Shown here piece after piece: positions 1 through 64,000 of a stretch of DNA of 64,000 nucleotides. Location of the stretch: NCBI RefSeq assembly GCF_026712245.1, contig NZ_JAPPUY010000001.1, positions 1,426,001-1,490,000 on the forward strand, in the 5' to 3' direction. The stretch comes from Roseateles hydrophilus (lineage in GTDB: Bacteria; Pseudomonadota; Gammaproteobacteria; Burkholderiales; Burkholderiaceae_C). Below the pieces are notes generated by a model. That model was not told where the DNA came from. It worked only from the letters and a program-made list of their open reading frames with translations, and made no database searches. Positions within the stretch are counted from its first letter, which is position 1. Each line of letters begins with the position of its first letter. A program made the position numbers and the translations under genes.

Positions 1-614
1 GACCGCAGCAGGTGCACCAGCTCGTGCCTGGGCAGCTCGGCGCTCTCGAAATACTTGGGGTCGGGCCAGACACGCACCGTCGTGCCCTGCTTGCGGTCGC
101 CGCTCACCGCCGGGCGCGCGGCTACCGGCTGCACGACATCGCCATGCTCGAACGCGATGCCGGCCACCTGCTTGTCGCGCCACACGGCCACTTCCAGCCG
201 CTTGGCCAGCGCGTTCGTCACGGACACGCCCACGCCGTGCAGGCCGCCCGAGAAGCTGTAGGCGCCGCCCGAGCCCTTGTCGAACTTGCCGCCGGCATGC
301 AGCCGCGTGTAGACGATCTCGATGACCGGCACGCCTTCTTCAGGGTGCAGGCCGAACGGAATGCCGCGGCCGTCGTCGGCGACCGACACGGAGCCGTCGG
401 CATGCAGCGTCAGGTCGATGCGCTTGCCGTGGCCGGCCAGCGCCTCGTCGGCGGCGTTGTCGATGACTTCCTGGATGCAATGCAGCGGGTTGTCGGTGCG
501 GGTGTACATGCCCGGCCGCTGCTTGACGGGTTCCAGGCCTTTCAGAACACGGATGGAGGCTTCGCCGTAGGCGGCAGCGGCGTTGGCGGAAGTGGACGGG
601 GGACGGCTGGACAT
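1..614 (-). CDS. parE: DNA topoisomerase IV subunit B, N-terminal part (cut by window start)
   Basis: ATPase subunit of topoisomerase IV, which with ParC decatenates replicated chromosomes. The ATG at 614 opens a frame that runs off the left edge, so only the first ~204 residues are visible. They cover the GHKL ATPase domain: RPGMYTRTDNPLHC near residue 35, the Mg/ATP-binding EVIDNAADEALAG helix, the ATP-lid DGRGIP motif near residue 83, and GGLHGVGVSVTNAL. The NPLHCIQEVIDNAADEA form points to ParE; GyrB usually has GLHHMVFEVVDN. Downstream toprim and C-terminal parts are outside the window. It is divergent from the amidohydrolase, 77 bp away. Confidence 0.9.
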   Translation of the reverse strand, partial: MSSRPPSTSANAAAAYGEASIRVLKGLEPVKQRPGMYTRTDNPLHCIQEVIDNAADEALAGHGKRIDLTLHADGSVSVADDGRGIPFGLHPEEGVPVIEIVYTRLHAGGKFDKGSGGAYSFSGGLHGVGVSVTNALAKRLEVAVWRDKQVAGIAFEHGDVVQPVAARPAVSGDRKQGTTVRVWPDPKYFESAELPRHELVHLLR

Positions 615-691
615 AGGGGCGGGATTCTATGAAGTGGCTCGGGCTAGGATTCGCGGCTCCCTGAAGACCGAACTCCACCGAGTCCTGCCGC

Positions 692-2104
692 TTGAGACTG
701 CTGATCGCTTCGCTATTGTTGTCGACCTGTATTTTTTCACAGGCTCAGACATCCCCCGCTCCCCAGCAGCCCTACCAGGCCAGCGCGCCGCTGTCCTGGG
801 AGCTGAAGAACGCCCGCTGGTTTGACGGCCACAAGATCCAGAAGGGCAACCTCTACGTCGAGAACGGCGTGTTCACTGCCAAGAAGCCGCCCAAGGTCAA
901 CCGCAAGATGGACATGCGCGGCCAGGTACTGATCAATCCGCTGGCCGAGGCGCACAACCACAACCTGCAGACGGCCTGGGGCTGGGGCCAGTTCGCCGAC
1001 ACCTACATCGACCAAGGCGTGTTCTACGCCGCCATGCTGTGCGGCGACCCGGCCGGCGTGGCCGACGTGAAGCCGCTCACCGCCAGCCCAGCGGCGCCGG
1101 AGGTCAGCTTCGTCACCGCCTGCATCACCTCCAGCGACGGCTACCCGCTGGCCGCGGTGCTGCCCGAGCCGACCGCCGAGGCCGCGGCCGCGCAGCAGCA
1201 GATCGTCCTCGTCGACAGCCCCGAACAGGCCCGCCAGCAGTGGCCGGCCATCAAGGCCCGCGGCGGCCAGTGGCTGCGCCTGGTGCTGGCCCACAGCGAG
1301 CGCCCCGAGCTGCGCCAGCGGACCGAACACTTCGGCCGCCTGGGCCTGACGCCCGACACCGCCGCCACGCTGACCCAGCTGGCGCATGCCGACGGCCGCA
1401 AGGTCGTCGCCCACGTCGAGACGGCCGCTGATTTCGACGCCGCATTGGCTGCCGGCGTGGACGCCATCGCCCACCTGCCCGGCTACGCCAACATGCTGGA
1501 TGAGGCGCCCGAGCAGTTCGCCCTCAGCGACGAGGCCGCTGCGCGCGCCGCGCGCCAGCGCACCGCCGTCATCACGACGACGGCCGCCACCGCCCTCTTC
1601 AAGCTCGACGGCGCCCCGCTGGCCGCATTGCGCGACGTACAGCGTGCCAACCTCGCGAAGCTGCAGGCGGCCGGCGTGCAATTGCTGATCGGGTCGGACG
1701 TCTTCATCGGCACCGCCCGCGCCGAGCTGCATGCGCTGGACGCGCTAGGCATGGACCGCGCCACGCTGCTGCGCCTGGCCACGCAGGACACGCCGCGCGC
1801 CCTCTTCCCCGGCCGCAAGCTGGGCTGCTTCGAACCCGGCTGCGAGGCCAGCTTCCTGGTACTGGGCGGCGACCCCATCGCCGACCTGGCCCAGGTCGAC
1901 ATGCCCCTACTGCGCGTCAAGCAGGGCCGGCTGCTGACGCGCCTGGCCGACGTGGCCGCGTCCAGCTCGCAGGCCAGCGCGTCGACGGCTGACGCGCCGA
2001 AGAAGGCCGCTGCCAAGAAAAAGGGCAGCAAGGCCAAGGCAAGCGCCAAGAGAGCCGCCGCCAAGCCCGCAGCCAAGGCCGCCAGCAAGGCCAAGCGGCG
2101 CTGA
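692..2104 (+). CDS. secreted amidohydrolase-family protein with Lys/Ala-rich tail
   Basis: A 470-aa protein of the metal-dependent amidohydrolase superfamily; substrate unknown. An N-terminal signal peptide (MRLLIASLLLSTCIFSQAQ) indicates export. The metal-binding HxH motif appears as AEAHNHNLQ near residue 90. Later come a histidine in VVAHVETAADF, AIAHLPG, and the Asp of LLIGSDVF, followed by the typical closing small beta-sandwich (CFEPGCEASFLVLGGDP). After this the last ~45 residues are almost only Ala, Lys, Ser and Arg (runs such as KKAAAKKKGSKAKASAKR), like a histone-H1/AlgP tail and foreign to the family. It is followed 14 bp later by the transporter start. Fold is fairly sure, reaction unknown. 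Confidence 0.8.
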   Translation: MRLLIASLLLSTCIFSQAQTSPAPQQPYQASAPLSWELKNARWFDGHKIQKGNLYVENGVFTAKKPPKVNRKMDMRGQVLINPLAEAHNHNLQTAWGWGQFADTYIDQGVFYAAMLCGDPAGVADVKPLTASPAAPEVSFVTACITSSDGYPLAAVLPEPTAEAAAAQQQIVLVDSPEQARQQWPAIKARGGQWLRLVLAHSERPELRQRTEHFGRLGLTPDTAATLTQLAHADGRKVVAHVETAADFDAALAAGVDAIAHLPGYANMLDEAPEQFALSDEAAARAARQRTAVITTTAATALFKLDGAPLAALRDVQRANLAKLQAAGVQLLIGSDVFIGTARAELHALDALGMDRATLLRLATQDTPRALFPGRKLGCFEPGCEASFLVLGGDPIADLAQVDMPLLRVKQGRLLTRLADVAASSSQASASTADAPKKAAAKKKGSKAKASAKRAAAKPAAKAASKAKRR

Positions 2105-2118
2105 GTACAGTGCGGCAG

Positions 2119-3336
2119 ATGAATGCTGCCCGCCCCGCCGCCCCTGGCCTGTCCGTTCACCAGGTGCTGCTGTGCGGCGCGCTGATCGTCACGCTCTCCA
2201 TGGGCATACGCCATGGCTTCGGCTTCTGGCTGCAGCCCATCATCACGGAGCGGGGCTGGACGCGCGAGACCTTCTCCTTCGCGCTGGCCATCCAGAACAT
2301 CGCCTGGGGCGTTGCCGGCCCCATCGCTGGCATGCTGGCCGACCGCTTCGGCGCCTGGAAGGTGCTGATCGGCGGCGGCATCGCGTACGCGCTGGGCCTG
2401 CTGGCCATGGCGCTGGCGACGGACCCGCTGGGCTTCACGCTGGGCGCCGGCGTGCTGATCGGCCTCGCGCAGTCGGGCTCCACCTACGCCGTCATCTACG
2501 GTGTGCTGGGCCGCACCGTGTCGCCCGAGAAGCGCTCCTGGGCCTTCGGCGTCGCGGCGGCAGCCGGCTCGTTCGGCCAGTTCGTCATGATCCCGCTCGA
2601 GACCTGGCTCATCAGCCACCTCGGCTGGCAGACCGCGCTGTTCCTGCTGGCCGGCACGGCACTGCTGATCGTGCCGCTGGCGCTGGGCATCCGCGAGCGC
2701 CACACCGTGGCCGCCTCGACCGGTCACCAGAGCATTGGCCAGGCGCTCAAGGAAGCCTTCGGCTACCGCAGCTTCCAGCTGCTGATGCTGGGCTATTTCG
2801 TCTGCGGCTTCCAGGTCGTCTTCATCGGCGTGCACCTGCCCAGCTACCTGAAGGACCACGGCCTCGGCATCGAGGTGTCCACCGGTGCGCTGATGCTGAT
2901 TGGCCTGTTCAACATCTTCGGCACCTACACCGCCGGCATGCTGGGCCAGCGCTTCCCCAAGCGCTACCTGCTGTCGGCCATCTACGGCCTGCGCGCGGTG
3001 GCCATCGCCATCTTCATTGCCGCGCCGCTGACGCCGCTGAGCGTCTACGTCTTCGCTGCCGTCATTGGCTTCCTGTGGCTGTCCACGGTGCCGCCGACGA
3101 ACGCGGTCGTCGCGCAGATCTTCGGCGCGCAGCACCTGTCCATGCTGGGCGGCTTCGTGTTCTTCAGCCACCAGATCGGCAGCTTCCTGGGCGTCTGGCT
3201 GGGCGGCAAGCTCTACGACACCACCGGCAGCTATGACGTCGTGTGGTGGCTGGCCATCGCGCTGGGCGTGATGGCCATGCTGGCCAACCTGCCGGTGCGC
3301 GAAACCGCCATCCGGCGCGGCGTGCAACCCGCATGA
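2119..3336 (+). CDS. MFS transporter, 12-TM
   Basis: A 405-aa inner-membrane secondary transporter of the major facilitator superfamily. It has about 12 hydrophobic segments and the MFS loop signature between TM2 and TM3, here GMLADRFGAWKVL. The opening GIRHGFGFWLQPIITERGW and overall layout resemble the oxalate:formate/monocarboxylate-like MFS branch common in Burkholderiales, but the substrate cannot be read from sequence. I prefer the ATG at 2119; a GTG nine bases upstream is possible. Its stop overlaps the next small gene by 4 bases (ATGA), so the two are probably co-translated. Confidence 0.85.
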   Translation: MNAARPAAPGLSVHQVLLCGALIVTLSMGIRHGFGFWLQPIITERGWTRETFSFALAIQNIAWGVAGPIAGMLADRFGAWKVLIGGGIAYALGLLAMALATDPLGFTLGAGVLIGLAQSGSTYAVIYGVLGRTVSPEKRSWAFGVAAAAGSFGQFVMIPLETWLISHLGWQTALFLLAGTALLIVPLALGIRERHTVAASTGHQSIGQALKEAFGYRSFQLLMLGYFVCGFQVVFIGVHLPSYLKDHGLGIEVSTGALMLIGLFNIFGTYTAGMLGQRFPKRYLLSAIYGLRAVAIAIFIAAPLTPLSVYVFAAVIGFLWLSTVPPTNAVVAQIFGAQHLSMLGGFVFFSHQIGSFLGVWLGGKLYDTTGSYDVVWWLAIALGVMAMLANLPVRETAIRRGVQPA

Positions 3337-3458
3337 AGCCGCGCCGCTGGATCGTGCCGACCGTGATCGCCGCCGCACTGGCCGCAACGGTGCTCGCCTA
3401 CCGCCACCCGGCGGTCATGATGCAGCTCAGCGAGCAGATCTGGACCTGCTTCGGATGA
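3333..3458 (+). CDS. 41-aa single-pass membrane peptide
   Basis: A short reading frame of 41 residues starting MKPRRWIVPTVIAAALAATV. Positive residues precede one hydrophobic stretch (about residues 7-22), then a short polar tail ending in WTCFG. It overlaps the transporter stop by ATGA at 3333 and the methyltransferase start by ATGA at 3455, so it sits coupled between both. I recognise no family. It may be a small membrane protein or simply a translated linker. The tight coupling on both sides and normal codon use argue for translation. Confidence 0.55.
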   Translation: MKPRRWIVPTVIAAALAATVLAYRHPAVMMQLSEQIWTCFG

Positions 3459-3955
3459 CGCCGTCCGCCTGGCTGCAGCGCTTCGCTCCGTCCACGCCCG
3501 GCACCGCGCTGGACGTCGCCTGCGGCTCCGGGCGCAACCTGCGCTGGCTGGCCGCAGCCGGCTGGCAGGTCACCGGCGTCGACCGTGACACGGCCGCCAC
3601 AGCGCCACTGCAAAGCCTTGCAAAGATCGTCGACGCCGACATCGAGAACGGCCCCTGGCCCGTCGACGGCCAGCAGTTCGATCTGGTCGTCGTTTGCAAC
3701 TACCTGTGGCGGCCGCTGTTCGACACGATCAAGTCCGCCGTGAAGCCGGGCGGCTGCCTCGTCTGGGAAACCTTTGCCGACGGCCAGCAGACCATCGGCC
3801 GGCCGTCGCGCCCGGATTTCCTGCTGCAGCGGGGCGAACTGCTGCGCGTCTGCCATGACTGGCGCATCGTGGCTTACGAAGACCTGTTTGAAGCCGGCGT
3901 CAACGCGCGCTACGTCCAGCGCGTTGCGGCCATCCGGCCGTCGCCGACAGCCTAA
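3455..3955 (+). CDS. class I SAM-dependent methyltransferase
   Basis: A 166-aa minimal Rossmann-fold methyltransferase of the TehB/Methyltransf_11-like type. SAM-binding motif I is [16 protein letters not shown] near residue 19, followed by the acidic end of strand 2 (TGVDRD). [10 protein letters not shown] corresponds to motif II, and [15 protein letters not shown] to motif IV. The protein is short, with no substrate-recognition domain, so the target (small molecule or chalcogen compound) is unknown. Start overlaps the preceding small gene (ATGA). dapA follows after 31 bp. Confidence 0.8.
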
Positions 3956-3986
3956 AATCGCCCGAATTCCTCAAGACATTTCCACC

Positions 3987-4868
3987 ATGAAGCCCATCCT
4001 CGGCAGCATCGTCGCCCTCGTCACGCCCATGAACGAGGACGGCAGCATCGACTACCCCGCCCTGCGCCGCCTGATCGACTGGCATGTCGAGTCCGGCACC
4101 GCCTGCGTCGGCGTCGTCGGCACCACCGGCGAGTCGCCGACGGTCAGCATGGAGGAGAACCGCGAAATCATCCGTGTCGCGGTCGAGCACGCCAAGGGCC
4201 GCATCCCCATCCTGGCCGGCACCGGCGCCAACTCCACGGCCGAGGCCATCGAGCTGAGCCGCTACGCGAAGGAAGTCGGCGCGGACTGCACGCTGTCCGT
4301 CGTGCCCTACTACAACAAGCCGTCGCAGGAAGGCATCTACCAGCACTTCAAGGCGATCGCCGAGGCGGTGGACATCCCCATGATGCTCTACAACGTGCCC
4401 GGCCGCACCGTTGCAGACATGCTGCCCGAGACCACGCTGCGCTGCGCCGAACTGCCCGGCGTGTTCGGCACCAAGGAAGCCACCGGCAACATCGAGCGCG
4501 CCGCCTTCCTCATCAAGCACGCGCCCAAGGGCTTCCACGTCTACTCGGGCGACGACGGCACCGCCGTGGCACTGATGCTGCTGGGTGGCCATGGCAACGT
4601 CAGCGTGACGGCCAACGTCGCGCCCGCCCAGATGGCCGAGATGTGCCGCTTGGCTATCGCCGGCAATGCCATCGAGGCGCGCAAGATCCACCTGCAGCTG
4701 CTGGGCCTGCACAAGCAGCTGTTCTGCGAACCCAGCCCCGGCCCGGCCAAATGGGCCCTGTCCCGCCTGGGCCGCTGCGGCAGCGCGCTGCGTCTGCCCA
4801 TCACGCCGCTGACCGCGGCTGGCCAGGCCGCCGTCGGTCAGGCCATGGTCGAAGCCGGATTGCTCTGA
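3987..4868 (+). CDS. dapA: 4-hydroxy-tetrahydrodipicolinate synthase
   Basis: Condenses pyruvate with aspartate semialdehyde, the first committed step of the diaminopimelate/lysine pathway. It is 293 aa, the usual family length. The motifs are present: GTTGES (residues 45-50), the YYNKPSQEG loop, the catalytic Tyr in LYNVPGRT (Tyr135) and the Schiff-base Lys163 in GTKEATGN. The frame is open further upstream, but the ATG at 3987 gives the canonical N-terminus ([15 protein letters not shown]). bamC follows, the same order as the E. coli dapA-bamC pair. Confidence 0.97.
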
Positions 4869-4934
4869 CGCCTCTGGTCTAATGCGCCGCTGCCCGCCAG
4901 ACGCGGGCAACCAGTTCCCTCGGAGATCTCCAGC

Positions 4935-6125
4935 GTGACGTCCCTTTCCTCGATTTGCTCGCATCGCCCCACGGCGACCCGTCTGGCCTGCACGGCCCTC
5001 GTCCTGTCGCTCGCCGGCTGCAGCACCATCGACAGCATGTTCTCGTCGGACAAGGTCGACTACAAGACCTCCGCCCGCCAGACCCAGGGCCTGGACGTTC
5101 CGCCGGACCTGACCCAGCTCGCCAAGGACAACCGCGCCCAGGTGCAGGGCGGTGCCATCACCGCCTCGGCACTGACCGCCAACCGCCCCGCCGCCGCAGT
5201 GGCCGCAGGCACGCCCATGGCCGCCAACAGCGTGGCACCCAACAGCGCCGGTGACATCCGCCTGGAGCGCAGCGGCACCGAGCGCTGGCTGCACACCACG
5301 GCCACGCCGGAACAGGTCTGGCCGCAGCTGCGCGCCTTCTGGCAGGAGCGCGGCCTGGAGATCACCAAGGAGCAGCCGGAAGTCGGCGTCATGGAGACCA
5401 ACTGGGCCGAGAACCGCGCCAAGCTCCCGCAGGACTTCATCCGCGCCACCATCGGCAGGGTCTTCGAAGGCCTGTACTCCACAGGCGAGCGCGACATGTA
5501 CCGCACCCGCGTGGAGCGCGGTGCCAACGGCACGGACATCTTCATCAGCCACCGCGGCATGCAAGAGGTCTACACCAACTCCTCGCGCGACAGCACAGCG
5601 TGGCAGCCGCGCGCCAGCGACCCCTCGCTGGAAGCCGAGATGCTGTCGCGCCTGATGCTCAAGCTCGGCGGACAGGAAGCCGCCGCCAAGGCCGTGGTCG
5701 CTGCTGCCCCGGCGGCACCCGCCGCCAAGCCCGCCGCAGCACTGCCCACCGCCGGTGATGCAATGCGCCCGCGCCGCCCACTGTCCGAAGTGCCGGACAG
5801 CCTGACCGTCAACGACGGCTTCGACCGCGCCTGGCGCCGTGTTGGCCTGTCGCTGGACCGTCACGGCTTCACCATCGAAGACCGCGACCGCGCGGCCGGC
5901 CTGTTCTACCTGCGCTACGCCGACCCCGAGAAGGCGGGCCAGGACGAACCCAACTTCTTCCAGCGCCTGTTCGGCGCCAAGGCCCTCACGCCCACGCGCT
6001 ACCGCGTGTCGGTCAAGGCCGACGGCGTGAAGAGCACGGTGCGCATGCTCGACGAGCGCAGCCAGCCCATCACCGACGACAACGCCAAGCGCATCCTGTC
6101 GCTGTTGATGGACGACCTCAAGTAA
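4935..6125 (+). CDS. bamC: outer membrane assembly lipoprotein BamC
   Basis: A 396-aa lipoprotein subunit of the BAM complex, which inserts beta-barrel proteins into the outer membrane. It starts at a GTG. A signal peptide ends in the lipobox LAGC (Cys near residue 29), followed by the disordered DKVDYKTSARQTQGLDVPPDL region, typical of the BamC segment that binds BamD. Two helix-grip domains follow, separated by an Ala/Pro-rich linker around residues 250-275; the second begins SLTVNDGFDRAWRRVG. Gene order after dapA supports the call. Confidence 0.93.
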   Translation: MTSLSSICSHRPTATRLACTALVLSLAGCSTIDSMFSSDKVDYKTSARQTQGLDVPPDLTQLAKDNRAQVQGGAITASALTANRPAAAVAAGTPMAANSVAPNSAGDIRLERSGTERWLHTTATPEQVWPQLRAFWQERGLEITKEQPEVGVMETNWAENRAKLPQDFIRATIGRVFEGLYSTGERDMYRTRVERGANGTDIFISHRGMQEVYTNSSRDSTAWQPRASDPSLEAEMLSRLMLKLGGQEAAAKAVVAAAPAAPAAKPAAALPTAGDAMRPRRPLSEVPDSLTVNDGFDRAWRRVGLSLDRHGFTIEDRDRAAGLFYLRYADPEKAGQDEPNFFQRLFGAKALTPTRYRVSVKADGVKSTVRMLDERSQPITDDNAKRILSLLMDDLK

Positions 6126-6150
6126 GGTCCCCTCGACAGAAGCGGCTGCC

Positions 6151-6930
6151 ATGCGGTTTCGCAACCTGGGCAGCGGCAGCGGCGGCAACTCGACGCTGGT
6201 CGAGGCCAGCCAGGGCATCACGACCACCCGCGTCCTCGTCGACGCGGGCTTCAGCGAGCGCGAGCTGGCGCGCCGCCTGGGGATGGCGGGCTGTACGGCA
6301 GCCGACATCGATGCCATCTTCATCACGCACGAGCATGGCGACCATGTCGGCCGCTCGGTGGCGTTCGCGCGTCGGCACCGCATCCCGCTGATCACCAGCC
6401 GCGGCACCTGGCGCGCCATCGGCAGTGACGATTTCGACGCCAGCCTGCTCTGCCTGGCGCGGCACGGCGAGCCCATCGCACTCGGTGACCTGCAACTACA
6501 GCCCTTCACCGTGCCGCACGACGCGCAGGAGCCGCTGCAGCTGTGCCTGAGCGACGGCGCTCACCGGCTGGGCATCGTGACCGACCTGGGCTGCGCACCT
6601 GACAGCGTCGTGCAACAGCTGGCCGGCTGCCACGCGCTGCTGCTGGAGTGCAACCACGACGAAGCCCTGCTGCGCGCGGGCCCCTACCCGGCCTCACTGC
6701 AGCGGCGCATCCTGGGGACCCACGGCCACCTGTCCAACAGCGCTGCCGCCGAGCTGCTGGCGCGCTGCCAGCACCCTGCACTTGGCGCCGTCGTCGCCGC
6801 CCACCTCAGCGAGAGGAATAACGCGCCCACACTCGTGCGCGAGGTCCTGGCGGCCACACTGGACTGCACGCCGAACGAAGTGCGAATCGCCGACCCGGCA
6901 TTGGGATTTGACTGGGTCGCCCTCGGCTGA
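6151..6930 (+). CDS. MBL-fold metallohydrolase (YycJ/WalJ-like)
   Basis: A 259-aa metallo-beta-lactamase-fold hydrolase. It opens with RFRNLGSGSGGNSTLVE, characteristic of the YycJ/WalJ-type phosphodiesterase/nuclease subgroup, and carries the zinc motif THEHGDH at residues 59-65. Further metal ligands are likely in LLLECNHD and GTHGHLSN. YycJ homologues have been proposed to act on DNA, but the in vivo substrate is not settled. It begins 25 bp after bamC and is probably cotranscribed with dapA-bamC. Confidence 0.85.
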   Translation: MRFRNLGSGSGGNSTLVEASQGITTTRVLVDAGFSERELARRLGMAGCTAADIDAIFITHEHGDHVGRSVAFARRHRIPLITSRGTWRAIGSDDFDASLLCLARHGEPIALGDLQLQPFTVPHDAQEPLQLCLSDGAHRLGIVTDLGCAPDSVVQQLAGCHALLLECNHDEALLRAGPYPASLQRRILGTHGHLSNSAAAELLARCQHPALGAVVAAHLSERNNAPTLVREVLAATLDCTPNEVRIADPALGFDWVALG

Positions 6931-7000
6931 CGAGGAACGCAAAGTTTTGTAATTCAGCCAGCCATTGCTGGATTGGCACCACAGCGCCGCCTCAACAATG

Positions 7001-7037
7001 AAAAAAGCCGTCGCTGCTTGCGCAGCGACGGCTCTTT
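7001..7037 (-). terminator. rho-independent terminator after small lipoprotein gene
   Basis: A perfect 12-bp inverted repeat, AGCCGTCGCTGC / GCAGCGACGGCT (7006-7017 and 7022-7033), encloses a TTGC loop. On the minus strand the stem is followed by six T's (A's at 7001-7006), ending the lipoprotein transcript. The plus-strand side also has a short CTTT tract, so it may serve the convergent hydrolase gene too. Confidence 0.9.
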
Positions 7038-7054
7038 CCGAGCGGACGAAGTGA

Positions 7055-7261
7055 TTACTTCGAAGCGGCGGACGCAGCGGCGTCGGCAGCAGCCGAAGCA
7101 CCAGCGTCAGCGGCGCTGGCGGCAGCCGAAGCGGCTTCCGAAGCAGCAGCGGCCGGGGCGGTCACGGCGGGAGCTTCAACCTTGGGCTCTTCAGCCTTCT
7201 TGCTGCAAGCGGTCAGGGCAGCAACGGCAACCAGGGAAGCCAGCAGGATCGACTTATTCAT
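7055..7261 (-). CDS. small Ala-rich lipoprotein
   Basis: A 68-aa predicted lipoprotein. The signal peptide MNKSILLASLVAVAALTAC contains a lipobox (LTAC, Cys19), followed by SKKAEEPKVEAP and then ~45 residues made almost only of Ala, Ser, Asp and Gly. Asp after Cys is absent, so outer-membrane sorting is plausible. Such short KKAEEP lipoproteins are common in Burkholderiales; no function is known to me. The gene has its own terminator and lies alone between convergent and co-directional neighbours, so probably it is expressed from its own promoter in 7262-7400. Confidence 0.8.
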   Translation of the reverse strand: MNKSILLASLVAVAALTACSKKAEEPKVEAPAVTAPAAAASEAASAAASAADAGASAAADAAASAASK

Positions 7262-7421
7262 TACTTGTCCTCAAACGTTTAAACGACGGTGCACACCATA
7301 ATTTTGGGGCCGTGCGTCAGTGTTTCATCACCAACTGCCGACCCCGCAGAACAAGACGCGGAAAACCTCGAGCGCTTCCCTCGCCTAGCCCGCGATTATA
7401 GGGGCTCCTTGCACCAAGCTT

Positions 7422-7916
7422 TCATAACCCCAAAGTTGTTGGCGCAAATGATTCGCAGGAACGTTGTGCCGCGGCATCAAACCAGTCCAGCCAACGGCGG
7501 CGCTGGCCGACCTCCAGGCTCAGCTCGCCACGCCAGAGGTGCCGGTCGAGCAGGCGCAGGCTAAGTGCTGCATCGGCCGACGCCGCCAGCAGCAGACTCT
7601 CCGGCGCACCTTCCAGCTTCAGCTCGGGCTCCACCATGCGCGCGGTCACGCAATGCGCGAAGTCACGCCGCCAGCGCACAAACCTCGGGTGCTGGCGCAC
7701 GATGTCGTCGTACTGCAAGGCCAGCAGATGCAGTTGTCGCCCTTGCCGCGCCCATGCGGTCAGCGCAGCCAGCACGTTTGCATCCGACCACGGCCAGTCC
7801 ACAAAGCTGGCATCCCAGGCATGCAACGACTGGCAACCCTGACCAGCCGCCCAGACCAGGGCCTCGGCGCTCAGCTGGCTGAAGGCCGCCCGACCGGTGA
7901 ATGTCTGCGGCGTCAC
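7422..7916 (-). CDS. hypothetical protein coupled to roxA
   Basis: A 164-aa soluble protein that I do not recognise. The GTG start at 7916 overlaps the roxA stop by four bases (GTGA). A longer frame upstream lies inside roxA and is unlikely to be used. The sequence is rich in Trp, Leu and Ala with no signal peptide or TM segment. It contains LHAWDASFVDWPWSD and WARQGRQLHLLALQYDDIV, and a C-terminal segment RHLWRGELSLEVGQRRRW. The phrasing suggests a small alpha/beta domain. Coupling to the ribosomal oxygenase gene suggests a related or co-expressed role. Confidence 0.75.
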   Translation of the reverse strand: MTPQTFTGRAAFSQLSAEALVWAAGQGCQSLHAWDASFVDWPWSDANVLAALTAWARQGRQLHLLALQYDDIVRQHPRFVRWRRDFAHCVTARMVEPELKLEGAPESLLLAASADAALSLRLLDRHLWRGELSLEVGQRRRWLDWFDAAAQRSCESFAPTTLGL

Positions 7917-9028
7917 GCAGGCAGCGGCTGCACCCAGCCGTCCTCGGTCCACTGATCCAGCAGTTCGCGCGCCTCCGGGGACAGGCGCTGGACTTCAGCC
8001 GCCGTCAGCTGGCGCACATCTGCGAGGCGACGCATGAGTGCGGCGTCACGCCCACCAGCCCGAAAGCTCTCGCCGTTGATGAACACCTGGCTGGTGTCAT
8101 AGAGCATGCGGCTGCGGCGGTCCAGCACCGCGCCCAGCCCCGGCGGCAGCACGTCGCCCGGCTCGAACCAGACATTGGCCTTGGGCTCGGTGAGCGCCTC
8201 TCCAAGCGCGCGCTCCAGCGCCAGCGGCTTGTTCAGCGCCAACTCGGCCGCGCGGCGGGCGAAGTCCAGCAGGGCCGTGGGCACGCGCGCGGGTTCGGTG
8301 GTGGCCTCCTGGCGCGGGTCGGCATAGAGCTTGCTGGCGCCGTCGATGTCATCCAGCAGGCGGGGCAGCAGCTCGGCCGCCAGCCCCTCGGCGGTTGAGG
8401 CACGAAAGCCCACGGACGCGGTCATGCAGCCCGGGCCCACCGCCACACCATCGTGGGCCCAGCCCGGCGGCAGATAGAGCATGTCGCCCGGCTCCAGCAC
8501 GAACTCCTGCTCCGGCGCGAAGTTGGCGATGATCTTCAGCGGCACGTCGTCGCGCAGCACGGCGTCCTTCTGCGCCGCGATGCGCCAGCGGCGCTGGCCA
8601 GCAAGTTGGATGAGGAACACGTCGTAGGAGTCGAAGTGCGGCCCGACGCCGCCTCCGTCGCTGGCGACGGACACCATCAGATCGTCCAGCCGCGCATCCG
8701 GCGCGAAGCGGAACTGTTCCAGCAGCGCGCGCGCCGCGTCCAGGTGCTGGTCCAGCCCCTGCACCAGCAGCGTCCAGCCGGGTTTGCTCATGGCCGGCAG
8801 CCGCGCGATGGGGCCATGCTTGAGCTTCCAGTCGCCGTCAAACGCCGTGACGAGGCGGGACTCGACATCGTCGCGCGCCGCCAGTGCGGCCAGTTGCTTC
8901 AGGGACGCCGGCGGCTGTGCATCGGCGAAGGCCTGTCGCACCAGCAAGGGCTTCTTCTGCCAATGCTTGCGCATGAACTGGGCCGGGCTCAGGCCGGCGA
9001 GCATGGGGGTGGGGAGATCGATCTGCAT
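7913..9028 (-). CDS. roxA: ribosomal protein uL16 arginine 3-hydroxylase (cupin/JmjC)
   Basis: A 371-aa Fe(II)/2-oxoglutarate-dependent oxygenase of the YcfD/RoxA family, which in E. coli hydroxylates an arginine of ribosomal protein L16. The iron triad is visible as His131 and Asp133 (GPHFDSYDVF) and His192 (PPGWAHDG) in the cupin core. The N-terminal LSPAQFMRKHWQKKPLLVRQAF is the family opening. The C-terminal winged-helix part follows after residue ~230. It is divergent from the SlyD-like gene with 41 bp between them. Confidence 0.9.
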   Translation of the reverse strand: MQIDLPTPMLAGLSPAQFMRKHWQKKPLLVRQAFADAQPPASLKQLAALAARDDVESRLVTAFDGDWKLKHGPIARLPAMSKPGWTLLVQGLDQHLDAARALLEQFRFAPDARLDDLMVSVASDGGGVGPHFDSYDVFLIQLAGQRRWRIAAQKDAVLRDDVPLKIIANFAPEQEFVLEPGDMLYLPPGWAHDGVAVGPGCMTASVGFRASTAEGLAAELLPRLLDDIDGASKLYADPRQEATTEPARVPTALLDFARRAAELALNKPLALERALGEALTEPKANVWFEPGDVLPPGLGAVLDRRSRMLYDTSQVFINGESFRAGGRDAALMRRLADVRQLTAAEVQRLSPEARELLDQWTEDGWVQPLPA

Positions 9029-9069
9029 GCGGACATTGTGCCGAGAGGGGCTGTGGGAAAATTGATCTC

Positions 9070-9588
9070 ATGCAAGTGACCCGCCCCTGTGTCGTCTCCC
9101 TGCGTTGGAGACTCGAAGATGCCCAGGGCCAGCTCATCGACGAGTTGGCCGAACCGATGGAGTTCCTGGTGGGAGGTGACGACCTCTTCGCCAAGGTGGA
9201 GACGGCCCTTGACGGCCAGCAGGCCGGTTTCGAGACCGACCTCGCGCTGCAGCCCGAGGAGGCCTTCGGCGACTATGACTCGGCGCTCGTGTGCTTCGAG
9301 GCGCGCGGCCTGTTCCCCGAGGATGTACAGCCCGGCATGCAGTTCGAAGGCCTGCCCGACGGCGCCGCGACCGAAGGCATGCCCGAGGCTATCTACACGG
9401 TGACCGAGGTCTACCCCGAGCATGTGGTGCTGGACGGCAACCACCCGCTGGCCGGCATCGGCCTGCGCATGCACCTGGCGCTGCTGGACGTGCGCGAGGC
9501 CACCGAGCAGGAAGTGACGGCCGGCTCTGTCGGCGAGCCCATCTTCATGGTGCAGACCGGCGCGCCGCCGGACGAGCCGCTGCACTGA
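9070..9588 (+). CDS. slyD: FKBP-type peptidyl-prolyl isomerase, SlyD-like
   Basis: A 172-aa SlyD-type prolyl isomerase/chaperone. It has the FKBP half (VSLRWRLEDAQGQLIDE, then LVGGDDLFAKVETAL and LQPEEAFGDYD), the inserted IF chaperone loop (residues ~75-125), and the returning strand NHPLAGIGLRMHLALLDV, which matches the family NHPLAG motif. The His-rich metal-binding tail of E. coli SlyD is missing, so the Ni-handling role is doubtful. It ends in a strong terminator. Confidence 0.85.
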   Translation: MQVTRPCVVSLRWRLEDAQGQLIDELAEPMEFLVGGDDLFAKVETALDGQQAGFETDLALQPEEAFGDYDSALVCFEARGLFPEDVQPGMQFEGLPDGAATEGMPEAIYTVTEVYPEHVVLDGNHPLAGIGLRMHLALLDVREATEQEVTAGSVGEPIFMVQTGAPPDEPLH

Positions 9589-9612
9589 GGCCCCACACCG
9601 GCCAGAAACAGC

Positions 9613-9638
9613 AAGGGCGCCCTGGAGGCGCCCTTTTT
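9613..9638 (+). terminator. rho-independent terminator
   Basis: A 9-bp stem AAGGGCGCC / GGCGCCCTT (9613-9621, 9627-9635) with a 5-base loop and a T-run (9634-9638). It ends the slyD-like transcript; on the other strand it lies just beyond the dut stop and may act there as well. Confidence 0.88.
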
Positions 9639-9642
9639 GTCG

Positions 9643-10092
9643 TCAGGCCTTGCCGGTAGACCCGAAGCCGCCGGCACCCCGGGCCGTGGCATCGAAGCTG
9701 TCGACACGCCGGAAGGTCGCCTGCACCACCGGCACGATGACCAGCTGCGCGATGCGCTCGAAGGGCTGGATGGTGAATTCAGTCTGGCCGCGGTTCCAGC
9801 AGCTGACCATCAGCTGGCCCTGGTAGTCGCTGTCGATCAAGCCCACGAGGTTGCCCAGCACGATGCCGTGTTTGTGGCCCAGGCCCGAGCGCGGCAGGAT
9901 GAGGGCGGCCAGGCCCGGATCGGCGATGTGGATGGCCAGGCCCGTGGGGATCAGCATCGTCTGGCCCGGGGCCAGCGTGATGGCGGCGTCCAGGCAGGCA
10001 CGCAGGTCCAGGCCGGCGCTGCCGGGCGTGGCGTGCGCGGGAATCTGCTCGGCCATGCGGGCGTCGAGCACTTGCAGGTCAATCGCGTGCAT
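9643..10092 (-). CDS. dut: dUTP diphosphatase
   Basis: A 149-aa homotrimeric dUTPase that hydrolyses dUTP to dUMP and PPi, keeping uracil out of DNA and feeding dTMP synthesis. The five family motifs are in order: [32 protein letters not shown] with the catalytic Asp, FERIAQLV, and the C-terminal GAGGFGSTG that closes over the nucleotide. The start overlaps the coaBC stop (TGATG), the same coaBC-dut order as in E. coli. Confidence 0.97.
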
Positions 10093-11294
10093 CAGAGTCT
10101 TTTCGAAAGTTCGGCGATCAGCTCGCGGGCGAGACTGAGCTTGTCGTTGCGCGGCAGCTCGCGCTGGCCGTGCTCGTCGATGAGCAGCAGCGCGTTGTCA
10201 TCGCGGCCGAAGGTGGCGGGGCCGAGATTGGCGACGATGAGCGGGATGCCCTTGCGGCGACGCTTGGCCTCGGCATGTTCGGCGAGCTTCTCGCTCTCGG
10301 CGGCAAAGCCAACGCAGTAAGGCGGCTGGGGCAGCCTGGCGACGGCGGCCAGGATGTCCGGGTTGTCGGTCATCGCGATGGTGGGCGCCGTCGCGCCGCC
10401 CTCGACCTTCTTCATCTTGTGCTCGTGCGTCTGCGCCGGGCGCCAGTCAGCCACAGCCGCGCTGGCAATGAAGGCGTGCTGCTGTGCCGCCAGCGGCAGC
10501 ACGGCATCAAACATCTGCTGCGCCGACTGCACATTGATGCGCTGCACGCCACGCGGCGTCGGCAGGTGCACGGGGCCAGCCACCAGCGTGACCTCGGCAC
10601 CGGCCTCCGCCGCCGCGCGCGCGATGGCGAAACCCATCTTGCCGCTGCTGTGGTTGGTGATGCCGCGCACCGGATCGATGGGCTCGAAGGTCGGGCCGGC
10701 AGTGATGAGCAGCTTCTTGCCGCGCAGGGATTTCGGCGCGAGGAAGGCCTCGACGTCGTCGAAGATCTCCTGCGCCTCCAGCATGCGGCCGTCACCGATC
10801 TCGCCGCAGGCCTGGTCGCCACTGGCCGGGCCGATGACGGTGGCGCCGTCAGCGGTGATCTGCGCCACGTTGCGCTGCGTGGCCGGGTGAGCCCACATCT
10901 CGCGGTTCATCGCCGGCACGACGAGCAGCGGACATTCATGGATGCGGCGGGCAAGTGCGGTCAGGCAGATGAGGTCGTCCGCCCTGCCCTGCGCCAACGC
11001 GGCGATGGCATCGGCGCTGGCGGGCGCCACCAGCATCAGGTCGGCCTCGCGGCTCAGGTTGATGTGGGCCATGTTGTTGTCGGGCCGCGCGTCCCACTGC
11101 GAGGTGTAAACGGGGCGGCCGGACAGTGCCTGCATCGTCACCGCCGTGATGAAGGCCTCGGCGCCCTCGGTCATCATGACCTGCACGGTCGCGCCGCCCT
11201 TCACGAACAGGCGCGTCAACTCGGCGACCTTGTAGCCGGCGATGCCACCGGTCATCGCGAGCAGGATGTGTTTGCCGTCCAGGGGACTCGTCAT
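10092..11294 (-). CDS. coaBC: phosphopantothenoylcysteine decarboxylase / phosphopantothenate-cysteine ligase
   Basis: A 400-aa bifunctional coenzyme A biosynthesis enzyme. The N-terminal flavoprotein CoaC half begins [19 protein letters not shown], with the active-site His in NNMAHINLS and the PAMNREMW motif. The C-terminal CoaB ligase half starts around residue 190 ([19 protein letters not shown]) and contains the HKMKKVEG lysines. The frame is open upstream inside trmB, but the ATG at 11294 gives the family N-terminus and an ATGA overlap with trmB. Confidence 0.95.
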
Positions 11295-11995
11295 CACTGC
11301 TTCCTGAACACCAGGTCCCACACGCCGTGGCCCAGCTTGATGCCGCGGTTCTCGAACTTGGTCAGCGGCCGGTAGGCGGGCTTGTCGGCATAGCCGGCCG
11401 CCGTGTTCTGGAGGGCCGGCTCGGCGGACAGCACTTCCAGCATCTGCTCGGCGTAAGGCTGCCAGTCGGTCGCGCAATGCAGGTAGCCGCCGGGCTTGAT
11501 GTGCTTCACCAGATTGGCCACGAACGGCGCCTGGATCAGGCGGCGCTTGTTGTGGCGCTTCTTGTGCCAGGGATCGGGGAAGAAGATGTGCACGCCGTCC
11601 AGCGCGGCTTCGCCGATCATGTCGCGCAGCACCTCCACCGCGTCGTGCTGGACGATGCGGATGTTGCCGATGTCGCGTTCGCCAATCAGCTTGAGCAAGG
11701 CACCGACGCCGGGCTCGTGGACCTCGCAACCGATGAAGTCATGGTCGGGCAGCGTCTGCGCAATGTCGGCCGTCGCCGCCCCCATGCCGAAGCCGATCTC
11801 CAGCACCAGCGGCGCGCTGCGGCCGAAGGTCGCGGCGGTGTCAAGCCGCTCGACCTTGTAGGGCAGCACGAACTTCGGGCCGAGTTCGGCCAGCGCCTTG
11901 ATCTGGCCCGTGCCCATGCGGCCGGGCCGCGTGACGAAGCTCTTGATCGGGCGGTGCAGCGGGTTCTGCGGTGGGTTGTCGTTCTGTTCGTCCAT
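11294..11995 (-). CDS. trmB: tRNA (guanine-N7)-methyltransferase
   Basis: A 233-aa SAM-dependent enzyme that makes m7G46 in the tRNA variable loop. Motif I is [16 protein letters not shown] near residue 65. The family signatures [15 protein letters not shown] (residues ~137-151) and [12 protein letters not shown] are present, as is the closing [12 protein letters not shown]. The start overlaps the deoA stop (TGATG). It sits in the middle of the nucleoside-salvage array, presumably by cotranscription rather than shared function. Confidence 0.96.
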
Positions 11996-13305
11996 CAGCC
12001 GATTGTCGCCATGACCATGGGCGCGGCGGCCACATCGGCATCGCCCAGCGCCACGGCGGCCAGGTAGGACGCGATCGCGCGGTCGGCCGCAGCCTCGTCG
12101 GCGGCATGGATCAGCGCCAGCGGTTCGCCGGCCGCGACGCGCGTACCGATGGGCTGGACGGCCGAGAAGCCGACGCGCATGTCGATGGCATCACCCGCCT
12201 GGCGGCGGCCGCCGCCCAGCTCGACGATGGCCACGCCGAGGTCGCGTGTAGCCATCGCCGTGATGACACCGGCACGCTGCGCCTTCACGGCCTTCACCAC
12301 CGGCGCGGCAGCCAGGTAGGCCTCCGGGCGCTCCATCAGATCAGCCGGGCCGCCCAGGGCCGTCACCATCTGGGCGAACTTCTCGGCAGCGGCGCCGGAG
12401 TCCAGCGCGGCCTGCAGCTTCACGCGGGCAGCAGCCGTGTCCGGGGCCAGCTTGCCCAGCACCAGCATCTCGGCGCACAGCGCCAGCGTCACCTCGTGCA
12501 GACGCGGCTCGCGGTGCTCGCCACTCAGGTAGCGGATGGTCTCCCACACCTCCAGCGCGTTGCCGACATCGGTGCCCAGGATCTGGTTCATGTCGGTGAT
12601 CAACGCGCGCGTCTTCAGGCCCGCACCGCCGGCCACCGCCACGATGCTCTCGGCCAGCTCCTGCGCGAAGGCGGGTGTGGACGCGAACGCGCCGTTGCCG
12701 CACTTGATGTCCATCGCCAGGCATTCCAGGCCGGCCGCCAGCTTCTTGGACAGGATGGACGCCGTGATCAGCGGCACGCTCTCGACCGTGGCCGTCACGT
12801 CACGCGTGGCGTAGAAGCGCTTGTCGGCGGGCGCCAGGTCGGCCGTCTGGCCGATGATGGCGCAGCCCAGCGAGCGCACGAGCTGGTCGAAGCGCGCCGG
12901 GTCGGGCGTGGTCGTGTAGCCGGGGATGGCTTCGAGCTTGTCCACCGTGCCGCCGGTGTGGCCCAGACCACGCCCGGCAATCATGGGCACATAGCCGCCG
13001 CAGGCCGCCACCATGGGCGCCAGCATCAAGCTCACCTTGTCGCCCACGCCGCCGCTGCTGTGCTTGTCCAGCACTGGGCCGGGCATGTCGGGCCAGCGCA
13101 TGACGCGGCCGGAATTCATCATCGCGCGCGTCAGCAGCACGGCTTCGTCACGGCCCATGCCCTTGAGGAACACGGCCATGCCCAGCGCAGCGACCTGGCC
13201 TTCGCTCCAGGAGTTGTCGACGAGGCCACGGACGAAATGGTTGATTTGCGCTTCGTTCAGCGCCTGGCCGTCGCGCTTGGTGCGGATGATTTCTTGGGCA
13301 AGCAT
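11995..13305 (-). CDS. deoA: thymidine phosphorylase
   Basis: A 436-aa enzyme that splits thymidine and deoxyuridine with phosphate into base and deoxyribose 1-phosphate. The family signature is intact: [14 protein letters not shown] near residue 80 binds phosphate, with [19 protein letters not shown] and the [10 protein letters not shown] motif. The length matches E. coli DeoA (440 aa). It lies 9 bp downstream of deoC, so the two handle successive parts of deoxynucleoside catabolism. No phosphopentomutase (deoB) is present nearby. Confidence 0.95.
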
Positions 13306-13314
13306 GGGAGGAGT

Positions 13315-14079
13315 TCAGTAAGCCGCCTGGGTGGCGGTGGAGGCCGCGCCGGCAAGCACGGCCTCGATGTCGGTCAGCAGGCCGCTGGCGCCGAAACGCA
13401 GGCGCTGCGGGTTCAACGCGGCAGCGCCGAGCGCGGCTTCGGCCTGGGCGATGTAGCCGGCGGCGTCGGCCACCGAGCGCACGCCGCCCGAAGCCTTGAA
13501 GCCGGCCGACGGCAGGCCGCTGGCCTGGATTTCCTTCAGCATCACGGCGGCCGCGGCCGCCGTGGCGCCGGTAGCGGTCTTGCCGGTGCTGGTCTTGACG
13601 AAGTCAGCCCCGGCCGCCAGCGCCAGGCGCGTGGCCTGGGCGATGCGCTCGGGCGTGGCCAGTTCGCCGGATTCGATGATGACCTTCAGCGTCAGCGGGC
13701 GCGACGCGAAGCGGACTTCTGACAGGAACTCGGCGACCTCGGTGGACTGCCCGGCCTGCAGGGCGCGCCAGGGCAGCACGACGTCGACCTCATCACCGCC
13801 GGCCTGCGCGATGGCGGCCACGTCGGCTAGGGCGCGCGGCACATCCAGCGCGCCGTCGGGGAAGTTGGCCACGGCAGCCACCTTGATGGTGGCCGGCAAC
13901 GCCGCGCGCGCCTGCGCCACGAAGCGCGGCCACACGCAGACAGCGGCGACCGGGCCGTGCGCGGTCTGCGCGCGGCGGCACAGCGCGTCGATGTCCGCGA
14001 CGGTGTCGCCGTCATTCAGACTGGTGAGGTCCAGACAGGCCAGCGCCGTGCGGGCCGCCGCCTTCAGGTCCTGGCTCAC
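13315..14079 (-). CDS. deoC: deoxyribose-phosphate aldolase
   Basis: A 254-aa class I aldolase that cleaves 2-deoxyribose 5-phosphate to glyceraldehyde 3-phosphate and acetaldehyde. The Schiff-base lysine lies in DFVKTSTGKT, and the second active-site lysine in GFKASGGVR. DEVDVVLPW carries the family acidic residue. I choose the GTG at 14079, which overlaps the punA stop (GTGA) and gives SQDLKAAARTALACLDLTSLN as N-terminus; the frame is open further inside punA. Confidence 0.93.
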   Translation of the reverse strand: MSQDLKAAARTALACLDLTSLNDGDTVADIDALCRRAQTAHGPVAAVCVWPRFVAQARAALPATIKVAAVANFPDGALDVPRALADVAAIAQAGGDEVDVVLPWRALQAGQSTEVAEFLSEVRFASRPLTLKVIIESGELATPERIAQATRLALAAGADFVKTSTGKTATGATAAAAAVMLKEIQASGLPSAGFKASGGVRSVADAAGYIAQAEAALGAAALNPQRLRFGASGLLTDIEAVLAGAASTATQAAY

Positions 14080-14912
14080 AGCGCCACGCCCTTCAGGCTG
14101 GCCACCAGCGCGGCCAGGAAGGCCGACGCGCGCTCGCCGGAGGCCTGGGCCTGCTTCAGGGTCAGGTCGTGCGTCAACGCCTCGGCGGACAGGCCGGCGG
14201 CCATGTTGGTCATCAGCGCGATGCCCATCACCTTCAGGCCGGCATGGCGGGCCAGGATGGTCTCGGGCACGGTGCTCATGCCCACGGCGTCGGCGCCCCA
14301 GGCGGCGAACATGCGGATCTCGGCCGGGGTCTCGAACTGCGGGCCGAGCGCCCAGCAGTAGGTGCCCTCGCCCAGCATCAGGTTCTCGCGCTTGGCCAGC
14401 GCCAACGCGTGCTTGCGCAGCTCGCCGTCGTAGGCGTTGACCATGTCGACGAAGCGGTGGCTGCCCTGCTCGCCGACGAGCGGGCTGCGCTGCGGCGCGT
14501 TGATGTGGTCGGCGATCAGCATCAGGCTGCCCGGCGGCATGTGGCCGCGCAGCGAGCCGGAGGCGTTGGTCTGCACCAGCAGCTTGACGCCCCAGCGCTT
14601 CAGCGTGCGCAGCGCGCCGGCCATGCCGGTGCACTCACCGCTCTCGTAGGTGTGGGCGCGGCCGCGCAGGAAGATGACACGCTGCTCGCCGATCTGGCCG
14701 ACGACGATCTCGTTGACGTGACCTTCCACCTTGGGCTGCGGGAAGGCGGGCAGCTCGGTGTAAGGCAGGTTCTTGCCGTCCTGCACATGGCTGACGGCGC
14801 CGGCCCAGCCAGAGCCCAGCACCACGGCGACTTCCGGCGCGCTGCCGAACAGGGATTGCAGCTTGTCGACGCTCGCGCTGATGGCGACGTCGAGGGTCTT
14901 GTTGTCGATCAT
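14076..14912 (-). CDS. punA: purine-nucleoside phosphorylase
   Basis: A 278-aa trimeric-type PNP that phosphorolyses purine (deoxy)nucleosides. Motifs are VVLGSGWAG for phosphate binding near residue 30, the phosphate-site histidine in RGRAHTYES, and YCWALGPQFETPAEIRM with the catalytic Glu. MSTVPE and the base-binding Asn in MTNMAAG are also present. Length and order match low-molecular-mass PNPs (PunA/XapA/Pnp class). It follows cdd by 9 bp and overlaps deoC. Confidence 0.93.
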   Translation of the reverse strand: MIDNKTLDVAISASVDKLQSLFGSAPEVAVVLGSGWAGAVSHVQDGKNLPYTELPAFPQPKVEGHVNEIVVGQIGEQRVIFLRGRAHTYESGECTGMAGALRTLKRWGVKLLVQTNASGSLRGHMPPGSLMLIADHINAPQRSPLVGEQGSHRFVDMVNAYDGELRKHALALAKRENLMLGEGTYCWALGPQFETPAEIRMFAAWGADAVGMSTVPETILARHAGLKVMGIALMTNMAAGLSAEALTHDLTLKQAQASGERASAFLAALVASLKGVAL

Positions 14913-14921
14913 GGGGGAACC

Positions 14922-15338
14922 TCAGAAATTCAAGTGGGATGGCCCGAAGCTGTGGGGCAGCAGTTCGGCCAGGGTCCAGCGTTGGCGGATGCCGCCAGGA
15001 TCGCCGGCAATGATGACCAGCTCGTCGGGCTCGGAGAACTCCCGGAGCTTCTGGCGGCAGCCGCCGCAGGGCGTGATGATGTCCGGGCCGGGGCCCGTCA
15101 CCAGCGCCGCCACGGCGCGCTTGCCGCCGGCCATGAGCATGGCCGTCAGCGCCGAGGGTTCGGCGCACCAGCCCTGCGGGTAGGACGCGTTCTCCACGTT
15201 GGCACCGATGTGGATGCGGCCCTGCTCGTCCAGCAGCGCGACGCCGACCTGGTACTTGGAATAAGGCGCATGCGCAAAGCTGCGCGCACGCAGCGACTCT
15301 GCCAGCAGGCGATCCAGCAGATCCTGGGACAGGTCCAT
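14922..15338 (-). CDS. cdd: cytidine deaminase
   Basis: A 138-aa homotetrameric zinc enzyme that deaminates cytidine and deoxycytidine to (deoxy)uridine. The zinc motifs are CAEPSA (Cys plus catalytic Glu) and PCGGCRQ. Substrate-binding YSKYQVGVALL and GANVENASYPQGWCAE are also intact. The ATG at 15338 overlaps the stop of the upstream permease gene (TGATG), tying deamination directly to nucleoside import. Confidence 0.95.
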   Translation of the reverse strand: MDLSQDLLDRLLAESLRARSFAHAPYSKYQVGVALLDEQGRIHIGANVENASYPQGWCAEPSALTAMLMAGGKRAVAALVTGPGPDIITPCGGCRQKLREFSEPDELVIIAGDPGGIRQRWTLAELLPHSFGPSHLNF

Positions 15339-16312
15339 CAGCGCTCCTTCACGTAGGGCCGGCCCAGCGCCTTGGGCGCGATGGCGGAGCCGATGAAGCC
15401 GGCCAGCAGCACGACGGTCAGGAGGTAGGGCAGCGCCTGGATGAGCTGCACCGGCACCTCGCCACCGCCCAATCCAGCGGGCAACTGCACACCCTGCATG
15501 CGGATGGCCACCGCGTCCAGGAAGCCGAACAGCAGGCAGGCGCCCATCGTCGGCAGCGGCTTCCACTTGCCGAAGATCATCGCAGCCAGCGCAATGAAGC
15601 CGCGGCCGGCGGTCATGTTGGGCGAGAAAGACGCGTTTTGCGCAAGCGTCAGGTAGGCACCGGCCAGGCCGCACAGCACGCCGTTCATCAGCAGCGCCTG
15701 GTAGCGCAGCCCCTGCACGGACAGGCCTGCAGCCTCCACCATGGCCGGGTTCTCGCCCACGGCGCGCAGGCGCAGGCCCGGGCGCGTGCGCTCCAGGAAG
15801 AACCACACGGCCAGCACCATCAGGAAGGCCACATAGACCAGCCCGTTGTGGCTCAGCAGGCCATGGCCCAGCACCGATGCGATCCAGTCACCCGCCTGCG
15901 GCTCGGCAAAGGCCGGCGCGAGCGCCGTCAGGCGCACATCGGGCGTGATGGGCGGCGTCTGGCCGCCCTGCTGGAACCAGGCGATGCCCAGCACCACGGT
16001 CAGCCCGGCCGCCACCATGTTGAGCGCCACACCGGAGACGACCTGGTCGCCCCGGTTGGACACGCAGGCGAAGCCATGCACGAGTGAGGCCGAACAGGCC
16101 ACCACCATGGCCGCCAGCAGCCCGAAGGCGGCCGACTGCGTCACCGACGCCGTGGCAGCCGCCGCAAACGCGGCGAACAGCATCTTGCCTTCCAGCCCGA
16201 GGTCAACCACGCCAGCCCGCTCGGACAGCACGCCAGCCATCGCGCACAGCAGCAGCGGCGCACTGACGCGCAACGTGGAGGCCAGCACCGAGGCGATCAG
16301 CACTTCATCCAT
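15338..16312 (-). CDS. nucleoside ABC transporter permease 2 (NupQ/YufQ-like)
   Basis: A 324-aa integral membrane permease of the BPD_transp_2 family with about 8-10 hydrophobic segments. It is paired with the larger permease upstream. Typical segments are GVLSERAGVVDLGLEGKML near residue 28, RAVGENPAMVEAAG (the EAA-like coupling loop), and GRGFIALAAMIFGKWKP. The layout is that of the Bacillus NupNOPQ and streptococcal RnsABCD guanosine/nucleoside importers. Start ATG at 16312 overlaps the preceding stop. Confidence 0.9.
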   Translation of the reverse strand: MDEVLIASVLASTLRVSAPLLLCAMAGVLSERAGVVDLGLEGKMLFAAFAAAATASVTQSAAFGLLAAMVVACSASLVHGFACVSNRGDQVVSGVALNMVAAGLTVVLGIAWFQQGGQTPPITPDVRLTALAPAFAEPQAGDWIASVLGHGLLSHNGLVYVAFLMVLAVWFFLERTRPGLRLRAVGENPAMVEAAGLSVQGLRYQALLMNGVLCGLAGAYLTLAQNASFSPNMTAGRGFIALAAMIFGKWKPLPTMGACLLFGFLDAVAIRMQGVQLPAGLGGGEVPVQLIQALPYLLTVVLLAGFIGSAIAPKALGRPYVKER

Positions 16313-17415
16313 CAGCGGCCTCCCTTCACGGCGGCGTAGACACGCGCGAACAGCGGCGCGCTCACGGTGGCCATCGCGCCTGAGAACAGCACGATCAGGC
16401 CTTGCGCCGTGACCACCATCTCGCGGCTGAAGCCCTGCAGTTCGAAGCTCACCTCGACGCCGCCCTGGTACAGCACCCCGAACAGCAGCGACGCCAGCAC
16501 GATGCCCACGGGGTGGTTGCGGCCCATCAGCGACACGGCGATGCCGGTGAAGCCGGCGCCGGCGACGAAGTCCAGCGTCAGCTTGCCCTGCACACCGGAG
16601 ATCTCGTTGACGCCCACCATGCCGGCCAGCGCACCGGAGATCGCCATGGCCAGCATGACCTGCGCACGCGGCGCAATGCCGGCGTAGTGCGCGGCGCGCG
16701 GCGCGCTGCCCACGGCCCGCACGGCGTAGCCCGCCGCGCTCTTCCACAGGAACCAGCCGACGGCCACGCAGGCCAGCAGCGCAATCAAGAGGCTGAGGTT
16801 CAGCGGCGAGGACGGCATCTCCACGCCGAAGGCCGCCGCGATCTGGTGCAGCCCCGGCATGCGCGCAGCCTCGGCGAACTCGGCAGACTCCACCGCCATG
16901 CTGCCGGCCGGCCGCAGCCAGTTGACGAGCAGGTAGCCATTCAGCCCGGCCGCCAGGAAATTGAACATGATGGTCGTGATGACGACATGGCTGCCCCGCC
17001 AGGCCTGCAGGTAGGCCGGCACGGCCGCCCACAGCATGCCGAACAGCGCGGCCGCCAGCACCAGCAGCGGCAGCATGACGACGGCCGGCAGCGACGCGCC
17101 CAGCCACAGCGCCAGCAGCGCCACGCCCACACCGCCCAGCGTGGCCTGGCCCTCACCACCGATGTTGAACAGGCCGGCATGGATGGCCACCGCCACGGCC
17201 AAGCCGGTGAAGATGAACGTGGTGGCGTAGTACAGCGAATAGCCCAGGCCGCGGGCGCTGCCCAGCGCGCCGTTCAGCAGCACGGTGAGCGCCTGCCAGG
17301 GGCTGTGGCCGATGACCATGACGACAAGGCCGGCCACGGCCAGCGCGACGGCGAGGTTCCACAGCGGCAACAGGCCGATGTCGATCCAGCGAGGAAGTTG
17401 AAGCGGTTGGCTCAT
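16312..17415 (-). CDS. nucleoside ABC transporter permease 1 (NupP/YufP-like)
   Basis: A 367-aa inner-membrane permease, the longer of the pair. It has about ten hydrophobic segments, the ATTFIFTGLAVAVAIHAGLFNIGGEGQ region seen in this family (read from residues ~65-95), and the coupling loop AVGSAPRAAHYAGI followed by GVNEISG. It forms the translocation channel with the second permease. It overlaps the ATPase gene by four bases (ATGA at 17412), so stoichiometric translation is likely. Confidence 0.9.
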   Translation of the reverse strand: MSQPLQLPRWIDIGLLPLWNLAVALAVAGLVVMVIGHSPWQALTVLLNGALGSARGLGYSLYYATTFIFTGLAVAVAIHAGLFNIGGEGQATLGGVGVALLALWLGASLPAVVMLPLLVLAAALFGMLWAAVPAYLQAWRGSHVVITTIMFNFLAAGLNGYLLVNWLRPAGSMAVESAEFAEAARMPGLHQIAAAFGVEMPSSPLNLSLLIALLACVAVGWFLWKSAAGYAVRAVGSAPRAAHYAGIAPRAQVMLAMAISGALAGMVGVNEISGVQGKLTLDFVAGAGFTGIAVSLMGRNHPVGIVLASLLFGVLYQGGVEVSFELQGFSREMVVTAQGLIVLFSGAMATVSAPLFARVYAAVKGGR

Positions 17416-18947
17416 GCAGCAGCTCGTTCTTCTTGTGCGGCCATCAGCAGGCCCAGACGCTTTTCATCGCAATCCTCGATGGCGAGTTCGCCGGTGATGC
17501 GCCCGCCGTTCATGACGACCACGCGGTCGGCCAGCGCCAGGATCTCGTCCAGCTCGCTGCTGACCAGCAGCACCGCACAACCCGCCTCGCGCAGTGCGCG
17601 CAGCTGGTTGTGGATGAATTCGATGGCGCCGATGTCCACGCCGCGCGTGGGCTGCCCGACCAGCAGCACGGTGGGCTGCTCGCCGATCTCGCGGGCGAGG
17701 ATCAGCTTCTGCTGGTTGCCGCCGGAGAACTTGGACGAGCCCAGGTGCTCGTCGCGCGGGCGCACGTCGAAGCGCTCCTGCATCTCGCGGGTAGCAGCCT
17801 GCATGGCGGCATGGTTCATGGCCAGGCCGCGGCGGTACTTGGGCAGGCCGTGATAGCCCAGCACGGCGGACTCCCAGGCCGGGAAGTTCATCACCAGGCC
17901 GACGGCGTGCCGGTCCTCCGGCACATGCGCCAGCCGCAGCGGTCGGGCCTGCGCGGTGTCCAGCCACGCCTCGGGCGTGAAGCGGCGGCCACCAAGTTCC
18001 AGCTGCCCCCCCTCGGGAGCGCGCAGGCCGCTCAGCACCTCCAGCAATTCGCTCTGGCCATTGCCCGACACGCCGGCCACGCCGACGATCTCGCCGGCCT
18101 TGAGCGTGAGGCTCACCTCACGCAGCGCCGGCACGCCATTGGCATGCTTCAGACTCAGGCCGCTGGCCTGCAGGCGCACCTCGCCAGCCCGCTGCTGCAA
18201 CCCATCGGGGCGGCCCAGCGTGACCTTGCGGCCCACCATGCTCTCGGCCAGCGCCTCTTCGCTCCAGTCGGCGATGGGACGCGTCTCGACCACCTGGCCG
18301 GCGCGCATCACCGTCACGGCACTGCACAGGCTCATCACCTCGCGCAGCTTGTGCGTGATGAGAATCAGCGTCGTGCCGCGCTGCTGCAGCTTGCGCAGCG
18401 TGACGAAGAGCTGGTCGGTCTCCTGCGGCGTCAGCACGGCAGTGGGCTCGTCCAGGATCAGCACCTTGGCGCCGCGGTACAGCGCCTTCAGGATCTCAAG
18501 CCGCTGCAGCTCGCCCACGGGCAGGTCGGCCACCAGCGCATCCAGCTGCACCTGCAGGCCGGTCTCGGCCATCAGCGCCTCCAGCCGGGCGCGCACCCGC
18601 GCCTTGGACGCCCCGAGGAAGAAGCCTCCCTCGGCGCCCAGCATGATGTTCTCCAGGCAGCTCAGCGTGTCCACCAGCATGAAGTGCTGGTGGACCATGC
18701 CGATGCCCAGCGCCATGGCTTGCTGGGAGTTGGCGATCTGCACGGCACGGCCGGCGATCTCGATGCTGCCGGCATCGGCCTGGTAATAGCCATACAGGAT
18801 GGCCATCAACGTGCTCTTGCCGGCGCCGTTCTCACCGACGAGGCCATGCACACTGCCCGCGGCGATGTCGAACGACACCTCGCGGTTGGCCTGCACGGCG
18901 CCGAAGCGCTTGGAGATGCCCTGAAGGCGGACTGCGGGCGTACCCAC
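17412..18947 (-). CDS. nucleoside ABC transporter ATP-binding protein (NupO/YufO-like)
   Basis: A 511-aa cytoplasmic ATPase made of two fused ABC domains. The first has Walker A GENGAGKST (~residue 39), signature LPVGELQRLEIL and Walker B VLILDEPTAVLT. The second has a variant P-loop GVSGNGQSE, signature FSGGNQQKLILAREI and GQPTRGVDIGA. This double-domain form with a degenerate second P-loop is typical of sugar and BMP-type nucleoside importers. The gene begins 8 bp after the binding-protein gene. Confidence 0.92.
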   Translation of the reverse strand: MGTPAVRLQGISKRFGAVQANREVSFDIAAGSVHGLVGENGAGKSTLMAILYGYYQADAGSIEIAGRAVQIANSQQAMALGIGMVHQHFMLVDTLSCLENIMLGAEGGFFLGASKARVRARLEALMAETGLQVQLDALVADLPVGELQRLEILKALYRGAKVLILDEPTAVLTPQETDQLFVTLRKLQQRGTTLILITHKLREVMSLCSAVTVMRAGQVVETRPIADWSEEALAESMVGRKVTLGRPDGLQQRAGEVRLQASGLSLKHANGVPALREVSLTLKAGEIVGVAGVSGNGQSELLEVLSGLRAPEGGQLELGGRRFTPEAWLDTAQARPLRLAHVPEDRHAVGLVMNFPAWESAVLGYHGLPKYRRGLAMNHAAMQAATREMQERFDVRPRDEHLGSSKFSGGNQQKLILAREIGEQPTVLLVGQPTRGVDIGAIEFIHNQLRALREAGCAVLLVSSELDEILALADRVVVMNGGRITGELAIEDCDEKRLGLLMAAQEERAAA

Positions 18948-18955
18948 GCTGCCGC

Positions 18956-19942
18956 TCAGTACTTGCAGGCGTTGTCCGCCATGTAGTCGGCCACCTTCAC
19001 CTTGCCGGCGATGATGTCGGCCTTCACGGCGTCGACCTTGCCCTTCAAGACGGGCGTGAGCAGCTTGGCGTTGTGCTCATCGGCGGCGTAATCCACGCCG
19101 CCTTCCTTGAGACCCAGCACCTGCACGCCGGGCTTCCAGCCCTTCAGCACGTTGTAGACGGCCACATCCACGCGCTTGACCATGGAGGTCAGCATCACGC
19201 CGGGCTGCAGGTGGTTCTGGTTGCTGTCCACGCCGATGGCGAGCTTGCCGGCATCCTTGGCCGCCTGGTAGACACCCACGCCGGTGCCACCGGCCGCGGC
19301 GAACACCACGTCCGAGCCCTTGGTGAACTGGGCCTTGGCCAGTTCGCCGCCGCGCGTGGGGTCGTTCCACGCCGTCGACGTGGTGCCGGTCATGTTGGAG
19401 AACACCTCGACCTTGGGATTGGTCGCCTTGGCACCCTGCTCGTAGCCGCACTGGAACTTGCGGATCAGCGGAATGTCCATGCCGCCGACGAAGCCGACCT
19501 TGCCGGTCTTGCTGACCAGGGCCGCCATGGCGCCGACGACGTAGCTGCCCTCATGCTCCTTGAACAGCACGGACTGAACGTTGGGCAGGTTGACCTGCGC
19601 GTCGATGATGGCGAACTGGGTCTTGGGGAAGTCCTTGGCCACCTGCTGCAGCGCCGACGCCTGGGCGAAGCCGATGCTGATGATGGGGTTGGCACCCTTC
19701 TCGGCCATGCGGCGCAGGGCCTGCACGCGCTGCGTGTCGTTGCTGATCTCGAACTCGAGGTAGTTCTTGCCCGCCTCCTTCTTCCAGCGCTCGGCGCCCT
19801 GGTAGCCGGCCTGGTTGAACGATTTATCGAACTTGCCGCCCATGTCGAAGATCACCGCGGGCTGCTGGGCCTGGGCCATGGCCGACGCGGCCAGCAGCGT
19901 CAGGGCGGCCAGGGGTCGTGCATGGGGCAGGAGAGAGGTCAT
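18956..19942 (-). CDS. BMP-family nucleoside-binding protein
   Basis: A 328-aa periplasmic substrate-binding protein of the basic-membrane-protein (BMP/PnrA) family, which bind purine and pyrimidine nucleosides. The signal peptide MTSLLPHARPLAALTLLAASAMAQAQ has no lipobox, so it is probably soluble. Family motifs are DMGGKFDKSFNQAGYQGAER near residue 34, FVGGMDIPLIRKFQCGYEQG and DVVFAAAGGTGVGV. Upstream ATGs at 19975 and 19987 exist, but the one at 19942 gives a proper signal peptide. It leads the import and salvage array. Confidence 0.9.
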   Translation of the reverse strand: MTSLLPHARPLAALTLLAASAMAQAQQPAVIFDMGGKFDKSFNQAGYQGAERWKKEAGKNYLEFEISNDTQRVQALRRMAEKGANPIISIGFAQASALQQVAKDFPKTQFAIIDAQVNLPNVQSVLFKEHEGSYVVGAMAALVSKTGKVGFVGGMDIPLIRKFQCGYEQGAKATNPKVEVFSNMTGTTSTAWNDPTRGGELAKAQFTKGSDVVFAAAGGTGVGVYQAAKDAGKLAIGVDSNQNHLQPGVMLTSMVKRVDVAVYNVLKGWKPGVQVLGLKEGGVDYAADEHNAKLLTPVLKGKVDAVKADIIAGKVKVADYMADNACKY

Positions 19943-20066
19943 GGGCTGGGCTTGGGCAAGGCGAAAAGCGCGCATTGTAGAAAACATCCCTCAATTTCTA
20001 CTAACCAGGAAAACACCGCCCCCGAATCACCCGTGAAGGTGAGGTCGCCGGGCATCGGCGTGCGGA

Positions 20067-21416
20067 CTATGCCGCCTTGGCGCGACGCAGCTTGCGGTGG
20101 GCAGCGCGGGCGTGCGGCAGCCACCCCAGTGTCGCCCAACGGCGCCACATCAGCAGGCCTCGAATCCACTCGTCAGCGGCATAAGCAATCCACACGCCAA
20201 CCAGGCCCCAGCCGAGGTGCACACCCAGGAACCAGCTCCCCCCGGCCAGCACCAGCGCCATCGACGCAGCCCCTGCAACGACGGGGTAGCGCGCATCGCC
20301 CGCCGCCCGCAGCGCATTGATGACCACCATGTTGAACACACGGCCCGGCTCCACCAGCACCGTCCACCACAGCAGCGTGCAGCCCAGCGCGACGATCTGC
20401 GGGTCGGTCGTGAACTGCCGCAGCAGCCACGGCCCGGCCAGCGCGAAGCCGGCGGACACAGCCAGCGCCACCAGCACCCCCAGCCCAAGTGACTTGCGCA
20501 CCAGCTTGTGTGCGGCATGCAGCTCGCCCGCACCGATCATGTGCCCCACCAGGATCTCCACCGCGAACGCGATGGCCAGCCCGAACATCAGGATCACGTG
20601 CAGGAACTGCATCGTGTAGGCATGCGTGGCCAGTGCCAGCGCGCCGAGCTGGGCGACGGCGGCCAGGCTGGTCATGAAGGCCAGCCGCCAGGAAATGTTC
20701 TCGGCCGCCCCGGGAATGCCGATGTGCAGCACGGTGGCCAGCGGCGCGCGCACCAGGCGCCACCAGTCGTGCGGCTGCAGGCGCAGCGCCAGGCGCTGCC
20801 GCCACAGCACGATGTGCAGGGCCAGGCCGGCGCCGCGCCCGCACAGGCAGGCCAGCGCATACCCGGGCAGGCCCAGGTGCGGCATGGCCAGCAAGGCCAC
20901 CACCAGCGTCACCAACTGGATGACGACAACCACCACCAGCGCCTCGCGGCTGCGCAGGTGCGCGCGCATCACGCTGGCCATGGTCGCGTTCAGCGCGTCC
21001 AGCAGCAGCGCCGGGGCCAGCGCTTGCAGCAGCGTGGCGGCCAGCGGGGCCACCTCTGGCGGGGCATTCACCAGCCCCAGCAAGGGCCCGGCCGCCAGGA
21101 GCGCCGCCAGCGCCCCGCCCACACCCAGCCAGGTGCTGGCGCCCACCGTGGCGCGGGCCACCTCGTCGGCATGCTCGCGCCGGCCGGCGCCCAGCGCCTG
21201 CGTGACGGCCACGCTGACGCCCGCGCCGATCACGCGGAACAGCACGAACAGCGCCGCGAACACTTGGTTGGCCAGCCCGAAGGCCGCGCCGGCATCGTCG
21301 CCCAGGCGCGCCGCCAGCATGGTGCCGATGATGCCGATGCCGATGCCCAGCAGCAGCTCCAGCAGCAGCGGCCAGGTCAACGGAAAGAGACGGGGGCGAG
21401 CGGATGAGGCGGTCAC
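20067..21416 (-). CDS. MATE-family multidrug/Na+ antiporter
   Basis: A 449-aa inner-membrane transporter of the MATE (MOP superfamily) type with 12 predicted hydrophobic segments in two related halves. Half one opens WPLLLELLLGIGIGIIGTMLA and includes FRVIGAGVSVAVTQALGAGR; half two starts near residue 235 with GIPGAAENISW and has EILVGHMIGAGELHAA, the equivalent of the first-half segment. Such pumps expel cationic drugs by H+ or Na+ exchange; the substrate is unknown. It is separated from the nucleoside operon by ~125 bp and appears monocistronic. Confidence 0.88.
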   Translation of the reverse strand: MTASSARPRLFPLTWPLLLELLLGIGIGIIGTMLAARLGDDAGAAFGLANQVFAALFVLFRVIGAGVSVAVTQALGAGRREHADEVARATVGASTWLGVGGALAALLAAGPLLGLVNAPPEVAPLAATLLQALAPALLLDALNATMASVMRAHLRSREALVVVVVIQLVTLVVALLAMPHLGLPGYALACLCGRGAGLALHIVLWRQRLALRLQPHDWWRLVRAPLATVLHIGIPGAAENISWRLAFMTSLAAVAQLGALALATHAYTMQFLHVILMFGLAIAFAVEILVGHMIGAGELHAAHKLVRKSLGLGVLVALAVSAGFALAGPWLLRQFTTDPQIVALGCTLLWWTVLVEPGRVFNMVVINALRAAGDARYPVVAGAASMALVLAGGSWFLGVHLGWGLVGVWIAYAADEWIRGLLMWRRWATLGWLPHARAAHRKLRRAKAA

Positions 21417-21574
21417 GGCTGCCTCCCAAGGCCGGGGTTCACAAAGATCACGACGAGCTCGCCAGAAAGACCCGGCATGCTACGGGAGTAACCGCTTGGA
21501 AACCGGCGCTGCGGGTTGCACCGGCGTGCGTTCGCCGCGCGCGGCCCCGCGGCGGGGGCCTTCGGCGCGACGGA

Positions 21575-21937
21575 TCAGCCCGCGTCGGGCACGAGGATGA
21601 GGTGCGGCCGCCCCGCCACCTGGGTGACGACCCGGCGCGCCGCCGGGGCCGGCGCCGGCATGCCAGCGCGCGTGGCCCGCGCCACAGCGGCCCGGGCAGC
21701 CTCCAGCAAGGCCGCCAGCAACGGCCGTTCGCCGCGGCAGCGCGAGCGCGGGATGACCAGGGCCAGCTCGACGCCACCCTCGCCTTCAGCCTCAGGCACG
21801 GCCGTCTCCAGCCGGGCATGGACGACCAGCGTCGACGGCGTGCTCAGCCGCACATCCAGGTCGACGTCCACGACATCGTCATGGGCCACGGGCAGCGGCC
21901 GCATCGGCATCGCCGGCGGGGTTGGGATCGGGTTCAT
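21575..21937 (-). CDS. hypothetical 120-aa protein
   Basis: A short reading frame with high GC at third codon positions, as in the neighbouring genes. No family is recognised. It has no signal peptide or TM segment. An acidic-hydrophobic strand region (DVVDVDLDVRLSTPSTLVV) is followed by an Ala-rich helix (LLAALLEAARAAVARA) and a last strand, RPHLILVPDAG. It lies 42 bp downstream of the sensor kinase on the same strand. An opposite-strand frame covers the same bases but has much less natural composition. Confidence 0.6.
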   Translation of the reverse strand: MNPIPTPPAMPMRPLPVAHDDVVDVDLDVRLSTPSTLVVHARLETAVPEAEGEGGVELALVIPRSRCRGERPLLAALLEAARAAVARATRAGMPAPAPAARRVVTQVAGRPHLILVPDAG

Positions 21938-21979
21938 GGCCCGCCATGATGCCCAGCCCGTGTGACAGCTCGTGCAGCG

Positions 21980-23644
21980 TCAGCCGCCGGGCGCCGCCAG
22001 CACCGGCACCGTGATGTCGAACCAGAAGCGGCTGCCCTGCCCCAGCTCGCTGTGCAGATGGATCTCGCTGCCCATCATGCGCACCAGTTGCCGGCTGATC
22101 GCCAAACCCAGCCCGGTGCCGCCCACGCGCTGCTCGGCACTGCCGGCCTGCTCGAAGGGCTCGAACAAGCGCGCGACCTGCTCACGCGCGATGCCCACGC
22201 CGCTGTCCACCACCTCGAAGCGCAGGCGTGCCTGCCCCTGCGGCGCACCCGGCAGCGGCAGCACGCGCAGCGTCACACCGCCGACATGCGTGAACTTCAC
22301 CGCATTGCCCACCAGGTTCAGCAGCACCTGGCTCAGCCGCTTGTCATCGGCCTGCACCAATGCCGGCAGCTCGGCATGCAACGCCAGGTCCAGCGCGATC
22401 TGCTTGCCCGAAGCCATCACCCGCAGGATGTCCGCCACCGCATGCAGCCGCGGCACCAGCGCCATGGGCGCCAGGCGCAGCTCGGCCTTGCCGGCCTCGA
22501 TGCGGGACAGGTCCAGGATGTCCACGATCAAGGTCAGCAGGTGCTGGCCGCTGCTATGGATGATGTCTAGCCCGCTGCGCTGCTTGGGGCTGATCGCCTC
22601 GTCCATCTTCAGCAGCTGGGCATAACCCATGACCGCATTCAGCGGGGTGCGCAACTCGTGGCTCATGCGCGCAAGGAACTGGCTCTTGGCGCTGCTGGCC
22701 ACCTCGGCCCGCTCCTTGGCGGCGCTGAGCTCCAGCGTGCGCTCGCGCACCAGGTCCTCCAGACGATCCCGGTGGCCGGCCAGTTCGGCCTCGCGCTGCG
22801 CCAGCGCCGCAATCATGCGGTTGAAGGTGTGGGCCATGGCCGCGATGTCCCGCGGCCCGCCTGCGGGCGCACGCGCATCTCTGTCGCCCCGCTCGACGCG
22901 CTCCATCGCCTGCGACAACGCCAACAACGGCCGCGTCACCCGCAGCGCCAGGAAGCGCACCGCAAACAGGAACACGCCGGCAAACGCCAGCGCCACGCCC
23001 AGGTTGGACAGGAACAGCGAGGTCTGCACGCGATGCAGCGTCGCCTTGCTCTGGATGACGCGCACATGGCCCAGCAGCTGCGCCGGGCGCAGCGCCACAT
23101 CGAACGGCGAGGGTTCCGGCCGCGTCCACACCGGCGCGGTGAAGGCCCAGCTGTCGTCGCCCTCGTGGTCCAGCCACGCCTCGCTCGCCGCAGCCGATGG
23201 CGGCGCAGGTGCCGGCAGGCTGTCGCGCCCAGGGCCCAGCGCCAGCAGCAGGCGGCCGTTGGTGTCGCGGATTTCGATGGCCGTCACGTCAGGAAAGGAC
23301 AGCGAGGCCTGCACGGCCTCGTCCGCGTTGTCGGCCGCCGCATACAGCAGCGCGAGCGAGCTGCTCGTCGCCAGGTTGGCGGCCACGCGCCCGCCCTGCT
23401 CCAGCATCATGGCGCGCAGTTCGCGCCCGCTCTGCCAGGCGTTCACGCCAGCCAGCAACAGCGCCATGGCCAGCGTGCCCAGCGCCACGACAACGCTCAG
23501 ATGCCGGCGGAACGAGGTCTCGCGCAGCCAGCGCGCATAGACGCGCAACAGCCAGGGGCGCGGCAGTGGCGCCGCCGGGGGGCACGGCGGTTCCATGTCC
23601 GGCAGGATGCTGGACGGCGGCCCGTCGCTGCGATGGGTGGACAT
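21980..23644 (-). CDS. membrane sensor histidine kinase (CHASE8-like/HAMP/HisKA/HATPase)
   Basis: A ~554-aa sensor kinase. A first TM segment (VVVALGTLAMALLLAGV) is followed by a ~140-residue periplasmic sensor, a second TM (GVALAFAGVFLFAVRFLAL) and a HAMP domain (TRPLLALSQAMERVERGD). A coiled coil leads to the H-box SHELRTPLNAVMG (phospho-acceptor His), N-box LLNLVGNAVKFT, G1 VVDSGVGI and G2 GTGLGLAIS. No receiver domain or adjacent response regulator is present, so it is an orphan kinase and the signal is unknown. ATG at 23644 is preferred over a GTG at 23659; an ATG at ~23596 is also possible. Confidence 0.88.
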   Translation of the reverse strand: MSTHRSDGPPSSILPDMEPPCPPAAPLPRPWLLRVYARWLRETSFRRHLSVVVALGTLAMALLLAGVNAWQSGRELRAMMLEQGGRVAANLATSSSLALLYAAADNADEAVQASLSFPDVTAIEIRDTNGRLLLALGPGRDSLPAPAPPSAAASEAWLDHEGDDSWAFTAPVWTRPEPSPFDVALRPAQLLGHVRVIQSKATLHRVQTSLFLSNLGVALAFAGVFLFAVRFLALRVTRPLLALSQAMERVERGDRDARAPAGGPRDIAAMAHTFNRMIAALAQREAELAGHRDRLEDLVRERTLELSAAKERAEVASSAKSQFLARMSHELRTPLNAVMGYAQLLKMDEAISPKQRSGLDIIHSSGQHLLTLIVDILDLSRIEAGKAELRLAPMALVPRLHAVADILRVMASGKQIALDLALHAELPALVQADDKRLSQVLLNLVGNAVKFTHVGGVTLRVLPLPGAPQGQARLRFEVVDSGVGIAREQVARLFEPFEQAGSAEQRVGGTGLGLAISRQLVRMMGSEIHLHSELGQGSRFWFDITVPVLAAPGG

Positions 23645-23969
23645 CTCAACGGACGACACAGCACCCGCCCCACCAGGCGCCGCACGGGTCTACGCGTCCC
23701 TCAGCAAACGCCGTCTCATCGCCCTGCACAGCCACACCGGCGGCACCGCGCGCAAGCGCGGCAGCATGCCCGACATGCACTGCTGAACGACCTGACATGA
23801 AGCACCTGACACGGGTTGAGGCGCGCGGATTATGTGGGGGCTGCACCCGCTCGCCAGGCCAGTTGGCATGAGGGATGGCCCGCATCAACGATTCGCGAAA
23901 CCACCGCTCGTTCCCGCACCCGCAGCGCGCCCCAGCGGCCCGGCGGCGCCTGTTGCGCCACGCGCGGGG
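23645..23969. other. 325-bp intergenic region, no gene seen
   Basis: This lies upstream of the sensor kinase and downstream of the M28 peptidase gene, both on the minus strand. Short frames cross it on both strands, but their composition (Arg/Ala/Gly-rich, frequent Cys) looks like out-of-frame high-GC translation. A GGCGC/GCGCC hairpin at 23945-23959 just past the peptidase stop has no T-run. The kinase promoter is expected here, but I cannot point to a clear -35/-10 pair. Confidence 0.5.
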
Positions 23970-25214
23970 TCAGGGCTTGCCTCTGGCCCCCACCAGTTGC
24001 GCAACGGCGGCCAGCGTCGTCTGCGCGGCGTTCAGGCCGAGCAGGAAGTCCTTGTCCGAATACGTGGCGTACAGGTCGGTGGGCTGATGCCAGTGCGGGT
24101 TCCAGCCCGCGCCGATGTGCATGCCGCGCTCGTTCTCGCGCACCGAGATGGCGGGCGCGTGGTCCATGAAGGGCACGGAGTCGGTGTTGGTCATGCGGTT
24201 GCCCACAGCGACGGGATAGTCGGTGGCGTACTTCTCATTGGCAGCGCGCATCGCCCAGGCCAGCTTGGCCGACGCCTCGGCCTGCTGGCTGTTGACCTGG
24301 AACTCGACGTTCACGTCAGCCTCGGCGCGCTGCTCCTTGGGCGCCGTGTAGACGGGCTGGCCCTTGGCGTCCAGCACGGGCTTGCCGGCGGCGTCGAGCT
24401 TGGGGACGGGCATGCCGTGGTCGAACAGCAGCATGTCGTGCTGGATCACACCCAGCCACTTCGGCTCGGGGTAGCGGCCCGAGCCCGGGGGCGACTCGAT
24501 GCCCTGCAACTCCTTGCGCTGCGCCACGTAGGCATGCGCGCCGTTCAGGCCGGTCTCCTCGTTGTTCCAGAGGATGAAGCGCACCGAGCGCTCCGTTGTC
24601 ACGCCCGGCGCGTTGAGGATGCGCGCCAGCTCCATGACCAGCGCTGTGCCGGAGCCGTCGTCATTGGCGGCCTCGCCAAAGCCGAGGCCGTCCATGTGCG
24701 CGGAGATGATGATCATCTCGTCGGGCCGCGTGGTGCCGACCTTGGTGCAGTACAGGCTCTCGCGCGGCCCCGTGCCCAGCGGCGGGAGCTCGGCGTTCAG
24801 CGCGCGCAGCCGCTCGTCGGGCTGGGCCAGCGGATCGAGGTTGACGCCGATCGGCGCGCGCGGTCCGAACAGCGTGCCGCCGCCCTGCGCTGCCGGGCCG
24901 GCCGCGCGCCGGGGCTGCAGCTGCGCCGGGTTGCGGCGCGCGGGCTCAGTGAACTCGTAACGCAGCCGCTCGGTGTTCGTGCAGCCATGCTGCTTCAGCT
25001 GGGCCTCGATCCAGTCCAGCGCCGCGCGGTTGCGGGCCGTGCCCTGGCGGCGGTCACCGAACTGCGTCAGGCCCTTGATGGTGGCCTTGTATTTCTCGAG
25101 ATCCAGCTGGTCCACGAGCGCCGTCACCGGGTCGGGCGGCGTCTGTGCGCTGACGGGAGCGGACACCGCAATCGCGGCGAGCGCCAGGGCGAGCAGGGAG
25201 GTGGGCGTTTGCAT
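23970..25214 (-). CDS. secreted M28-family zinc aminopeptidase-like protein
   Basis: A 414-aa exported peptidase. The signal peptide MQTPTSLLALALAAIAVSAPVSAQ is followed by the M28 catalytic domain with the metal ligands in SAHMDGLGFGEAANDDGSG (His and bridging Asp), the Glu-Glu of WNNEETGLNG, an Asp in VIQHDMLL and a late His near HIGAGWNPHWHQP. A Pro/Ala/Arg-rich insertion sits around residues 90-115. Likely it cleaves N-terminal residues or dipeptides from periplasmic or extracellular peptides. I use the ATG at 25214, because upstream frame lies inside the EAL gene. It may be the last gene of the sia operon (37-bp gap) or independent. Confidence 0.85.
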   Translation of the reverse strand: MQTPTSLLALALAAIAVSAPVSAQTPPDPVTALVDQLDLEKYKATIKGLTQFGDRRQGTARNRAALDWIEAQLKQHGCTNTERLRYEFTEPARRNPAQLQPRRAAGPAAQGGGTLFGPRAPIGVNLDPLAQPDERLRALNAELPPLGTGPRESLYCTKVGTTRPDEMIIISAHMDGLGFGEAANDDGSGTALVMELARILNAPGVTTERSVRFILWNNEETGLNGAHAYVAQRKELQGIESPPGSGRYPEPKWLGVIQHDMLLFDHGMPVPKLDAAGKPVLDAKGQPVYTAPKEQRAEADVNVEFQVNSQQAEASAKLAWAMRAANEKYATDYPVAVGNRMTNTDSVPFMDHAPAISVRENERGMHIGAGWNPHWHQPTDLYATYSDKDFLLGLNAAQTTLAAVAQLVGARGKP

Positions 25215-25251
25215 GGCGCGGCAGCATAGCGGCCGGCCCCACCCGGCCTGC

Positions 25252-26646
25252 TCAAGCCGACTCGCAGGCCAGCGCCGGCGCCAGCAGCGCGTCGAAGTGC
25301 GCCAACGGCAGCGGCTTGCCCACCCAGTAGCCCTGCACGAGATCGCAGCCCAGGCGGTGCAGCACCGCCAGCTCGGCCTCGGTCTCCACGCCCTCGGCGG
25401 TGACCTCCAGCCCCAGGCCGTGACCCAGCGTGATGATGGAGCCCAGCAGCGCCTGGCGCTTGGCATCACGGTCCACGCCGTCCACGAAGCTGCGGTCGAT
25501 CTTCAGCTCATGCACCGGCAGCCGCTGCAGGTAAGCCAGCGAAGACTGGCCGGTGCCGAAGTCGTCGATGGCCAGGCGCACGCCCAGCCGGCTCAGCGAC
25601 TGCAGCACGTGGATGGGGTCCTGGCTGCCGGCCATCAGGCCAGTCTCGGTCAGCTCCAGCTGCAGCAGCCGCGCCGGCACGCCGGCCGCCTGCAGCAAGG
25701 CCTCGATGCGCGCGGGGAGCTGGCCGTCCTGCAGGTCCAGCGTGGAGATGTTGACCGCGATGGCCACATCGCGCCCCTGCGCGCACCAGGTGGCCAGCGT
25801 GGCGATGGCGCGCCGGAGCATCCACTGCGTGATCTGGCGGATGCGGCCGGTGCTTTCGGCGAAGGGCACGAACTCGGCCGGTGGCAGCCAGCCGCGCAAC
25901 GGGTGCTGCCAGCGCACCAGCGCCTCGGCGCCGGTGATGCGGCCATCGCGCAGGCGGCGCTTGGGCTGCAGCACCTGGCGCAGCTGGCCTTGGGCAATGG
26001 CGGCCTCGAGTTCCGACAGCAGGCTCAGGTGCGACAACCGGTCAGCCTCCAACTCCGGGTCATACAGCGCCACCTCGTTGCGCAACCGCTTGGCCTCGAA
26101 CATGGCCTGCTCGGCGCGCTGCACGAGCGTCTCGGCATTGCGGCCGTGGGCCGGGCACAGCGCCACGCCGATGGAGACGGTGGCGTCCAGCGTCTGGCCC
26201 TGCCAGGCATGGCGGCGGTTGAGCATGGCGTGCAGGCGCTGCACCTCGCCCTGCCAGCCGCCGGCATCAGCCAGCGGCAGCAGCAGCACGAAGCAGCCGC
26301 CGGCCAGGCGGCCGCACAGCAGGCCCTGCTCCTGCAACCGCTCCAGCCGCGCGGCCAGGCCCAGCAGCAACGAGTCGCCGGCGGCAAAGCCCAGCACGTT
26401 GTTGACGGTCTTGAGGCGGTCCACATCCAGGCACAGCAGGGCCGCCGACCCGCCCGCGGCCAGCGCGGCGGTCGCCGCCGCGACGAAGCGGTCGCGCAGC
26501 GCCAGGCCGGTCAGTGCGTCGGTGTGGGCCTTGTCCAGCAACCGGCGCCGGCCGGCGTGCTCGGCGGCTGGCTGCGCCGCGACGCGCGCAGGCATCAGGG
26601 CGAGCGAGGCACGCAGCCAGGCCGAGGGCAGCACGCGGCGCCTCAT
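25252..26646 (-). CDS. EAL-domain protein with degenerate GGDEF domain (putative c-di-GMP phosphodiesterase)
   Basis: A 464-aa cytosolic protein with GGDEF then EAL domains. In the GGDEF part the active-site motif reads AGGCF (residues 115-119), so diguanylate cyclase activity is not expected; it may bind GTP or serve as a regulator. The EAL part looks catalytically complete: EAL at 241-243, Asn in AVNISTLDL, Glu in ELTETGLM, DDFGTGQSS, Lys in ELKIDRSF, and EGVET with VQGYWVGKP. The start ATG overlaps the stop of the diguanylate cyclase gene by 4 bases, so maker and presumed breaker of c-di-GMP are translationally coupled. Confidence 0.88.
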   Translation of the reverse strand: MRRRVLPSAWLRASLALMPARVAAQPAAEHAGRRRLLDKAHTDALTGLALRDRFVAAATAALAAGGSAALLCLDVDRLKTVNNVLGFAAGDSLLLGLAARLERLQEQGLLCGRLAGGCFVLLLPLADAGGWQGEVQRLHAMLNRRHAWQGQTLDATVSIGVALCPAHGRNAETLVQRAEQAMFEAKRLRNEVALYDPELEADRLSHLSLLSELEAAIAQGQLRQVLQPKRRLRDGRITGAEALVRWQHPLRGWLPPAEFVPFAESTGRIRQITQWMLRRAIATLATWCAQGRDVAIAVNISTLDLQDGQLPARIEALLQAAGVPARLLQLELTETGLMAGSQDPIHVLQSLSRLGVRLAIDDFGTGQSSLAYLQRLPVHELKIDRSFVDGVDRDAKRQALLGSIITLGHGLGLEVTAEGVETEAELAVLHRLGCDLVQGYWVGKPLPLAHFDALLAPALACESA

Positions 26647-27395
26647 CCCTGCAGGGCCGCCGCCGCGGCGCGCACCTGGTTGCGGCCACCGCGCTTGGCC
26701 TCGAACATGGCCTCGTCGGCGCGCGCATAGGCATCGCCGAAGCTGCCATGCTGAGGCGTGGTGCTGACGCCGAAGCTGGCCGTGACCACGCGGCCCGGCA
26801 GGCAATCGAACGGCCGGCTGGCAATGGCCTGGCGCATGGCTTCGGCACGCTGCAGCGCGGCCTCGAGACTGGCGCACGGCAGCAGGATGGAGAACTCCTC
26901 GCCGCCGACGCGGCCGATCTCGGCGCCCACGGGCACCGACTGCCGCAGCCGGTTCACCACCTCGCAGATGACGGCATCGCCGGCCGGATGGCCGTGGGCG
27001 TCGTTGATGCTCTTGAAGCAGTCGATGTCCAGCACCACCAGCGCCAGCGGGCAGCACTCCAGCAGGCGGCCGGCGCGCTCGAAGATGGCGCCGCGGTTGA
27101 GTGCGCCGGTCAGCGAGTCATGCCGCGCCTTGTATTCCAGCTGGCTGGCCAGGCGGTGCAGCTCGCTGTTGAGCACGTTGAGCTCGCGCTCCTCGCGATC
27201 GCTGCGGCGGATCAGGCGGCGGCTCTCGCGCATCAGGCGCTCGAAATGAAGGGCCAGGTCGCCCAGCGCGGCACGGTAGTCCGCAGCCGCCAGCGTGGCG
27301 TTGTCACGCACGCGCAGCGCCCGCTCCAGCGCAGCGGCCTCCTGCTCGAACAGGTCATGCTGGGGCTGGGCGCCGGCCTCAGGCGTCGACAGCAC
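26643..27395 (-). CDS. siaD: SiaD-like diguanylate cyclase
   Basis: A 250-aa soluble GGDEF protein making c-di-GMP from two GTP. The N-terminal ~85 residues form a charged coiled coil (RESRRLIRRSDREERELNVLN), as in Pseudomonas SiaD, where this stalk is engaged by SiaC. The GGDEF domain starts RHDSLTGALNRGAIF and has the active-site GGEEF at 164-168. No RxxD inhibitory site is seen at the usual place just upstream. It overlaps siaC by 17 bases and the EAL gene by 4. The assignment relies on gene order siaA-B-C-D and on the coiled-coil/GGDEF form. Confidence 0.85.
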   Translation of the reverse strand: MLSTPEAGAQPQHDLFEQEAAALERALRVRDNATLAAADYRAALGDLALHFERLMRESRRLIRRSDREERELNVLNSELHRLASQLEYKARHDSLTGALNRGAIFERAGRLLECCPLALVVLDIDCFKSINDAHGHPAGDAVICEVVNRLRQSVPVGAEIGRVGGEEFSILLPCASLEAALQRAEAMRQAIASRPFDCLPGRVVTASFGVSTTPQHGSFGDAYARADEAMFEAKRGGRNQVRAAAAALQG

Positions 27396-27768
27396 GGAGT
27401 TCGATCTCGAGGTGGGAGAAATCGGCCATCAGCTCTTCGCCGAACTCGCGGATGGTGTCGTCCTCGGCGTCGTGCTGCCAGTCCAGCCGCACCCGGCGAC
27501 CGGCCGCGCAGGCCTGATCCAGCAGGTCGAACAGCGAGAACAGCATCTTGGTGCTGGAGCTGTTGAAGTAGGTCAGCGCCACTTCCACCGTGAGCATGTG
27601 GCCGTCGTGCGGCTGGGCGAGGAACTCGCGCAGCGCCGTGATCAGGGGGCCGTAGAAGGCCGCAGCGTTCTCGGGAAAGGACTCGCCGCGCAACGCCAGC
27701 ACGTGCGCATCGAAACGGAAATCGACTTCGGGGGAACTGGGCGTGGCGGGGATGTGAAGGGGGTTCAT
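27379..27768 (-). CDS. siaC: SiaC-like phospho-switch protein (DUF1987)
   Basis: A 129-aa protein of the SiaC/DUF1987 family, a STAS-like fold. In Pseudomonas, unphosphorylated SiaC binds and activates the cyclase SiaD, while SiaB phosphorylates it on one threonine and SiaA removes the phosphate. Here the equivalent site is probably Thr73 in LTYFNSSSTKMLF, the most family-like segment; this mapping is my inference. DFRFDAHVLALRGESFPENAAAF at the N-terminus is also characteristic (residues 16-38). It lies 26 bp after siaB and overlaps siaD. Confidence 0.85.
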   Translation of the reverse strand: MNPLHIPATPSSPEVDFRFDAHVLALRGESFPENAAAFYGPLITALREFLAQPHDGHMLTVEVALTYFNSSSTKMLFSLFDLLDQACAAGRRVRLDWQHDAEDDTIREFGEELMADFSHLEIELRAVDA

Positions 27769-27794
27769 GGCTTGGTGTTCTTGTCGGCTGCCGT

Positions 27795-28364
27795 TCAGAT
27801 CGTGGTTTTCAGGAAGAACATGGCGGTGGCCGGGTCCTCCGTGGGCTGGAACTCGAACTCCAGCGGCTCGCTCGCGTCGCGCGCCATCGTCAGCAGGCCC
27901 ATGCCGGCGCCCTTGCTGTCCTCGGGTGTCTCGGCGCGCAGCGTCTCGCGGTAGCTGGCCTTGATCTGCTCCAGCGTCATCGCGCGCAGCGTCTGCAGGC
28001 GCTCGCGCAGCAGCTGCGCGACGCCGCCATCCACCGGGTTGGCGCACAGCAGGAAGTAGCGGCCCTCGGCGTCCACGCCGATGCACACCGAGCCGTGGCG
28101 CAGCTCATGCTGCGTCTGGGCCGGTGGCGTCAGCGCATCGGCCGAGTAGTGAATGATGTTCTGCGCCATCTCGACGAAGGACGAGAACAGCCGCCGCCGC
28201 GTGGGCCCGGCGGTGCCGCACTGCTCCAGGCGCAGCCGCACGGCCTCGGCCATTGCGGTGACGATGTTCTGCGAGAAGTAGCCGACGTAGTAGAAGATGA
28301 CCTGCTTCTGCCGCGCGAGCTCGCAGAACTCGCGGTATTGCTCGTAGGTGTGACGGGGTTCCAT
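27795..28364 (-). CDS. siaB: SiaB-family protein kinase
   Basis: A 189-aa member of the SiaB family (GHKL/anti-sigma-kinase-like fold, DUF6272). In Pseudomonas it phosphorylates SiaC and so stops c-di-GMP synthesis. The N-terminus HTYEQYREFCELARQKQVIF is followed by the Asn-containing ATP-box helix SSFVEMAQNIIHYSADA (N-box-like) and the Gly-rich GAGMGLLTMARDAS, a G-box-like element. It begins 5 bp after siaA, indicating a single transcript. Confidence 0.85.
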   Translation of the reverse strand: MEPRHTYEQYREFCELARQKQVIFYYVGYFSQNIVTAMAEAVRLRLEQCGTAGPTRRRLFSSFVEMAQNIIHYSADALTPPAQTQHELRHGSVCIGVDAEGRYFLLCANPVDGGVAQLLRERLQTLRAMTLEQIKASYRETLRAETPEDSKGAGMGLLTMARDASEPLEFEFQPTEDPATAMFFLKTTI

Positions 28365-28369
28365 GGGGC

Positions 28370-29608
28370 TCAGTTCAGTCGGAATCCAAACAGGGTGAGG
28401 TCGTCGCGGCGCAGCTGGCTGCCCTGGTAGCTGGCCAGCTCCTGCATCAGCGCGGCGCCGAGATCGGCCATGGGCAGCTCGCCGTGGCGCACCAGCGCCT
28501 CGCGCAGGCGCCGCCGGCCGAACGCGATGGCCTTGGGGCCGCCGATCTGGTCGACCAGGCCGTCGGTGCAGGCCAGCACCACGGCGCCGGGGCGCAGGTC
28601 GATGTGCCGGCAGGTCCAGCGCGCATCGGCCGGCGTGTCGGCATAGCCCAGGCCCAGGCGGTCAGCGTCGATAACCTCCACGCCCGCCTGCCCCGGCTCA
28701 TGCAACAGCAAGGGCGTGCGCGCACCGGCAAAGCTCAGCCGGCTGCTGGCCGCGTCAAACCACAGGAAGGCGGCGTCCAGCCCGTCGTTGGACGCCGAGC
28801 CCGCGCCATCGAGTTGGCCCAGCGCGGCCTTGATGGCCTGGCTGACCTCCGTCATCAGCAGCGCCGGATCACGCGGGCCGTGCCGCTCCAGCGCCTGTTT
28901 CAGCGCCGCGTGGGCGATCAGCGTCAGGAAGGCGCCGGGCACCCCATGGCCGGTGCAGTCGGCCACGGCCGCGAACCAGCCATCGGCATCGTCCTGGAAC
29001 AGGTAGAAGTCGCCGCCGACGGTATCGCGCGGCTCCCAGATCAGGCAGGCATCGCGGAGCCGGCGCTGCAGCGCAGCGCTAGAGACGCCCAGCATGGAGC
29101 GCTGGATGACGCTCGCGTAGTCAATGCTCTGCATGATGTGGCGGTTGCGCTCGGCCTGCTGTTCAGCGATGACGCGCATCAGGTCCAGCCCGTAGCCCAC
29201 GCCGGTGAAGCGGCCCTGCTCGGTGATGAGAAAGCCATCGGCCAGCGCCTTTTCGCCCGACTCGACGGTCAGCAGCGCCAGTTGCTCCACGGTGACGGCG
29301 GCGTCCACCACCAGCGGCTGCTTGTCCATGAAGGCGATGCAGCTCTTCTTCTCGAACAGCTCCTTGTGGAAGGGCTTGGCGATCTGCGACAGGAACAGCG
29401 CGCGGTTGATGAGCCCGATGGGCCGTCCGTCCTCCAGCACGGGCAAGCTGCCCAGCTCGCGGTGGCGGCCGAAGATCTCGAACACCTGCGCGTTGTTGTG
29501 CTCCGGCGTGACGGACACACAGGCCAGCGCCAGGTCGCCCGCCACGGGCTGGGCAAAGCGCGCCGGCGGCCGCCGCGTGGGGGCGGCCAGGGGAACGGTG
29601 GGGGTCAA
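28370..29608 (-). CDS. siaA: SiaA-like PP2C/SpoIIE phosphatase with N-terminal CBS-like repeats
   Basis: A 412-aa soluble serine/threonine phosphatase. Residues ~25-148 look like a CBS pair: LPVLEDGRPIGLINRALFL and GFLITEQGRFTGVGYGLDL are the two repeat signatures. A short helix leads to the PP2C/SpoIIE domain, with metal-binding Asp195/Asp200 (DTVGGDFYLF), Asp217 (ADCTGHGVPGAF), CTDGLVD and the closing RDDLTLFGF. Pseudomonas SiaA instead has a membrane/HAMP sensor, so here the input would be a cytosolic ligand such as a nucleotide. First gene of the sia array; 198 bp lie upstream to corA. Confidence 0.85.
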   Translation of the reverse strand: MTPTVPLAAPTRRPPARFAQPVAGDLALACVSVTPEHNNAQVFEIFGRHRELGSLPVLEDGRPIGLINRALFLSQIAKPFHKELFEKKSCIAFMDKQPLVVDAAVTVEQLALLTVESGEKALADGFLITEQGRFTGVGYGLDLMRVIAEQQAERNRHIMQSIDYASVIQRSMLGVSSAALQRRLRDACLIWEPRDTVGGDFYLFQDDADGWFAAVADCTGHGVPGAFLTLIAHAALKQALERHGPRDPALLMTEVSQAIKAALGQLDGAGSASNDGLDAAFLWFDAASSRLSFAGARTPLLLHEPGQAGVEVIDADRLGLGYADTPADARWTCRHIDLRPGAVVLACTDGLVDQIGGPKAIAFGRRRLREALVRHGELPMADLGAALMQELASYQGSQLRRDDLTLFGFRLN

Positions 29609-29806
29609 GGCATGGGCTCCTGCGAACGCGTGATCACGTCAGGCAGGCAGCCTAGAAAAACATCGTGCAACACCTATGACAAGACTGTCACACGGCAGGA
29701 AAAACGCCCCGCGCGTGGCGGAGATCACGAAGCGGGTTGCGGGCCGGGCCACCTCGGCAGGGTCAGGTCTTGCGCCCCGGCCCCGGTCACGTGGACCGGG
29801 CTGCCC

Positions 29807-30778
29807 TCACAACCAGCGCAGGCGCTTGAAGCGCCAGTACAGCGCACCACTGACCAACGCGATGGTGCCCAGCGCCAGCGGGTAGCCGTAGGCCCATTTC
29901 AGCTCGGGCATGTGCTCGAAGTTCATGCCCCAGATGCCGGCCAGCGCCGTGGAGGCCGCAAAGATCGCCGCCCAGGCGGCCAGCCGCTTGGTGACCAGCG
30001 ATTCCTCCACCGTCACCAGCGTCAGGTTGACCTGGGTCGCGGCGATGATGGTTTCGCGGGCCGCGTCGATGCTGGCCTGCAGCCGCACGAGGTGGTCGTA
30101 GACGTCGCGAAAGTAGTCCTGCAGCGCCTTGCACACCATGGGCACCCGCCCGCCGTGCAGCTTGGAGGTCACCTCCAGCAGGGGCGTCACCGCGTGGCGC
30201 AGCGTGGCCAGCCGCTGCTTGAGCGCGAACAGCTGCTGCACGACGGCCTGCCGGTCCTGGCGGGGCTGGAACATCGTGGCCTCCAGCGTCTCCAGCTTGT
30301 CGTCGATGTCGTCCATCAGCGGGATGTAGCGGTCCACCACCGCATCCATCAGCGCATACAGCACGAAGCCCGGCCCCTGGCGCAGCAGCTCGGGCTCGCG
30401 CTCTGCCCGGTCGCGCACGCCGAGAAAGCCCTGCTGGCTGCGGTGCCGCACCGACACGACGAAGCGGGGCCCGACAAACACATGCACTTCGCCGACGACC
30501 AGCCCGTCGGACCCAGCCTCCAGCAGGTGCATGACGGCGAAGGTGATGTCGCCGTACTCCTCGACCTTGGGCCGCTGCTGGCCCTTGCGCGCGTCTTCCA
30601 CCGCCAGGGCCGGCAGGTCCAGCCCGCGCCGCAGCCGGGTGAGCTCGTCGTCATTCGGGTCGCGCAGCGCGATCCAGACGAAGCTGGTGGCGCTGGCGGC
30701 CAGCGCCTCGGACAACTCGTCCAGGCCGGGCTCGGCCACCAGCCGGCCATCGTCGTACACGGCGCTGTTGATCAGCAT
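29807..30778 (-). CDS. corA: CorA-family Mg2+/Co2+ transporter
   Basis: A 323-aa divalent-cation channel. A large cytoplasmic N-terminal domain (MLINSAVYDDGRLV... with long helices to residue ~255) precedes two C-terminal TM segments. The selectivity loop GMN is present in GIWGMNFEHMPEL between TM1 and TM2. The frame is open upstream into ribE, but the ATG at 30778 gives a normal family N-terminus. It begins 7 bp after the ribE stop and is probably cotranscribed. Confidence 0.92.
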   Translation of the reverse strand: MLINSAVYDDGRLVAEPGLDELSEALAASATSFVWIALRDPNDDELTRLRRGLDLPALAVEDARKGQQRPKVEEYGDITFAVMHLLEAGSDGLVVGEVHVFVGPRFVVSVRHRSQQGFLGVRDRAEREPELLRQGPGFVLYALMDAVVDRYIPLMDDIDDKLETLEATMFQPRQDRQAVVQQLFALKQRLATLRHAVTPLLEVTSKLHGGRVPMVCKALQDYFRDVYDHLVRLQASIDAARETIIAATQVNLTLVTVEESLVTKRLAAWAAIFAASTALAGIWGMNFEHMPELKWAYGYPLALGTIALVSGALYWRFKRLRWL

Positions 30779-30785
30779 GGGCGGC

Positions 30786-31490
30786 TCAGGGCTTGCCGAT
30801 GCCGAGCTGGCCCAGGTCGATGCCGCGCTCTTTCGCGATCGCCTCCAGCACCGGCAGCAAGGGGCCCAGCTTCTCGTCCAGCGCATCGCGCACCGTGTCG
30901 ACGACGACCTGCGTGCTGCGGTCGATCTCCAGGTGGATGGCGTCGCCGACGTCCTTGTCGGCGAAGGTCGTCATGCGCAGCGTCTCGGGGATCAGCCACA
31001 CCTCGAACCAGCCCGAGCCGTCGCGCTCGCGCTGCGCCTCCGCCACCGTCAGGCTGCAGCCGTTGACGCCGATGTAGCCCTTGGCGAACACGTAGCGCAT
31101 CCACGGCGCCGGCACGGCGAAGCGGATGACGTGGTTGTTGTCGGGCTTGCGGATCTCGGCGATGCGGGCCGACACGTCGACGTGGCCCGACAGCGGATGG
31201 CCGCCGATCTCGGCACCGTCCTTGGCCGCGCGCTCGACGTTCAGGCCTGAGCCGACGCGCAAATCCCCCAGCGTCGTCAGCTTCATCGTCTGGCCCATCA
31301 CGTCGAACAGCGCGACGTCGGGCGACGGCCGTTCGGTGACGGTCAGGCAGACGCCGTCGCAGGCCACGCTGGCGCCGATGGCGAGATCCTCGTCGAAGCC
31401 CGCCGGCAGCTTCAGCGCCAGCGTGTGCAACCCCTCGCGGGCGTCAATCGATTCGACATGGGCGACGCCCTGGACGATGCCTGTGAACAT
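30786..31490 (-). CDS. ribE: riboflavin synthase, alpha chain
   Basis: A 234-aa enzyme that dismutates two 6,7-dimethyl-8-ribityllumazine molecules to riboflavin. It starts with the invariant MFTGIVQG and has two similar beta-barrel halves. The first includes SVACDGVCLTVTE and GGHPLSGHVD; the second begins RFAVPAPWMRYVFAKGYIGVNG and has SLTVAEA. The C-terminal helix is ~20 residues longer than in E. coli. Other rib genes are absent here and no FMN-type leader is seen between the upstream terminator and this start. Confidence 0.95.
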   Translation of the reverse strand: MFTGIVQGVAHVESIDAREGLHTLALKLPAGFDEDLAIGASVACDGVCLTVTERPSPDVALFDVMGQTMKLTTLGDLRVGSGLNVERAAKDGAEIGGHPLSGHVDVSARIAEIRKPDNNHVIRFAVPAPWMRYVFAKGYIGVNGCSLTVAEAQRERDGSGWFEVWLIPETLRMTTFADKDVGDAIHLEIDRSTQVVVDTVRDALDEKLGPLLPVLEAIAKERGIDLGQLGIGKP

Positions 31491-31494
31491 GATG

Positions 31495-31516
31495 AAAAAA
31501 GGCCCCGGGTGGGGCC
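31495..31516 (-). terminator. rho-independent terminator after amtB
   Basis: On the minus strand, GGCCCC-ACCC-GGGGCC is followed directly by six T's (A's at 31495-31500). It lies between the amtB stop (31539) and the ribE ATG (31490), so it separates the two transcripts. ribE must therefore be read from a promoter overlapping this short gap, or by readthrough. Confidence 0.85.
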
Positions 31517-31538
31517 GTTTTGATGTGTTGCAGCCAGC

Positions 31539-32744
31539 TTACCAGCTCACTTCGCGGTCCGGCGTTGCGCCGATCTTGTGGATGGACAGGTCAGCGCCCT
31601 CGAACTCCTGCTCGGCGTCCAGCCGCAGGCCGACCGCCAGCTTGATGCCGCCGTAGACCACGAAGCCGCCGGCCAGCGCCCAGGCCACGCCTGCCAGCGT
31701 GCCGATGAGCTGCGCGCTGAAGGCCACGCCGCCCAGGCCGCCCAATGCCTGCTGGCCGAAGATGCCGCAGGCGATGCCGCCCCACGCGCCACACAGGCCG
31801 TGCAGCGGCCACACGCCCAGCACGTCGTCGATCTTCCAGCGGTTCTGCGTGAGGGTGAAGAACTTGACGAACAGCCAGCCGGCCACGCCGCCGGTGACCA
31901 GCGCGCCCAGCGGATGCATCACGTCCGAGCCGGCGCACACGGCCACCAGGCCGGCCAGCGGGCCGTTGTACGCAAAGCCCGGGTCGTTGCGGCCCAGCAG
32001 CACAGCCACCAGCGTGCCGCCGGCCATGGCCATCAGCGAGTTCACGGCGACGAGGCCGGACATCTTGTCCAGCGTCTGCGCGCTCATCACGTTGAAGCCG
32101 AACCAGCCCACCGTCAGCACCCACGCGCCTAAAGCGAGGAAGGGGATGCTGGACGGCGGGTGTGCGCTCATCGCGCCGTCCTTGCGGTAGCGGTTCAGGC
32201 GGGGCCCGAGCAGCAGCACGGCCGCCAGGCCGATCCAGCCGCCCACGGCGTGCACGACGACGCTGCCCGCGAAGTCATGGAACTCCGCGCCCGTGGCCGC
32301 CTTCAGCCAGGCCTGCAGGCCCAGGCCCTGGTTCCAGACGATGCCCTCGAATAACGGGTAGACGAAGCCGACGATCACCGTCGTGGCCGCCAGCTGCGGG
32401 CCGAAGCGTGCCCGCTCGGCGATGCCGCCCGATACGATGGCCGGAATGGCCGCGGCGAAGGTCAGCAGGAAGAAGAACTTGACCAGCTCATAGCCATTCT
32501 TCTGCGCCAGCTGCTCGGCGCCGACGAAGAAGTGCATGCCGTAGGCCACCGCATAGCCGACCAGGAAGTACGCCAGCGTGGACACGGCGAAGTCCACGAG
32601 GATCTTCACCAGCGCATTGACCTGGTTCTTCTTGCGCACGGTGCCCAGCTCCAGAAAGGCAAAACCCGCGTGCATGGCCAGCACCATGATGGCGCCCAGC
32701 AGGATGAAGAGCGCATCCGCGCCCTGCTTGATCGATGACTCCAA
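31539..32744 (-). CDS. amtB: ammonium transporter
   Basis: A 401-aa Amt/Rh channel with about 11 TM segments; no cleavable signal peptide, as usual for shorter Amt forms. The paired pore histidines occur in [12 protein letters not shown] and [11 protein letters not shown]. The Asp of the family signature is in EFHDFAGS, and [16 protein letters not shown] and NSLMAMAGG match known segments. No glnK (PII) gene is adjacent, which is unusual since amtB is normally paired with it. A sigma-54-like element lies 75-90 bp upstream, consistent with nitrogen control. Confidence 0.94.
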
Positions 32745-32818
32745 CGCTGTCTCCTGTCTCGGTTCTCAGCTCCAGGCTTGGGCACAACGCACCAAGCCGA
32801 GCAAAACCGCACCGAAAC

Positions 32819-32834
32819 AGCAAGTTCAATGCCC
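32819..32834 (-). promoter_or_regulatory. candidate sigma-54 (RpoN) promoter of amtB
   Basis: On the minus strand, GGGCATTGAACTTGCT fits the -24/-12 consensus TGGCACGNNNNTTGCW at 10 of 12 defined positions or close to it, with exact GG-N10-GC spacing. It ends 74 bases before the amtB start. I found no convincing NtrC dyad upstream, so the call rests on the core match and on the known NtrC/RpoN control of amtB in proteobacteria. Confidence 0.5.
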
Positions 32835-32888
32835 AGCTTCAAGGCATCAGCGTCACCCGGCATCGACCGGGGCGGGGTGAGGATGGAT

Positions 32889-33251
32889 CTACTTTGGTGC
32901 GCCCGACGCACCTTGTTCGAACATGGACGCACTGAATCCGAGCGTCCAGCGCCCGTCTGCCCAGTGCACCACGGGGCGCTTGATGACGCTGGGCTCGGCC
33001 AGCATCAGCGCCGTCGCCGCCGCGTCATCGACTACCGCGGCCTTGACGGCGTCGTCCAGCTTGCGCCAAGTAGTGCCGGCGCGGTTAACGAGCTTGTCGC
33101 GCCCGAAGGCCGCGAGCCAGGCCGGCAGCAGCTCGGCCGGCACGCCCTGCTTCTTGAAGTCGTGGAAGGCGACTTCCAGGCCGTGTTCGGCCAGCCAGAC
33201 GCGGGCCTTCTTGACGGTGTCGCAGTTGGGGATGCCATAAACGGTGATCAT
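32889..33251 (-). CDS. ArsC/Spx-family reductase-like protein (YffB type)
   Basis: A 120-aa thioredoxin-fold protein of the ArsC-like YffB group. The opening [20 protein letters not shown] carries a single cysteine (Cys10) followed by Asp, as in YffB/Spx-like proteins rather than true arsenate reductases. The family KRPVV motif lies near residue 93. Arsenate reduction is unlikely; a thiol-transfer role is possible but unproven. I choose the ATG at 33251; it is divergent from aat with a gap of only about 15-24 bp. Confidence 0.85.
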
Positions 33252-33275
33252 GGCGGCGACCGTACCATGGCCGGC

Positions 33276-34007
33276 ATGATTGACTGGCTCGACGACGCCT
33301 CGCTGGACTTCCCGCCCACCACCCGCGCGCTGGGGCCCGACACCGACGCCCCCGGCCTGCTGGCCGCCGGCGGCACGCTGACGCCGCAGCGCCTGGCGGC
33401 CGCCTACCGGCGCGGCATCTTCCCCTGGTATGGCCCCGGCCAGCCGCCGCTGTGGTGGGCGCCCGACCCGCGCATGGTGCTGAAGACGGCGGACTTCAAG
33501 CTGTCGCGCTCGCTGCGCAAGACGGTGCAACGCTTCATCGCCACGCCCGGCTGCGAGATCCGCGTGGACTTCAATCGCGCCGCCGTGCTGCAAGCATGCG
33601 CCGAGACGCCGCGCGATGGCCAGAACGGCACCTGGATCGTGCCCGAGCTGCAGGCGGCCTACCTGGCCTGGCCGGCGCTGCACAGCGTCGAGACCTGGAT
33701 GGACGGCGAACTCGTCGGCGGCCTCTACGGCGTCAACCTCGGGCGCATGTTCTATGGCGAGTCCATGTTCATGCGCCGCACCGACGCCTCCAAGATCGCG
33801 CTGTGCGCGCTGATCTGCCTGTGCCGCGAGGCCGGCATCCCGTGGATAGATTGCCAGCAGAACACCGGCCATCTGGCCTCGCTCGGCGGCGCTGAAGTGC
33901 CGCGCTCGGCTTTCGAGGCCCACCTGGCCGCCCATGTCGACCAGCCCCGCCCCACGGCCTGGACCTATCATCCCGACCACTGGCACCGGCTTTTCGACCC
34001 TTCGTGA
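33276..34007 (+). CDS. aat: leucyl/phenylalanyl-tRNA-protein transferase
   Basis: A 243-aa enzyme of the N-degron pathway that moves Leu or Phe from tRNA to proteins with N-terminal Lys or Arg, marking them for ClpAP. Family motifs are [26 protein letters not shown] (residues ~25-50), [46 protein letters not shown] and the late [13 protein letters not shown]. An ATG at 33267 would add three residues. The stop overlaps the bpt GTG start (GTGA). Confidence 0.95.
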
Positions 34008-34747
34008 CCCACCCCAAAGAACTGCCCCTCGCGCAGATCCAGTTCTACGCCACGGCGGCCTACCCGTGCAGCTATGTGCCGGGCCGCCAGGCGCGCTCGC
34101 AGGTGGCCACACCCAGCCACCTGATTCACGCCGACGCCTACTCCAACCTCGTCGCCACCGGCTTTCGCCGCAGCGGCCTGTTCACCTACCGGCCGTATTG
34201 CGACCAGTGCCGCGCCTGCGTGCCGCTGCGTGTGCCGGTTGACCGCTTCGAGCCCAACCGCTCCCAACGCCGCGCCTGGAAGGCGCACAGCCCGCTGCAG
34301 GCCAAGGTCATGCGGCTGGGCTACTCACCGGAGCATTACGCGCTGTACCTGCGCTACCAGGCCGGCCGTCACAGCGGCGGTGGCATGGACCACGACAGCG
34401 TCGACCAGTACACCCAGTTCCTGCTGCAAAGCCGCATCAACTCGCGGCTGGTGGAGTTCCGCGAGCCCCTGCCCGACGGCCAATCCGGTCCCGGGCCGCT
34501 GCGCATGGTGTCCATCCTGGACATCCTCAACGACGGCATCTCGGCGGTCTACACCTTCTACGACCCCGACATCGACGCCAGCTACGGCACCTACGGCGTG
34601 CTGTGGCAGATTCAGCAGGCCAAGGAGCTGAAGCTCAGCCATGTCTACCTGGGCTACTGGATCGCCGAGAGCCCCAAGATGGCCTACAAGTCCGGTTTCC
34701 TGCCGCACCAGATTCTGCAGAACGGCAGCTGGATCGACGTGAGTTGA
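34004..34747 (+). CDS. bpt: aspartate/glutamate leucyltransferase (arginyltransferase family)
   Basis: A 247-aa ATE1-like transferase that puts Leu on proteins starting with Asp or Glu, the second arm of the bacterial N-degron pathway. Family signatures are the N-terminal Cys in [17 protein letters not shown], the cysteine cluster [13 protein letters not shown] near residue 65, and the C-terminal [16 protein letters not shown] with the YWI motif of [14 protein letters not shown]. Start is GTG at 34004, overlapping aat, so both transferases are made together. Confidence 0.93.
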
Positions 34748-34757
34748 CGCGGCCGCG

Positions 34758-36020
34758 TCAGACCAGCACCTCGACGCAGCCGGGGTGGCCCAGGAAGCCC
34801 TCAGGGCTCGCGCTGCGCCCATAGGCACCGCTCTGGTAGACGACGGCCAGATCGCCGATCTCGCCCTTGGCCATGTCCATGCGGTCGGCCAGCAGGTCCA
34901 GCGGCGTGCACAGCGGGCCGACGACGCTGGCAGCTTCGGTCACCGTCTCGCGCCGGCCTTGCGGCTCGACCGACGCCGGGTAGTTCTTGCGCAGCACCTG
35001 GCCGAAGTTGCCGGACGCCGACAGATGATGGTGCAGGCCACCATCGGCCACCAGGAACACCTGGCCGCGCGACAGCTTGCGGTCGACGATGCGGCTCACG
35101 TAGACGCCCGCCTCGCCGACGAAGTAGCGCCCCAGCTCGATGACCAGCTTGGCGGCCGGCAGATCGGTCTTGGCGCGCGCCTGCAGCGCGGTGAGGTTGT
35201 CGGCGATGGGCGCCAGGTCCAGCCGCGTCTCGCCCGGGAAATACGGGATGCCGAAGCCGCCACCCAGGTTCAGGAACTTGACCGGCGCAGGCGCCGCCTC
35301 GGCCAGTCGCAGCGCCAGTTCGTAGCTCTTGAGCTGCGCCTCGCAAATGGCCTCGGCTTTCAGGTTTTGCGAGCCGGCGAACAGGTGGAAGCCTTCGAAG
35401 GCCAGACCATCGCCGCTCAGCCGACCGACCTCGGCCAGCACCTCGGGCAGCGCCTCGGCGTCGATGCCGAACTGCTTGGGGCCGCCACTCATGCGCATGC
35501 CCGAGCCCTTGAGCTCGAAGTCCGGGTTCACGCGCAGCGCGACGCGCGCCGGCAGCCCCAGCCGCTGCGACGCGCGCGCCAGCGGCGCCAACTCACGCGC
35601 CGATTCCACGTTGACCAGCACGCCAGCAGCAACCGCCTGGCCCAGCTCGATGTCGCGCTTGCCGGGGCCGGCGAAGCTGATCTCGTGCGGGTCCGCGCCA
35701 GCATTCAGCGCCACCTGCAGCTCACCGGCCGAGGCCACGTCGATGCCGTCCACCAGCCCGGCCATCAGCTGCACCAGCGCCGGCATGGGGTTGGCCTTCA
35801 TCGCGTAATGCAGCTCGATGCCCTGCGGCAGCGCCGCGCGCAGCTCGGCCACGCGCGCCTGCAACAGGCCACGGTCATAGGCGTAGAACGGCGTTTGGCC
35901 GACGCGCTCGGCCAACACCGACAGCCGCTGGCCGCCGACGAGCAGCTCGCCAGCGGCATCACGGGAGAACAGGACGGGCGCGTGTTCCAGCGCGCGCTTG
36001 GGGGCAATGGGTTCGCTCAT
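34758..36020 (-). CDS. PLP-dependent decarboxylase, exosortase-A-associated
   Basis: A 420-aa fold-type III PLP enzyme related to diaminopimelate and ornithine decarboxylases, matching the exosortase-A-associated subfamily (TIGR03099 type). The PLP lysine is in LHYAMKANPMP; the phosphate-binding loop is GGGFGIPYFPGE, with HLFAGSQNL and ELGRYFVGEAG. The substrate-side Cys of LysA-type enzymes appears in VGPLCTPLDLL. The substrate is unknown. It overlaps the AMP-ligase gene by four bases, so ligase and decarboxylase are translated together, implying that the activated and the decarboxylated molecule are linked. Confidence 0.88.
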   Translation of the reverse strand: MSEPIAPKRALEHAPVLFSRDAAGELLVGGQRLSVLAERVGQTPFYAYDRGLLQARVAELRAALPQGIELHYAMKANPMPALVQLMAGLVDGIDVASAGELQVALNAGADPHEISFAGPGKRDIELGQAVAAGVLVNVESARELAPLARASQRLGLPARVALRVNPDFELKGSGMRMSGGPKQFGIDAEALPEVLAEVGRLSGDGLAFEGFHLFAGSQNLKAEAICEAQLKSYELALRLAEAAPAPVKFLNLGGGFGIPYFPGETRLDLAPIADNLTALQARAKTDLPAAKLVIELGRYFVGEAGVYVSRIVDRKLSRGQVFLVADGGLHHHLSASGNFGQVLRKNYPASVEPQGRRETVTEAASVVGPLCTPLDLLADRMDMAKGEIGDLAVVYQSGAYGRSASPEGFLGHPGCVEVLV

Positions 36021-37606
36021 GCGGCGTTTCGTTCTAGCCAGTCAGTCGACAGCGTCTTGCGGTCGATCTTGCCGTTGGGGTTGCGCGGCAGCGGGCCGCT
36101 GCGCGGGTCGATGCCGTGCGGCACCATGTAGGCCGGCATGCGCGCCTTGCAGGCGGCGATCAGCGCGGTGAGGTCCAGCTCGGCGGCGCCGTCGGGCGGC
36201 GTTGCGATGACCTGGATGCTCTGGCCCAGTGTGTCGTGATGAACGCCGAAGGCCACGCATTCGCCGACCAGGCCGGTCGCGTACAGCACCTCCTCGACCT
36301 CGGTCGGGCTCACGCGGTAGCCCGAGGTCTTCATCATCTCGTCGCGGCGGCCGACGAAGTACAGGAAGCCTTCGGCATCGCGCTTGACCGTGTCGCCGGA
36401 GAACACGGCGAACTCAGGCAGCTGCAGGCCGCCTTCACGCCCGCCGACGCCGACGGGCAAGGGCTTGTAGCGCTCGGCCGTCTTCTCGGCGTCGTTCCAG
36501 TAGCCCAGGCCCACCAGCGCGCCGCGGTGCACCAGTTCGCCCGGCTCGTCGGGCGCGCATTCGCTGCCATCCTCGCGCAACACGAGGATCTCGGCGTTCG
36601 GAATGGCCTTGCCGATGGAGTCGGGCCGGCGGTCCACTTCCTCGGGCGGCAGGTAGGTGGAGCGGAAGGCCTCGGTCAGCCCGTACATCAGGAAGGGCTT
36701 GGCCGACGGCGCCCTGGCGCGCAGCAGATCCAGCGTCGCCCGCGGCATGCGGCCGCCGGTGTTGGCGAAGTAGCGCAGGTGCTGGTCGATGGCGGCCGGC
36801 CATTCCAGCTGCGTCAGCTGGATGTAGAGCGGTGGCACGGCAGTCAGGCCGGTGACGTGCTCGCGCTCCATCGCCTTCAGCACATCCTTGGGCAGCAGGT
36901 AGTTCAGCAGCACGACGCGCGCGCCGCTGTGGAAGGCGGTGGTGAGCTGGCTGAAGCCGGCGTCGAAGGACAGCGGCAGCGCCGCCAGCAGCGTGTCGCT
37001 GGCGCGGTTCTCCAGATAGCTCGCCACGCTCTTGCCGCCGGCCACCATGTTACGGTGGGACAGCACCACGCCCTTGGGCCGGCCGGTCGAGCCGGACGTG
37101 TAGAGGATGGCCGTCATGTCCGTGTCGATGACGCGGTGGCCGGTGCGGGCGGGCGACGCCAGCAGCGCAGCCCAGTCGTGCACTGGCACCGGTGCGGAAC
37201 CCGCACCGCTGGTCAACACCACATGGCGCAGCGACGGGCATTGCGTGAGCACCTCGCCCAACTGCGCCAGCCGCTCCGGCGACGTGACGAGCACGCGAAC
37301 ATCGCAGTCACGCAGGATGAAGCCCACCTGATCGGGCTTGAGCAAGGGGTTCAGCGGCACGAAGACCCCGCCTGCGGCCGGCGCGCCAAAGCTGGCCACG
37401 ACCGTCTCGAAGCGCTTCTCCAAGTAGATCGCCACCCGCTCGCCACGCCCGACGCCAAGGCCCACCAGGCCGCTGGCAAACCCGGCAACGGCTGCGCCCA
37501 GTGCGGCGTAGCTCAGCGTGGCGCCGCCATAGGTCAGCGCCGGGGCATCGGGCGAGCGCTCGGCAGCGACGGACACCAACTCATGAAGCAGCGTGGATTC
37601 AGGCAT
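36017..37606 (-). CDS. AMP-forming acyl-CoA ligase, exosortase-A-associated
   Basis: A 529-aa ANL-superfamily adenylating enzyme (TIGR03098 type). Core motifs are TAILYTSGSTGRPKGVVLSH near residue 175, MYGLTEAFRSTYLP, the hinge region FLYFVGRRDEMMKTSGYRVSP and the C-terminal catalytic lysine in NPNGKIDRKTL. It activates a carboxylic or amino acid as an adenylate and loads it onto CoA or, more likely here, onto the carrier protein encoded divergently. I use the ATG at 37606, since the extra upstream codons look noncoding. 122 bp separate it from the carrier gene, probably a shared divergent promoter region. Confidence 0.88.
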   Translation of the reverse strand: MPESTLLHELVSVAAERSPDAPALTYGGATLSYAALGAAVAGFASGLVGLGVGRGERVAIYLEKRFETVVASFGAPAAGGVFVPLNPLLKPDQVGFILRDCDVRVLVTSPERLAQLGEVLTQCPSLRHVVLTSGAGSAPVPVHDWAALLASPARTGHRVIDTDMTAILYTSGSTGRPKGVVLSHRNMVAGGKSVASYLENRASDTLLAALPLSFDAGFSQLTTAFHSGARVVLLNYLLPKDVLKAMEREHVTGLTAVPPLYIQLTQLEWPAAIDQHLRYFANTGGRMPRATLDLLRARAPSAKPFLMYGLTEAFRSTYLPPEEVDRRPDSIGKAIPNAEILVLREDGSECAPDEPGELVHRGALVGLGYWNDAEKTAERYKPLPVGVGGREGGLQLPEFAVFSGDTVKRDAEGFLYFVGRRDEMMKTSGYRVSPTEVEEVLYATGLVGECVAFGVHHDTLGQSIQVIATPPDGAAELDLTALIAACKARMPAYMVPHGIDPRSGPLPRNPNGKIDRKTLSTDWLERNAA

Positions 37607-37728
37607 GGACGGGGGGCAGATCAGAGTGAAAAAAGTATCGCACGCGCCCCCGAGCACAAGGGGTGAACGCCCCGGGCGCCAGGAGTGGCGCGGCTAAACT
37701 GCGCGGCTGCTTTTTTGGACCTCCCAGA
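37607..37728. promoter_or_regulatory. divergent promoter region of the carrier/ligase module
   Basis: The 122 bp between the ligase start (minus) and the carrier-protein start (plus) are the only place where both arms of the module can begin. A run of six T's lies at about 37711-37716, just 5' of the carrier gene. I cannot single out reliable -35/-10 boxes, so this is a location call only. Confidence 0.4.
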
Positions 37729-37986
37729 ATGGATAACGCCCAGGTGCTCGGCCATGTGCTGAGGCTTCTCGATGACGTGCTCAGCCTGAACGGCCGCGCC
37801 CAGACCTTCACCCGCGACACGGCGCTGCTGGGCGCACTGCCCGAGTTGGACTCCATGGCCGTGGTCAGCCTGATCGCCGGCTTGGAGGAGCAACTGGGCC
37901 TGGTCGTTGACGATGACGACATTGATGGCGACACCTTTGCCACCGTGGGCTCGCTGGCCGACTTTGTTGCGGCCCGACTGGGTTGA
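37729..37986 (+). CDS. acyl carrier protein-like (PP-binding) domain protein
   Basis: An 85-aa stand-alone carrier protein. The phosphopantetheine attachment site is the Ser42 of PELDSMAVVSL, in the expected helix-II start, and the acidic C-terminal half (EEQLGLVVDDDDIDGDTF) is typical. It should be primed by a 4'-phosphopantetheinyl transferase encoded elsewhere. Its position, divergent from an adenylating ligase and coupled to two hydrolase-fold genes, suggests it carries the ligase product. The stop overlaps the TTG start of the next gene. Confidence 0.88.
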   Translation: MDNAQVLGHVLRLLDDVLSLNGRAQTFTRDTALLGALPELDSMAVVSLIAGLEEQLGLVVDDDDIDGDTFATVGSLADFVAARLG

Positions 37987-38786
37987 CCACCCGGCCTGAC
38001 GTCTTCTTCCTGCCCGCCGCGAACGGCGAGCAGCGGCTGTGCCTGTTCCACGCGCCAGCCGGCGCGCCGCGCAGCCGCATTCTCTATCTGCACCCTTTTG
38101 CGGAAGAGATGAACAAGTCGCGCCGCATGGTGGCCCTCACCTGCCGCGCGCTCGCCGCGGCCGGACATGCCGTGCTGCAGATCGACCTGCGTGGCTGTGG
38201 CGATTCGTCGGCCGACTTCGGCGACGCGAGCTGGGCCGACTGGCAAGACGATGTTCGCCTGGGCCTCGCCGAACTTGACCGGCGTGTGCCCGCCGGCCCG
38301 CTGTGGCTGTGGAGCCTGCGCGCTGGTGCGTTGCTCGCAGCCGCCGACTGGGGCCGCCCGGTGAACCACCTGTTCTGGCAGCCCATGGCCAGTGGCAAGC
38401 TGATGCTGCAGCAGTTCCTGAGGCTGAAGCTGGCGGCCGAGATGGCTGGCGGCGCGAGCAAGGGCCTGATGGAACAGCTGAAAGGCGAGTTGGCCGCCGG
38501 CCGCAGCGTCGAGGTGGCGGGCTACGTGCTCGGCGCCTCGCTGGCGAATGGGCTGGCATCGGCCACGCTTGCACCATCCGGCCCGCCAGGTCGGCTGGCG
38601 TGGCTGGAGTTGAGCAACCGCGAGGACGCGACGCTGATGCCAGCCAGTGAGCAGGCGGTCACCAAGTGGCGTGACGCGGGCTGGGCAACGCAAGCGCTGG
38701 TCGTGCCCGGCCCCGGCTTCTGGGCCACCACCGAGATCGAGATTGCGCCTGCCCTGATCGAACGCACCCTGGAGGCCGTGGCATGA
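37983..38786 (+). CDS. alpha/beta-hydrolase-fold protein, 'hydrolase 2' of exosortase-A systems
   Basis: A 267-aa protein matching the exosortase-A-associated hydrolase 2 family (TIGR03101 type). It opens VFFLPAANGEQRLCLFHAP and has LYLHPFAEEMNKSRRM (oxyanion-side loop) and QIDLRGCGDSS. At the nucleophile elbow the sequence is LWLWSLRAGALLA, with Arg113 where Ser, Cys or Asp is expected. No His stands at the usual C-terminal position (PGPGFWATTEIEIAP). It may therefore be a non-catalytic or unusual hydrolase-fold partner. The start is a TTG overlapping the carrier-protein stop (TTGA). Confidence 0.85.
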   Translation: MTTRPDVFFLPAANGEQRLCLFHAPAGAPRSRILYLHPFAEEMNKSRRMVALTCRALAAAGHAVLQIDLRGCGDSSADFGDASWADWQDDVRLGLAELDRRVPAGPLWLWSLRAGALLAAADWGRPVNHLFWQPMASGKLMLQQFLRLKLAAEMAGGASKGLMEQLKGELAAGRSVEVAGYVLGASLANGLASATLAPSGPPGRLAWLELSNREDATLMPASEQAVTKWRDAGWATQALVVPGPGFWATTEIEIAPALIERTLEAVA

Positions 38787-39670
38787 AGGAGCAGGTGCTG
38801 AACTTCCCCTGCGAGGGCGAGCACCTGGTGGGCATCCTGGCCGAGCCCGAGCCACACGATTGCCCCGCAGCAGACGTCGGCGTGCTCATCATCGTCGGCG
38901 GCCCGCAATACCGCGCCGGCAGCCACCGGCAGTTCACGTTGCTGGCGCGTCACCTCGCGAGCCAAGGCTTCACAACCATGAGGTTCGACTACCGGGGCAT
39001 GGGGGACAGCGATGGGGATGCGCGCGATTTCCTACAGATTCCCGCGGACATCGACGCTGCAATCGGCGCGCTGATGGCGGCGCGACCAGGGCTGCGCCGG
39101 GTTGTGCTGTGGGGCCTGTGCGATGCGGCCTCGGCAGCACTGCTGTACGCACGCGAGCACGCAGACCCGCGCGTCGCCGGGCTGGCGCTGGCCAACCCTT
39201 GGGTCCGATCGGCCCATACGCTGGCGGCCACCCATGTCAAGCACTACTACGGCCGCCGCGTGCTGCAACGTGACTTCTGGCTCAAGCTGCTGCGCGGCGG
39301 CGTTGGCGCGGCCGCGCTGACCGGCGCCATTCGCAACCTGATGCTGACACTGCGTCGCGCTGGCGCCGCGCCGGCCCTGAGCTTCCAGGCCCGGATGGCC
39401 GCCTGTCTGACCCAGCCCCCCGTGCCAATGCTGCTGCTGATCAGCAGCGAAGACTTGACGGCCAGAGAGTTCAGCGACATGTTCCCGCCTGCCCGGCTTG
39501 GGAGCGACGATATCGCCCTCATCGACCGACAGTCGATCCAGGGGGCTGACCACACGTTCTCCCAGGCCCTACACCACCGCACTGTGTTCGCCCTGACCGT
39601 AGGCTTCCTCGGCCGGTTAGCTACTGGGCCAGTCACGCCCCAAAGACTCGCTGAAGGACGCCCCCAATGA
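38783..39670 (+). CDS. alpha/beta hydrolase, 'hydrolase 1' of exosortase-A systems
   Basis: A 295-aa hydrolase of the exosortase-A-associated hydrolase 1 family (TIGR03100 type). The oxyanion region is LIIVGGPQYRAGSHRQF; MRFDYRGMGDSDGD follows. The nucleophile elbow is LWGLCDAASAALL with Cys113, as in dienelactone-hydrolase-like enzymes, and the catalytic His is likely in QGADHTFSQALH. It could release or transfer a thioester-bound group from the carrier protein. Coupled to hydrolase 2 (ATGA) and to the TPR gene (ATGA). Confidence 0.87.
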   Translation: MKEQVLNFPCEGEHLVGILAEPEPHDCPAADVGVLIIVGGPQYRAGSHRQFTLLARHLASQGFTTMRFDYRGMGDSDGDARDFLQIPADIDAAIGALMAARPGLRRVVLWGLCDAASAALLYAREHADPRVAGLALANPWVRSAHTLAATHVKHYYGRRVLQRDFWLKLLRGGVGAAALTGAIRNLMLTLRRAGAAPALSFQARMAACLTQPPVPMLLLISSEDLTAREFSDMFPPARLGSDDIALIDRQSIQGADHTFSQALHHRTVFALTVGFLGRLATGPVTPQRLAEGRPQ

Positions 39671-40332
39671 AGTCCCGCGCACGACTCGCTCTTGCGACGC
39701 TGCTGACCAGCCTGGGAACCGCCGCGGCTGCGCAACCCGCGTGCCCGCAGTTCACGTTCGTCAAGCAGGCAGGTGCGTTCGGCCCGGAGGACTACCGCGG
39801 CCACCGACAGAAAGCCTTGGTGGAGGACTTCCATTTCACAGCCGACGTCGAGAATTTGCGGCGCGGCAAATCCGGCACAGTCGGCAGTGACATCGCCTAC
39901 ACGCTGTCGGTGTTTCCGAATCACCCCCGCGCGCTGATCGCCGCGGATCGCTACGCCCAAAAAGAGAAGGCAGTGATACCGGAGGGCCTCAAGTACACGC
40001 CCGAGTGCTACTACGAGCGTGCGCTGCAGTTCCGCCCAGACGATCACCCTGTTCGCCTGCTCTACGCGCTGCTGCTGCTCCGCAACAAGCAGACCGAACT
40101 TGCCCTGCAGCACGCGAGCTATGTCGAGACAAACTCGCTGGACAACCCGTTCACGCAACACAACGTCGGGCTGATCTACCTGGACATGGGGCAGATCGAC
40201 AAGGCGGTGGAGGCGGCCCGGCGCGCCTATGAACTCGGCGCACCACAGCCTTTGCTGCGTGAACGCCTGCAAGCCATGGGACGCTGGCCCGAGCCCACAG
40301 CAACGCCCCCCGGAGCGAGCGCACCGCAATGA
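39667..40332 (+). CDS. exported TPR-like protein
   Basis: A 221-aa protein with a cleavable signal peptide (MKSRARLALATLLTSLGTAAAAQ) and at least two tetratricopeptide-like repeats in the C-terminal half: CYYERALQFRPDDHPVRLLYALLLL and HNVGLIYLDMGQIDKAVEAARRAY (the latter close to consensus). A Pro/Ala-rich end follows. It is likely a periplasmic scaffold for polymer assembly or export, though a partner is not evident. The start overlaps hydrolase 1 (ATGA), tying it to the module. Confidence 0.75.
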   Translation: MKSRARLALATLLTSLGTAAAAQPACPQFTFVKQAGAFGPEDYRGHRQKALVEDFHFTADVENLRRGKSGTVGSDIAYTLSVFPNHPRALIAADRYAQKEKAVIPEGLKYTPECYYERALQFRPDDHPVRLLYALLLLRNKQTELALQHASYVETNSLDNPFTQHNVGLIYLDMGQIDKAVEAARRAYELGAPQPLLRERLQAMGRWPEPTATPPGASAPQ

Positions 40333-40366
40333 TGAACATCACGCCCAGCATGCAGAAAGCAGCGAC

Positions 40367-41632
40367 ATGAGTGCACGCCGTCGCGTCCTGATGATTGCCT
40401 ACCACTTCCCGCCTGTGGCGGGGAGCAGCGGAATCCAGCGCACCTTGCGCTTCGTGCAGCAGTTGCCTGACTTCGGCTGGGAACCCGTGGTACTGACAGT
40501 GAACCCGATGGCGTACGAGCGCACCTCGGACGAGTTGATGGCCGCCGTGCCGCCATCAGTCCACGTTGAGCGCGCCTGGTGCCTGGACACTGCCCGCCAT
40601 CTGGCCCCCTTCGGCCGCTATCCCGGTGCACTGGCGCGACCGGACCGCTGGATGAGTTGGAAGTTTGATGGCGTGCGCCGCGGCCAAAAGCTCATCGAAC
40701 GCTTCCGGCCAGACGTCATCTGGTCGACCTATCCGATCGCGACGGCACACAGCATCGGGCGCGCGCTGCAGTCCAGTTCCGGCTTGCCCTGGGTGGCGGA
40801 CTTCCGTGATCCGATGGCCCAGCCGGACTATCCGACCGACCCACGGACGCGCCAGCAGTTCGAGGCCATCGAAGCCGCGACGCTGGCCCAGGCCACGCGC
40901 AGCGTGTTCGTCACGCCCAGCGCTGCAGCGCATTACCGAAAGAAGTACCCGTCCGCGGCAGCACGCGTGGAGCTCATCGAGAACGGCTACGACGAAGAAA
41001 GCTTCACCTCGCTGCCGCCACAAGCCCTGGCTGCCACCACGAGCGACTGCATCACATTGCTGCACAGCGGCATCGTCTATCCGTCGGAGCGCGATCCCAC
41101 GCAACTCTTCGAAGCCCTTCGCCGCATGGTGGACGAAGCAGGCCTGCAGCCTGGCCAACTGAAGTTGCGCTTCCGCGCTGCCGTGCACGATGACTTGCTG
41201 CACGCACTGGCTGCGCGCTATGACGTAGCCGCCTTTGTCGAGATGCTGCCGCCCGTCGGCTACCGTGAGGCGCTCGCCGAGATGCAGGCGGTCGACGGCC
41301 TGCTCGTGCTGCAGGCCGCCAACTGCAATCAGCAGATCCCAGCGAAGCTGTACGAGTACCTGCGCTGCCACAAGCCCATCGTCGGGCTGACCGATCCGCA
41401 GGGGGACACCGCTGCACTGCTGCGGCAGGCAAACGGGCCACTGGTCTGCCCGCTGGATGACGCGGGCGCCATCGCGGCGCTGCTGCAGCGCTTCGTGAAC
41501 TCGGCGGACGCCCGCAAGGCAGCCGCACCGGACCCGGCCTTCGTCCGCTCGGTGTCGCGCCACGCCCGCGCGCAGGAACTGGCCCGGCTACTCGACAGCG
41601 TCGCCACCGTCGGCGGAGCGCGCCGCGCATGA
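40367..41632 (+). CDS. glycosyltransferase, GT-B fold
   Basis: A 421-aa glycosyltransferase of the GT4-like group. The opening RRRVLMIAYHFPPVAGSSGIQR is the typical acceptor-domain glycine loop. VIWSTYPIATAHSIGRAL and FVTPSAAAHYRKKYP follow, then the donor-domain part starting around residue 225 (CITLLHSGIVYPSERDP) and the nucleotide-side Glu in QIPAKLYEYLRCHKPIVGL. Donor and acceptor sugars are unknown. I choose the ATG at 40367 (SARRRVLM); open frame continues upstream into the TPR gene. Next gene overlaps by ATGA. Confidence 0.85.
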   Translation: MSARRRVLMIAYHFPPVAGSSGIQRTLRFVQQLPDFGWEPVVLTVNPMAYERTSDELMAAVPPSVHVERAWCLDTARHLAPFGRYPGALARPDRWMSWKFDGVRRGQKLIERFRPDVIWSTYPIATAHSIGRALQSSSGLPWVADFRDPMAQPDYPTDPRTRQQFEAIEAATLAQATRSVFVTPSAAAHYRKKYPSAAARVELIENGYDEESFTSLPPQALAATTSDCITLLHSGIVYPSERDPTQLFEALRRMVDEAGLQPGQLKLRFRAAVHDDLLHALAARYDVAAFVEMLPPVGYREALAEMQAVDGLLVLQAANCNQQIPAKLYEYLRCHKPIVGLTDPQGDTAALLRQANGPLVCPLDDAGAIAALLQRFVNSADARKAAAPDPAFVRSVSRHARAQELARLLDSVATVGGARRA

Positions 41633-42576
41633 CGCTGACCGTTCTGTTCGCCTCGCACAACGGCGCGGGCACCTTGCCCGCGATGCTGCAAGCCTTCAAA
41701 TCAGTCATCGTCCCGGAGGCCTGCGAGCTACAGATCATCGCCGTCGACAACGACAGCAGCGACAACACGCATGCGCTGTTGCAAGCAGCCAGCGCCGAGT
41801 TGCCGCTGACGGTGCTGCAGCACCGGGCGCGGGGCAAGAACCGCGCCCTCAACGCCGGTCTGGCGCTTGCGCGGGGCGAACTGATCGTCTTCACTGACGA
41901 CGACGTGTTGCCGGACCCGAACTGGCTGGTCGAACTTCACCGCAGCGCGCTGGCCCACACCGAGTTCGATATTTTCGGCGGCCACATCCTGCCGCACTGG
42001 CCCAGCCCGCCACCACGCTGGGTGTTGGAGAAAACGCCGCTCGGCGTCACCTTCGGTCTGACAGATCCACAGATGCCGGCTGGCGACGTGTTCCCCGGCC
42101 TGATTTGGGGTGCCAACATGATGGTGCGGCGAACGGTGTTTGATGCGGGCATGCGCTTCAACGAACAGATCGGCCCAAGCGCCGGCCAGTACGTGATGGG
42201 CAGCGAGACCGAATTCAACCTGCGGGCACATGCGCAGGGCCGCCGCTGCTGGTTCGAGCCGCGCGCGGCCGTACAGCACATCATTCGCCCCAAGCAACTG
42301 GATCCCCAGTGGGTGATACAGCGCGCCTACCGCTTTGGCCGCAATGCCTGGAACCAACAGGCCGGCAACGGCGACGGCACACCGACCTTCCTCGGCATGC
42401 CGCGCTGGCGCTTCCGTTCCTTCATCGATCATCGGCTGAAGGCGCTGCGGCTGCGTGGCACGGACGAGGCCTTCGTCCATGAGTGGGAACTCGCCTTCCT
42501 GCGCGGCTTCTTCGCGCAATGGTGGCAGACGCGTCGCGCCGATGCCCGCGCGCCAGCGGCCGGCGGTTCACGATGA
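41629..42576 (+). CDS. family 2 glycosyltransferase
   Basis: A 315-aa GT-A inverting glycosyltransferase. VLFASHNGAGTLPAML opens the nucleotide fold, VDNDSSDNT is the nucleotide-binding acidic strand, and the metal-binding triad is TDDDVLPDPNW. The catalytic base region is likely GSETEFNLRAHAQG, the position of the ED(Y) motif. No TM segment is clear, so it acts on lipid-linked intermediates at the inner face of the membrane. It overlaps both neighbours by four bases. Confidence 0.87.
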   Translation: MTLTVLFASHNGAGTLPAMLQAFKSVIVPEACELQIIAVDNDSSDNTHALLQAASAELPLTVLQHRARGKNRALNAGLALARGELIVFTDDDVLPDPNWLVELHRSALAHTEFDIFGGHILPHWPSPPPRWVLEKTPLGVTFGLTDPQMPAGDVFPGLIWGANMMVRRTVFDAGMRFNEQIGPSAGQYVMGSETEFNLRAHAQGRRCWFEPRAAVQHIIRPKQLDPQWVIQRAYRFGRNAWNQQAGNGDGTPTFLGMPRWRFRSFIDHRLKALRLRGTDEAFVHEWELAFLRGFFAQWWQTRRADARAPAAGGSR

Positions 42577-43763
42577 CGCAAGGCCGCGTCCTGTTGACGT
42601 GCTTGTCTGGCCAGCTTGGCGGCATGGAGCTGCGACTGGCCGACGAGGCGCGCCACCTGCGCTCGCATGGTCTGGAGGCACCGCTGGCGCCCTCCCCATT
42701 CCCCGGGCGAGACGCTTGGCTGCAGCGGCTTCGGGCCGAGGGGCTGCAAAGCGCTGAGTTCGCCCCCCCACCCTTCTTTGAAGAGTGGCGTCACCGCCAC
42801 CTGAACTGGCTGTGGGCCCGACTGCGCCATGTTGGCGCGTTGAAGCGCCTCGCGCCCGACCTGGTCCATGTCGCGTTCGCCTGGACGCACACCGGTGGAT
42901 CCCGTCTGTGGCTGGCCCATCGCGCGGGCATTCCGTCCGTCATCAGTGTGCACAACACCTTCCCGCTGGAGCCGCTCAGCCCCTGGGCCGCCCGACTGGC
43001 GCGAGAGGCCTTCCGCAGCGTGCGCGGCATCTATGGTGTCTCCCACAGTGCGCTGGCGGCATTCCAAGCCAACTACGGCGATTTCATCGTGCCCGGCACG
43101 GTTCAAACCGTCGTGCACAACTTCGTCGACACGCAGCGCTTCGTGCCCTCGACCGACGACCGCAAGGCATTGCGCGCCCGACTGGGCTTGGCTGAACACG
43201 CACTGTTGATCGGGTCAGTGGCCCGCATCGACGAGCAGAAGGAGCCCCTGACGGTGCTGCGCTGCTTTCATGCCACCGTCAATGCCCTGCCAAATGCCCA
43301 CCTCCTCTACGTGGGCAGTGGCCCGCTTGAAGCGGCATTGCAGCGCGAAGTCAGCCAGCTCGGCCTGGCGGGACGGGTACACCACCTGCCTTTCACGCCT
43401 GCGCCGGAACGCATCTATCCGGCACTGGACCTGCACCTGCTGCTCAGCCGTCAGGAAGGCTTCGGCATCTCCACCGTGGAAGCCATGGCCTGCGGCGTGC
43501 CGGTGATGTGCTCGGACGTCCCAGGCTCGCGCGATGTGCTGAAGACGGCAGGCACCGGGCAACTGGTGCCCTTCGACGACATCGCCGCGACCGCACAGGC
43601 CATCGTCACGCTGCTGAACGACCCGGCGCGCTGCGCCGCCGAGGGCGCGGCAGGCCGCCAGGCAGCACAGGCCAGCTTCAGCCGGGAGGTCTGGCAAGAC
43701 CGCCTGGATGCGTTCTATGCCCAGACGATGGCCGGGCATTTCCCTCCCGCCCACCGAGCATGA
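42573..43763 (+). CDS. family 4 glycosyltransferase
   Basis: A 396-aa GT-B glycosyltransferase. The N-terminal domain starts RVLLTCLSGQLGGMELRL (acceptor Gly-Gly loop). ISVHNTFPLEPLSPWA and VVHNFVDTQRFVP follow; the donor domain from ~residue 205 carries IGSVARIDEQKEPLTVL and the family EGFGISTVEAMACGVPVMCSD, in which the E-x7-E pair contacts the donor. Sugar specificity is unknown. It overlaps the GT2 gene and the next glycosyltransferase (ATGA at both). Confidence 0.88.
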   Translation: MTQGRVLLTCLSGQLGGMELRLADEARHLRSHGLEAPLAPSPFPGRDAWLQRLRAEGLQSAEFAPPPFFEEWRHRHLNWLWARLRHVGALKRLAPDLVHVAFAWTHTGGSRLWLAHRAGIPSVISVHNTFPLEPLSPWAARLAREAFRSVRGIYGVSHSALAAFQANYGDFIVPGTVQTVVHNFVDTQRFVPSTDDRKALRARLGLAEHALLIGSVARIDEQKEPLTVLRCFHATVNALPNAHLLYVGSGPLEAALQREVSQLGLAGRVHHLPFTPAPERIYPALDLHLLLSRQEGFGISTVEAMACGVPVMCSDVPGSRDVLKTAGTGQLVPFDDIAATAQAIVTLLNDPARCAAEGAAGRQAAQASFSREVWQDRLDAFYAQTMAGHFPPAHRA

Positions 43764-44836
43764 CCCCACTCCCCCCTGACATGGCGAACCAGCAACTGCG
43801 CATCGGGGCGATTTCCTACCCCTTCCTGTTCCAGACCATCGGCGGCCTGCAGATCCAGGTCTGGGAAACCGTGGCAGCCGTCCAGCGCCAAGGCCACGCC
43901 ATGCGACTGGTGGATGTCAACCGCGACAACTTCGCCGACTTCGACCTCATCCACGTGTTCGCTGCCATCCACGGCACCGACATGATTGCGAAGCAGGCGC
44001 GTGACCTGGGCATTCCGGTCGTCATGTCGCCACTGGTTCGCCAGCACTGGACACGCAGCGTCGGCCGACGGGCCCGCTGGCTCGAGTCCCTGGTGGGCCG
44101 GCTCACCGGCTGGCATGTCACCACCAACTACCGACAGATCCACCGCGGCCTGCACCTGTCGCAACAGCTGATTGCACTGGGCCAGCAGGAAAAGGACGAT
44201 CTGATCCAGTGCTTTGAGGTGCCTGCCGAGCGCGTGACCATCGTGCCCAACGGCATCCCGGGCCGCTACTTCCAGGCCACGCCCGACCTGGCCTGCGAGC
44301 GCTTCGGACTGCGCCCCGGCTACATCCTGTGCGTCGGCTCCATCGAGCCGCACAAGAACCAGTTGGGCCTGGCCCGTGCTGCACAGGGACTGGGGCTGGA
44401 CATCATCTTCATCGGTCAATGCATGCCCGCGCACCAGGCCTACCTCGACGAAGTGCTGAAACTGCCGGGCACCCGCCACCTGGGCAGCATGAACTACGAC
44501 GATCCCGCCCTGCCCTCGGCCTACGCCGCGGCAGGCGTGACGGCGCTTGTGAGTCAGCAGGAAGTCATGCCGCTGGTGACCCTGGAATCCCTGGCCACTG
44601 GCACGCCGGCACTGGTCACACGCAACCACTCGATGGGACTGAGCTTCCCCTCACCGTTGCTGCGCGAGGTGGACCCCAACAACGAATCGCAGATCCGGCA
44701 GCACCTGATCGACCTCACCCGCCAGCGGCCTGACGCACAGGCCTGCCGGCAGGCGGTGCGGCAGTTCTCATGGGATGCCGTGGCGCGTGATCTGATCGCG
44801 GTGTACGAAGACGTCATGACAAGGGAGCGGCGATAG
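43760..44836 (+). CDS. glycosyltransferase, GT4-like
   Basis: A 358-aa GT-B type enzyme. GAISYPFLFQTIGGLQIQVWE is the acceptor glycine loop (residues 16-36), HVTTNYRQIHRGL and the linker VTIVPNGIPGRYF follow, and the donor domain has LCVGSIEPHKNQLGLARA. The E-x7-E element appears as QQEVMPLVTLESLATGTPALV. Donor unknown. It begins by ATGA overlap and ends two bases before the amidotransferase start, so it is part of one translational unit from the carrier gene onward. Confidence 0.86.
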   Translation: MTPLPPDMANQQLRIGAISYPFLFQTIGGLQIQVWETVAAVQRQGHAMRLVDVNRDNFADFDLIHVFAAIHGTDMIAKQARDLGIPVVMSPLVRQHWTRSVGRRARWLESLVGRLTGWHVTTNYRQIHRGLHLSQQLIALGQQEKDDLIQCFEVPAERVTIVPNGIPGRYFQATPDLACERFGLRPGYILCVGSIEPHKNQLGLARAAQGLGLDIIFIGQCMPAHQAYLDEVLKLPGTRHLGSMNYDDPALPSAYAAAGVTALVSQQEVMPLVTLESLATGTPALVTRNHSMGLSFPSPLLREVDPNNESQIRQHLIDLTRQRPDAQACRQAVRQFSWDAVARDLIAVYEDVMTRERR

Positions 44837-44838
44837 CC

Positions 44839-46716
44839 ATGTGTGGATTCGTTTTTCTGGCCCGCCGCAGCGCCGACTGGACCACCAGCCCGCCCCCGCT
44901 GCAGGCGATGCTCGACGCAATCGCCCGCCGAGGACCCGACGATTCGGGCACGTGGAGCGACCAGAACTTCCTGATGGGCTTTCGCCGCCTGTCCATTCTC
45001 GATCTGTCCGCGCACGGCCACCAGCCTATGGCCAGCCCGGACGGGCGCTACGTCATCACCTTCAACGGCGAGATCTACAACTACGTGGAACTGCGCCGCG
45101 AACTGCAGGCGCTGGGTCGGCGCTTCGTGTCTAGCGGCGACACCGAAGTGCTGCTGCAGGGCTACGCACAGTGGGGCCCCGCGGTGCTGGACAAGCTCAA
45201 CGGCATGTGGGCCTTCGTCATCGTGGACCGCGAGACCGGCCGGGCCTTCGGCTCGCGCGACCGCCTGGGCATCAAGCCGCTCTACCTGCATGACAGCGGC
45301 CGCGAACTGATTGCGGCATCCGAGATCAAGGCCATCGTCGCCTCGGGCCGCTATCAGGTGCGTGCGGATCTGGGCGCCGCCGCTGACTACCTCGTCAGCG
45401 GTGCGCTGGACGACCGCGCCCGCACCATGTTCGACGGCATCGTGCCGCTGGCGGCCGGCCATGCCTTCGAGATCGATGCCACGGGCGCACTGCGCAGTTG
45501 GCCCTACTGGCAGCCACGCGACCGCGCGAGCGCGCCGCCCGTGGCACCGGTGGAAGCCTTTGCGGCGCTGTTTGAGGACGCCATCCGATTGCACATGCGC
45601 AGCGATGTGCCCGTCGCCGTCCATCTGTCGGGCGGACTCGATTCCACCAGCATCGCCTGCGCCGCAGCACGCGTGCGCGCTGAGACTGGCGCGCAGGACC
45701 CGCTCTACGCGTTCTCGTACAACGACAAGGACTACGACGAGACCCGCTTCATCGACGACACGCTGGCTCAAACCGGCGCACGCAAGATCGCGCTGCAGAC
45801 CGACGCGCAACGGATCTGGCAGGACCTGCCCCACGTCATTGCGGCACAGGACGAGCCCGTGCACTCGCTGACACCCGTGGTGGGCTACCAGCTGATGCAG
45901 CTCACGGCTGAGCATGGCATCCGCGTCGTGCTCAATGGCCAGGGCGCCGACGAGGTGTTGGGCGGCTACCCCAGCTACTTCCGCGACCGCTGGGTCAGCG
46001 AGCTGCTGGACCATGGCCCATTGCGCGCATGGCGCGAAGTTCGGCGCTTTGCGCAGGCCAAGGGTCAAGGCGCACTGGGCTTGTTCCACGGACTGCTGCG
46101 GCACACGCTGCAGTCCAGCCTGCGCCGCAGTGCGGCCTACCGGCGCGTCGCGCAGCGCAACTTCCAACGCCGCACACAGGCACTCGCCTGGCTTTCACCC
46201 GACCTCGCGCGGCATGCCATTGGGCACCCGGACTACGCCTCACCGCGCCTGGAGCAGGTGCTGATTCGGTCGATGCAGCAAGACCCGCTGCCGCTGTACC
46301 TGCGGGTGGAAGACCGCAACTCCATGGCGCATTCAGTGGAAGGCCGCGTCCCCTTCCTGGACCACCGCTTGGTGGAAATGTCGCTGTCACTGGAAGCGGA
46401 CTGGAAATTGTCCGGCGACCTGAACAAGCACTTGCTGCGCCAGGCCATGACTGGGCGCATTCCCGCCTCGGTGCTGGAGCGGCGTGAGAAGTTCGGCTTT
46501 CCGACCTCGTCGGCGCGGTGGCTGCAGGGCGTGCTGCATGACCCAGCGCGCGACATGATTGCCTCGCTGCCCACCGAGGAGTCGCTGGGGCTTCGCAAGC
46601 CGGCGCTGCTGGCCCTGCTGGAGGCCCATCGGCAGCGCCGCGGCGATCACAGCACCGAGCTGGTTCGCGCGCTGCAGTGGATCATCTGGTCACGCCAGCA
46701 GGGGCTTGCGGGCTGA
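44839..46716 (+). CDS. asnB: asparagine-synthase-like glutamine amidotransferase
   Basis: A 625-aa class II glutamine amidotransferase. The N-terminal Ntn glutaminase begins MCGFVFL with the catalytic Cys2, then RRGPDDSG and FNGEIYNYVELRRELQ for glutamine binding. The synthetase domain has the PPi loop SGGLDSTS (~264-271) and NGQGADEVLGGYPSYF. In surface-polysaccharide clusters such proteins often amidate uronic acids (as WbpS-type enzymes do) rather than aspartate; with two sugar dehydrogenases in the window this is the more likely role, by inference. First of three paralogues here. Confidence 0.88.
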   Translation: MCGFVFLARRSADWTTSPPPLQAMLDAIARRGPDDSGTWSDQNFLMGFRRLSILDLSAHGHQPMASPDGRYVITFNGEIYNYVELRRELQALGRRFVSSGDTEVLLQGYAQWGPAVLDKLNGMWAFVIVDRETGRAFGSRDRLGIKPLYLHDSGRELIAASEIKAIVASGRYQVRADLGAAADYLVSGALDDRARTMFDGIVPLAAGHAFEIDATGALRSWPYWQPRDRASAPPVAPVEAFAALFEDAIRLHMRSDVPVAVHLSGGLDSTSIACAAARVRAETGAQDPLYAFSYNDKDYDETRFIDDTLAQTGARKIALQTDAQRIWQDLPHVIAAQDEPVHSLTPVVGYQLMQLTAEHGIRVVLNGQGADEVLGGYPSYFRDRWVSELLDHGPLRAWREVRRFAQAKGQGALGLFHGLLRHTLQSSLRRSAAYRRVAQRNFQRRTQALAWLSPDLARHAIGHPDYASPRLEQVLIRSMQQDPLPLYLRVEDRNSMAHSVEGRVPFLDHRLVEMSLSLEADWKLSGDLNKHLLRQAMTGRIPASVLERREKFGFPTSSARWLQGVLHDPARDMIASLPTEESLGLRKPALLALLEAHRQRRGDHSTELVRALQWIIWSRQQGLAG

Positions 46717-46770
46717 GTCTGCACAAGACAACCGCTTGCATCCCACACACCCATCCCGACGCCTCCCACC

Positions 46771-48231
46771 ATGGCCACCGTGCAGCGTTCGCTGTTCATC
46801 GTCTTCCTGGAACGCTACGCGCTGACCGCCCTCCAGTTGGTGGCCTACGTGCTGCTGGCTCGACTGCTGAGCCCCAACGAGGTGGGCATCTATGCAACGC
46901 TGGCGGCCATGCTGGCCATCGTCCAGGTGGTGCGCGACTTCGGCGTCGGCACCTACGTCATCCAGCATCCGCGGCTGGACGATGACGTCTCCCGTCAGGC
47001 GCTGGGCGTCACCTACGCCATTGCCCTGACGCTGTTTCTTGGCGTCAACGCCGCAGCGAGCAGCATTGCCGGCTTCTATGACACGCCCGACATCGCGCTC
47101 ATCCTGCGCGTGATGTCGCTGAACCTGCTGATCTACCCTTTCAACTCCATCAGCACCGCCCTGCTCCGCCGCGAGTTGCAGTTCGGCGCCATTGCCAAGG
47201 CGAATGTGAGCGCTGCTGTCATCGGCACCAGCGTCACATTGCTGCTGGCGTGGCGGGGCCATGGGCCTGTCAGCCTGGCGCTGGGCGAGCTCGCGTCATC
47301 GCTGGTCGCGATGGCGATGTTGATCCATGCGCGCGGCTGGCTCACCCCCGCGCTGCCCGGGCGGGCGCGATGCCGCGAGATTCTCGACATCGGTGGCTCC
47401 ACGACGCTCGCGGGGATCGTCACGTCGGTGTCCATGAACATCAACGACATCGTGACGGGCAAGCTGCTGGACTTCACCCAGGTCGGCATCGCAAGCCGGG
47501 CCATGGGGTTGATGAACCTGTTCCATCGCGACGTGATGGGCAGCATCCGATCCGTCACCTTCCCCGTTTTCGCGCGCACGTGGCGCGAAGGCCAGGATCT
47601 GGAAGCGCAGTACCTCCGAACCCTGACCCTGACCTGCGCCGTCGCATGGCCGTTCTATGGCACGGTGGCACTGTTTCCGCTCGAGGTGCTACGGCTGATG
47701 TTCGGCCCGCAGTGGGACGCTGCCGGGGAATTGGTCCCGTTCTATTGCCTGGCAGGTGCAGTGAGCGTGCTCAGCAGCTATGTACCCAGCCTGATGCAGG
47801 CCTGTGGCCATGCCCGCCTCGCGGCCATCGCGGATCTCATCATCCAGCCTGTGCGGGCCATGTTGTTGGCCGGCTTGCTGTGGCACTGGCGCGCGTTGCT
47901 GCCGCTCGCCATCGGCTATCTGGCCATGGCTGTCGTGGCCGTGCCGTATTTCTACGGTTTCAAACAGCGCTGCCTGCCCACCGACATCCCGCGACTGGCG
48001 CGAGAGATCGCCCGCAACCTTGTGCTCGCCTTCCTGTGCCTGCTACCCGCCGGCCTCGTGATCACTTGGCTACGCCCGCCGGGCGGTGCACTCGCACTGC
48101 CCTTGTGGCTGGGCTGCTGCGCACTCATCGTGCTGGCCTGGCTCGTCGGTCTACGCCTGCTCCGCCACCCCATGCACGGCGAAATCCAGAAGTTCATCGC
48201 TCGCCGCCGCCCGGCCGCTGCGGCTTCATGA
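46771..48231 (+). CDS. polysaccharide flippase (Wzx/MOP superfamily)
   Basis: A 486-aa integral membrane protein with about 12-14 hydrophobic segments. It opens RSLFIVFLERYALTALQLVAYVLLARLLSPNEVG, the typical Wzx first-helix layout (residues 5-38), and has IYATLAAMLAIVQVVRDFGVGTYVIQ. It should flip lipid-linked repeat units to the periplasm for polymerisation by the ligase-like protein on the opposite strand. It starts 54 bp after the amidotransferase, the largest gap on this strand. The stop overlaps a 32-codon frame. Confidence 0.9.
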   Translation: MATVQRSLFIVFLERYALTALQLVAYVLLARLLSPNEVGIYATLAAMLAIVQVVRDFGVGTYVIQHPRLDDDVSRQALGVTYAIALTLFLGVNAAASSIAGFYDTPDIALILRVMSLNLLIYPFNSISTALLRRELQFGAIAKANVSAAVIGTSVTLLLAWRGHGPVSLALGELASSLVAMAMLIHARGWLTPALPGRARCREILDIGGSTTLAGIVTSVSMNINDIVTGKLLDFTQVGIASRAMGLMNLFHRDVMGSIRSVTFPVFARTWREGQDLEAQYLRTLTLTCAVAWPFYGTVALFPLEVLRLMFGPQWDAAGELVPFYCLAGAVSVLSSYVPSLMQACGHARLAAIADLIIQPVRAMLLAGLLWHWRALLPLAIGYLAMAVVAVPYFYGFKQRCLPTDIPRLAREIARNLVLAFLCLLPAGLVITWLRPPGGALALPLWLGCCALIVLAWLVGLRLLRHPMHGEIQKFIARRRPAAAAS

Positions 48232-48326
48232 ACGCCGTCCACACACCCGTTGCGCCAGCCACCACCGCGACCGGCGCGTATGGAGGCTCCCGCTGCCCGC
48301 ACGACCTGAACCTGCCCCTGCCATGA
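48228..48326 (+). CDS. possible 32-aa peptide bridging flippase and acyltransferase
   Basis: ATG at 48228 overlaps the flippase stop (ATGA) and its own stop overlaps the next gene's ATG at 48323 (ATGA). The peptide is Ala/Thr/Pro-rich (MNAVHTPVAPATTATGAYGG at its start) with one Cys and no hydrophobic segment. I know no family. It may be a real microprotein or only a coupling device that carries ribosomes across the 91-base gap. Confidence 0.35.
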   Translation: MNAVHTPVAPATTATGAYGGSRCPHDLNLPLP

Positions 48327-49426
48327 CCGTCGGCTCCGCACAGATCGACACCTTCCACCGCGTGCAGGATCTACCCGACGATGCCCGGGCCCTGATGGCG
48401 CTTGCCGAACAGCGCCACATCGAGTTTGGCGCCGACTGGCATGCCAACCTGCTTGAGCAGGTCTACGCACTCGAGCCACAGCAGCACACCGTGGCACTCC
48501 ACGTGCTCCGTCGCGACGGCCGCACCCTCGCAGTACTGCCCACGGTGCTTCACGTTGGCAGCATGGGCAAGGAACTCAGCGCGCTGTCAAACTTCTACAC
48601 GGCCATCTACGCACCTGCCTTGGCCACCGGCACGAGCGCGCAAGACCTGGCCCCCCTGGTTACTGCCGTGCGAAAGCTGTCCCGAGCCGCCACATACCGC
48701 TTTTCTCCGATGGACCCGGCCTCACACGAGTTCGCGATCCTCAAACAGGCGCTCCAGCTGGCAGGGCTGAGCACCCACGCGTTCTTCGCCTTCGGCAACT
48801 GGTTCCAGCCTGTCACGCAGACCTGGGCTGACTACCTCCAAGACCGCAGCAGCCAGGTGCGCAACACGATCAAGCGCAACGCCAAGAAGTTCGCGACGGC
48901 CGGAGGGCGGCTGGAGATCATCACCGGCGGCGATGCCTTGGAGGCCGGCCTCGCCGCTTACCAACAGGTGTATGGGCGCAGTTGGAAAGTCCCCGAGCCC
49001 TACCCCGGTTTTATCCCGGGACTCATCCGCCTATGCGCTCGACGCGGCTGGCTGCGGTTGGGGCTGGCCTGGCTGGGTGACAAACCAGTCGCCGCACAGA
49101 TCTGGATTGTGGCCAACCGGCGTGCCGACATCTACAAGCTGGCCTACGACGAGGAACACAAGGCGCTCGCCCCGGGCACACTGTTGACCGCTGCGTTGAT
49201 GGAACGCGCCATCGACACGGATCAGGTGCTCGAGATCGACTACCTGATCGGCGATGACCCGTACAAGGCCACCTGGATGAGCCAGCGCCGAGAGCGGCAC
49301 GGCCTGATCGCCTACGACCCGCTGACGCTGCGCGGCCTGGCCGGCCTGGCGCGCCACCTCCTGGGCAAGGCCGTCAAACGGCTGCGCTCGCCAGCCCCTC
49401 CACCGGCAGACAATCACGCCGCCTGA
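48323..49426 (+). CDS. GNAT/FemAB-like acyltransferase
   Basis: A 367-aa protein with the tandem GNAT fold of the Acetyltransf_6/BioF2-like/FemAB group. The second half is diagnostic: SSQVRNTIKRNAKKFATAGG (basic helix near residue 180), then VYGRSWKVPEPYPGFIPGLI and WLGDKPVAAQIWIVANRRAD, followed by LAYDEEHKALAPGTLLT. These enzymes transfer acyl or aminoacyl groups; in exopolysaccharide clusters they probably acylate amino sugars. I start at 48323, as upstream frame lies inside the flippase. Confidence 0.8.
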   Translation: MTVGSAQIDTFHRVQDLPDDARALMALAEQRHIEFGADWHANLLEQVYALEPQQHTVALHVLRRDGRTLAVLPTVLHVGSMGKELSALSNFYTAIYAPALATGTSAQDLAPLVTAVRKLSRAATYRFSPMDPASHEFAILKQALQLAGLSTHAFFAFGNWFQPVTQTWADYLQDRSSQVRNTIKRNAKKFATAGGRLEIITGGDALEAGLAAYQQVYGRSWKVPEPYPGFIPGLIRLCARRGWLRLGLAWLGDKPVAAQIWIVANRRADIYKLAYDEEHKALAPGTLLTAALMERAIDTDQVLEIDYLIGDDPYKATWMSQRRERHGLIAYDPLTLRGLAGLARHLLGKAVKRLRSPAPPPADNHAA

Positions 49427-49441
49427 GCCTCCTCACTGACG

Positions 49442-51118
49442 ATGCAAGCCCACGACCTGCCACCCGATACGCCATTCGCCGCCGGCACCCCCCGCTTCAA
49501 CGCGCCCGCAACCGATGCACTGGCGGCCTGGCAACAGGCCTACGCCAGCCGTGGCGCAGGCTGTGCAGCGGATGTCGGTGGCGAGTTCGCCGCGGCGCTG
49601 GATCTTCCGGGAGGCGGGACCTACTTGGCCGTCGACCGGTTCGCCGTGCACAGCCTGTGCTATGCGGTGCAGGACGGTCGCCTGCACTACGCGACGCGCG
49701 CCGACGTGCTGGCGCGGCGGCTGGGCATCCGCGAGTTGGACCCACAGGCGCTGTTCGACTACCTGTTCCACCATTGCATCCCGTCGCCACGCACGATCTA
49801 CGCGGGAATCCACCGCCTCCCCCCTGCACACTACGCCCTGTTCGAGCAGGGCCAGCTGCGCGTGGCGCCTTACTGGACGCCACGCTTCGACGAACAGCCC
49901 GCACCCAACTTTGACTCGTTGCGCGACGAGTTCCGCGACATCCTGCGCGACGCGGTCAAGCAGCGGCTGACGGGTGACGGCAAGACGGCCTGCTTCCTGA
50001 GTGGCGGCACCGACAGCTCCACGGTGGCCGGCCTGCTGCGCGAAACCACGGGCCAGGCGCCGGCCAGCTACTCCATCGGCTTCGAGGCTGAGGGCTATGA
50101 CGAGATGGCCTACGCCCGCATCGCGGCCAAGGCCTTCGGCGCCGACCACCATGAGTACTACGTGACGCCGGCCGACCTCGTGAAGGCGATTCCCGACGTC
50201 GCCGCGCACTACGACCAGCCCTTCGGCAACTCCTCCGCCGTGCCCGCCTTCTACTGCGCACGCAAGGCGCATGACGACGGCTACACGCGGATGCTGGCGG
50301 GCGACGGGGGCGACGAGCTGTTCGGCGGCAACGTGCGCTATGCCAAGGAGCGCGTGTTCCATGTCTACAGCCAGGTGCCGTCAACGCTGCGCGCTGGCGT
50401 GCTGAACCCGCTGTTCCTGAACCCGCTGACCGGCAACATCCCGCTGTTGAAAAAGGGCACCAGCTACATCCGCCAGGCACGCGTGCCCATGCCCGACCGC
50501 ATGCAGAGCTACAACCTGCTGGACCGGCTGGGCCTGCGCGACGTGCTGACGCCAGGCTTCCTGGCCGCTGTGGACACGCAGGCACCACGCGAGCACCAGC
50601 GCGCCACCTGGGCCAGCGGACCGCAGCAGGCCAGCCTCGTCAACCAGATGCTGGCCTTCGACTGGCGCTACACGCTGGCGGAGAACGACCTGCCCAAGGT
50701 CGTCGGCACCACGGCGCTGGCCGGCGTGGACGTGAGCTTCCCGCTGCTTGACACACGCCTGCTGGATTTCTCTCTGAAACTGCCCACCGCCTACAAGCTC
50801 AAAGGCCTGAAGCTGCGCTGGTTCTTCAAGGAGGCGCTGCGCGGCTTCCTGCCCGACGAGATCCTGACCAAGAAGAAGCACGGCTTCGGTCTGCCCTTCG
50901 GCCCCTGGGCCGTCAAGGATGCTGCGCTCAATGCGCTGGCCGCCGAGTCGCTGCGAGGCGTGGCTGCCCGCGGCATCGTGCGCCCCGAGTTTGTCGAAAG
51001 CCTGCTGACCCGCCGCCTCAAGGAGCATGCAGGCTACTACGGCGAGATGGTGTGGATACTGATGATGCTTGAGCAGTGGCTGCGCAAGCATGCACCCGAC
51101 TACCGAATCGCCGCCTGA
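49442..51118 (+). CDS. asparagine-synthase homologue without glutaminase cysteine
   Basis: A 558-aa protein whose C-terminal synthetase domain is intact: PPi loop FLSGGTDSSTVAG (residues ~185-197), YDQPFGNSSAVPAFY, MLAGDGGDELFGGN and LTKKKHGFGLPFG. The N-terminus starts MQAHDLPPDTPF with no Cys2 and no GPDD or NGEIYN motifs. Thus it cannot hydrolyse glutamine itself and should use free ammonia, another protein's ammonia, or an amine nucleophile. It could form an amide on a sugar acid with an unusual amine. Distinct from both the plus-strand AsnB and the minus-strand XrtA-type copy. Confidence 0.85.
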   Translation: MQAHDLPPDTPFAAGTPRFNAPATDALAAWQQAYASRGAGCAADVGGEFAAALDLPGGGTYLAVDRFAVHSLCYAVQDGRLHYATRADVLARRLGIRELDPQALFDYLFHHCIPSPRTIYAGIHRLPPAHYALFEQGQLRVAPYWTPRFDEQPAPNFDSLRDEFRDILRDAVKQRLTGDGKTACFLSGGTDSSTVAGLLRETTGQAPASYSIGFEAEGYDEMAYARIAAKAFGADHHEYYVTPADLVKAIPDVAAHYDQPFGNSSAVPAFYCARKAHDDGYTRMLAGDGGDELFGGNVRYAKERVFHVYSQVPSTLRAGVLNPLFLNPLTGNIPLLKKGTSYIRQARVPMPDRMQSYNLLDRLGLRDVLTPGFLAAVDTQAPREHQRATWASGPQQASLVNQMLAFDWRYTLAENDLPKVVGTTALAGVDVSFPLLDTRLLDFSLKLPTAYKLKGLKLRWFFKEALRGFLPDEILTKKKHGFGLPFGPWAVKDAALNALAAESLRGVAARGIVRPEFVESLLTRRLKEHAGYYGEMVWILMMLEQWLRKHAPDYRIAA

Positions 51119-51137
51119 CCCTCACCGACGCCCGCCC

Positions 51138-52253
51138 ATGTCCGACTCCCGACCCCTGATCCACCTGATCGCCGGCGCCCGGCCCAACTTCATGAAGATC
51201 GCGCCGCTGATGCGCGCCATCGCGGCGGATGGCCGGCTGCAGGCGCGCCTCATCCACACCGGGCAGCATTTCGACAAGGACATGAACGACGTGTTCTTCC
51301 AGGAGCTCGGCATCCCCACGCCCGACGTGCGCCTGAACTGCGGCGGCGGCACGCATGCGGAGCAGACCGGCAAGATCATGATGGCCTACGAGGCCTGCCT
51401 GACTGACGCCAAACCTGCCTGCTGCCTCGTCGTCGGTGACGTGAACTCGACGCTGGCCTGCGCCATCGTCGCCAAAAAGGCCGGTGTGCCGGTCGCCCAC
51501 GTCGAAGCCGGCCTGCGCAGCGGCGATCGTGGCATGCCCGAGGAGATCAACCGGCTCGTGACGGATGCGATCACCGATTGGTTCTTCGTGACTGAGCCGT
51601 CGGGCCGCGCCCATCTGCTGCACGAGGGGCAGTCGCCCGAGGCCATCCACGACGTGGGCCACGTGATGGTGGATAACCTGCTCTACCAAGCGGCCAAGCT
51701 GGGGCAGCACTTCGACACCACCGCGCTGGAAAGCGACGCGCTGAAGCGCCAACTCGGTCGCTACGCGGTGGTCACGCTGCACCGGCCCAGCAACGTCGAC
51801 GGCGAGGCCAATCTGCGACGCGCCGTGGGCGTCGTCAATGCACTGGCGGCCGATGTGAACATCGTGTTCCCGATGCACCCGCGCACCCGCAAGAACCTGG
51901 AGACGCTCGGACTCACGCTTGCTCCGACGGTGCACGTGCTCGGCCCGCAGCCCTACATGTCCTTCCTGCATCTCTGGAAGGACGCTGTCGTCGTGCTGAC
52001 CGACAGCGGCGGCCTGCAGGAAGAAACGACCGCGCTGGGCGTGCCCTGCGTGACGATGCGGGAGAGCACCGAGCGACCAGTGACCGTGGACGAAGGCAGC
52101 AACGTGCTGGCCGGCACCGACCCGGAACACGTGCTGGCGGCCTGCCGCGAGGCACTCGCCGGGCGCGCCAAGGCGGGTCGTCGACCAGCGCTGTGGGACG
52201 GGCGCTCCTCCGAGCGCATCGTCGAGGCCCTGGTGGCTCGGCTGTCGGCCTGA
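51138..52253 (+). CDS. wecB: UDP-N-acetylglucosamine 2-epimerase (non-hydrolysing)
   Basis: A 371-aa GT-B-fold epimerase converting UDP-GlcNAc to UDP-ManNAc. Motifs are GARPNFMKIAPL at the N-terminus, IHTGQHFDKDMNDVFF, VVGDVNSTLACA, HVEAGLRSGDRGMPEEINR, TLHRPSNVD and LTDSGGLQEETTALGVPC. The product would be oxidised to ManNAcA by a UDP-sugar dehydrogenase, a role the TviB-like protein at 62583 might fill. I choose the ATG at 51138 (19 bp after the previous stop). It is the last gene on this strand, convergent with the deacetylase 4 bp away. Confidence 0.94.
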   Translation: MSDSRPLIHLIAGARPNFMKIAPLMRAIAADGRLQARLIHTGQHFDKDMNDVFFQELGIPTPDVRLNCGGGTHAEQTGKIMMAYEACLTDAKPACCLVVGDVNSTLACAIVAKKAGVPVAHVEAGLRSGDRGMPEEINRLVTDAITDWFFVTEPSGRAHLLHEGQSPEAIHDVGHVMVDNLLYQAAKLGQHFDTTALESDALKRQLGRYAVVTLHRPSNVDGEANLRRAVGVVNALAADVNIVFPMHPRTRKNLETLGLTLAPTVHVLGPQPYMSFLHLWKDAVVVLTDSGGLQEETTALGVPCVTMRESTERPVTVDEGSNVLAGTDPEHVLAACREALAGRAKAGRRPALWDGRSSERIVEALVARLSA

Positions 52254-52257
52254 GGGC

Positions 52258-53217
52258 TCAGCTGAACAGGTTGCGCGCGAGGCGCAGTCCGAAGCGCACC
52301 CGGCTGCGATCCCACGGCGTGAAGCGGGGAATCTGAAAGACGTCGTCCCCCTGCCGCGCGGCTGCCCAGCGGGTGGACACGGCAGCGTCAAACCCCAACT
52401 CGCGCACGATGCCCGGGTGGACGTCGGGCCGATAGTCCGTGCCTGGCTTGCCGTTGGGGTAGGCAAACAACCGCACCTTCTCGCCAAGCAACGCCTGCAA
52501 TGCATCGCGGCTACGCGCGATCTCATCGGACGCCTGGTGGTTGTCCAACTTGGCCAAGATGGGATGACTGACGGTATGCGCGCCGATCTGCATACCCGCA
52601 GCCCGCAAGGCCCGCACCTGCGCACTGCTCATCATCAGGTCATCCGGCGGCACCACTTCAGCCCGCCGGGCAATCGCCTGAACGCATGCCAAGCGCGGCT
52701 CCGGCGGCAGGTACTTGACGCGTTCGATCAAACGGCCGAGTGCGGCGCGGCGGTCGTCGGTGCTGGCGAGGGCGTGCGATCCCAAATCATCGCCATGCGC
52801 GTCAACCAGCCCGCGCAGGTCTAACGTCGGCAAGGTGCTCAGGCGCACGGACTCGATCAAGGTGTCGTTCCACATGCGCCCACCATCCAGGAAGCCCGTC
52901 GCAACAAAGAAGCTGCAAGGCAGCCGATGACGGCGCAACAGCGGCAAGGCCACGTCGTGGTTGTCGGCGTAGCCATCGTCGAAGCTCAGCGCCGCGGCGC
53001 GCGCAGGCAGGCTACCTTCGTCCAGCCGACGGATGGCCTCGTCCAGGGGCAGCACGTTGAACCAGGCTTTGACCCAGCCCAGCAAGGCATCGAAGCGCGC
53101 CGCGTCCATCTCGTCGGGGAACAACGGGTCAGGCTGCGCAAGCACCCGGTGAAAGATGAGCACGCTCAGACGGCCCCGCGCGCCGGCGGGTGACAAGAGG
53201 CTGAAGGCTGGTTTCAT
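52258..53217 (-). CDS. polysaccharide deacetylase (NodB domain, CE4)
   Basis: A 319-aa carbohydrate esterase family 4 protein. The metal/catalytic Asp pair is in ALSFDDGYADNHDVAL, and the second motif HTVSHP supplies two His ligands; FAYPNGKPGTDY is the third. No signal peptide is obvious (starts MKPAFSLLSPAGARGRLSVL), so location is uncertain. It would remove N-acetyl groups from GlcNAc-like units in the polymer. The ATG at 53217 is preferred and overlaps the ligase-like gene stop (ATGA). Confidence 0.87.
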   Translation of the reverse strand: MKPAFSLLSPAGARGRLSVLIFHRVLAQPDPLFPDEMDAARFDALLGWVKAWFNVLPLDEAIRRLDEGSLPARAAALSFDDGYADNHDVALPLLRRHRLPCSFFVATGFLDGGRMWNDTLIESVRLSTLPTLDLRGLVDAHGDDLGSHALASTDDRRAALGRLIERVKYLPPEPRLACVQAIARRAEVVPPDDLMMSSAQVRALRAAGMQIGAHTVSHPILAKLDNHQASDEIARSRDALQALLGEKVRLFAYPNGKPGTDYRPDVHPGIVRELGFDAAVSTRWAAARQGDDVFQIPRFTPWDRSRVRFGLRLARNLFS

Positions 53218-54533
53218 GGCAACTGCGGCGCGCGCTTCTTCTTGGCGAAGCGCTTCTTGAGGAACTCGGGCCAGTGGATGACAGGCTCCTCCTTCTCGCG
53301 CAGCCACTCCTTGCGATCCAGCCAGCGCTTGCCGATGACGGTCAGGATCATGAGGTTGTACGGTAGGTCCCAGTAGCTCAGCGACAGGAAAGCCCCGCCA
53401 ACGGCATAGCCGGCCAGGCTCACCTGCACCATGCCGCCCAAGTCCGACAGCCATTGCGTCTGCGGCTGAGCGACACCCTTCTTGCGCAGCGTGCCTGCGG
53501 TTCCCCACACGAAGCAGAACAGCGTCAGGAACAAGCCCAGACCAATGAAGCCGTGCTCACCCAACACCATGAAATAGATGCTGTGGGCAGCATGCACTCG
53601 CATGGGCTCCGGCGCATACATCGCGAAGATGGGCGCGGTGGACACCATGAAGCCGCCCCCAAACACCCGGTCCTTGGCCAGATTCCACGCCATGTGCCAA
53701 GCATTGATGCGCCCGAGGGCGGAATCGTCCTGCTCGTACGTCTTGATGGTGTTCATGCGGTCCCACCATTCCTGCGGCATGGCCGACAGCAAGCCCACTG
53801 CCAGCACCACCATCACGATGGCGCCCACGCCCTTGCTATTGCTGCGCCACCACAAGACGGAGGCCATCGCCGCCAGTGCCAGCAGCGCACCGCGCGAATG
53901 GCTCCCCAACGCCGCCATGGCCATGCACGCCATGCAGAACGTCATCGTCATCTTTGCCCACTTGGCTTGCATCTGCATCTGCAGGAAGCGCATCAACGGG
54001 ATGGTGATGACGATCGCCAGCGCGATCTCGTTATTGCCCGCGATGTAGGTGTTGTCCGGCCCCCAGACTTTGTAGCTACCGCCAGTGGCCAAGGTGAACA
54101 AGCCCCCCTTGACGCCGTAGAAGCCAATCGAAACCACAAGAACCCAGGCGAGCAACATCGCGTGCCGCTTGCTGTGCAGCACCACGAGGGCGACCAGGAT
54201 CATCAGGTCGATCTTCATGACCCGTGTCCACAACTCGTAGCTGTCGTCGAACAGGATGGAGAACGGCAAGGTGATGCACATCCACGCCATGAACAGCATC
54301 AGCGTGATGGTCTCGCGGCTGGTTGAGAAGTCGCGCCGATCCCGTGTGATCAACAGGCCAAGCAGCGACGCACCACCAACCGCCGCCGCCACCGGCAGCG
54401 AACGCACGGCCCAGCTGAGCTGGTGCGGGTTCATGATGCTGATCCAGGTCCAGCACATCAGGCCGATCCAAGGTCGCCTGAAGGCCTGCAGGCAGCACCA
54501 GCCGATGAGGCTCAGCAGGATCAGGTCACGCAT
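53214..54533 (-). CDS. O-antigen ligase/polymerase-like protein, exosortase-A-associated
   Basis: A 439-aa membrane protein with about 10-12 hydrophobic segments, matching the exosortase-A-associated putative O-glycosylation ligase family (TIGR03097 type). The periplasmic loop has the GRINAWHMAWNLAKDRVFGGG segment (residues ~275-295) and HAAHSIYFMVLGEHGFIGL with the conserved His residues of Wzy_C-type proteins. The C-terminus is very basic (KKRFAKKKRAPQ). It may polymerise the exopolysaccharide or attach glycans to proteins; which is unknown. Start at 54533 overlaps the next gene by 8 bases. Confidence 0.87.
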   Translation of the reverse strand: MRDLILLSLIGWCCLQAFRRPWIGLMCWTWISIMNPHQLSWAVRSLPVAAAVGGASLLGLLITRDRRDFSTSRETITLMLFMAWMCITLPFSILFDDSYELWTRVMKIDLMILVALVVLHSKRHAMLLAWVLVVSIGFYGVKGGLFTLATGGSYKVWGPDNTYIAGNNEIALAIVITIPLMRFLQMQMQAKWAKMTMTFCMACMAMAALGSHSRGALLALAAMASVLWWRSNSKGVGAIVMVVLAVGLLSAMPQEWWDRMNTIKTYEQDDSALGRINAWHMAWNLAKDRVFGGGFMVSTAPIFAMYAPEPMRVHAAHSIYFMVLGEHGFIGLGLFLTLFCFVWGTAGTLRKKGVAQPQTQWLSDLGGMVQVSLAGYAVGGAFLSLSYWDLPYNLMILTVIGKRWLDRKEWLREKEEPVIHWPEFLKKRFAKKKRAPQLP

Positions 54534-55731
54534 GGGCCCGCAGCTCCTGAATCTGTTGGAACAACCGGAGCTGCCCCTCAGTCGTCGCCTGCCAGCTGAA
54601 GCCTTCGGCAAAACGGCGCGTCGCGCAGCGATCCGTGCCAGCCGCCAGCAAGGCCTCGATGGCATCGGCAAAGGCTTGCCCCGTGCGCTCTGCCACCAGG
54701 CGGCCGGCCTCCGGCGCAGCGACGACTTCAGGCGTACCCCAGATGTCGGTGGCCACCACAGGCGTGCCGCAGGCCATGGACTCCAGCAACACGTTGGCCC
54801 AGCCCTCGCGGCTGGAGCACAGCAGCAGCAGATCGGCGGCGCTGTACCACTTCAGCAATTCGGTGTTGGGCAATGCGCCGGTCAGGCGAACCTTGTCGGC
54901 CACGCCCAGGCGCTGCGCCAGCGCCTGCAGCGCGGTGCGCTCCTCGCCCTCGCCGATGATCACCAGCCGCGCCCCAGGCCGCTGCTGCGCGACGCGGGCC
55001 AGCGCCTCGATGGCGATGTGGTGCCCCTTGCGCTCGATCAGGTGCCCCACCGACAGCAGCAACGGCCGCCCATCCACGCCCAGTTCGGCCCGCATGGCGT
55101 CCTGCGGCAGCGGCCGAAAGCGCGCCAGGTCCACGCCGTTGCGCAGCGTGTGCAGCCGGGCCGGGTCATGCCCCCAGCCGCGCAGCACCTCCATCAGCGC
55201 CGCACACACGCCGATGGAGCCGGCGGCGCGCCGCGCGGCCCACTCGATCATGCGGCGTGGCATGGCGTACTGAGGAATCAGGTTCAGGTCGGTGCCGCGC
55301 GCCGTGATGGTCAACGGCCGCTTGAACCACTGCGACAACAGCGCCGCCGCCACGCCATCCGGGTAGTAGTAATGCGCGTCGATGAGGTCGAAATCGAAGC
55401 CCTCGTCGATGAGCTGCTGCACGGCTGCACGGGCGCCCAGTGCCAGCGTCAGCGGCGCACTGGTCATGCCGATCTTGGGTGCCAGCAGATAGCGCGGATG
55501 CAGCACATCCAAGCCGTTGCGCTGTTCGCGCCGCGGGGTGGCAGCAAACTTCGCGTACTCGCCCCAGCGTGGGTCCGTCGACGGGAACCAGGGCACGGGC
55601 GCCACGACGCGGGATTCGACCTGCCCGCTCTTGAGCAATTCACGCAGCCGCGTCTCAACGAAGATGCCGTGCCCGGGCCGCACGCTGCTCGGGAACAGCG
55701 TGGAGAACGTGAGGACCTTCAGCGTCTTCAC
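54526..55731 (-). CDS. family 4 glycosyltransferase
   Basis: A 401-aa GT-B glycosyltransferase. The N-terminal domain opens KVLTFSTLFPSSVRPGHGIFVE and includes DLIDAHYYYPDGVAAALLS and ITARGTDLNLIP. The donor domain begins LLLSVGHLIERKGHHIAIEAL and has the E-x7-E motif in SREGWANVLLESMACGTPVVAT. Donor and acceptor unknown. It overlaps both neighbours, part of the minus-strand translation-coupled block from 62586 to 52258. Confidence 0.88.
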   Translation of the reverse strand: MKTLKVLTFSTLFPSSVRPGHGIFVETRLRELLKSGQVESRVVAPVPWFPSTDPRWGEYAKFAATPRREQRNGLDVLHPRYLLAPKIGMTSAPLTLALGARAAVQQLIDEGFDFDLIDAHYYYPDGVAAALLSQWFKRPLTITARGTDLNLIPQYAMPRRMIEWAARRAAGSIGVCAALMEVLRGWGHDPARLHTLRNGVDLARFRPLPQDAMRAELGVDGRPLLLSVGHLIERKGHHIAIEALARVAQQRPGARLVIIGEGEERTALQALAQRLGVADKVRLTGALPNTELLKWYSAADLLLLCSSREGWANVLLESMACGTPVVATDIWGTPEVVAAPEAGRLVAERTGQAFADAIEALLAAGTDRCATRRFAEGFSWQATTEGQLRLFQQIQELRAHA

Positions 55732-56942
55732 GCGGCGGCCTCCACGGCCTCGGCGAGGATGCGGCCAAACACCTCGGCAGCGACGCGGTGCCCGAAGCGC
55801 GCCTCCACCAGCTCGCGCGCTGCTTGCGACAGGCGCAGCCGCAGCGCGCCGTCAGCCAGCAACCGCAGCGTGGCCTCGGCCAGCGCCTCGGCGCCATCAG
55901 CACGCAGGAAGTGAATGCCGTCATCGACATCCAGCCCTTCCATGCCAATCGCCGTGGAGACGACCGGCAGCCCCATGGCCATGGCCTCGAAGGCCTTGAT
56001 GCGCGTGCCGCCGCCGACGCGCAGCGGGATGACGAAGGCCTGCGCGTCGCGGGCGTGGTCACGCACGTCGTCCACGAAGCCGGTGAAGCGCACGCCCGGC
56101 ACCTGGCGCTGTACCAGCGACGCCGGCGGGTTCTTGCCGACGACGCGCAGCTGCGCATTCGGCACCTGCGCACGCACGCGCGGCCACACGTCCTCGATGT
56201 AGAAACGGATGCCGTCGACATTGGCTTCCCAGTCCATCGAGCCCGTGAAGACGACCACGGGCGCGCCATCCGCAGGCGCCTGCCAGGAGAAGAAGTCGAG
56301 GTCCACACCGGTCGGGATGGCGCGTGCCGTGGCGAGCCCGTCGGCCGCGAACGTCTTCGCGTCGCGTTCGGACACGGCGACCACACGCGTGAAGCGCGCC
56401 AGCGCCTCGCGCTCGAAGCGCCGCATCTTGGCCGCCTGCGAGGCCCACAGCCAGCGCAGCGGCGCGCTCGCGGCCGTCTTCGCATGGCGCTCGAAAATCT
56501 CGGCCTCCACGTTGTGCGTGAAGCAGACCGTCGCACCGTTGAGCTGCTCAGGACGCAGCACGGCGGCGTGGACGAAGTCGAACACGACCACGTCGAAGCG
56601 CTCGGCCGCCAGCAGTTGCTCGACGGCCGCGACGGCAGCCGGCGTGCGGTCGGCCACCACGTTGATGGGCAGCGAGGACAGCAGGTCCGGCGCGCGCTGC
56701 CAGCGCGGGCGCGGCGGGCTGGGTGCCCAGCCGACGAAGCGATGGCATTGCTGATCCAACTCGCCCTGCCAGTCGCGCTGCTGCTGACCGGAAGCCGGCG
56801 ACAGCAGCGTGATGTCGAACTGCCCGCTTTCCTTCAGGCCGCGCAGGATGTTGCCCGTGCGGATCTTGCCGCCCGCATCGGCCGGGAACAGGAAGACCGG
56901 CGAGATGAAGGCGAGCTTCAGGCGGCGCTCGGGCTGGCTCAC
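55728..56942 (-). CDS. sugar transferase, PEP-CTERM/EpsH1-associated (TIGR03087 type)
   Basis: A 404-aa GT-B glycosyltransferase matching the exosortase-A-linked sugar transferase family 1. LAFISPVFLFPADAGGKIRT opens the acceptor domain; CFTHNVEAEIFERHA and VVAVSERDAKTFAADG follow. The donor domain has VVFTGSMDWEANVDGIRFY (typical of this family) and PLRVGGGTRIKAFEAMAMGLPVVST. It lies between the GT4 gene and the algD-like gene with four-base overlaps. The linked sugar is unknown. Confidence 0.87.
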   Translation of the reverse strand: MSQPERRLKLAFISPVFLFPADAGGKIRTGNILRGLKESGQFDITLLSPASGQQQRDWQGELDQQCHRFVGWAPSPPRPRWQRAPDLLSSLPINVVADRTPAAVAAVEQLLAAERFDVVVFDFVHAAVLRPEQLNGATVCFTHNVEAEIFERHAKTAASAPLRWLWASQAAKMRRFEREALARFTRVVAVSERDAKTFAADGLATARAIPTGVDLDFFSWQAPADGAPVVVFTGSMDWEANVDGIRFYIEDVWPRVRAQVPNAQLRVVGKNPPASLVQRQVPGVRFTGFVDDVRDHARDAQAFVIPLRVGGGTRIKAFEAMAMGLPVVSTAIGMEGLDVDDGIHFLRADGAEALAEATLRLLADGALRLRLSQAARELVEARFGHRVAAEVFGRILAEAVEAAA

Positions 56943-58255
56943 CAGCAGATGCCCTCGTATTCGGCGAAGCCGGCATCGCGCAGGTCGGCGTAGCCGTTCA
57001 GGTCGACGACCCGCGCGCCCTTGGCCAGCGCGATGATGCGCTGGCGCGTCTCGGCGTCCGCATGGCCCACGACGACGATCTCGGCCCGCGCCAGCACCGC
57101 GTCGGGCGTCTCGTGCAGCAGCTTGTCGAGGTGGGGGATCTCGCGGTCGATGTATTCCTTGTTCTTGCCCAGCAGCCGCGCGATCTTGACGAACTTGTCG
57201 TAGATGGCGAGGTCGAAGCCCTTGCCGAGCAGCTTCTCGGCCAGCACCACCAGCGGCGAGTCACGCAGGTCGTCGGTGCCGGGCTTGAAGGCCAGGCCGA
57301 ACAGCGCGACGGGCTTGCGGCCGTTGGCGGCGATGAGGTCAAAGGCACGGCCGATGTGGGCGTCGTTGCTGGTCAGCAGCGAGCCCAGCACGGGGATGTC
57401 CACGCCTTGCTCGCGGGCGATGGTCAGGAAGCCCTTGACCTCCTTGGGCAGGCAGGAGCCGCCGAAGGCGAAGCCGGGGCGCAGGTAGGCCTTGGAGATG
57501 TTGAGCTGCTTGTCCTCGCAGAACAGCGCCAGCACGTCGCGCGAGTCCAGGCCCGCTTCCTTCAGCACGGCGCCGGCCTCGTTGGCGAAGACGATCTTCA
57601 GCGCGTGGAAGACGTTGCACAGGTACTTGACCGACTCGGCCACGCCGACGTCAGCCGCGACGAAGCTGCCGGGCACCCCGGTGTAGAGGCGCTTCATGAC
57701 GTCGACGCCGGCCTCGTCCAGGCTGCCAACGATGGTCTGCGGCGGGTTATGGAAGTCGGCCACCGATGAACCTTCGCGCAGGAACTCGGGGTTGAACACC
57801 AGGCTCAGACGGTCGCCGATCTTGCGGCCTGCAGCCTGCTCCAGCAGCGGTGCGATGCGCGCGCGCGTCGTGCCCGGCGCCACGGTGCTGCGGATGACCA
57901 GCGTGTGGTGGCCGTCCTTCTTGGCGATCTCGGCACCGATCTGGCCGACGACGGCGTCCAGCGCGGTCAGGTCGGGCATGTAGTTGGGCAGTGACGGCGT
58001 GGCCACCGAGATCAGCGACACCTCGGTGCCCTGCACGGCGGCGGCCACGTCATTCGTCGCCGTCAGCTTGCCGGCCTTGACGGCGGCGCCGATCAGCTCC
58101 TCGATGCCCTCCTCCACCACGGGCGACTGGCCCGAGGCAATCAGCTGGACCTTGAGCGGGTTGATGTCCACGCCGATCACGTCGTGGCCCAACTCGGGCA
58201 GGCAGGCGCATGACACGGCGCCCACATAGCCCAGACCGAAAACAGAAACCTTCAT
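56939..58255 (-). CDS. algD: GDP-mannose 6-dehydrogenase-like nucleotide-sugar dehydrogenase
   Basis: A 438-aa NAD-dependent, four-electron oxidising dehydrogenase. MKVSVFGLGYVGAVSCACLP opens the Rossmann fold, EFLREGSSVADF is conserved, and the catalytic Cys268 is in FGGSCLPKEVKGF. The end AEYEGICW matches the C-terminus of Pseudomonas AlgD, and the whole layout follows AlgD more than UDP-glucose dehydrogenase. The product would be GDP-mannuronate, a candidate substrate for amidation. UDP-glucose dehydrogenase is the main alternative. ATG at 58255 is used. Confidence 0.85.
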   Translation of the reverse strand: MKVSVFGLGYVGAVSCACLPELGHDVIGVDINPLKVQLIASGQSPVVEEGIEELIGAAVKAGKLTATNDVAAAVQGTEVSLISVATPSLPNYMPDLTALDAVVGQIGAEIAKKDGHHTLVIRSTVAPGTTRARIAPLLEQAAGRKIGDRLSLVFNPEFLREGSSVADFHNPPQTIVGSLDEAGVDVMKRLYTGVPGSFVAADVGVAESVKYLCNVFHALKIVFANEAGAVLKEAGLDSRDVLALFCEDKQLNISKAYLRPGFAFGGSCLPKEVKGFLTIAREQGVDIPVLGSLLTSNDAHIGRAFDLIAANGRKPVALFGLAFKPGTDDLRDSPLVVLAEKLLGKGFDLAIYDKFVKIARLLGKNKEYIDREIPHLDKLLHETPDAVLARAEIVVVGHADAETRQRIIALAKGARVVDLNGYADLRDAGFAEYEGICW

Positions 58256-58274
58256 CTTGTTGTCCTTGTCGATA

Positions 58275-60194
58275 TCAGGCGGCAGCGCGCGACGGCGCCA
58301 CACCCAGCCCCGCGTTGCGCAGGAAGGCGTCGAACATCAGCAGCACCCACAGCGGTTGGGCATGGTCCATGGCGCCGCTCTCGTGCTGGTCCAACAGGCG
58401 GCCGATGGTGGCGGGGTTGAACCAGCCGGTTTGCGCCAGCGCGCCCCGTTGCAGGGCCTGGCGGGTCTGCTGACGCAGCGGGCCGCGCAGCCAGCGCGCC
58501 AGCGGCACGGCAAAGCCCATCTTGGGCCGGTACAGCACATCGTGCGGGAGCATGGGCTCCAGCGCCTTCTTGAAGATGTACTTGCCTTCCTGGCCGCGCA
58601 ACTTGAGCGACGAGGGCAGCGTGGCGGTCCACTCCACCAACTGGTGGTCCATCAGCGGCTCGCGCACCTCCAGGCTGTGGGCCATGCTGGCGCGGTCAAC
58701 CTTGGTATTGATGTCGCCGGGCAGATAGGTGTGGATGTCCAGGTACTGGATCAGCGCCAGCGGGTCGTCGGTCTCGGCACGGCGCGCGTGGTGGTGGAAC
58801 ACCTCGCTGGCATGCCAGCCCTGCAGGTCGCGCTTGAAGGCGTCGCTGAAGAGGGCCTGCCTCAGCGGGTCGCGCACCAGGCCCATGGTGTTGAAGTAGG
58901 CGTCCACCGAGTTGCGGGCGATCGCCTGGAACGTGGTCTTGGCGCGGAACACGCGCGGCGCCCAGTCGGCCTTGGGGTACAGGCGTGCCAGCGGACCGAA
59001 CACCCCCTTGCGCAGTGCGAGCGGGAAGGCGCTGCGCATGCGCTCTTCCATCATGTGCATCTTGTAGCGGCGGTAGCCGCCCAGGCTCTCGTCGCCGCCG
59101 TCGCCGGACAGCGCCACGGTCACATGCTTACGGGCCAGCTCGCAGACGCGGTAGGTGGGGATGGCGGACGAGTCGGCATAGGGCTCGTCGTACAGGTGGG
59201 CGAGCAGGTCCACGAGACCGAAGTCGTCGCTGCTGACCGTCTCGACACGGTGGTTGGTGCGGTAGCGGTCCGCCACCATCTGCGCGAACTCGGTCTCGTT
59301 GAACTTGGGGTCGTCGAAGCCGATGGAACAGGTGTTGACGGGCTGGCCATCCAGCTGCGCCATCGCTGCGACCACGGCGCTGGAATCGACACCGCCCGAC
59401 AGGAAGGCGCCCAGCGGCACCTCGGCCTTCAGCCGCAGCTTGACGGACTCGGTCAGGCGGCGGCGCAGCTCCTCCGCAGCCTCCTCCTCGCCGATCTTCG
59501 CGTCCAGCGTGAACTTGACGTCCCAGTAGCGCTGCGGTTCGCCCAGCGGCTGGCCACGCTTGACGAGCAGCCGATGGCCGGGTGCGAGCTTCTGTGCATG
59601 GCGGTAGATGGTCCACGGGTCGGGCACGTAGCCCAGCGCGAAATAGGCCTCGACGGCACGCGGGTCGATTTCCTGGCGCAGGCCGCCGTGGGCCATCAGG
59701 CTCTTGAGCTCCGAGCCGAACAGCAGCCAGCCGTCCTCGGTCATCGCGTAATGCAGCGGCTTCACGCCCAGCCGGTCGCGCGCCATGAACAGGCAGTCGC
59801 GACGGCGGTCATGGATCATGAAGGCGAACATGCCGCGCAGGTGGTGCACGCAGTCCTCGCCCCAGTGCTCCCACGCGCGCACGATGGCCTCGGAGTCACT
59901 CTTGGTGCGGAACGCATAGCCGTGGCCGCGCAGCTCGTCCATCAGCTCCAGGTAGTTGTAGACCTCGCCGTTGAAGACCAGGGCGACCGACTTGTCGTCG
60001 TTGAAGATGGGCTGCTGGCCGGTCGCGATGTCGATGACCGACAGGCGCCGGTGGCCGAAGCCCACGCCAGGTTCGATGTGCAGGTCACCCTCATCCGGCC
60101 CGCGATGGTGCTGGGACTCGTTCATCCGATGCAGCCGCTCGCGCTCGGGAAGGCGCTGGCCGCGGGTGTCGAAGAGTCCGGTGATGCCGCACAT
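58275..60194 (-). CDS. XrtA/PEP-CTERM system amidotransferase (AsnB family)
   Basis: A 639-aa class II amidotransferase of the exosortase-A type (TIGR03108-like). Glutaminase: MCGITGLFDTRGQR with Cys2, HHRGPDEG and FNGEVYNYLEL. Synthetase: FLSGGVDSSAVV (~263-274), DEPYADSSAIPTY, LSGDGGDESLGGYRRYK and RPKMGFAVPLARWL. Homologues are needed for exopolysaccharide-dependent floc formation in Zoogloea, where amidation of sugar acids has been proposed. It lies 19 bp upstream of algD, the likely supplier of the uronic acid donor. Start ATG is conserved. Confidence 0.9.
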   Translation of the reverse strand: MCGITGLFDTRGQRLPERERLHRMNESQHHRGPDEGDLHIEPGVGFGHRRLSVIDIATGQQPIFNDDKSVALVFNGEVYNYLELMDELRGHGYAFRTKSDSEAIVRAWEHWGEDCVHHLRGMFAFMIHDRRRDCLFMARDRLGVKPLHYAMTEDGWLLFGSELKSLMAHGGLRQEIDPRAVEAYFALGYVPDPWTIYRHAQKLAPGHRLLVKRGQPLGEPQRYWDVKFTLDAKIGEEEAAEELRRRLTESVKLRLKAEVPLGAFLSGGVDSSAVVAAMAQLDGQPVNTCSIGFDDPKFNETEFAQMVADRYRTNHRVETVSSDDFGLVDLLAHLYDEPYADSSAIPTYRVCELARKHVTVALSGDGGDESLGGYRRYKMHMMEERMRSAFPLALRKGVFGPLARLYPKADWAPRVFRAKTTFQAIARNSVDAYFNTMGLVRDPLRQALFSDAFKRDLQGWHASEVFHHHARRAETDDPLALIQYLDIHTYLPGDINTKVDRASMAHSLEVREPLMDHQLVEWTATLPSSLKLRGQEGKYIFKKALEPMLPHDVLYRPKMGFAVPLARWLRGPLRQQTRQALQRGALAQTGWFNPATIGRLLDQHESGAMDHAQPLWVLLMFDAFLRNAGLGVAPSRAAA

Positions 60195-60322
60195 GCGTTG
60201 GAACCTGGTTCAACCTGTTGATGGGATGTTCGCGCAAGGACTGCACGGCGAAGGTCGGATTCTTACCGAGCTTGGTGACGCCACCGGCCGCTGGCGCTGC
60301 CAGGCGTGATGTGGCGCACGCC

Positions 60323-61459
60323 CTATCCCCCTGTACGGGGGAGGTGGTGCGAGTAGAGCGCACCGTAGGCCTCCACCATGCGGTTCAGGCTGAACTCCTC
60401 GCGCACGCGCACCAGCGCCGAAGCGGCAAGACGCTGCCGCAACGAGGAATCACCGACAAGCCTCGCGAGCGAGACGGCAAGAGCACCGGCATCCTGCGGT
60501 GGCACCAGCAGGCCATTCACGCCCTGCTCCACAAGCTCAGGATTACCGCCGACGTCGGTCGCGACCGGTGCACAACCACAGGCCATGGCCTCCAGCAGCG
60601 TGTTGCTGATGCCTTCGGCTTGCGAAGGCAGCGCGAAGATATCGACCTGCGGCAGCAGGTCCGCGACATCACTGCGGTCGCCTGGCAACCAAGCCTGCGC
60701 TGCGGCTCCGGCCTGCATCAGACGCTCGCGGGCAGTCGCCAACAACGGCCCGCCCCCCAGCATCACCAGCCGCAACCGCGGCCACTCGGCGGGGCACAGC
60801 TCCCGCAAACGCAAAAAGGCATCGATGAGGTTCAACGGATCCTTCACCGCCTGCATACGCCCCACGGCGCCGATGACCAGATGCTCACCGCGCCGATAGG
60901 GCCAGGCCTCGGGCACCGCATGGGCAGGCGCGAAGCGCTGCGTGTCGACGCCGTTGCAAATGCGCGTCACGCGCTCGGGCGCAAAACCCACCGGCCCAGT
61001 GAGGTAGGTCTCGATCGCACGTGACAGCGCCACGAAGCGGTGCGTGCCAACGCCATAGACACGCCGCAGACGTTGATTGGTGACGCTGATGCCGCCCAGA
61101 TCGTTCGTGTCCCAGCCGTGCTCGCTGTGCACACGCAGCGGCACGCGGGCCGCCCATGCGGGCCACTGGAACTCCATCGCGCCCAAATTGCGCGTGTGCA
61201 CGACGGCCGGGCGCAGTTCACGCAGCAGCTTGTAGACGCGCGGGTAAAGCCACAAGCCCTGACCGGGCGGCTTGTGCAGCGCGATGAACTGCGTATCCGG
61301 CGCCTTCACGCGCTCCTTGAACGCGGTGATGTCGGTCACAGCCACCACCGCATGCCGGAAGGCCGGCAGGTGGTTGATGACGTTGACCACCCCGTTCTCC
61401 AAACCGCCGGTGTCGAAGCGGTGCAGCAAATGCACAACAAGAGGACGCTCGCTACTCAT
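60323..61459 (-). CDS. sugar transferase, PEP-CTERM/XrtA-associated (TIGR03088 type)
   Basis: A 378-aa GT-B glycosyltransferase. The N-terminal region PLVVHLLHRFDTGGLENGVV is diagnostic of the exosortase-A sugar transferase 2 family. VVHTRNLGAMEFQWPAW and HSEHGWDTNDLGG follow. The donor domain has IGAVGRMQAVKDPLNLIDAF and ALPSQAEGISNTLLEAMACG, with the E-x7-E pair. The ATG at 61459 overlaps the acyltransferase stop. A 128-bp gap separates it from the amidotransferase downstream. Confidence 0.9.
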   Translation of the reverse strand: MSSERPLVVHLLHRFDTGGLENGVVNVINHLPAFRHAVVAVTDITAFKERVKAPDTQFIALHKPPGQGLWLYPRVYKLLRELRPAVVHTRNLGAMEFQWPAWAARVPLRVHSEHGWDTNDLGGISVTNQRLRRVYGVGTHRFVALSRAIETYLTGPVGFAPERVTRICNGVDTQRFAPAHAVPEAWPYRRGEHLVIGAVGRMQAVKDPLNLIDAFLRLRELCPAEWPRLRLVMLGGGPLLATARERLMQAGAAAQAWLPGDRSDVADLLPQVDIFALPSQAEGISNTLLEAMACGCAPVATDVGGNPELVEQGVNGLLVPPQDAGALAVSLARLVGDSSLRQRLAASALVRVREEFSLNRMVEAYGALYSHHLPRTGG

Positions 61460-62582
61460 GCGCCCCCTCGAAGCCCGCCAGAGGCACGCGCAGCCAATGA
61501 CAGCGGTCGCTCGATGCCCAAGTACAACGCCAGACACAGCGGCAACGTCGCCAGCCACGCTGGCAGCAGCAACAGCACGGCCGCCCATTCACCGCCCACG
61601 GGCAGCACGGGCTTCAAGCCGATGAAGAACAGCTGCAGCGCCAATCCGTGCAACAGGTAATACGAATAGCTGATATTGCCCATCCAACGCAAGGGCGCCC
61701 ACGACAGGCCACGGCCTAACCAGCCATCGGGCTGACGAAATGCCGCCAGGCACAAGCCCAGGAACGCTGCATAGACTAGGCCCACGCGCAGCGCTTGCAA
61801 GGCCGGGCCGGGCATCGCCAGCAGAGGAACTGCCAGGCCGAGCAGCCCGGTCAGCAATCCCGCCAGCGAGCCCCAGCCCATGCCATGCCCGCCGCGCACC
61901 AACTCAAACAACAACATGCCGGCCAGGAACATGCTCATGCGCACCGGGCCACCCCATGCTGCAAAGCTCAACAGCGCAAGCACCGTGCAGAGCAGCACGA
62001 AGCCGATGCGCCATGCACCGCTGCGCGCGCGCAGGCTCGCCACCGTGACAACCAGTGGCACCAGCAGATAGAAGAAGAACTCGTAACTCAGCGACCACGC
62101 GACGGTGATCAGCGGGTCGATGGGAAACACCCCTGGGAGCAGCAGGAGGTTCTGCAGCACATACAGCGCCGCCGCCGCCGGATCGGCTGGAAAACGCTCG
62201 ACACGGCCTGAGGCCAGGGCGAGGAGCAGGTACACCGCGAACACCACCAGAAACGCGGGATAGATGCGCCGCACCCGGCGCGCCAGGTAGTCCATGAACG
62301 GTCGGGGCGCGCCGAGCAGGCTGCCGTAGATCAGGTAGCCGCTCAACACGAAGAACAAGTCCACGCCGACGTTGCCTATCGCGTGGACCTGTTCCAGCAA
62401 CCACTCACTGTGGCCGCCATCCGGCACCCAGGGCGACACCAGCGTGGCGTAATGAACCAGGAACACGAGCAGCACCGCGACGCCACGCAGGCCTTCCATG
62501 GGGCGCAAGTTCGTAGCCCCCACGACGCGCCCCAACTCCAGGCGCGCAACCAGCCAGGCGCGGAGCGAGGGTGCAGGCGTGC

Positions 62583-62586
<4 letters not shown>
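61456..62586 (-). CDS. acyltransferase 3 family membrane protein (OafA-like)
   Basis: A 376-aa integral membrane O-acyltransferase with about ten hydrophobic segments. The AT3 family opens with RPMEGLRGVAVLLVFLVHY, where the His near residue 45 is the conserved catalytic one. FFVLSGYLIYG and LARRVRRIYPAFL are the next conserved elements (first Arg cluster). No SGNH domain follows. It would O-acetylate or acylate the polymer or its lipid-linked unit. Overlaps the dehydrogenase gene by four bases. Confidence 0.88.
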
Positions 62587-63863
<1,277 letters not shown>

Positions 63864-63910
63864 GGTCGTTTGCTTCTCGTTGCTGTCGTTGTTGGAATGG
63901 CGGCGCATTG

Positions 63911-64000
63911 TCAGGGTTGGCGAAGCATGCCCCGGTCGCGGACCCCACTCAAAGCGGTGTGGAATGTGCGCCAGTGCGCGGACAAGAAGGCCCGCAAACG
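63911..64000 (-). CDS. 3' end of a further gene (partial)
   Basis: The last 29 codons of a minus-strand frame that enters from the right edge and stops at TGA (63911-63913). The peptide is RLRAFLSAHWRTFHTALSGV followed by RDRGMLRQP. Composition is protein-like, but identity cannot be read. It ends 47 bp before the dehydrogenase start, so the cluster may continue to the right on this strand. Confidence 0.4.
   Translation of the reverse strand, partial: RLRAFLSAHWRTFHTALSGVRDRGMLRQP

Follow-up and report, generated by a model that had tools for sequence, protein, structure and literature searches.

A conserved exosortase-A-linked gene module of Roseateles hydrophilus with predicted side-chain loading and on-carrier decarboxylation of an acidic amino acid

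Results

The 64,000-nucleotide stretch of Roseateles hydrophilus DNA analyzed here (hereafter the window) carries a module composed of an AMP-forming ligase, a PLP decarboxylase, a stand-alone carrier protein and two proteins of the alpha/beta-hydrolase fold, and its likely chemistry, side-chain loading of aspartate and decarboxylation on the carrier, is the new part of this analysis. In the complete scheme, which we consider slightly favored on the basis of sequence comparisons, the ligase would adenylate an acidic amino acid (L-aspartate is the likeliest candidate) at its side-chain carboxyl, with a pocket aspartate (Asp215) gripping the alpha-amino group and an invariant arginine gripping the alpha-carboxyl, and would transfer the aminoacyl group onto the phosphopantetheine of the carrier. 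A BtrK-type decarboxylase would then strip the free alpha-carboxyl from the tethered residue to give beta-alanyl-S-carrier (or gamma-aminobutyryl-S-carrier, were glutamate the substrate instead), and hydrolase 1 (Cys-Asp-His), probably with hydrolase 2, would move the group towards an exopolysaccharide acceptor of the exosortase-A system. A GNAT enzyme may participate in many genomes. We infer side-chain loading and on-carrier decarboxylation by homology and, with less support, aspartate over glutamate, hydrolase 1 as the transferase and the polymer as acceptor.

Layout and conservation of the module

The presence, order and coupling of the module genes, together with their family membership, active-site residues and co-occurrence, can be read from the sequences directly. 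The features are as follows.

34758..36020, minus strand: PLP decarboxylase (TIGR03099; 596.4 bits, cut-off 478.45), on the BtrK side of LysA-like enzymes
36017..37606, minus strand: AMP-forming ligase (TIGR03098; 771.7 bits, cut-off 592.35) with a VinN-like pocket (Asp, Thr and Arg at VinN 230/299/331)
37607..37728, no strand: divergent intergenic region, 122 bp
37729..37986, plus strand: stand-alone carrier protein, 85 aa (PF00550; Ser42 in LDSM)
37983..38786, plus strand: hydrolase 2 (TIGR03101; 267.4 bits, cut-off 202.75), alpha/beta-hydrolase fold, TTG start, Arg113 at the nucleophile position
38783..39670, plus strand: hydrolase 1 (TIGR03100; 298.6 bits, cut-off 168.45), alpha/beta hydrolase with a Cys113-Asp224-His257 triad
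39667..40332, plus strand: TPR protein, accessory and lineage-limited
48323..49426, plus strand: GNAT protein (PF13480; 112.8 bits), candidate sixth component and acyltransferase

The ligase and decarboxylase genes, both on the minus strand, have 4 bp in common, and the ligase ATG (37606) faces the carrier ATG (37729) across 122 bp, in which a simple scan found no sigma-70-type site. The carrier, hydrolase 2, hydrolase 1 and TPR protein are encoded by successive plus-strand genes with 4-bp overlaps. These coordinates agree with the preliminary description, which had placed a carrier and two hydrolase-fold genes 122 bp from a ligase/decarboxylase pair overlapping by 4 bases, and its assignment of the four non-carrier proteins to TIGR03098, 3099, 3100 and 3101 is confirmed by scores above every curated cut-off. 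The carrier itself scored 25.0 bits against PF00550 (cut-off 20.8) and exceeded the cut-off of no NCBIfam carrier model; its nearest solved chain was 2LKI (68 bits), and the LDSM serine (Ser42, counted from ATG 37729) is kept in 107 of 108 aligned carriers. Neither the carrier nor the GNAT protein matched any exosortase-A-associated model.

The arrangement is conserved beyond chance. In the near sample, which comprises the best 80 of 440 ligase relatives, the carrier was present at all 80 loci, on the strand opposite the ligase at 79 and at most 400 bp from it at 71, while the decarboxylase adjoined the ligase on the same strand at 65. A PLP decarboxylase accompanied the ligase in every one of the 29 genomes with an over-cut-off ligase. 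Nine frames lying between ligase and decarboxylase at seven other loci were scanned: one encodes a GNAT homologue (locus L041), four have no family, and the others match a solute-binding protein, a diguanylate cyclase, a sugar-nucleotide dehydrogenase and, weakly, a methyltransferase. The TPR homologue was found at 45/80 near loci and at 1/25 wider ligase-positive exosortase loci.

The hydrolases, the GNAT protein and the proposed transfer step

In hydrolase 1 the cysteine of the triad is kept in 88 of 90 rows, and the aspartate and histidine in all 88 rows with a letter there; its structure model had a pLDDT of 87.6. Hydrolase 2 (pLDDT 94.1) has Arg113, Glu42, Asn44 and Arg47 in 96/96 sequences, and no serine or cysteine was found at the nucleophile elbow, where arginine stands in 96/96. 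Hydrolase 2, which lacks a nucleophile where one is expected, is probably not a hydrolase. Of the two coupled hydrolase-fold proteins described earlier, the fold stands for both, whereas hydrolytic activity of the second is improbable. The Foldseek matches of both were alpha/beta hydrolases of a general kind, esterases and lipases among them. A TIGR03100-type hydrolase has also been reported from a polymer cluster of Burkholderia cenocepacia, among whose listed genes, in the sections consulted, there is no ligase or decarboxylase (PMC3584217).

It is tenable, though rather less than probable, that loading and tethered decarboxylation proceed as proposed but the GNAT protein, or FemAB, another PF13480 protein that is linked to the exosortase, carries out the transfer, hydrolase 1 being an editing or releasing thioesterase; alpha/beta hydrolases of natural-product pathways are often editing enzymes. 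GNAT homologues recur among the module genes: between ligase and carrier at nine loci of family f45 and at L182, between ligase and decarboxylase at L041, and beside the ligase at L192 and L193. At L144 (genome G127), one of the nine f45 loci, the GNAT and the carrier share a single open frame of 442 codons, in which PF13480 and PF00550 both exceed their cut-offs, and this fusion points to the GNAT protein rather than hydrolase 1 as the putative transferase. However, such adjacency is rare (5/80 near and 10/53 wide loci) and in the window the GNAT gene lies about 10 kb from the module; hydrolase 1, in contrast, is found in nearly all genomes with both ligase and exosortase A. We regard the GNAT protein as a recurrent neighbor of the module and a candidate sixth component.

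Association with exosortase A

The last 90 bases of the window overlap an exosortase gene at 63911-65485 (numbered on from the window start), in which the TIGR03109 match (336 bits) begins 670 bp beyond the window end. It is followed by FemAB, deacetylase, ATPase, kinase, chain-length and export genes; the FemAB, deacetylase, kinase and export genes were rejected as module parts, as they sit in the exosortase cluster instead. Hydrolase 1 is found mainly where ligase and exosortase A both occur. In the phylum sample it exceeded its cut-off in 26/26 genomes with both, 0/3 with the ligase only and 0/7 with exosortase only, 8 of these 10 single-partner genomes giving no match even at 1e-12, although the four TIGR models are of the 'hypoth_equivalog' type and named for their exosortase context, so that the co-occurrence may partly be by design. 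No hydrolase 1 match was obtained in 80 genomes with neither ligase nor exosortase A. In the order sample, hydrolase 1 was present in 22/25 tested ligase-plus-exosortase genomes (of 62), 3/11 ligase-only and 4/36 exosortase-only genomes; one genome, G493, lacks hydrolase 1 although exosortase A, ligase, decarboxylase and carrier are all present. The earlier expectation that the five genes occur together holds for the module as a unit. Exosortase A, by contrast, is frequently found in genomes that gave no ligase match (36/98 in the order sample; the ligase search there scored no more than three candidates in each genome, and a ligase is present in at least one of these 36, G438).

This distribution also bears on the idea that the module product is a released small molecule, such as a signal or metallophore, rather than a polymer decoration. 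Antibiotic and lipopeptide pathways make use of related three-gene sets (PMC11284099, PMC7756342), and at locus L163 a sub-cut-off set lies beside an AAC(3)-type acetyltransferase. We nevertheless think a released product unlikely, given that hydrolase 1 mostly accompanies exosortase A and that no NRPS or PKS gene was recognized among the window genes scanned (from about 34 kb onward).

The decarboxylase

The nearest solved relative of the decarboxylase was BtrK (7RU7/2J66, 262 bits), while the best LysA structure (2P3E) scored 164 bits; identity was 38.5% to BtrK and 32.6% and 28.6% to two LysA proteins. Eighteen family-conserved positions are common to the decarboxylase and BtrK and absent from both LysA, and only three match both LysA but not BtrK. 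In a tree with one BtrK and two LysA sequences, and with neither VinO nor BolN, the two LysA were separated from the decarboxylase family with support of 100/99 and the decarboxylase grouped with BtrK, whose exact placement is unsure because of the long branches leading to it and to both LysA. The enzyme has a GPLCTP motif, in which CTP replaces the CE[ST] of the two LysA, the motif that defines LysA. These observations favor action of the putative decarboxylase on a carrier-tethered amino acid.

It is quite improbable, in our judgment, that the enzyme instead uses a free amino acid, as LysA and ornithine decarboxylase do, with the ligase separately loading an amino acid or an amine-derived acid: the 223.6 bits against the LysA model TIGR01048 speak for such kinship but fall below the cut-off of 297.9, and the motif and the closer relation to BtrK point the other way, as does a separate, over-cut-off LysA elsewhere in the same genome. 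A role in LysA-like lysine synthesis was rejected in view of this true LysA, the motif and the tree. Of the two options left in the preliminary description, decarboxylation of a free or of a tethered amino acid, the tethered one is thus favored by the kinship with BtrK.

The ligase

The best solved match for the core segment of the ligase was 3WVN/3WV4, which we take to be VinN. Of the 81 near rows, 80 have equivalents of VinN Asp230 and Arg331, the exception being a 187-aa fragment, and so do 29/29 over-cut-off ligases; the pocket aspartate is Asp215, counted from the ATG at 37606. The window ligase and its close relatives have Thr for VinN Ser299; many of the more distant members keep Ser. 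Among the other AMP-ligases of the same genome, of which 6 of 11 were aligned and five gave no usable alignment frame, the Asp occurs in 0/6 and the Arg in 1/6. The pocket roles of Asp230 and Arg331 are described for VinN-type/BolO ligases in PMC7756342. Taken together, the pocket favors a ligase that would load an acidic amino acid through its side-chain carboxyl, which narrows the earlier suggestion of an amino or carboxylic acid and leaves the proposed small assembly line of ligase, carrier and decarboxylase, yielding an amine-bearing group, supported. BtrK works on glutamate, so that the chain length could differ from that of aspartate.

An acyl-CoA or fatty-acyl ligase that serves to attach fatty or hydroxy acids to a lipid or polymer is very improbable: the family name and the general models (276 bits for long-chain fatty acid ligase versus 257 for amino acid adenylation) hint at it, but fatty-acyl identity was rejected in view of the pocket residues, the VinN-type Asp/Arg pair being present in every over-cut-off ligase aligned there and absent from the six other aligned AMP-ligases, and the constant pairing with a PLP decarboxylase argues against it as well.

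Discussion

With the scheme outlined above, four families named only by their association with exosortase A, and an unnamed carrier, would gain one concrete, cheaply testable reaction. If it is true, antibiotic assembly-line chemistry is at work in an environmental polymer and protein-sorting system too, amine groups are predicted on the polymer, and these might provide an acceptor for exosortase; we know of no established one. FemAB enzymes build the amine on lipid II that is used by sortases. The free primary amines of beta-alanyl groups on the exosortase-A exopolysaccharide, or on its lipid-linked repeat, could be a Gram-negative counterpart, the nucleophile to which PEP-CTERM proteins are passed once exosortase A has cleaved them, an extension that we consider improbable and that would be limited to those exosortase-A genomes that have the module.

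Among the open-licence papers retrieved for the exosortase-linked families, no title or abstract opening proposes this reaction, and the terms sought for it are absent from the main text of the 2006 PEP-CTERM paper (PMC1569441). A study of flocs in a PEP-CTERM strain contains, in the sections consulted, none of the carrier, decarboxylase or hydrolase terms sought (PMC9850573). An amino-acid-bearing exopolysaccharide of Ramlibacter was set aside, as it is reported to have lysine on glucuronate and the part of its description consulted gives no link to the module (PMC9658432).

Comparison with known systems

The window proteins belong by curated cut-off to TIGR03098, 03099, 03100 and 03101, models with general names only (ligase, decarboxylase, hydrolase), and more specific parallels come from natural-product pathways. 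In butirosin biosynthesis, BtrK, the nearest solved relative of the decarboxylase, acts on an amino acid bound to the carrier BtrI, there glutamate; the loading enzyme of that pathway, BtrJ, is of another superfamily. The VinN/VinL/VinO set and FlvN of beta-amino-acid macrolactam pathways likewise combine an adenylating enzyme, a stand-alone carrier and a PLP decarboxylase acting on a thioester, which in VinN/VinL/VinO is needed before decarboxylation (PMC11284099). VinN has Lys330 where the window ligase has Phe, and neither a second adenylating enzyme nor a dipeptidyl transferase or polyketide synthase could be recognized among the window genes scanned (from about 34 kb onward). BolO/BolC/BolN of the bolagladin pathway (Burkholderia gladioli) is likewise a set of AMP ligase, stand-alone carrier and BtrK-like decarboxylase, in which BolO carries the VinN residues Asp230, Ser299 and Arg331, whereas the window ligase has Thr for Ser299 (PMC7756342). 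Both the Vin and the Bol sets make beta-aminoacyl carriers (PMC11284099, PMC7756342). According to the sections of the bolagladin report consulted, BolO/BolC/BolN feeds an NRPS, whereas the window genes are part of an exosortase-A exopolysaccharide locus and are joined by two hydrolase-fold partners.

Gene arrangement and genomic setting of the module

The genes considered here occupy the following positions in the window:

34758-36020 (-), decarboxylase (TIGR03099)
36017-37606 (-), ligase (TIGR03098)
37729-37986 (+), carrier protein
37983-38786 (+), hydrolase 2 (TIGR03101 type)
38783-39670 (+), hydrolase 1 (TIGR03100 type)
48323-49426 (+), GNAT protein (PF13480)

The coordinates, the 4-bp overlap of ligase and decarboxylase, the 122-bp gap and the family assignments of the preliminary description all agreed with our re-examination, and 4-bp overlaps were found to couple the genes downstream of the carrier as well. 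The closest named relatives in the ligase comparison came from Pelomonas and Roseateles. The exosortase gene runs from 65485 to 63911 (window numbering extended), with its final 90 bases inside the window, and its match to the exosortase A model TIGR03109 (336 bits) begins 670 bp beyond the window end. It is followed by genes for a glycosyltransferase, a FemAB protein (TIGR03019), a deacetylase, an ATPase, an outer-membrane protein, a tyrosine kinase, and chain-length and export proteins, while the O-ligase TIGR03097, the amidotransferase TIGR03108 (1035 bits) and TIGR03088 of the same system lie inside the window. The source genome also holds a second exosortase-like gene (G000:C1:202112-202888; L002), scoring 157 bits to TIGR03109, under the cut-off.

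Among the near loci (the best 80 of 440 ligase relatives, on genome contigs, some of which stop early), the carrier was found at 80/80 and a decarboxylase match (phmmer) at 79, or 78 under a stricter threshold; carrier, hydrolase 2 and hydrolase 1 occurred together at 66 and were contiguous in 54 of those. An arginyltransferase (NF002341, 379 bits; window 34004-34747) directly adjoins the decarboxylase, and is probably a chance neighbour, since a homologue was present at just 13/80 near loci.

Ligase and decarboxylase

Comparison of the ligase core segment (window 36200-37000) with solved structures placed 3WVN and 3WV4 first, above NRPS and CoA-ligase chains; the molecule name in these entries is generic, and we take them to be VinN. 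At an offset of 16, their Asp, Ser, Lys and Arg fall on positions 230, 299, 330 and 331, at which the window ligase has Asp, Thr, Phe and Arg. These four positions were identical in 80 of 81 near ligase rows, the remaining one being a 187-aa fragment (L047). In the wider set, each of the 29 ligases above the cut-off (the window ligase and 28 retrieved ones) had Asp, Ser/Thr and Arg, and 25 sub-cut-off rows, counted by eye, had Asp in 22, Arg in 25 and Ser or Thr in 20. Of 11 other AMP-binding matches in the genome, six yielded a usable frame; none had the pocket Asp and one had the Arg, in a gappy stretch. Three distant ligases of family f51 (L167, L169 and L170) carry a VinN-like CKR motif in genomes lacking a TIGR03099 match at 1e-80, and perhaps perform side-chain loading minus decarboxylation.

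The best phmmer match of the decarboxylase among solved structures was BtrK, the L-glutamyl-[BtrI carrier] decarboxylase (262 bits), followed by Aquifex LysA (164). We aligned 34 family rows and nine sub-cut-off rows with BtrK and two LysA. Of the conserved positions, 18 were common to the family and BtrK and absent from both LysA, whereas three were common to the family and both LysA, not BtrK; the family has CTP where both LysA have CE[ST]. The two LysA split from all other rows (support 100/99), and TIGR03099 formed one group (99/99). Since BtrK and both LysA sit on long branches, the tree was used for the LysA split alone.

Hydrolases 1 and 2

The elbow residue of hydrolase 1 was Cys in 88 of 91 aligned rows, Arg in two, possibly because hydrolase 2 had been chosen in error, and a gap in one; Asp224 and His257 were conserved in each of the 88 rows that had a residue at these positions, the other three being gapped. 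In hydrolase 2, the elbow Arg, Glu42, Asn44 and Arg47 were each found in 96/96 rows. Confident predicted models (pLDDT 87.6 and 94.1 for hydrolases 1 and 2, respectively) place Cys113 of hydrolase 1 in the turn after strand 106-112 and Arg113 of hydrolase 2 in the turn after strand 107-112. Foldseek searches with both models returned general esterases and lipases.

Co-occurrence with exosortase A

The phylum sample (398 genomes) contained 29 genomes with an over-cut-off ligase, 35 with over-cut-off exosortase A and 26 with both. The search for hydrolase 1 covered 140 of them: 53 that matched the ligase at 1e-120, seven with exosortase A over the cut-off and no such ligase match, and 80 that matched neither. 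Hydrolase 1 exceeded the cut-off in 26/26 genomes with both and in 0/3 ligase-only, 0/7 exosortase-A-only and 0/24 sub-cut-off-ligase genomes; the 80 with neither had no match, and control genomes gave no signal. Genome G126 (exosortase A, decarboxylase, sub-cut-off ligase) came close (166.0 vs. a cut-off of 168.45). TIGR03099 exceeded its cut-off in 29/29 ligase genomes and G126, and in 0/7 exosortase-A-only genomes. TIGR03101 did so in just 8/60, and carrier-adjoining hydrolase 2 scores low at many f45 loci. At L136 (G107, 6626-15433), in a genome without over-cut-off exosortase A or hydrolase 1, ligase, decarboxylase and carrier adjoin genes for a glycosyltransferase and a polysaccharide deacetylase, as well as a gene weakly matching O-antigen ligase.

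In the order sample (399 genomes; up to three ligase candidates scored per genome), exosortase A was found in 98, the ligase in 74 and both in 62. Hydrolase 1, searched in 80 genomes, was present in 22 of the 25 tested with both, 4/36 exosortase-only, 3/11 ligase-only and 0/8 with a sub-cut-off partner. The ligase of G438 is present and severed by a contig end, so this genome belongs to the class with both. Carrier, hydrolase 2 and hydrolase 1 are grouped in G476, G509 and G688, where the retrieved stretch contained no ligase; exosortase-type polymer genes occur in G593 and G676, of which G593 also gave a weak exosortase match, and G758 is 64% complete. Among the three genomes with both partners and no hydrolase 1, the contig of G520 stops just past hydrolase 2, and the stretch retrieved from G466 contained only ligase and GNAT; G493 is, as far as seen, a true exception. 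Within genus g11, hydrolase 1 occurred in 3/3 tested genomes with both and 0/6 with the ligase only. As caveats to these co-occurrence counts, the models take their names from the exosortase context and the sampled genomes are related to one another.

The GNAT protein as a candidate partner

A homologue of the window GNAT protein occurred at 21/80 near loci, at a distance of up to 10 kb from the ligase in either direction, and adjoined a module gene at 5/80 near and 10/53 wide loci. It sits between ligase and carrier at nine f45 loci and L182, between ligase and decarboxylase at L041, and beside the ligase at L192 and L193. At L144 (G127, 7672-8997, -), a single 442-codon open frame spans GNAT (PF13480 at 166-294) and carrier (PF00550 at 364-434), the sole such frame among 11 wide GNAT matches; its junction contains a Met, so separate starts are possible. 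This adjacency at varied positions, together with the shared frame, suggests a functional link between GNAT and module.

L163 (G185, 8992-14563) is a run of neighbouring genes: a ligase and a decarboxylase that both score under the cut-off, one for a B12/radical SAM protein, a weakly matching carrier and an acetyltransferase of the AAC(3) type (PF02522). Here the three-gene core is accompanied by another kind of acyltransferase. In the window, the GNAT gene adjoins an asparagine-synthase-like protein (PF00733, 49442-51118) that seems to lack much of the glutaminase half, as its alignment to the amidotransferase models does not begin until about position 106.

Proposed reaction and comparison with known systems

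From its catalytic triad and co-occurrence, we infer that hydrolase 1 may transfer the group, with the polymer as putative acceptor; transfer by the GNAT protein instead is a strong rival, given its association with module genes. That the amine might accept PEP-CTERM proteins is a bold, speculative reading, and such a role cannot be general, because exosortase A is also found without the module, e.g., in the seven genomes without TIGR03099. As to the loaded substrate, glutamate is possible by analogy with BtrK, which is described as decarboxylating BtrI-S-glutamate (PMC7857480). On balance, we lean towards aspartate, which would be loaded via its side chain to give an aspartyl-carrier first and then, by decarboxylation there, a beta-alanyl-carrier. 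Passages of PMC11284099 state that in VinN/VinL/VinO thioester formation must precede decarboxylation, and passages of PMC7756342 report no rescue of a bolN deletion by beta-alanine feeding. The window module has the same three parts (ligase, carrier and decarboxylase) as the VinN/VinL/VinO and BolO/BolC/BolN systems, and this match suggests that it may make aspartyl- and then beta-alanyl-carrier.
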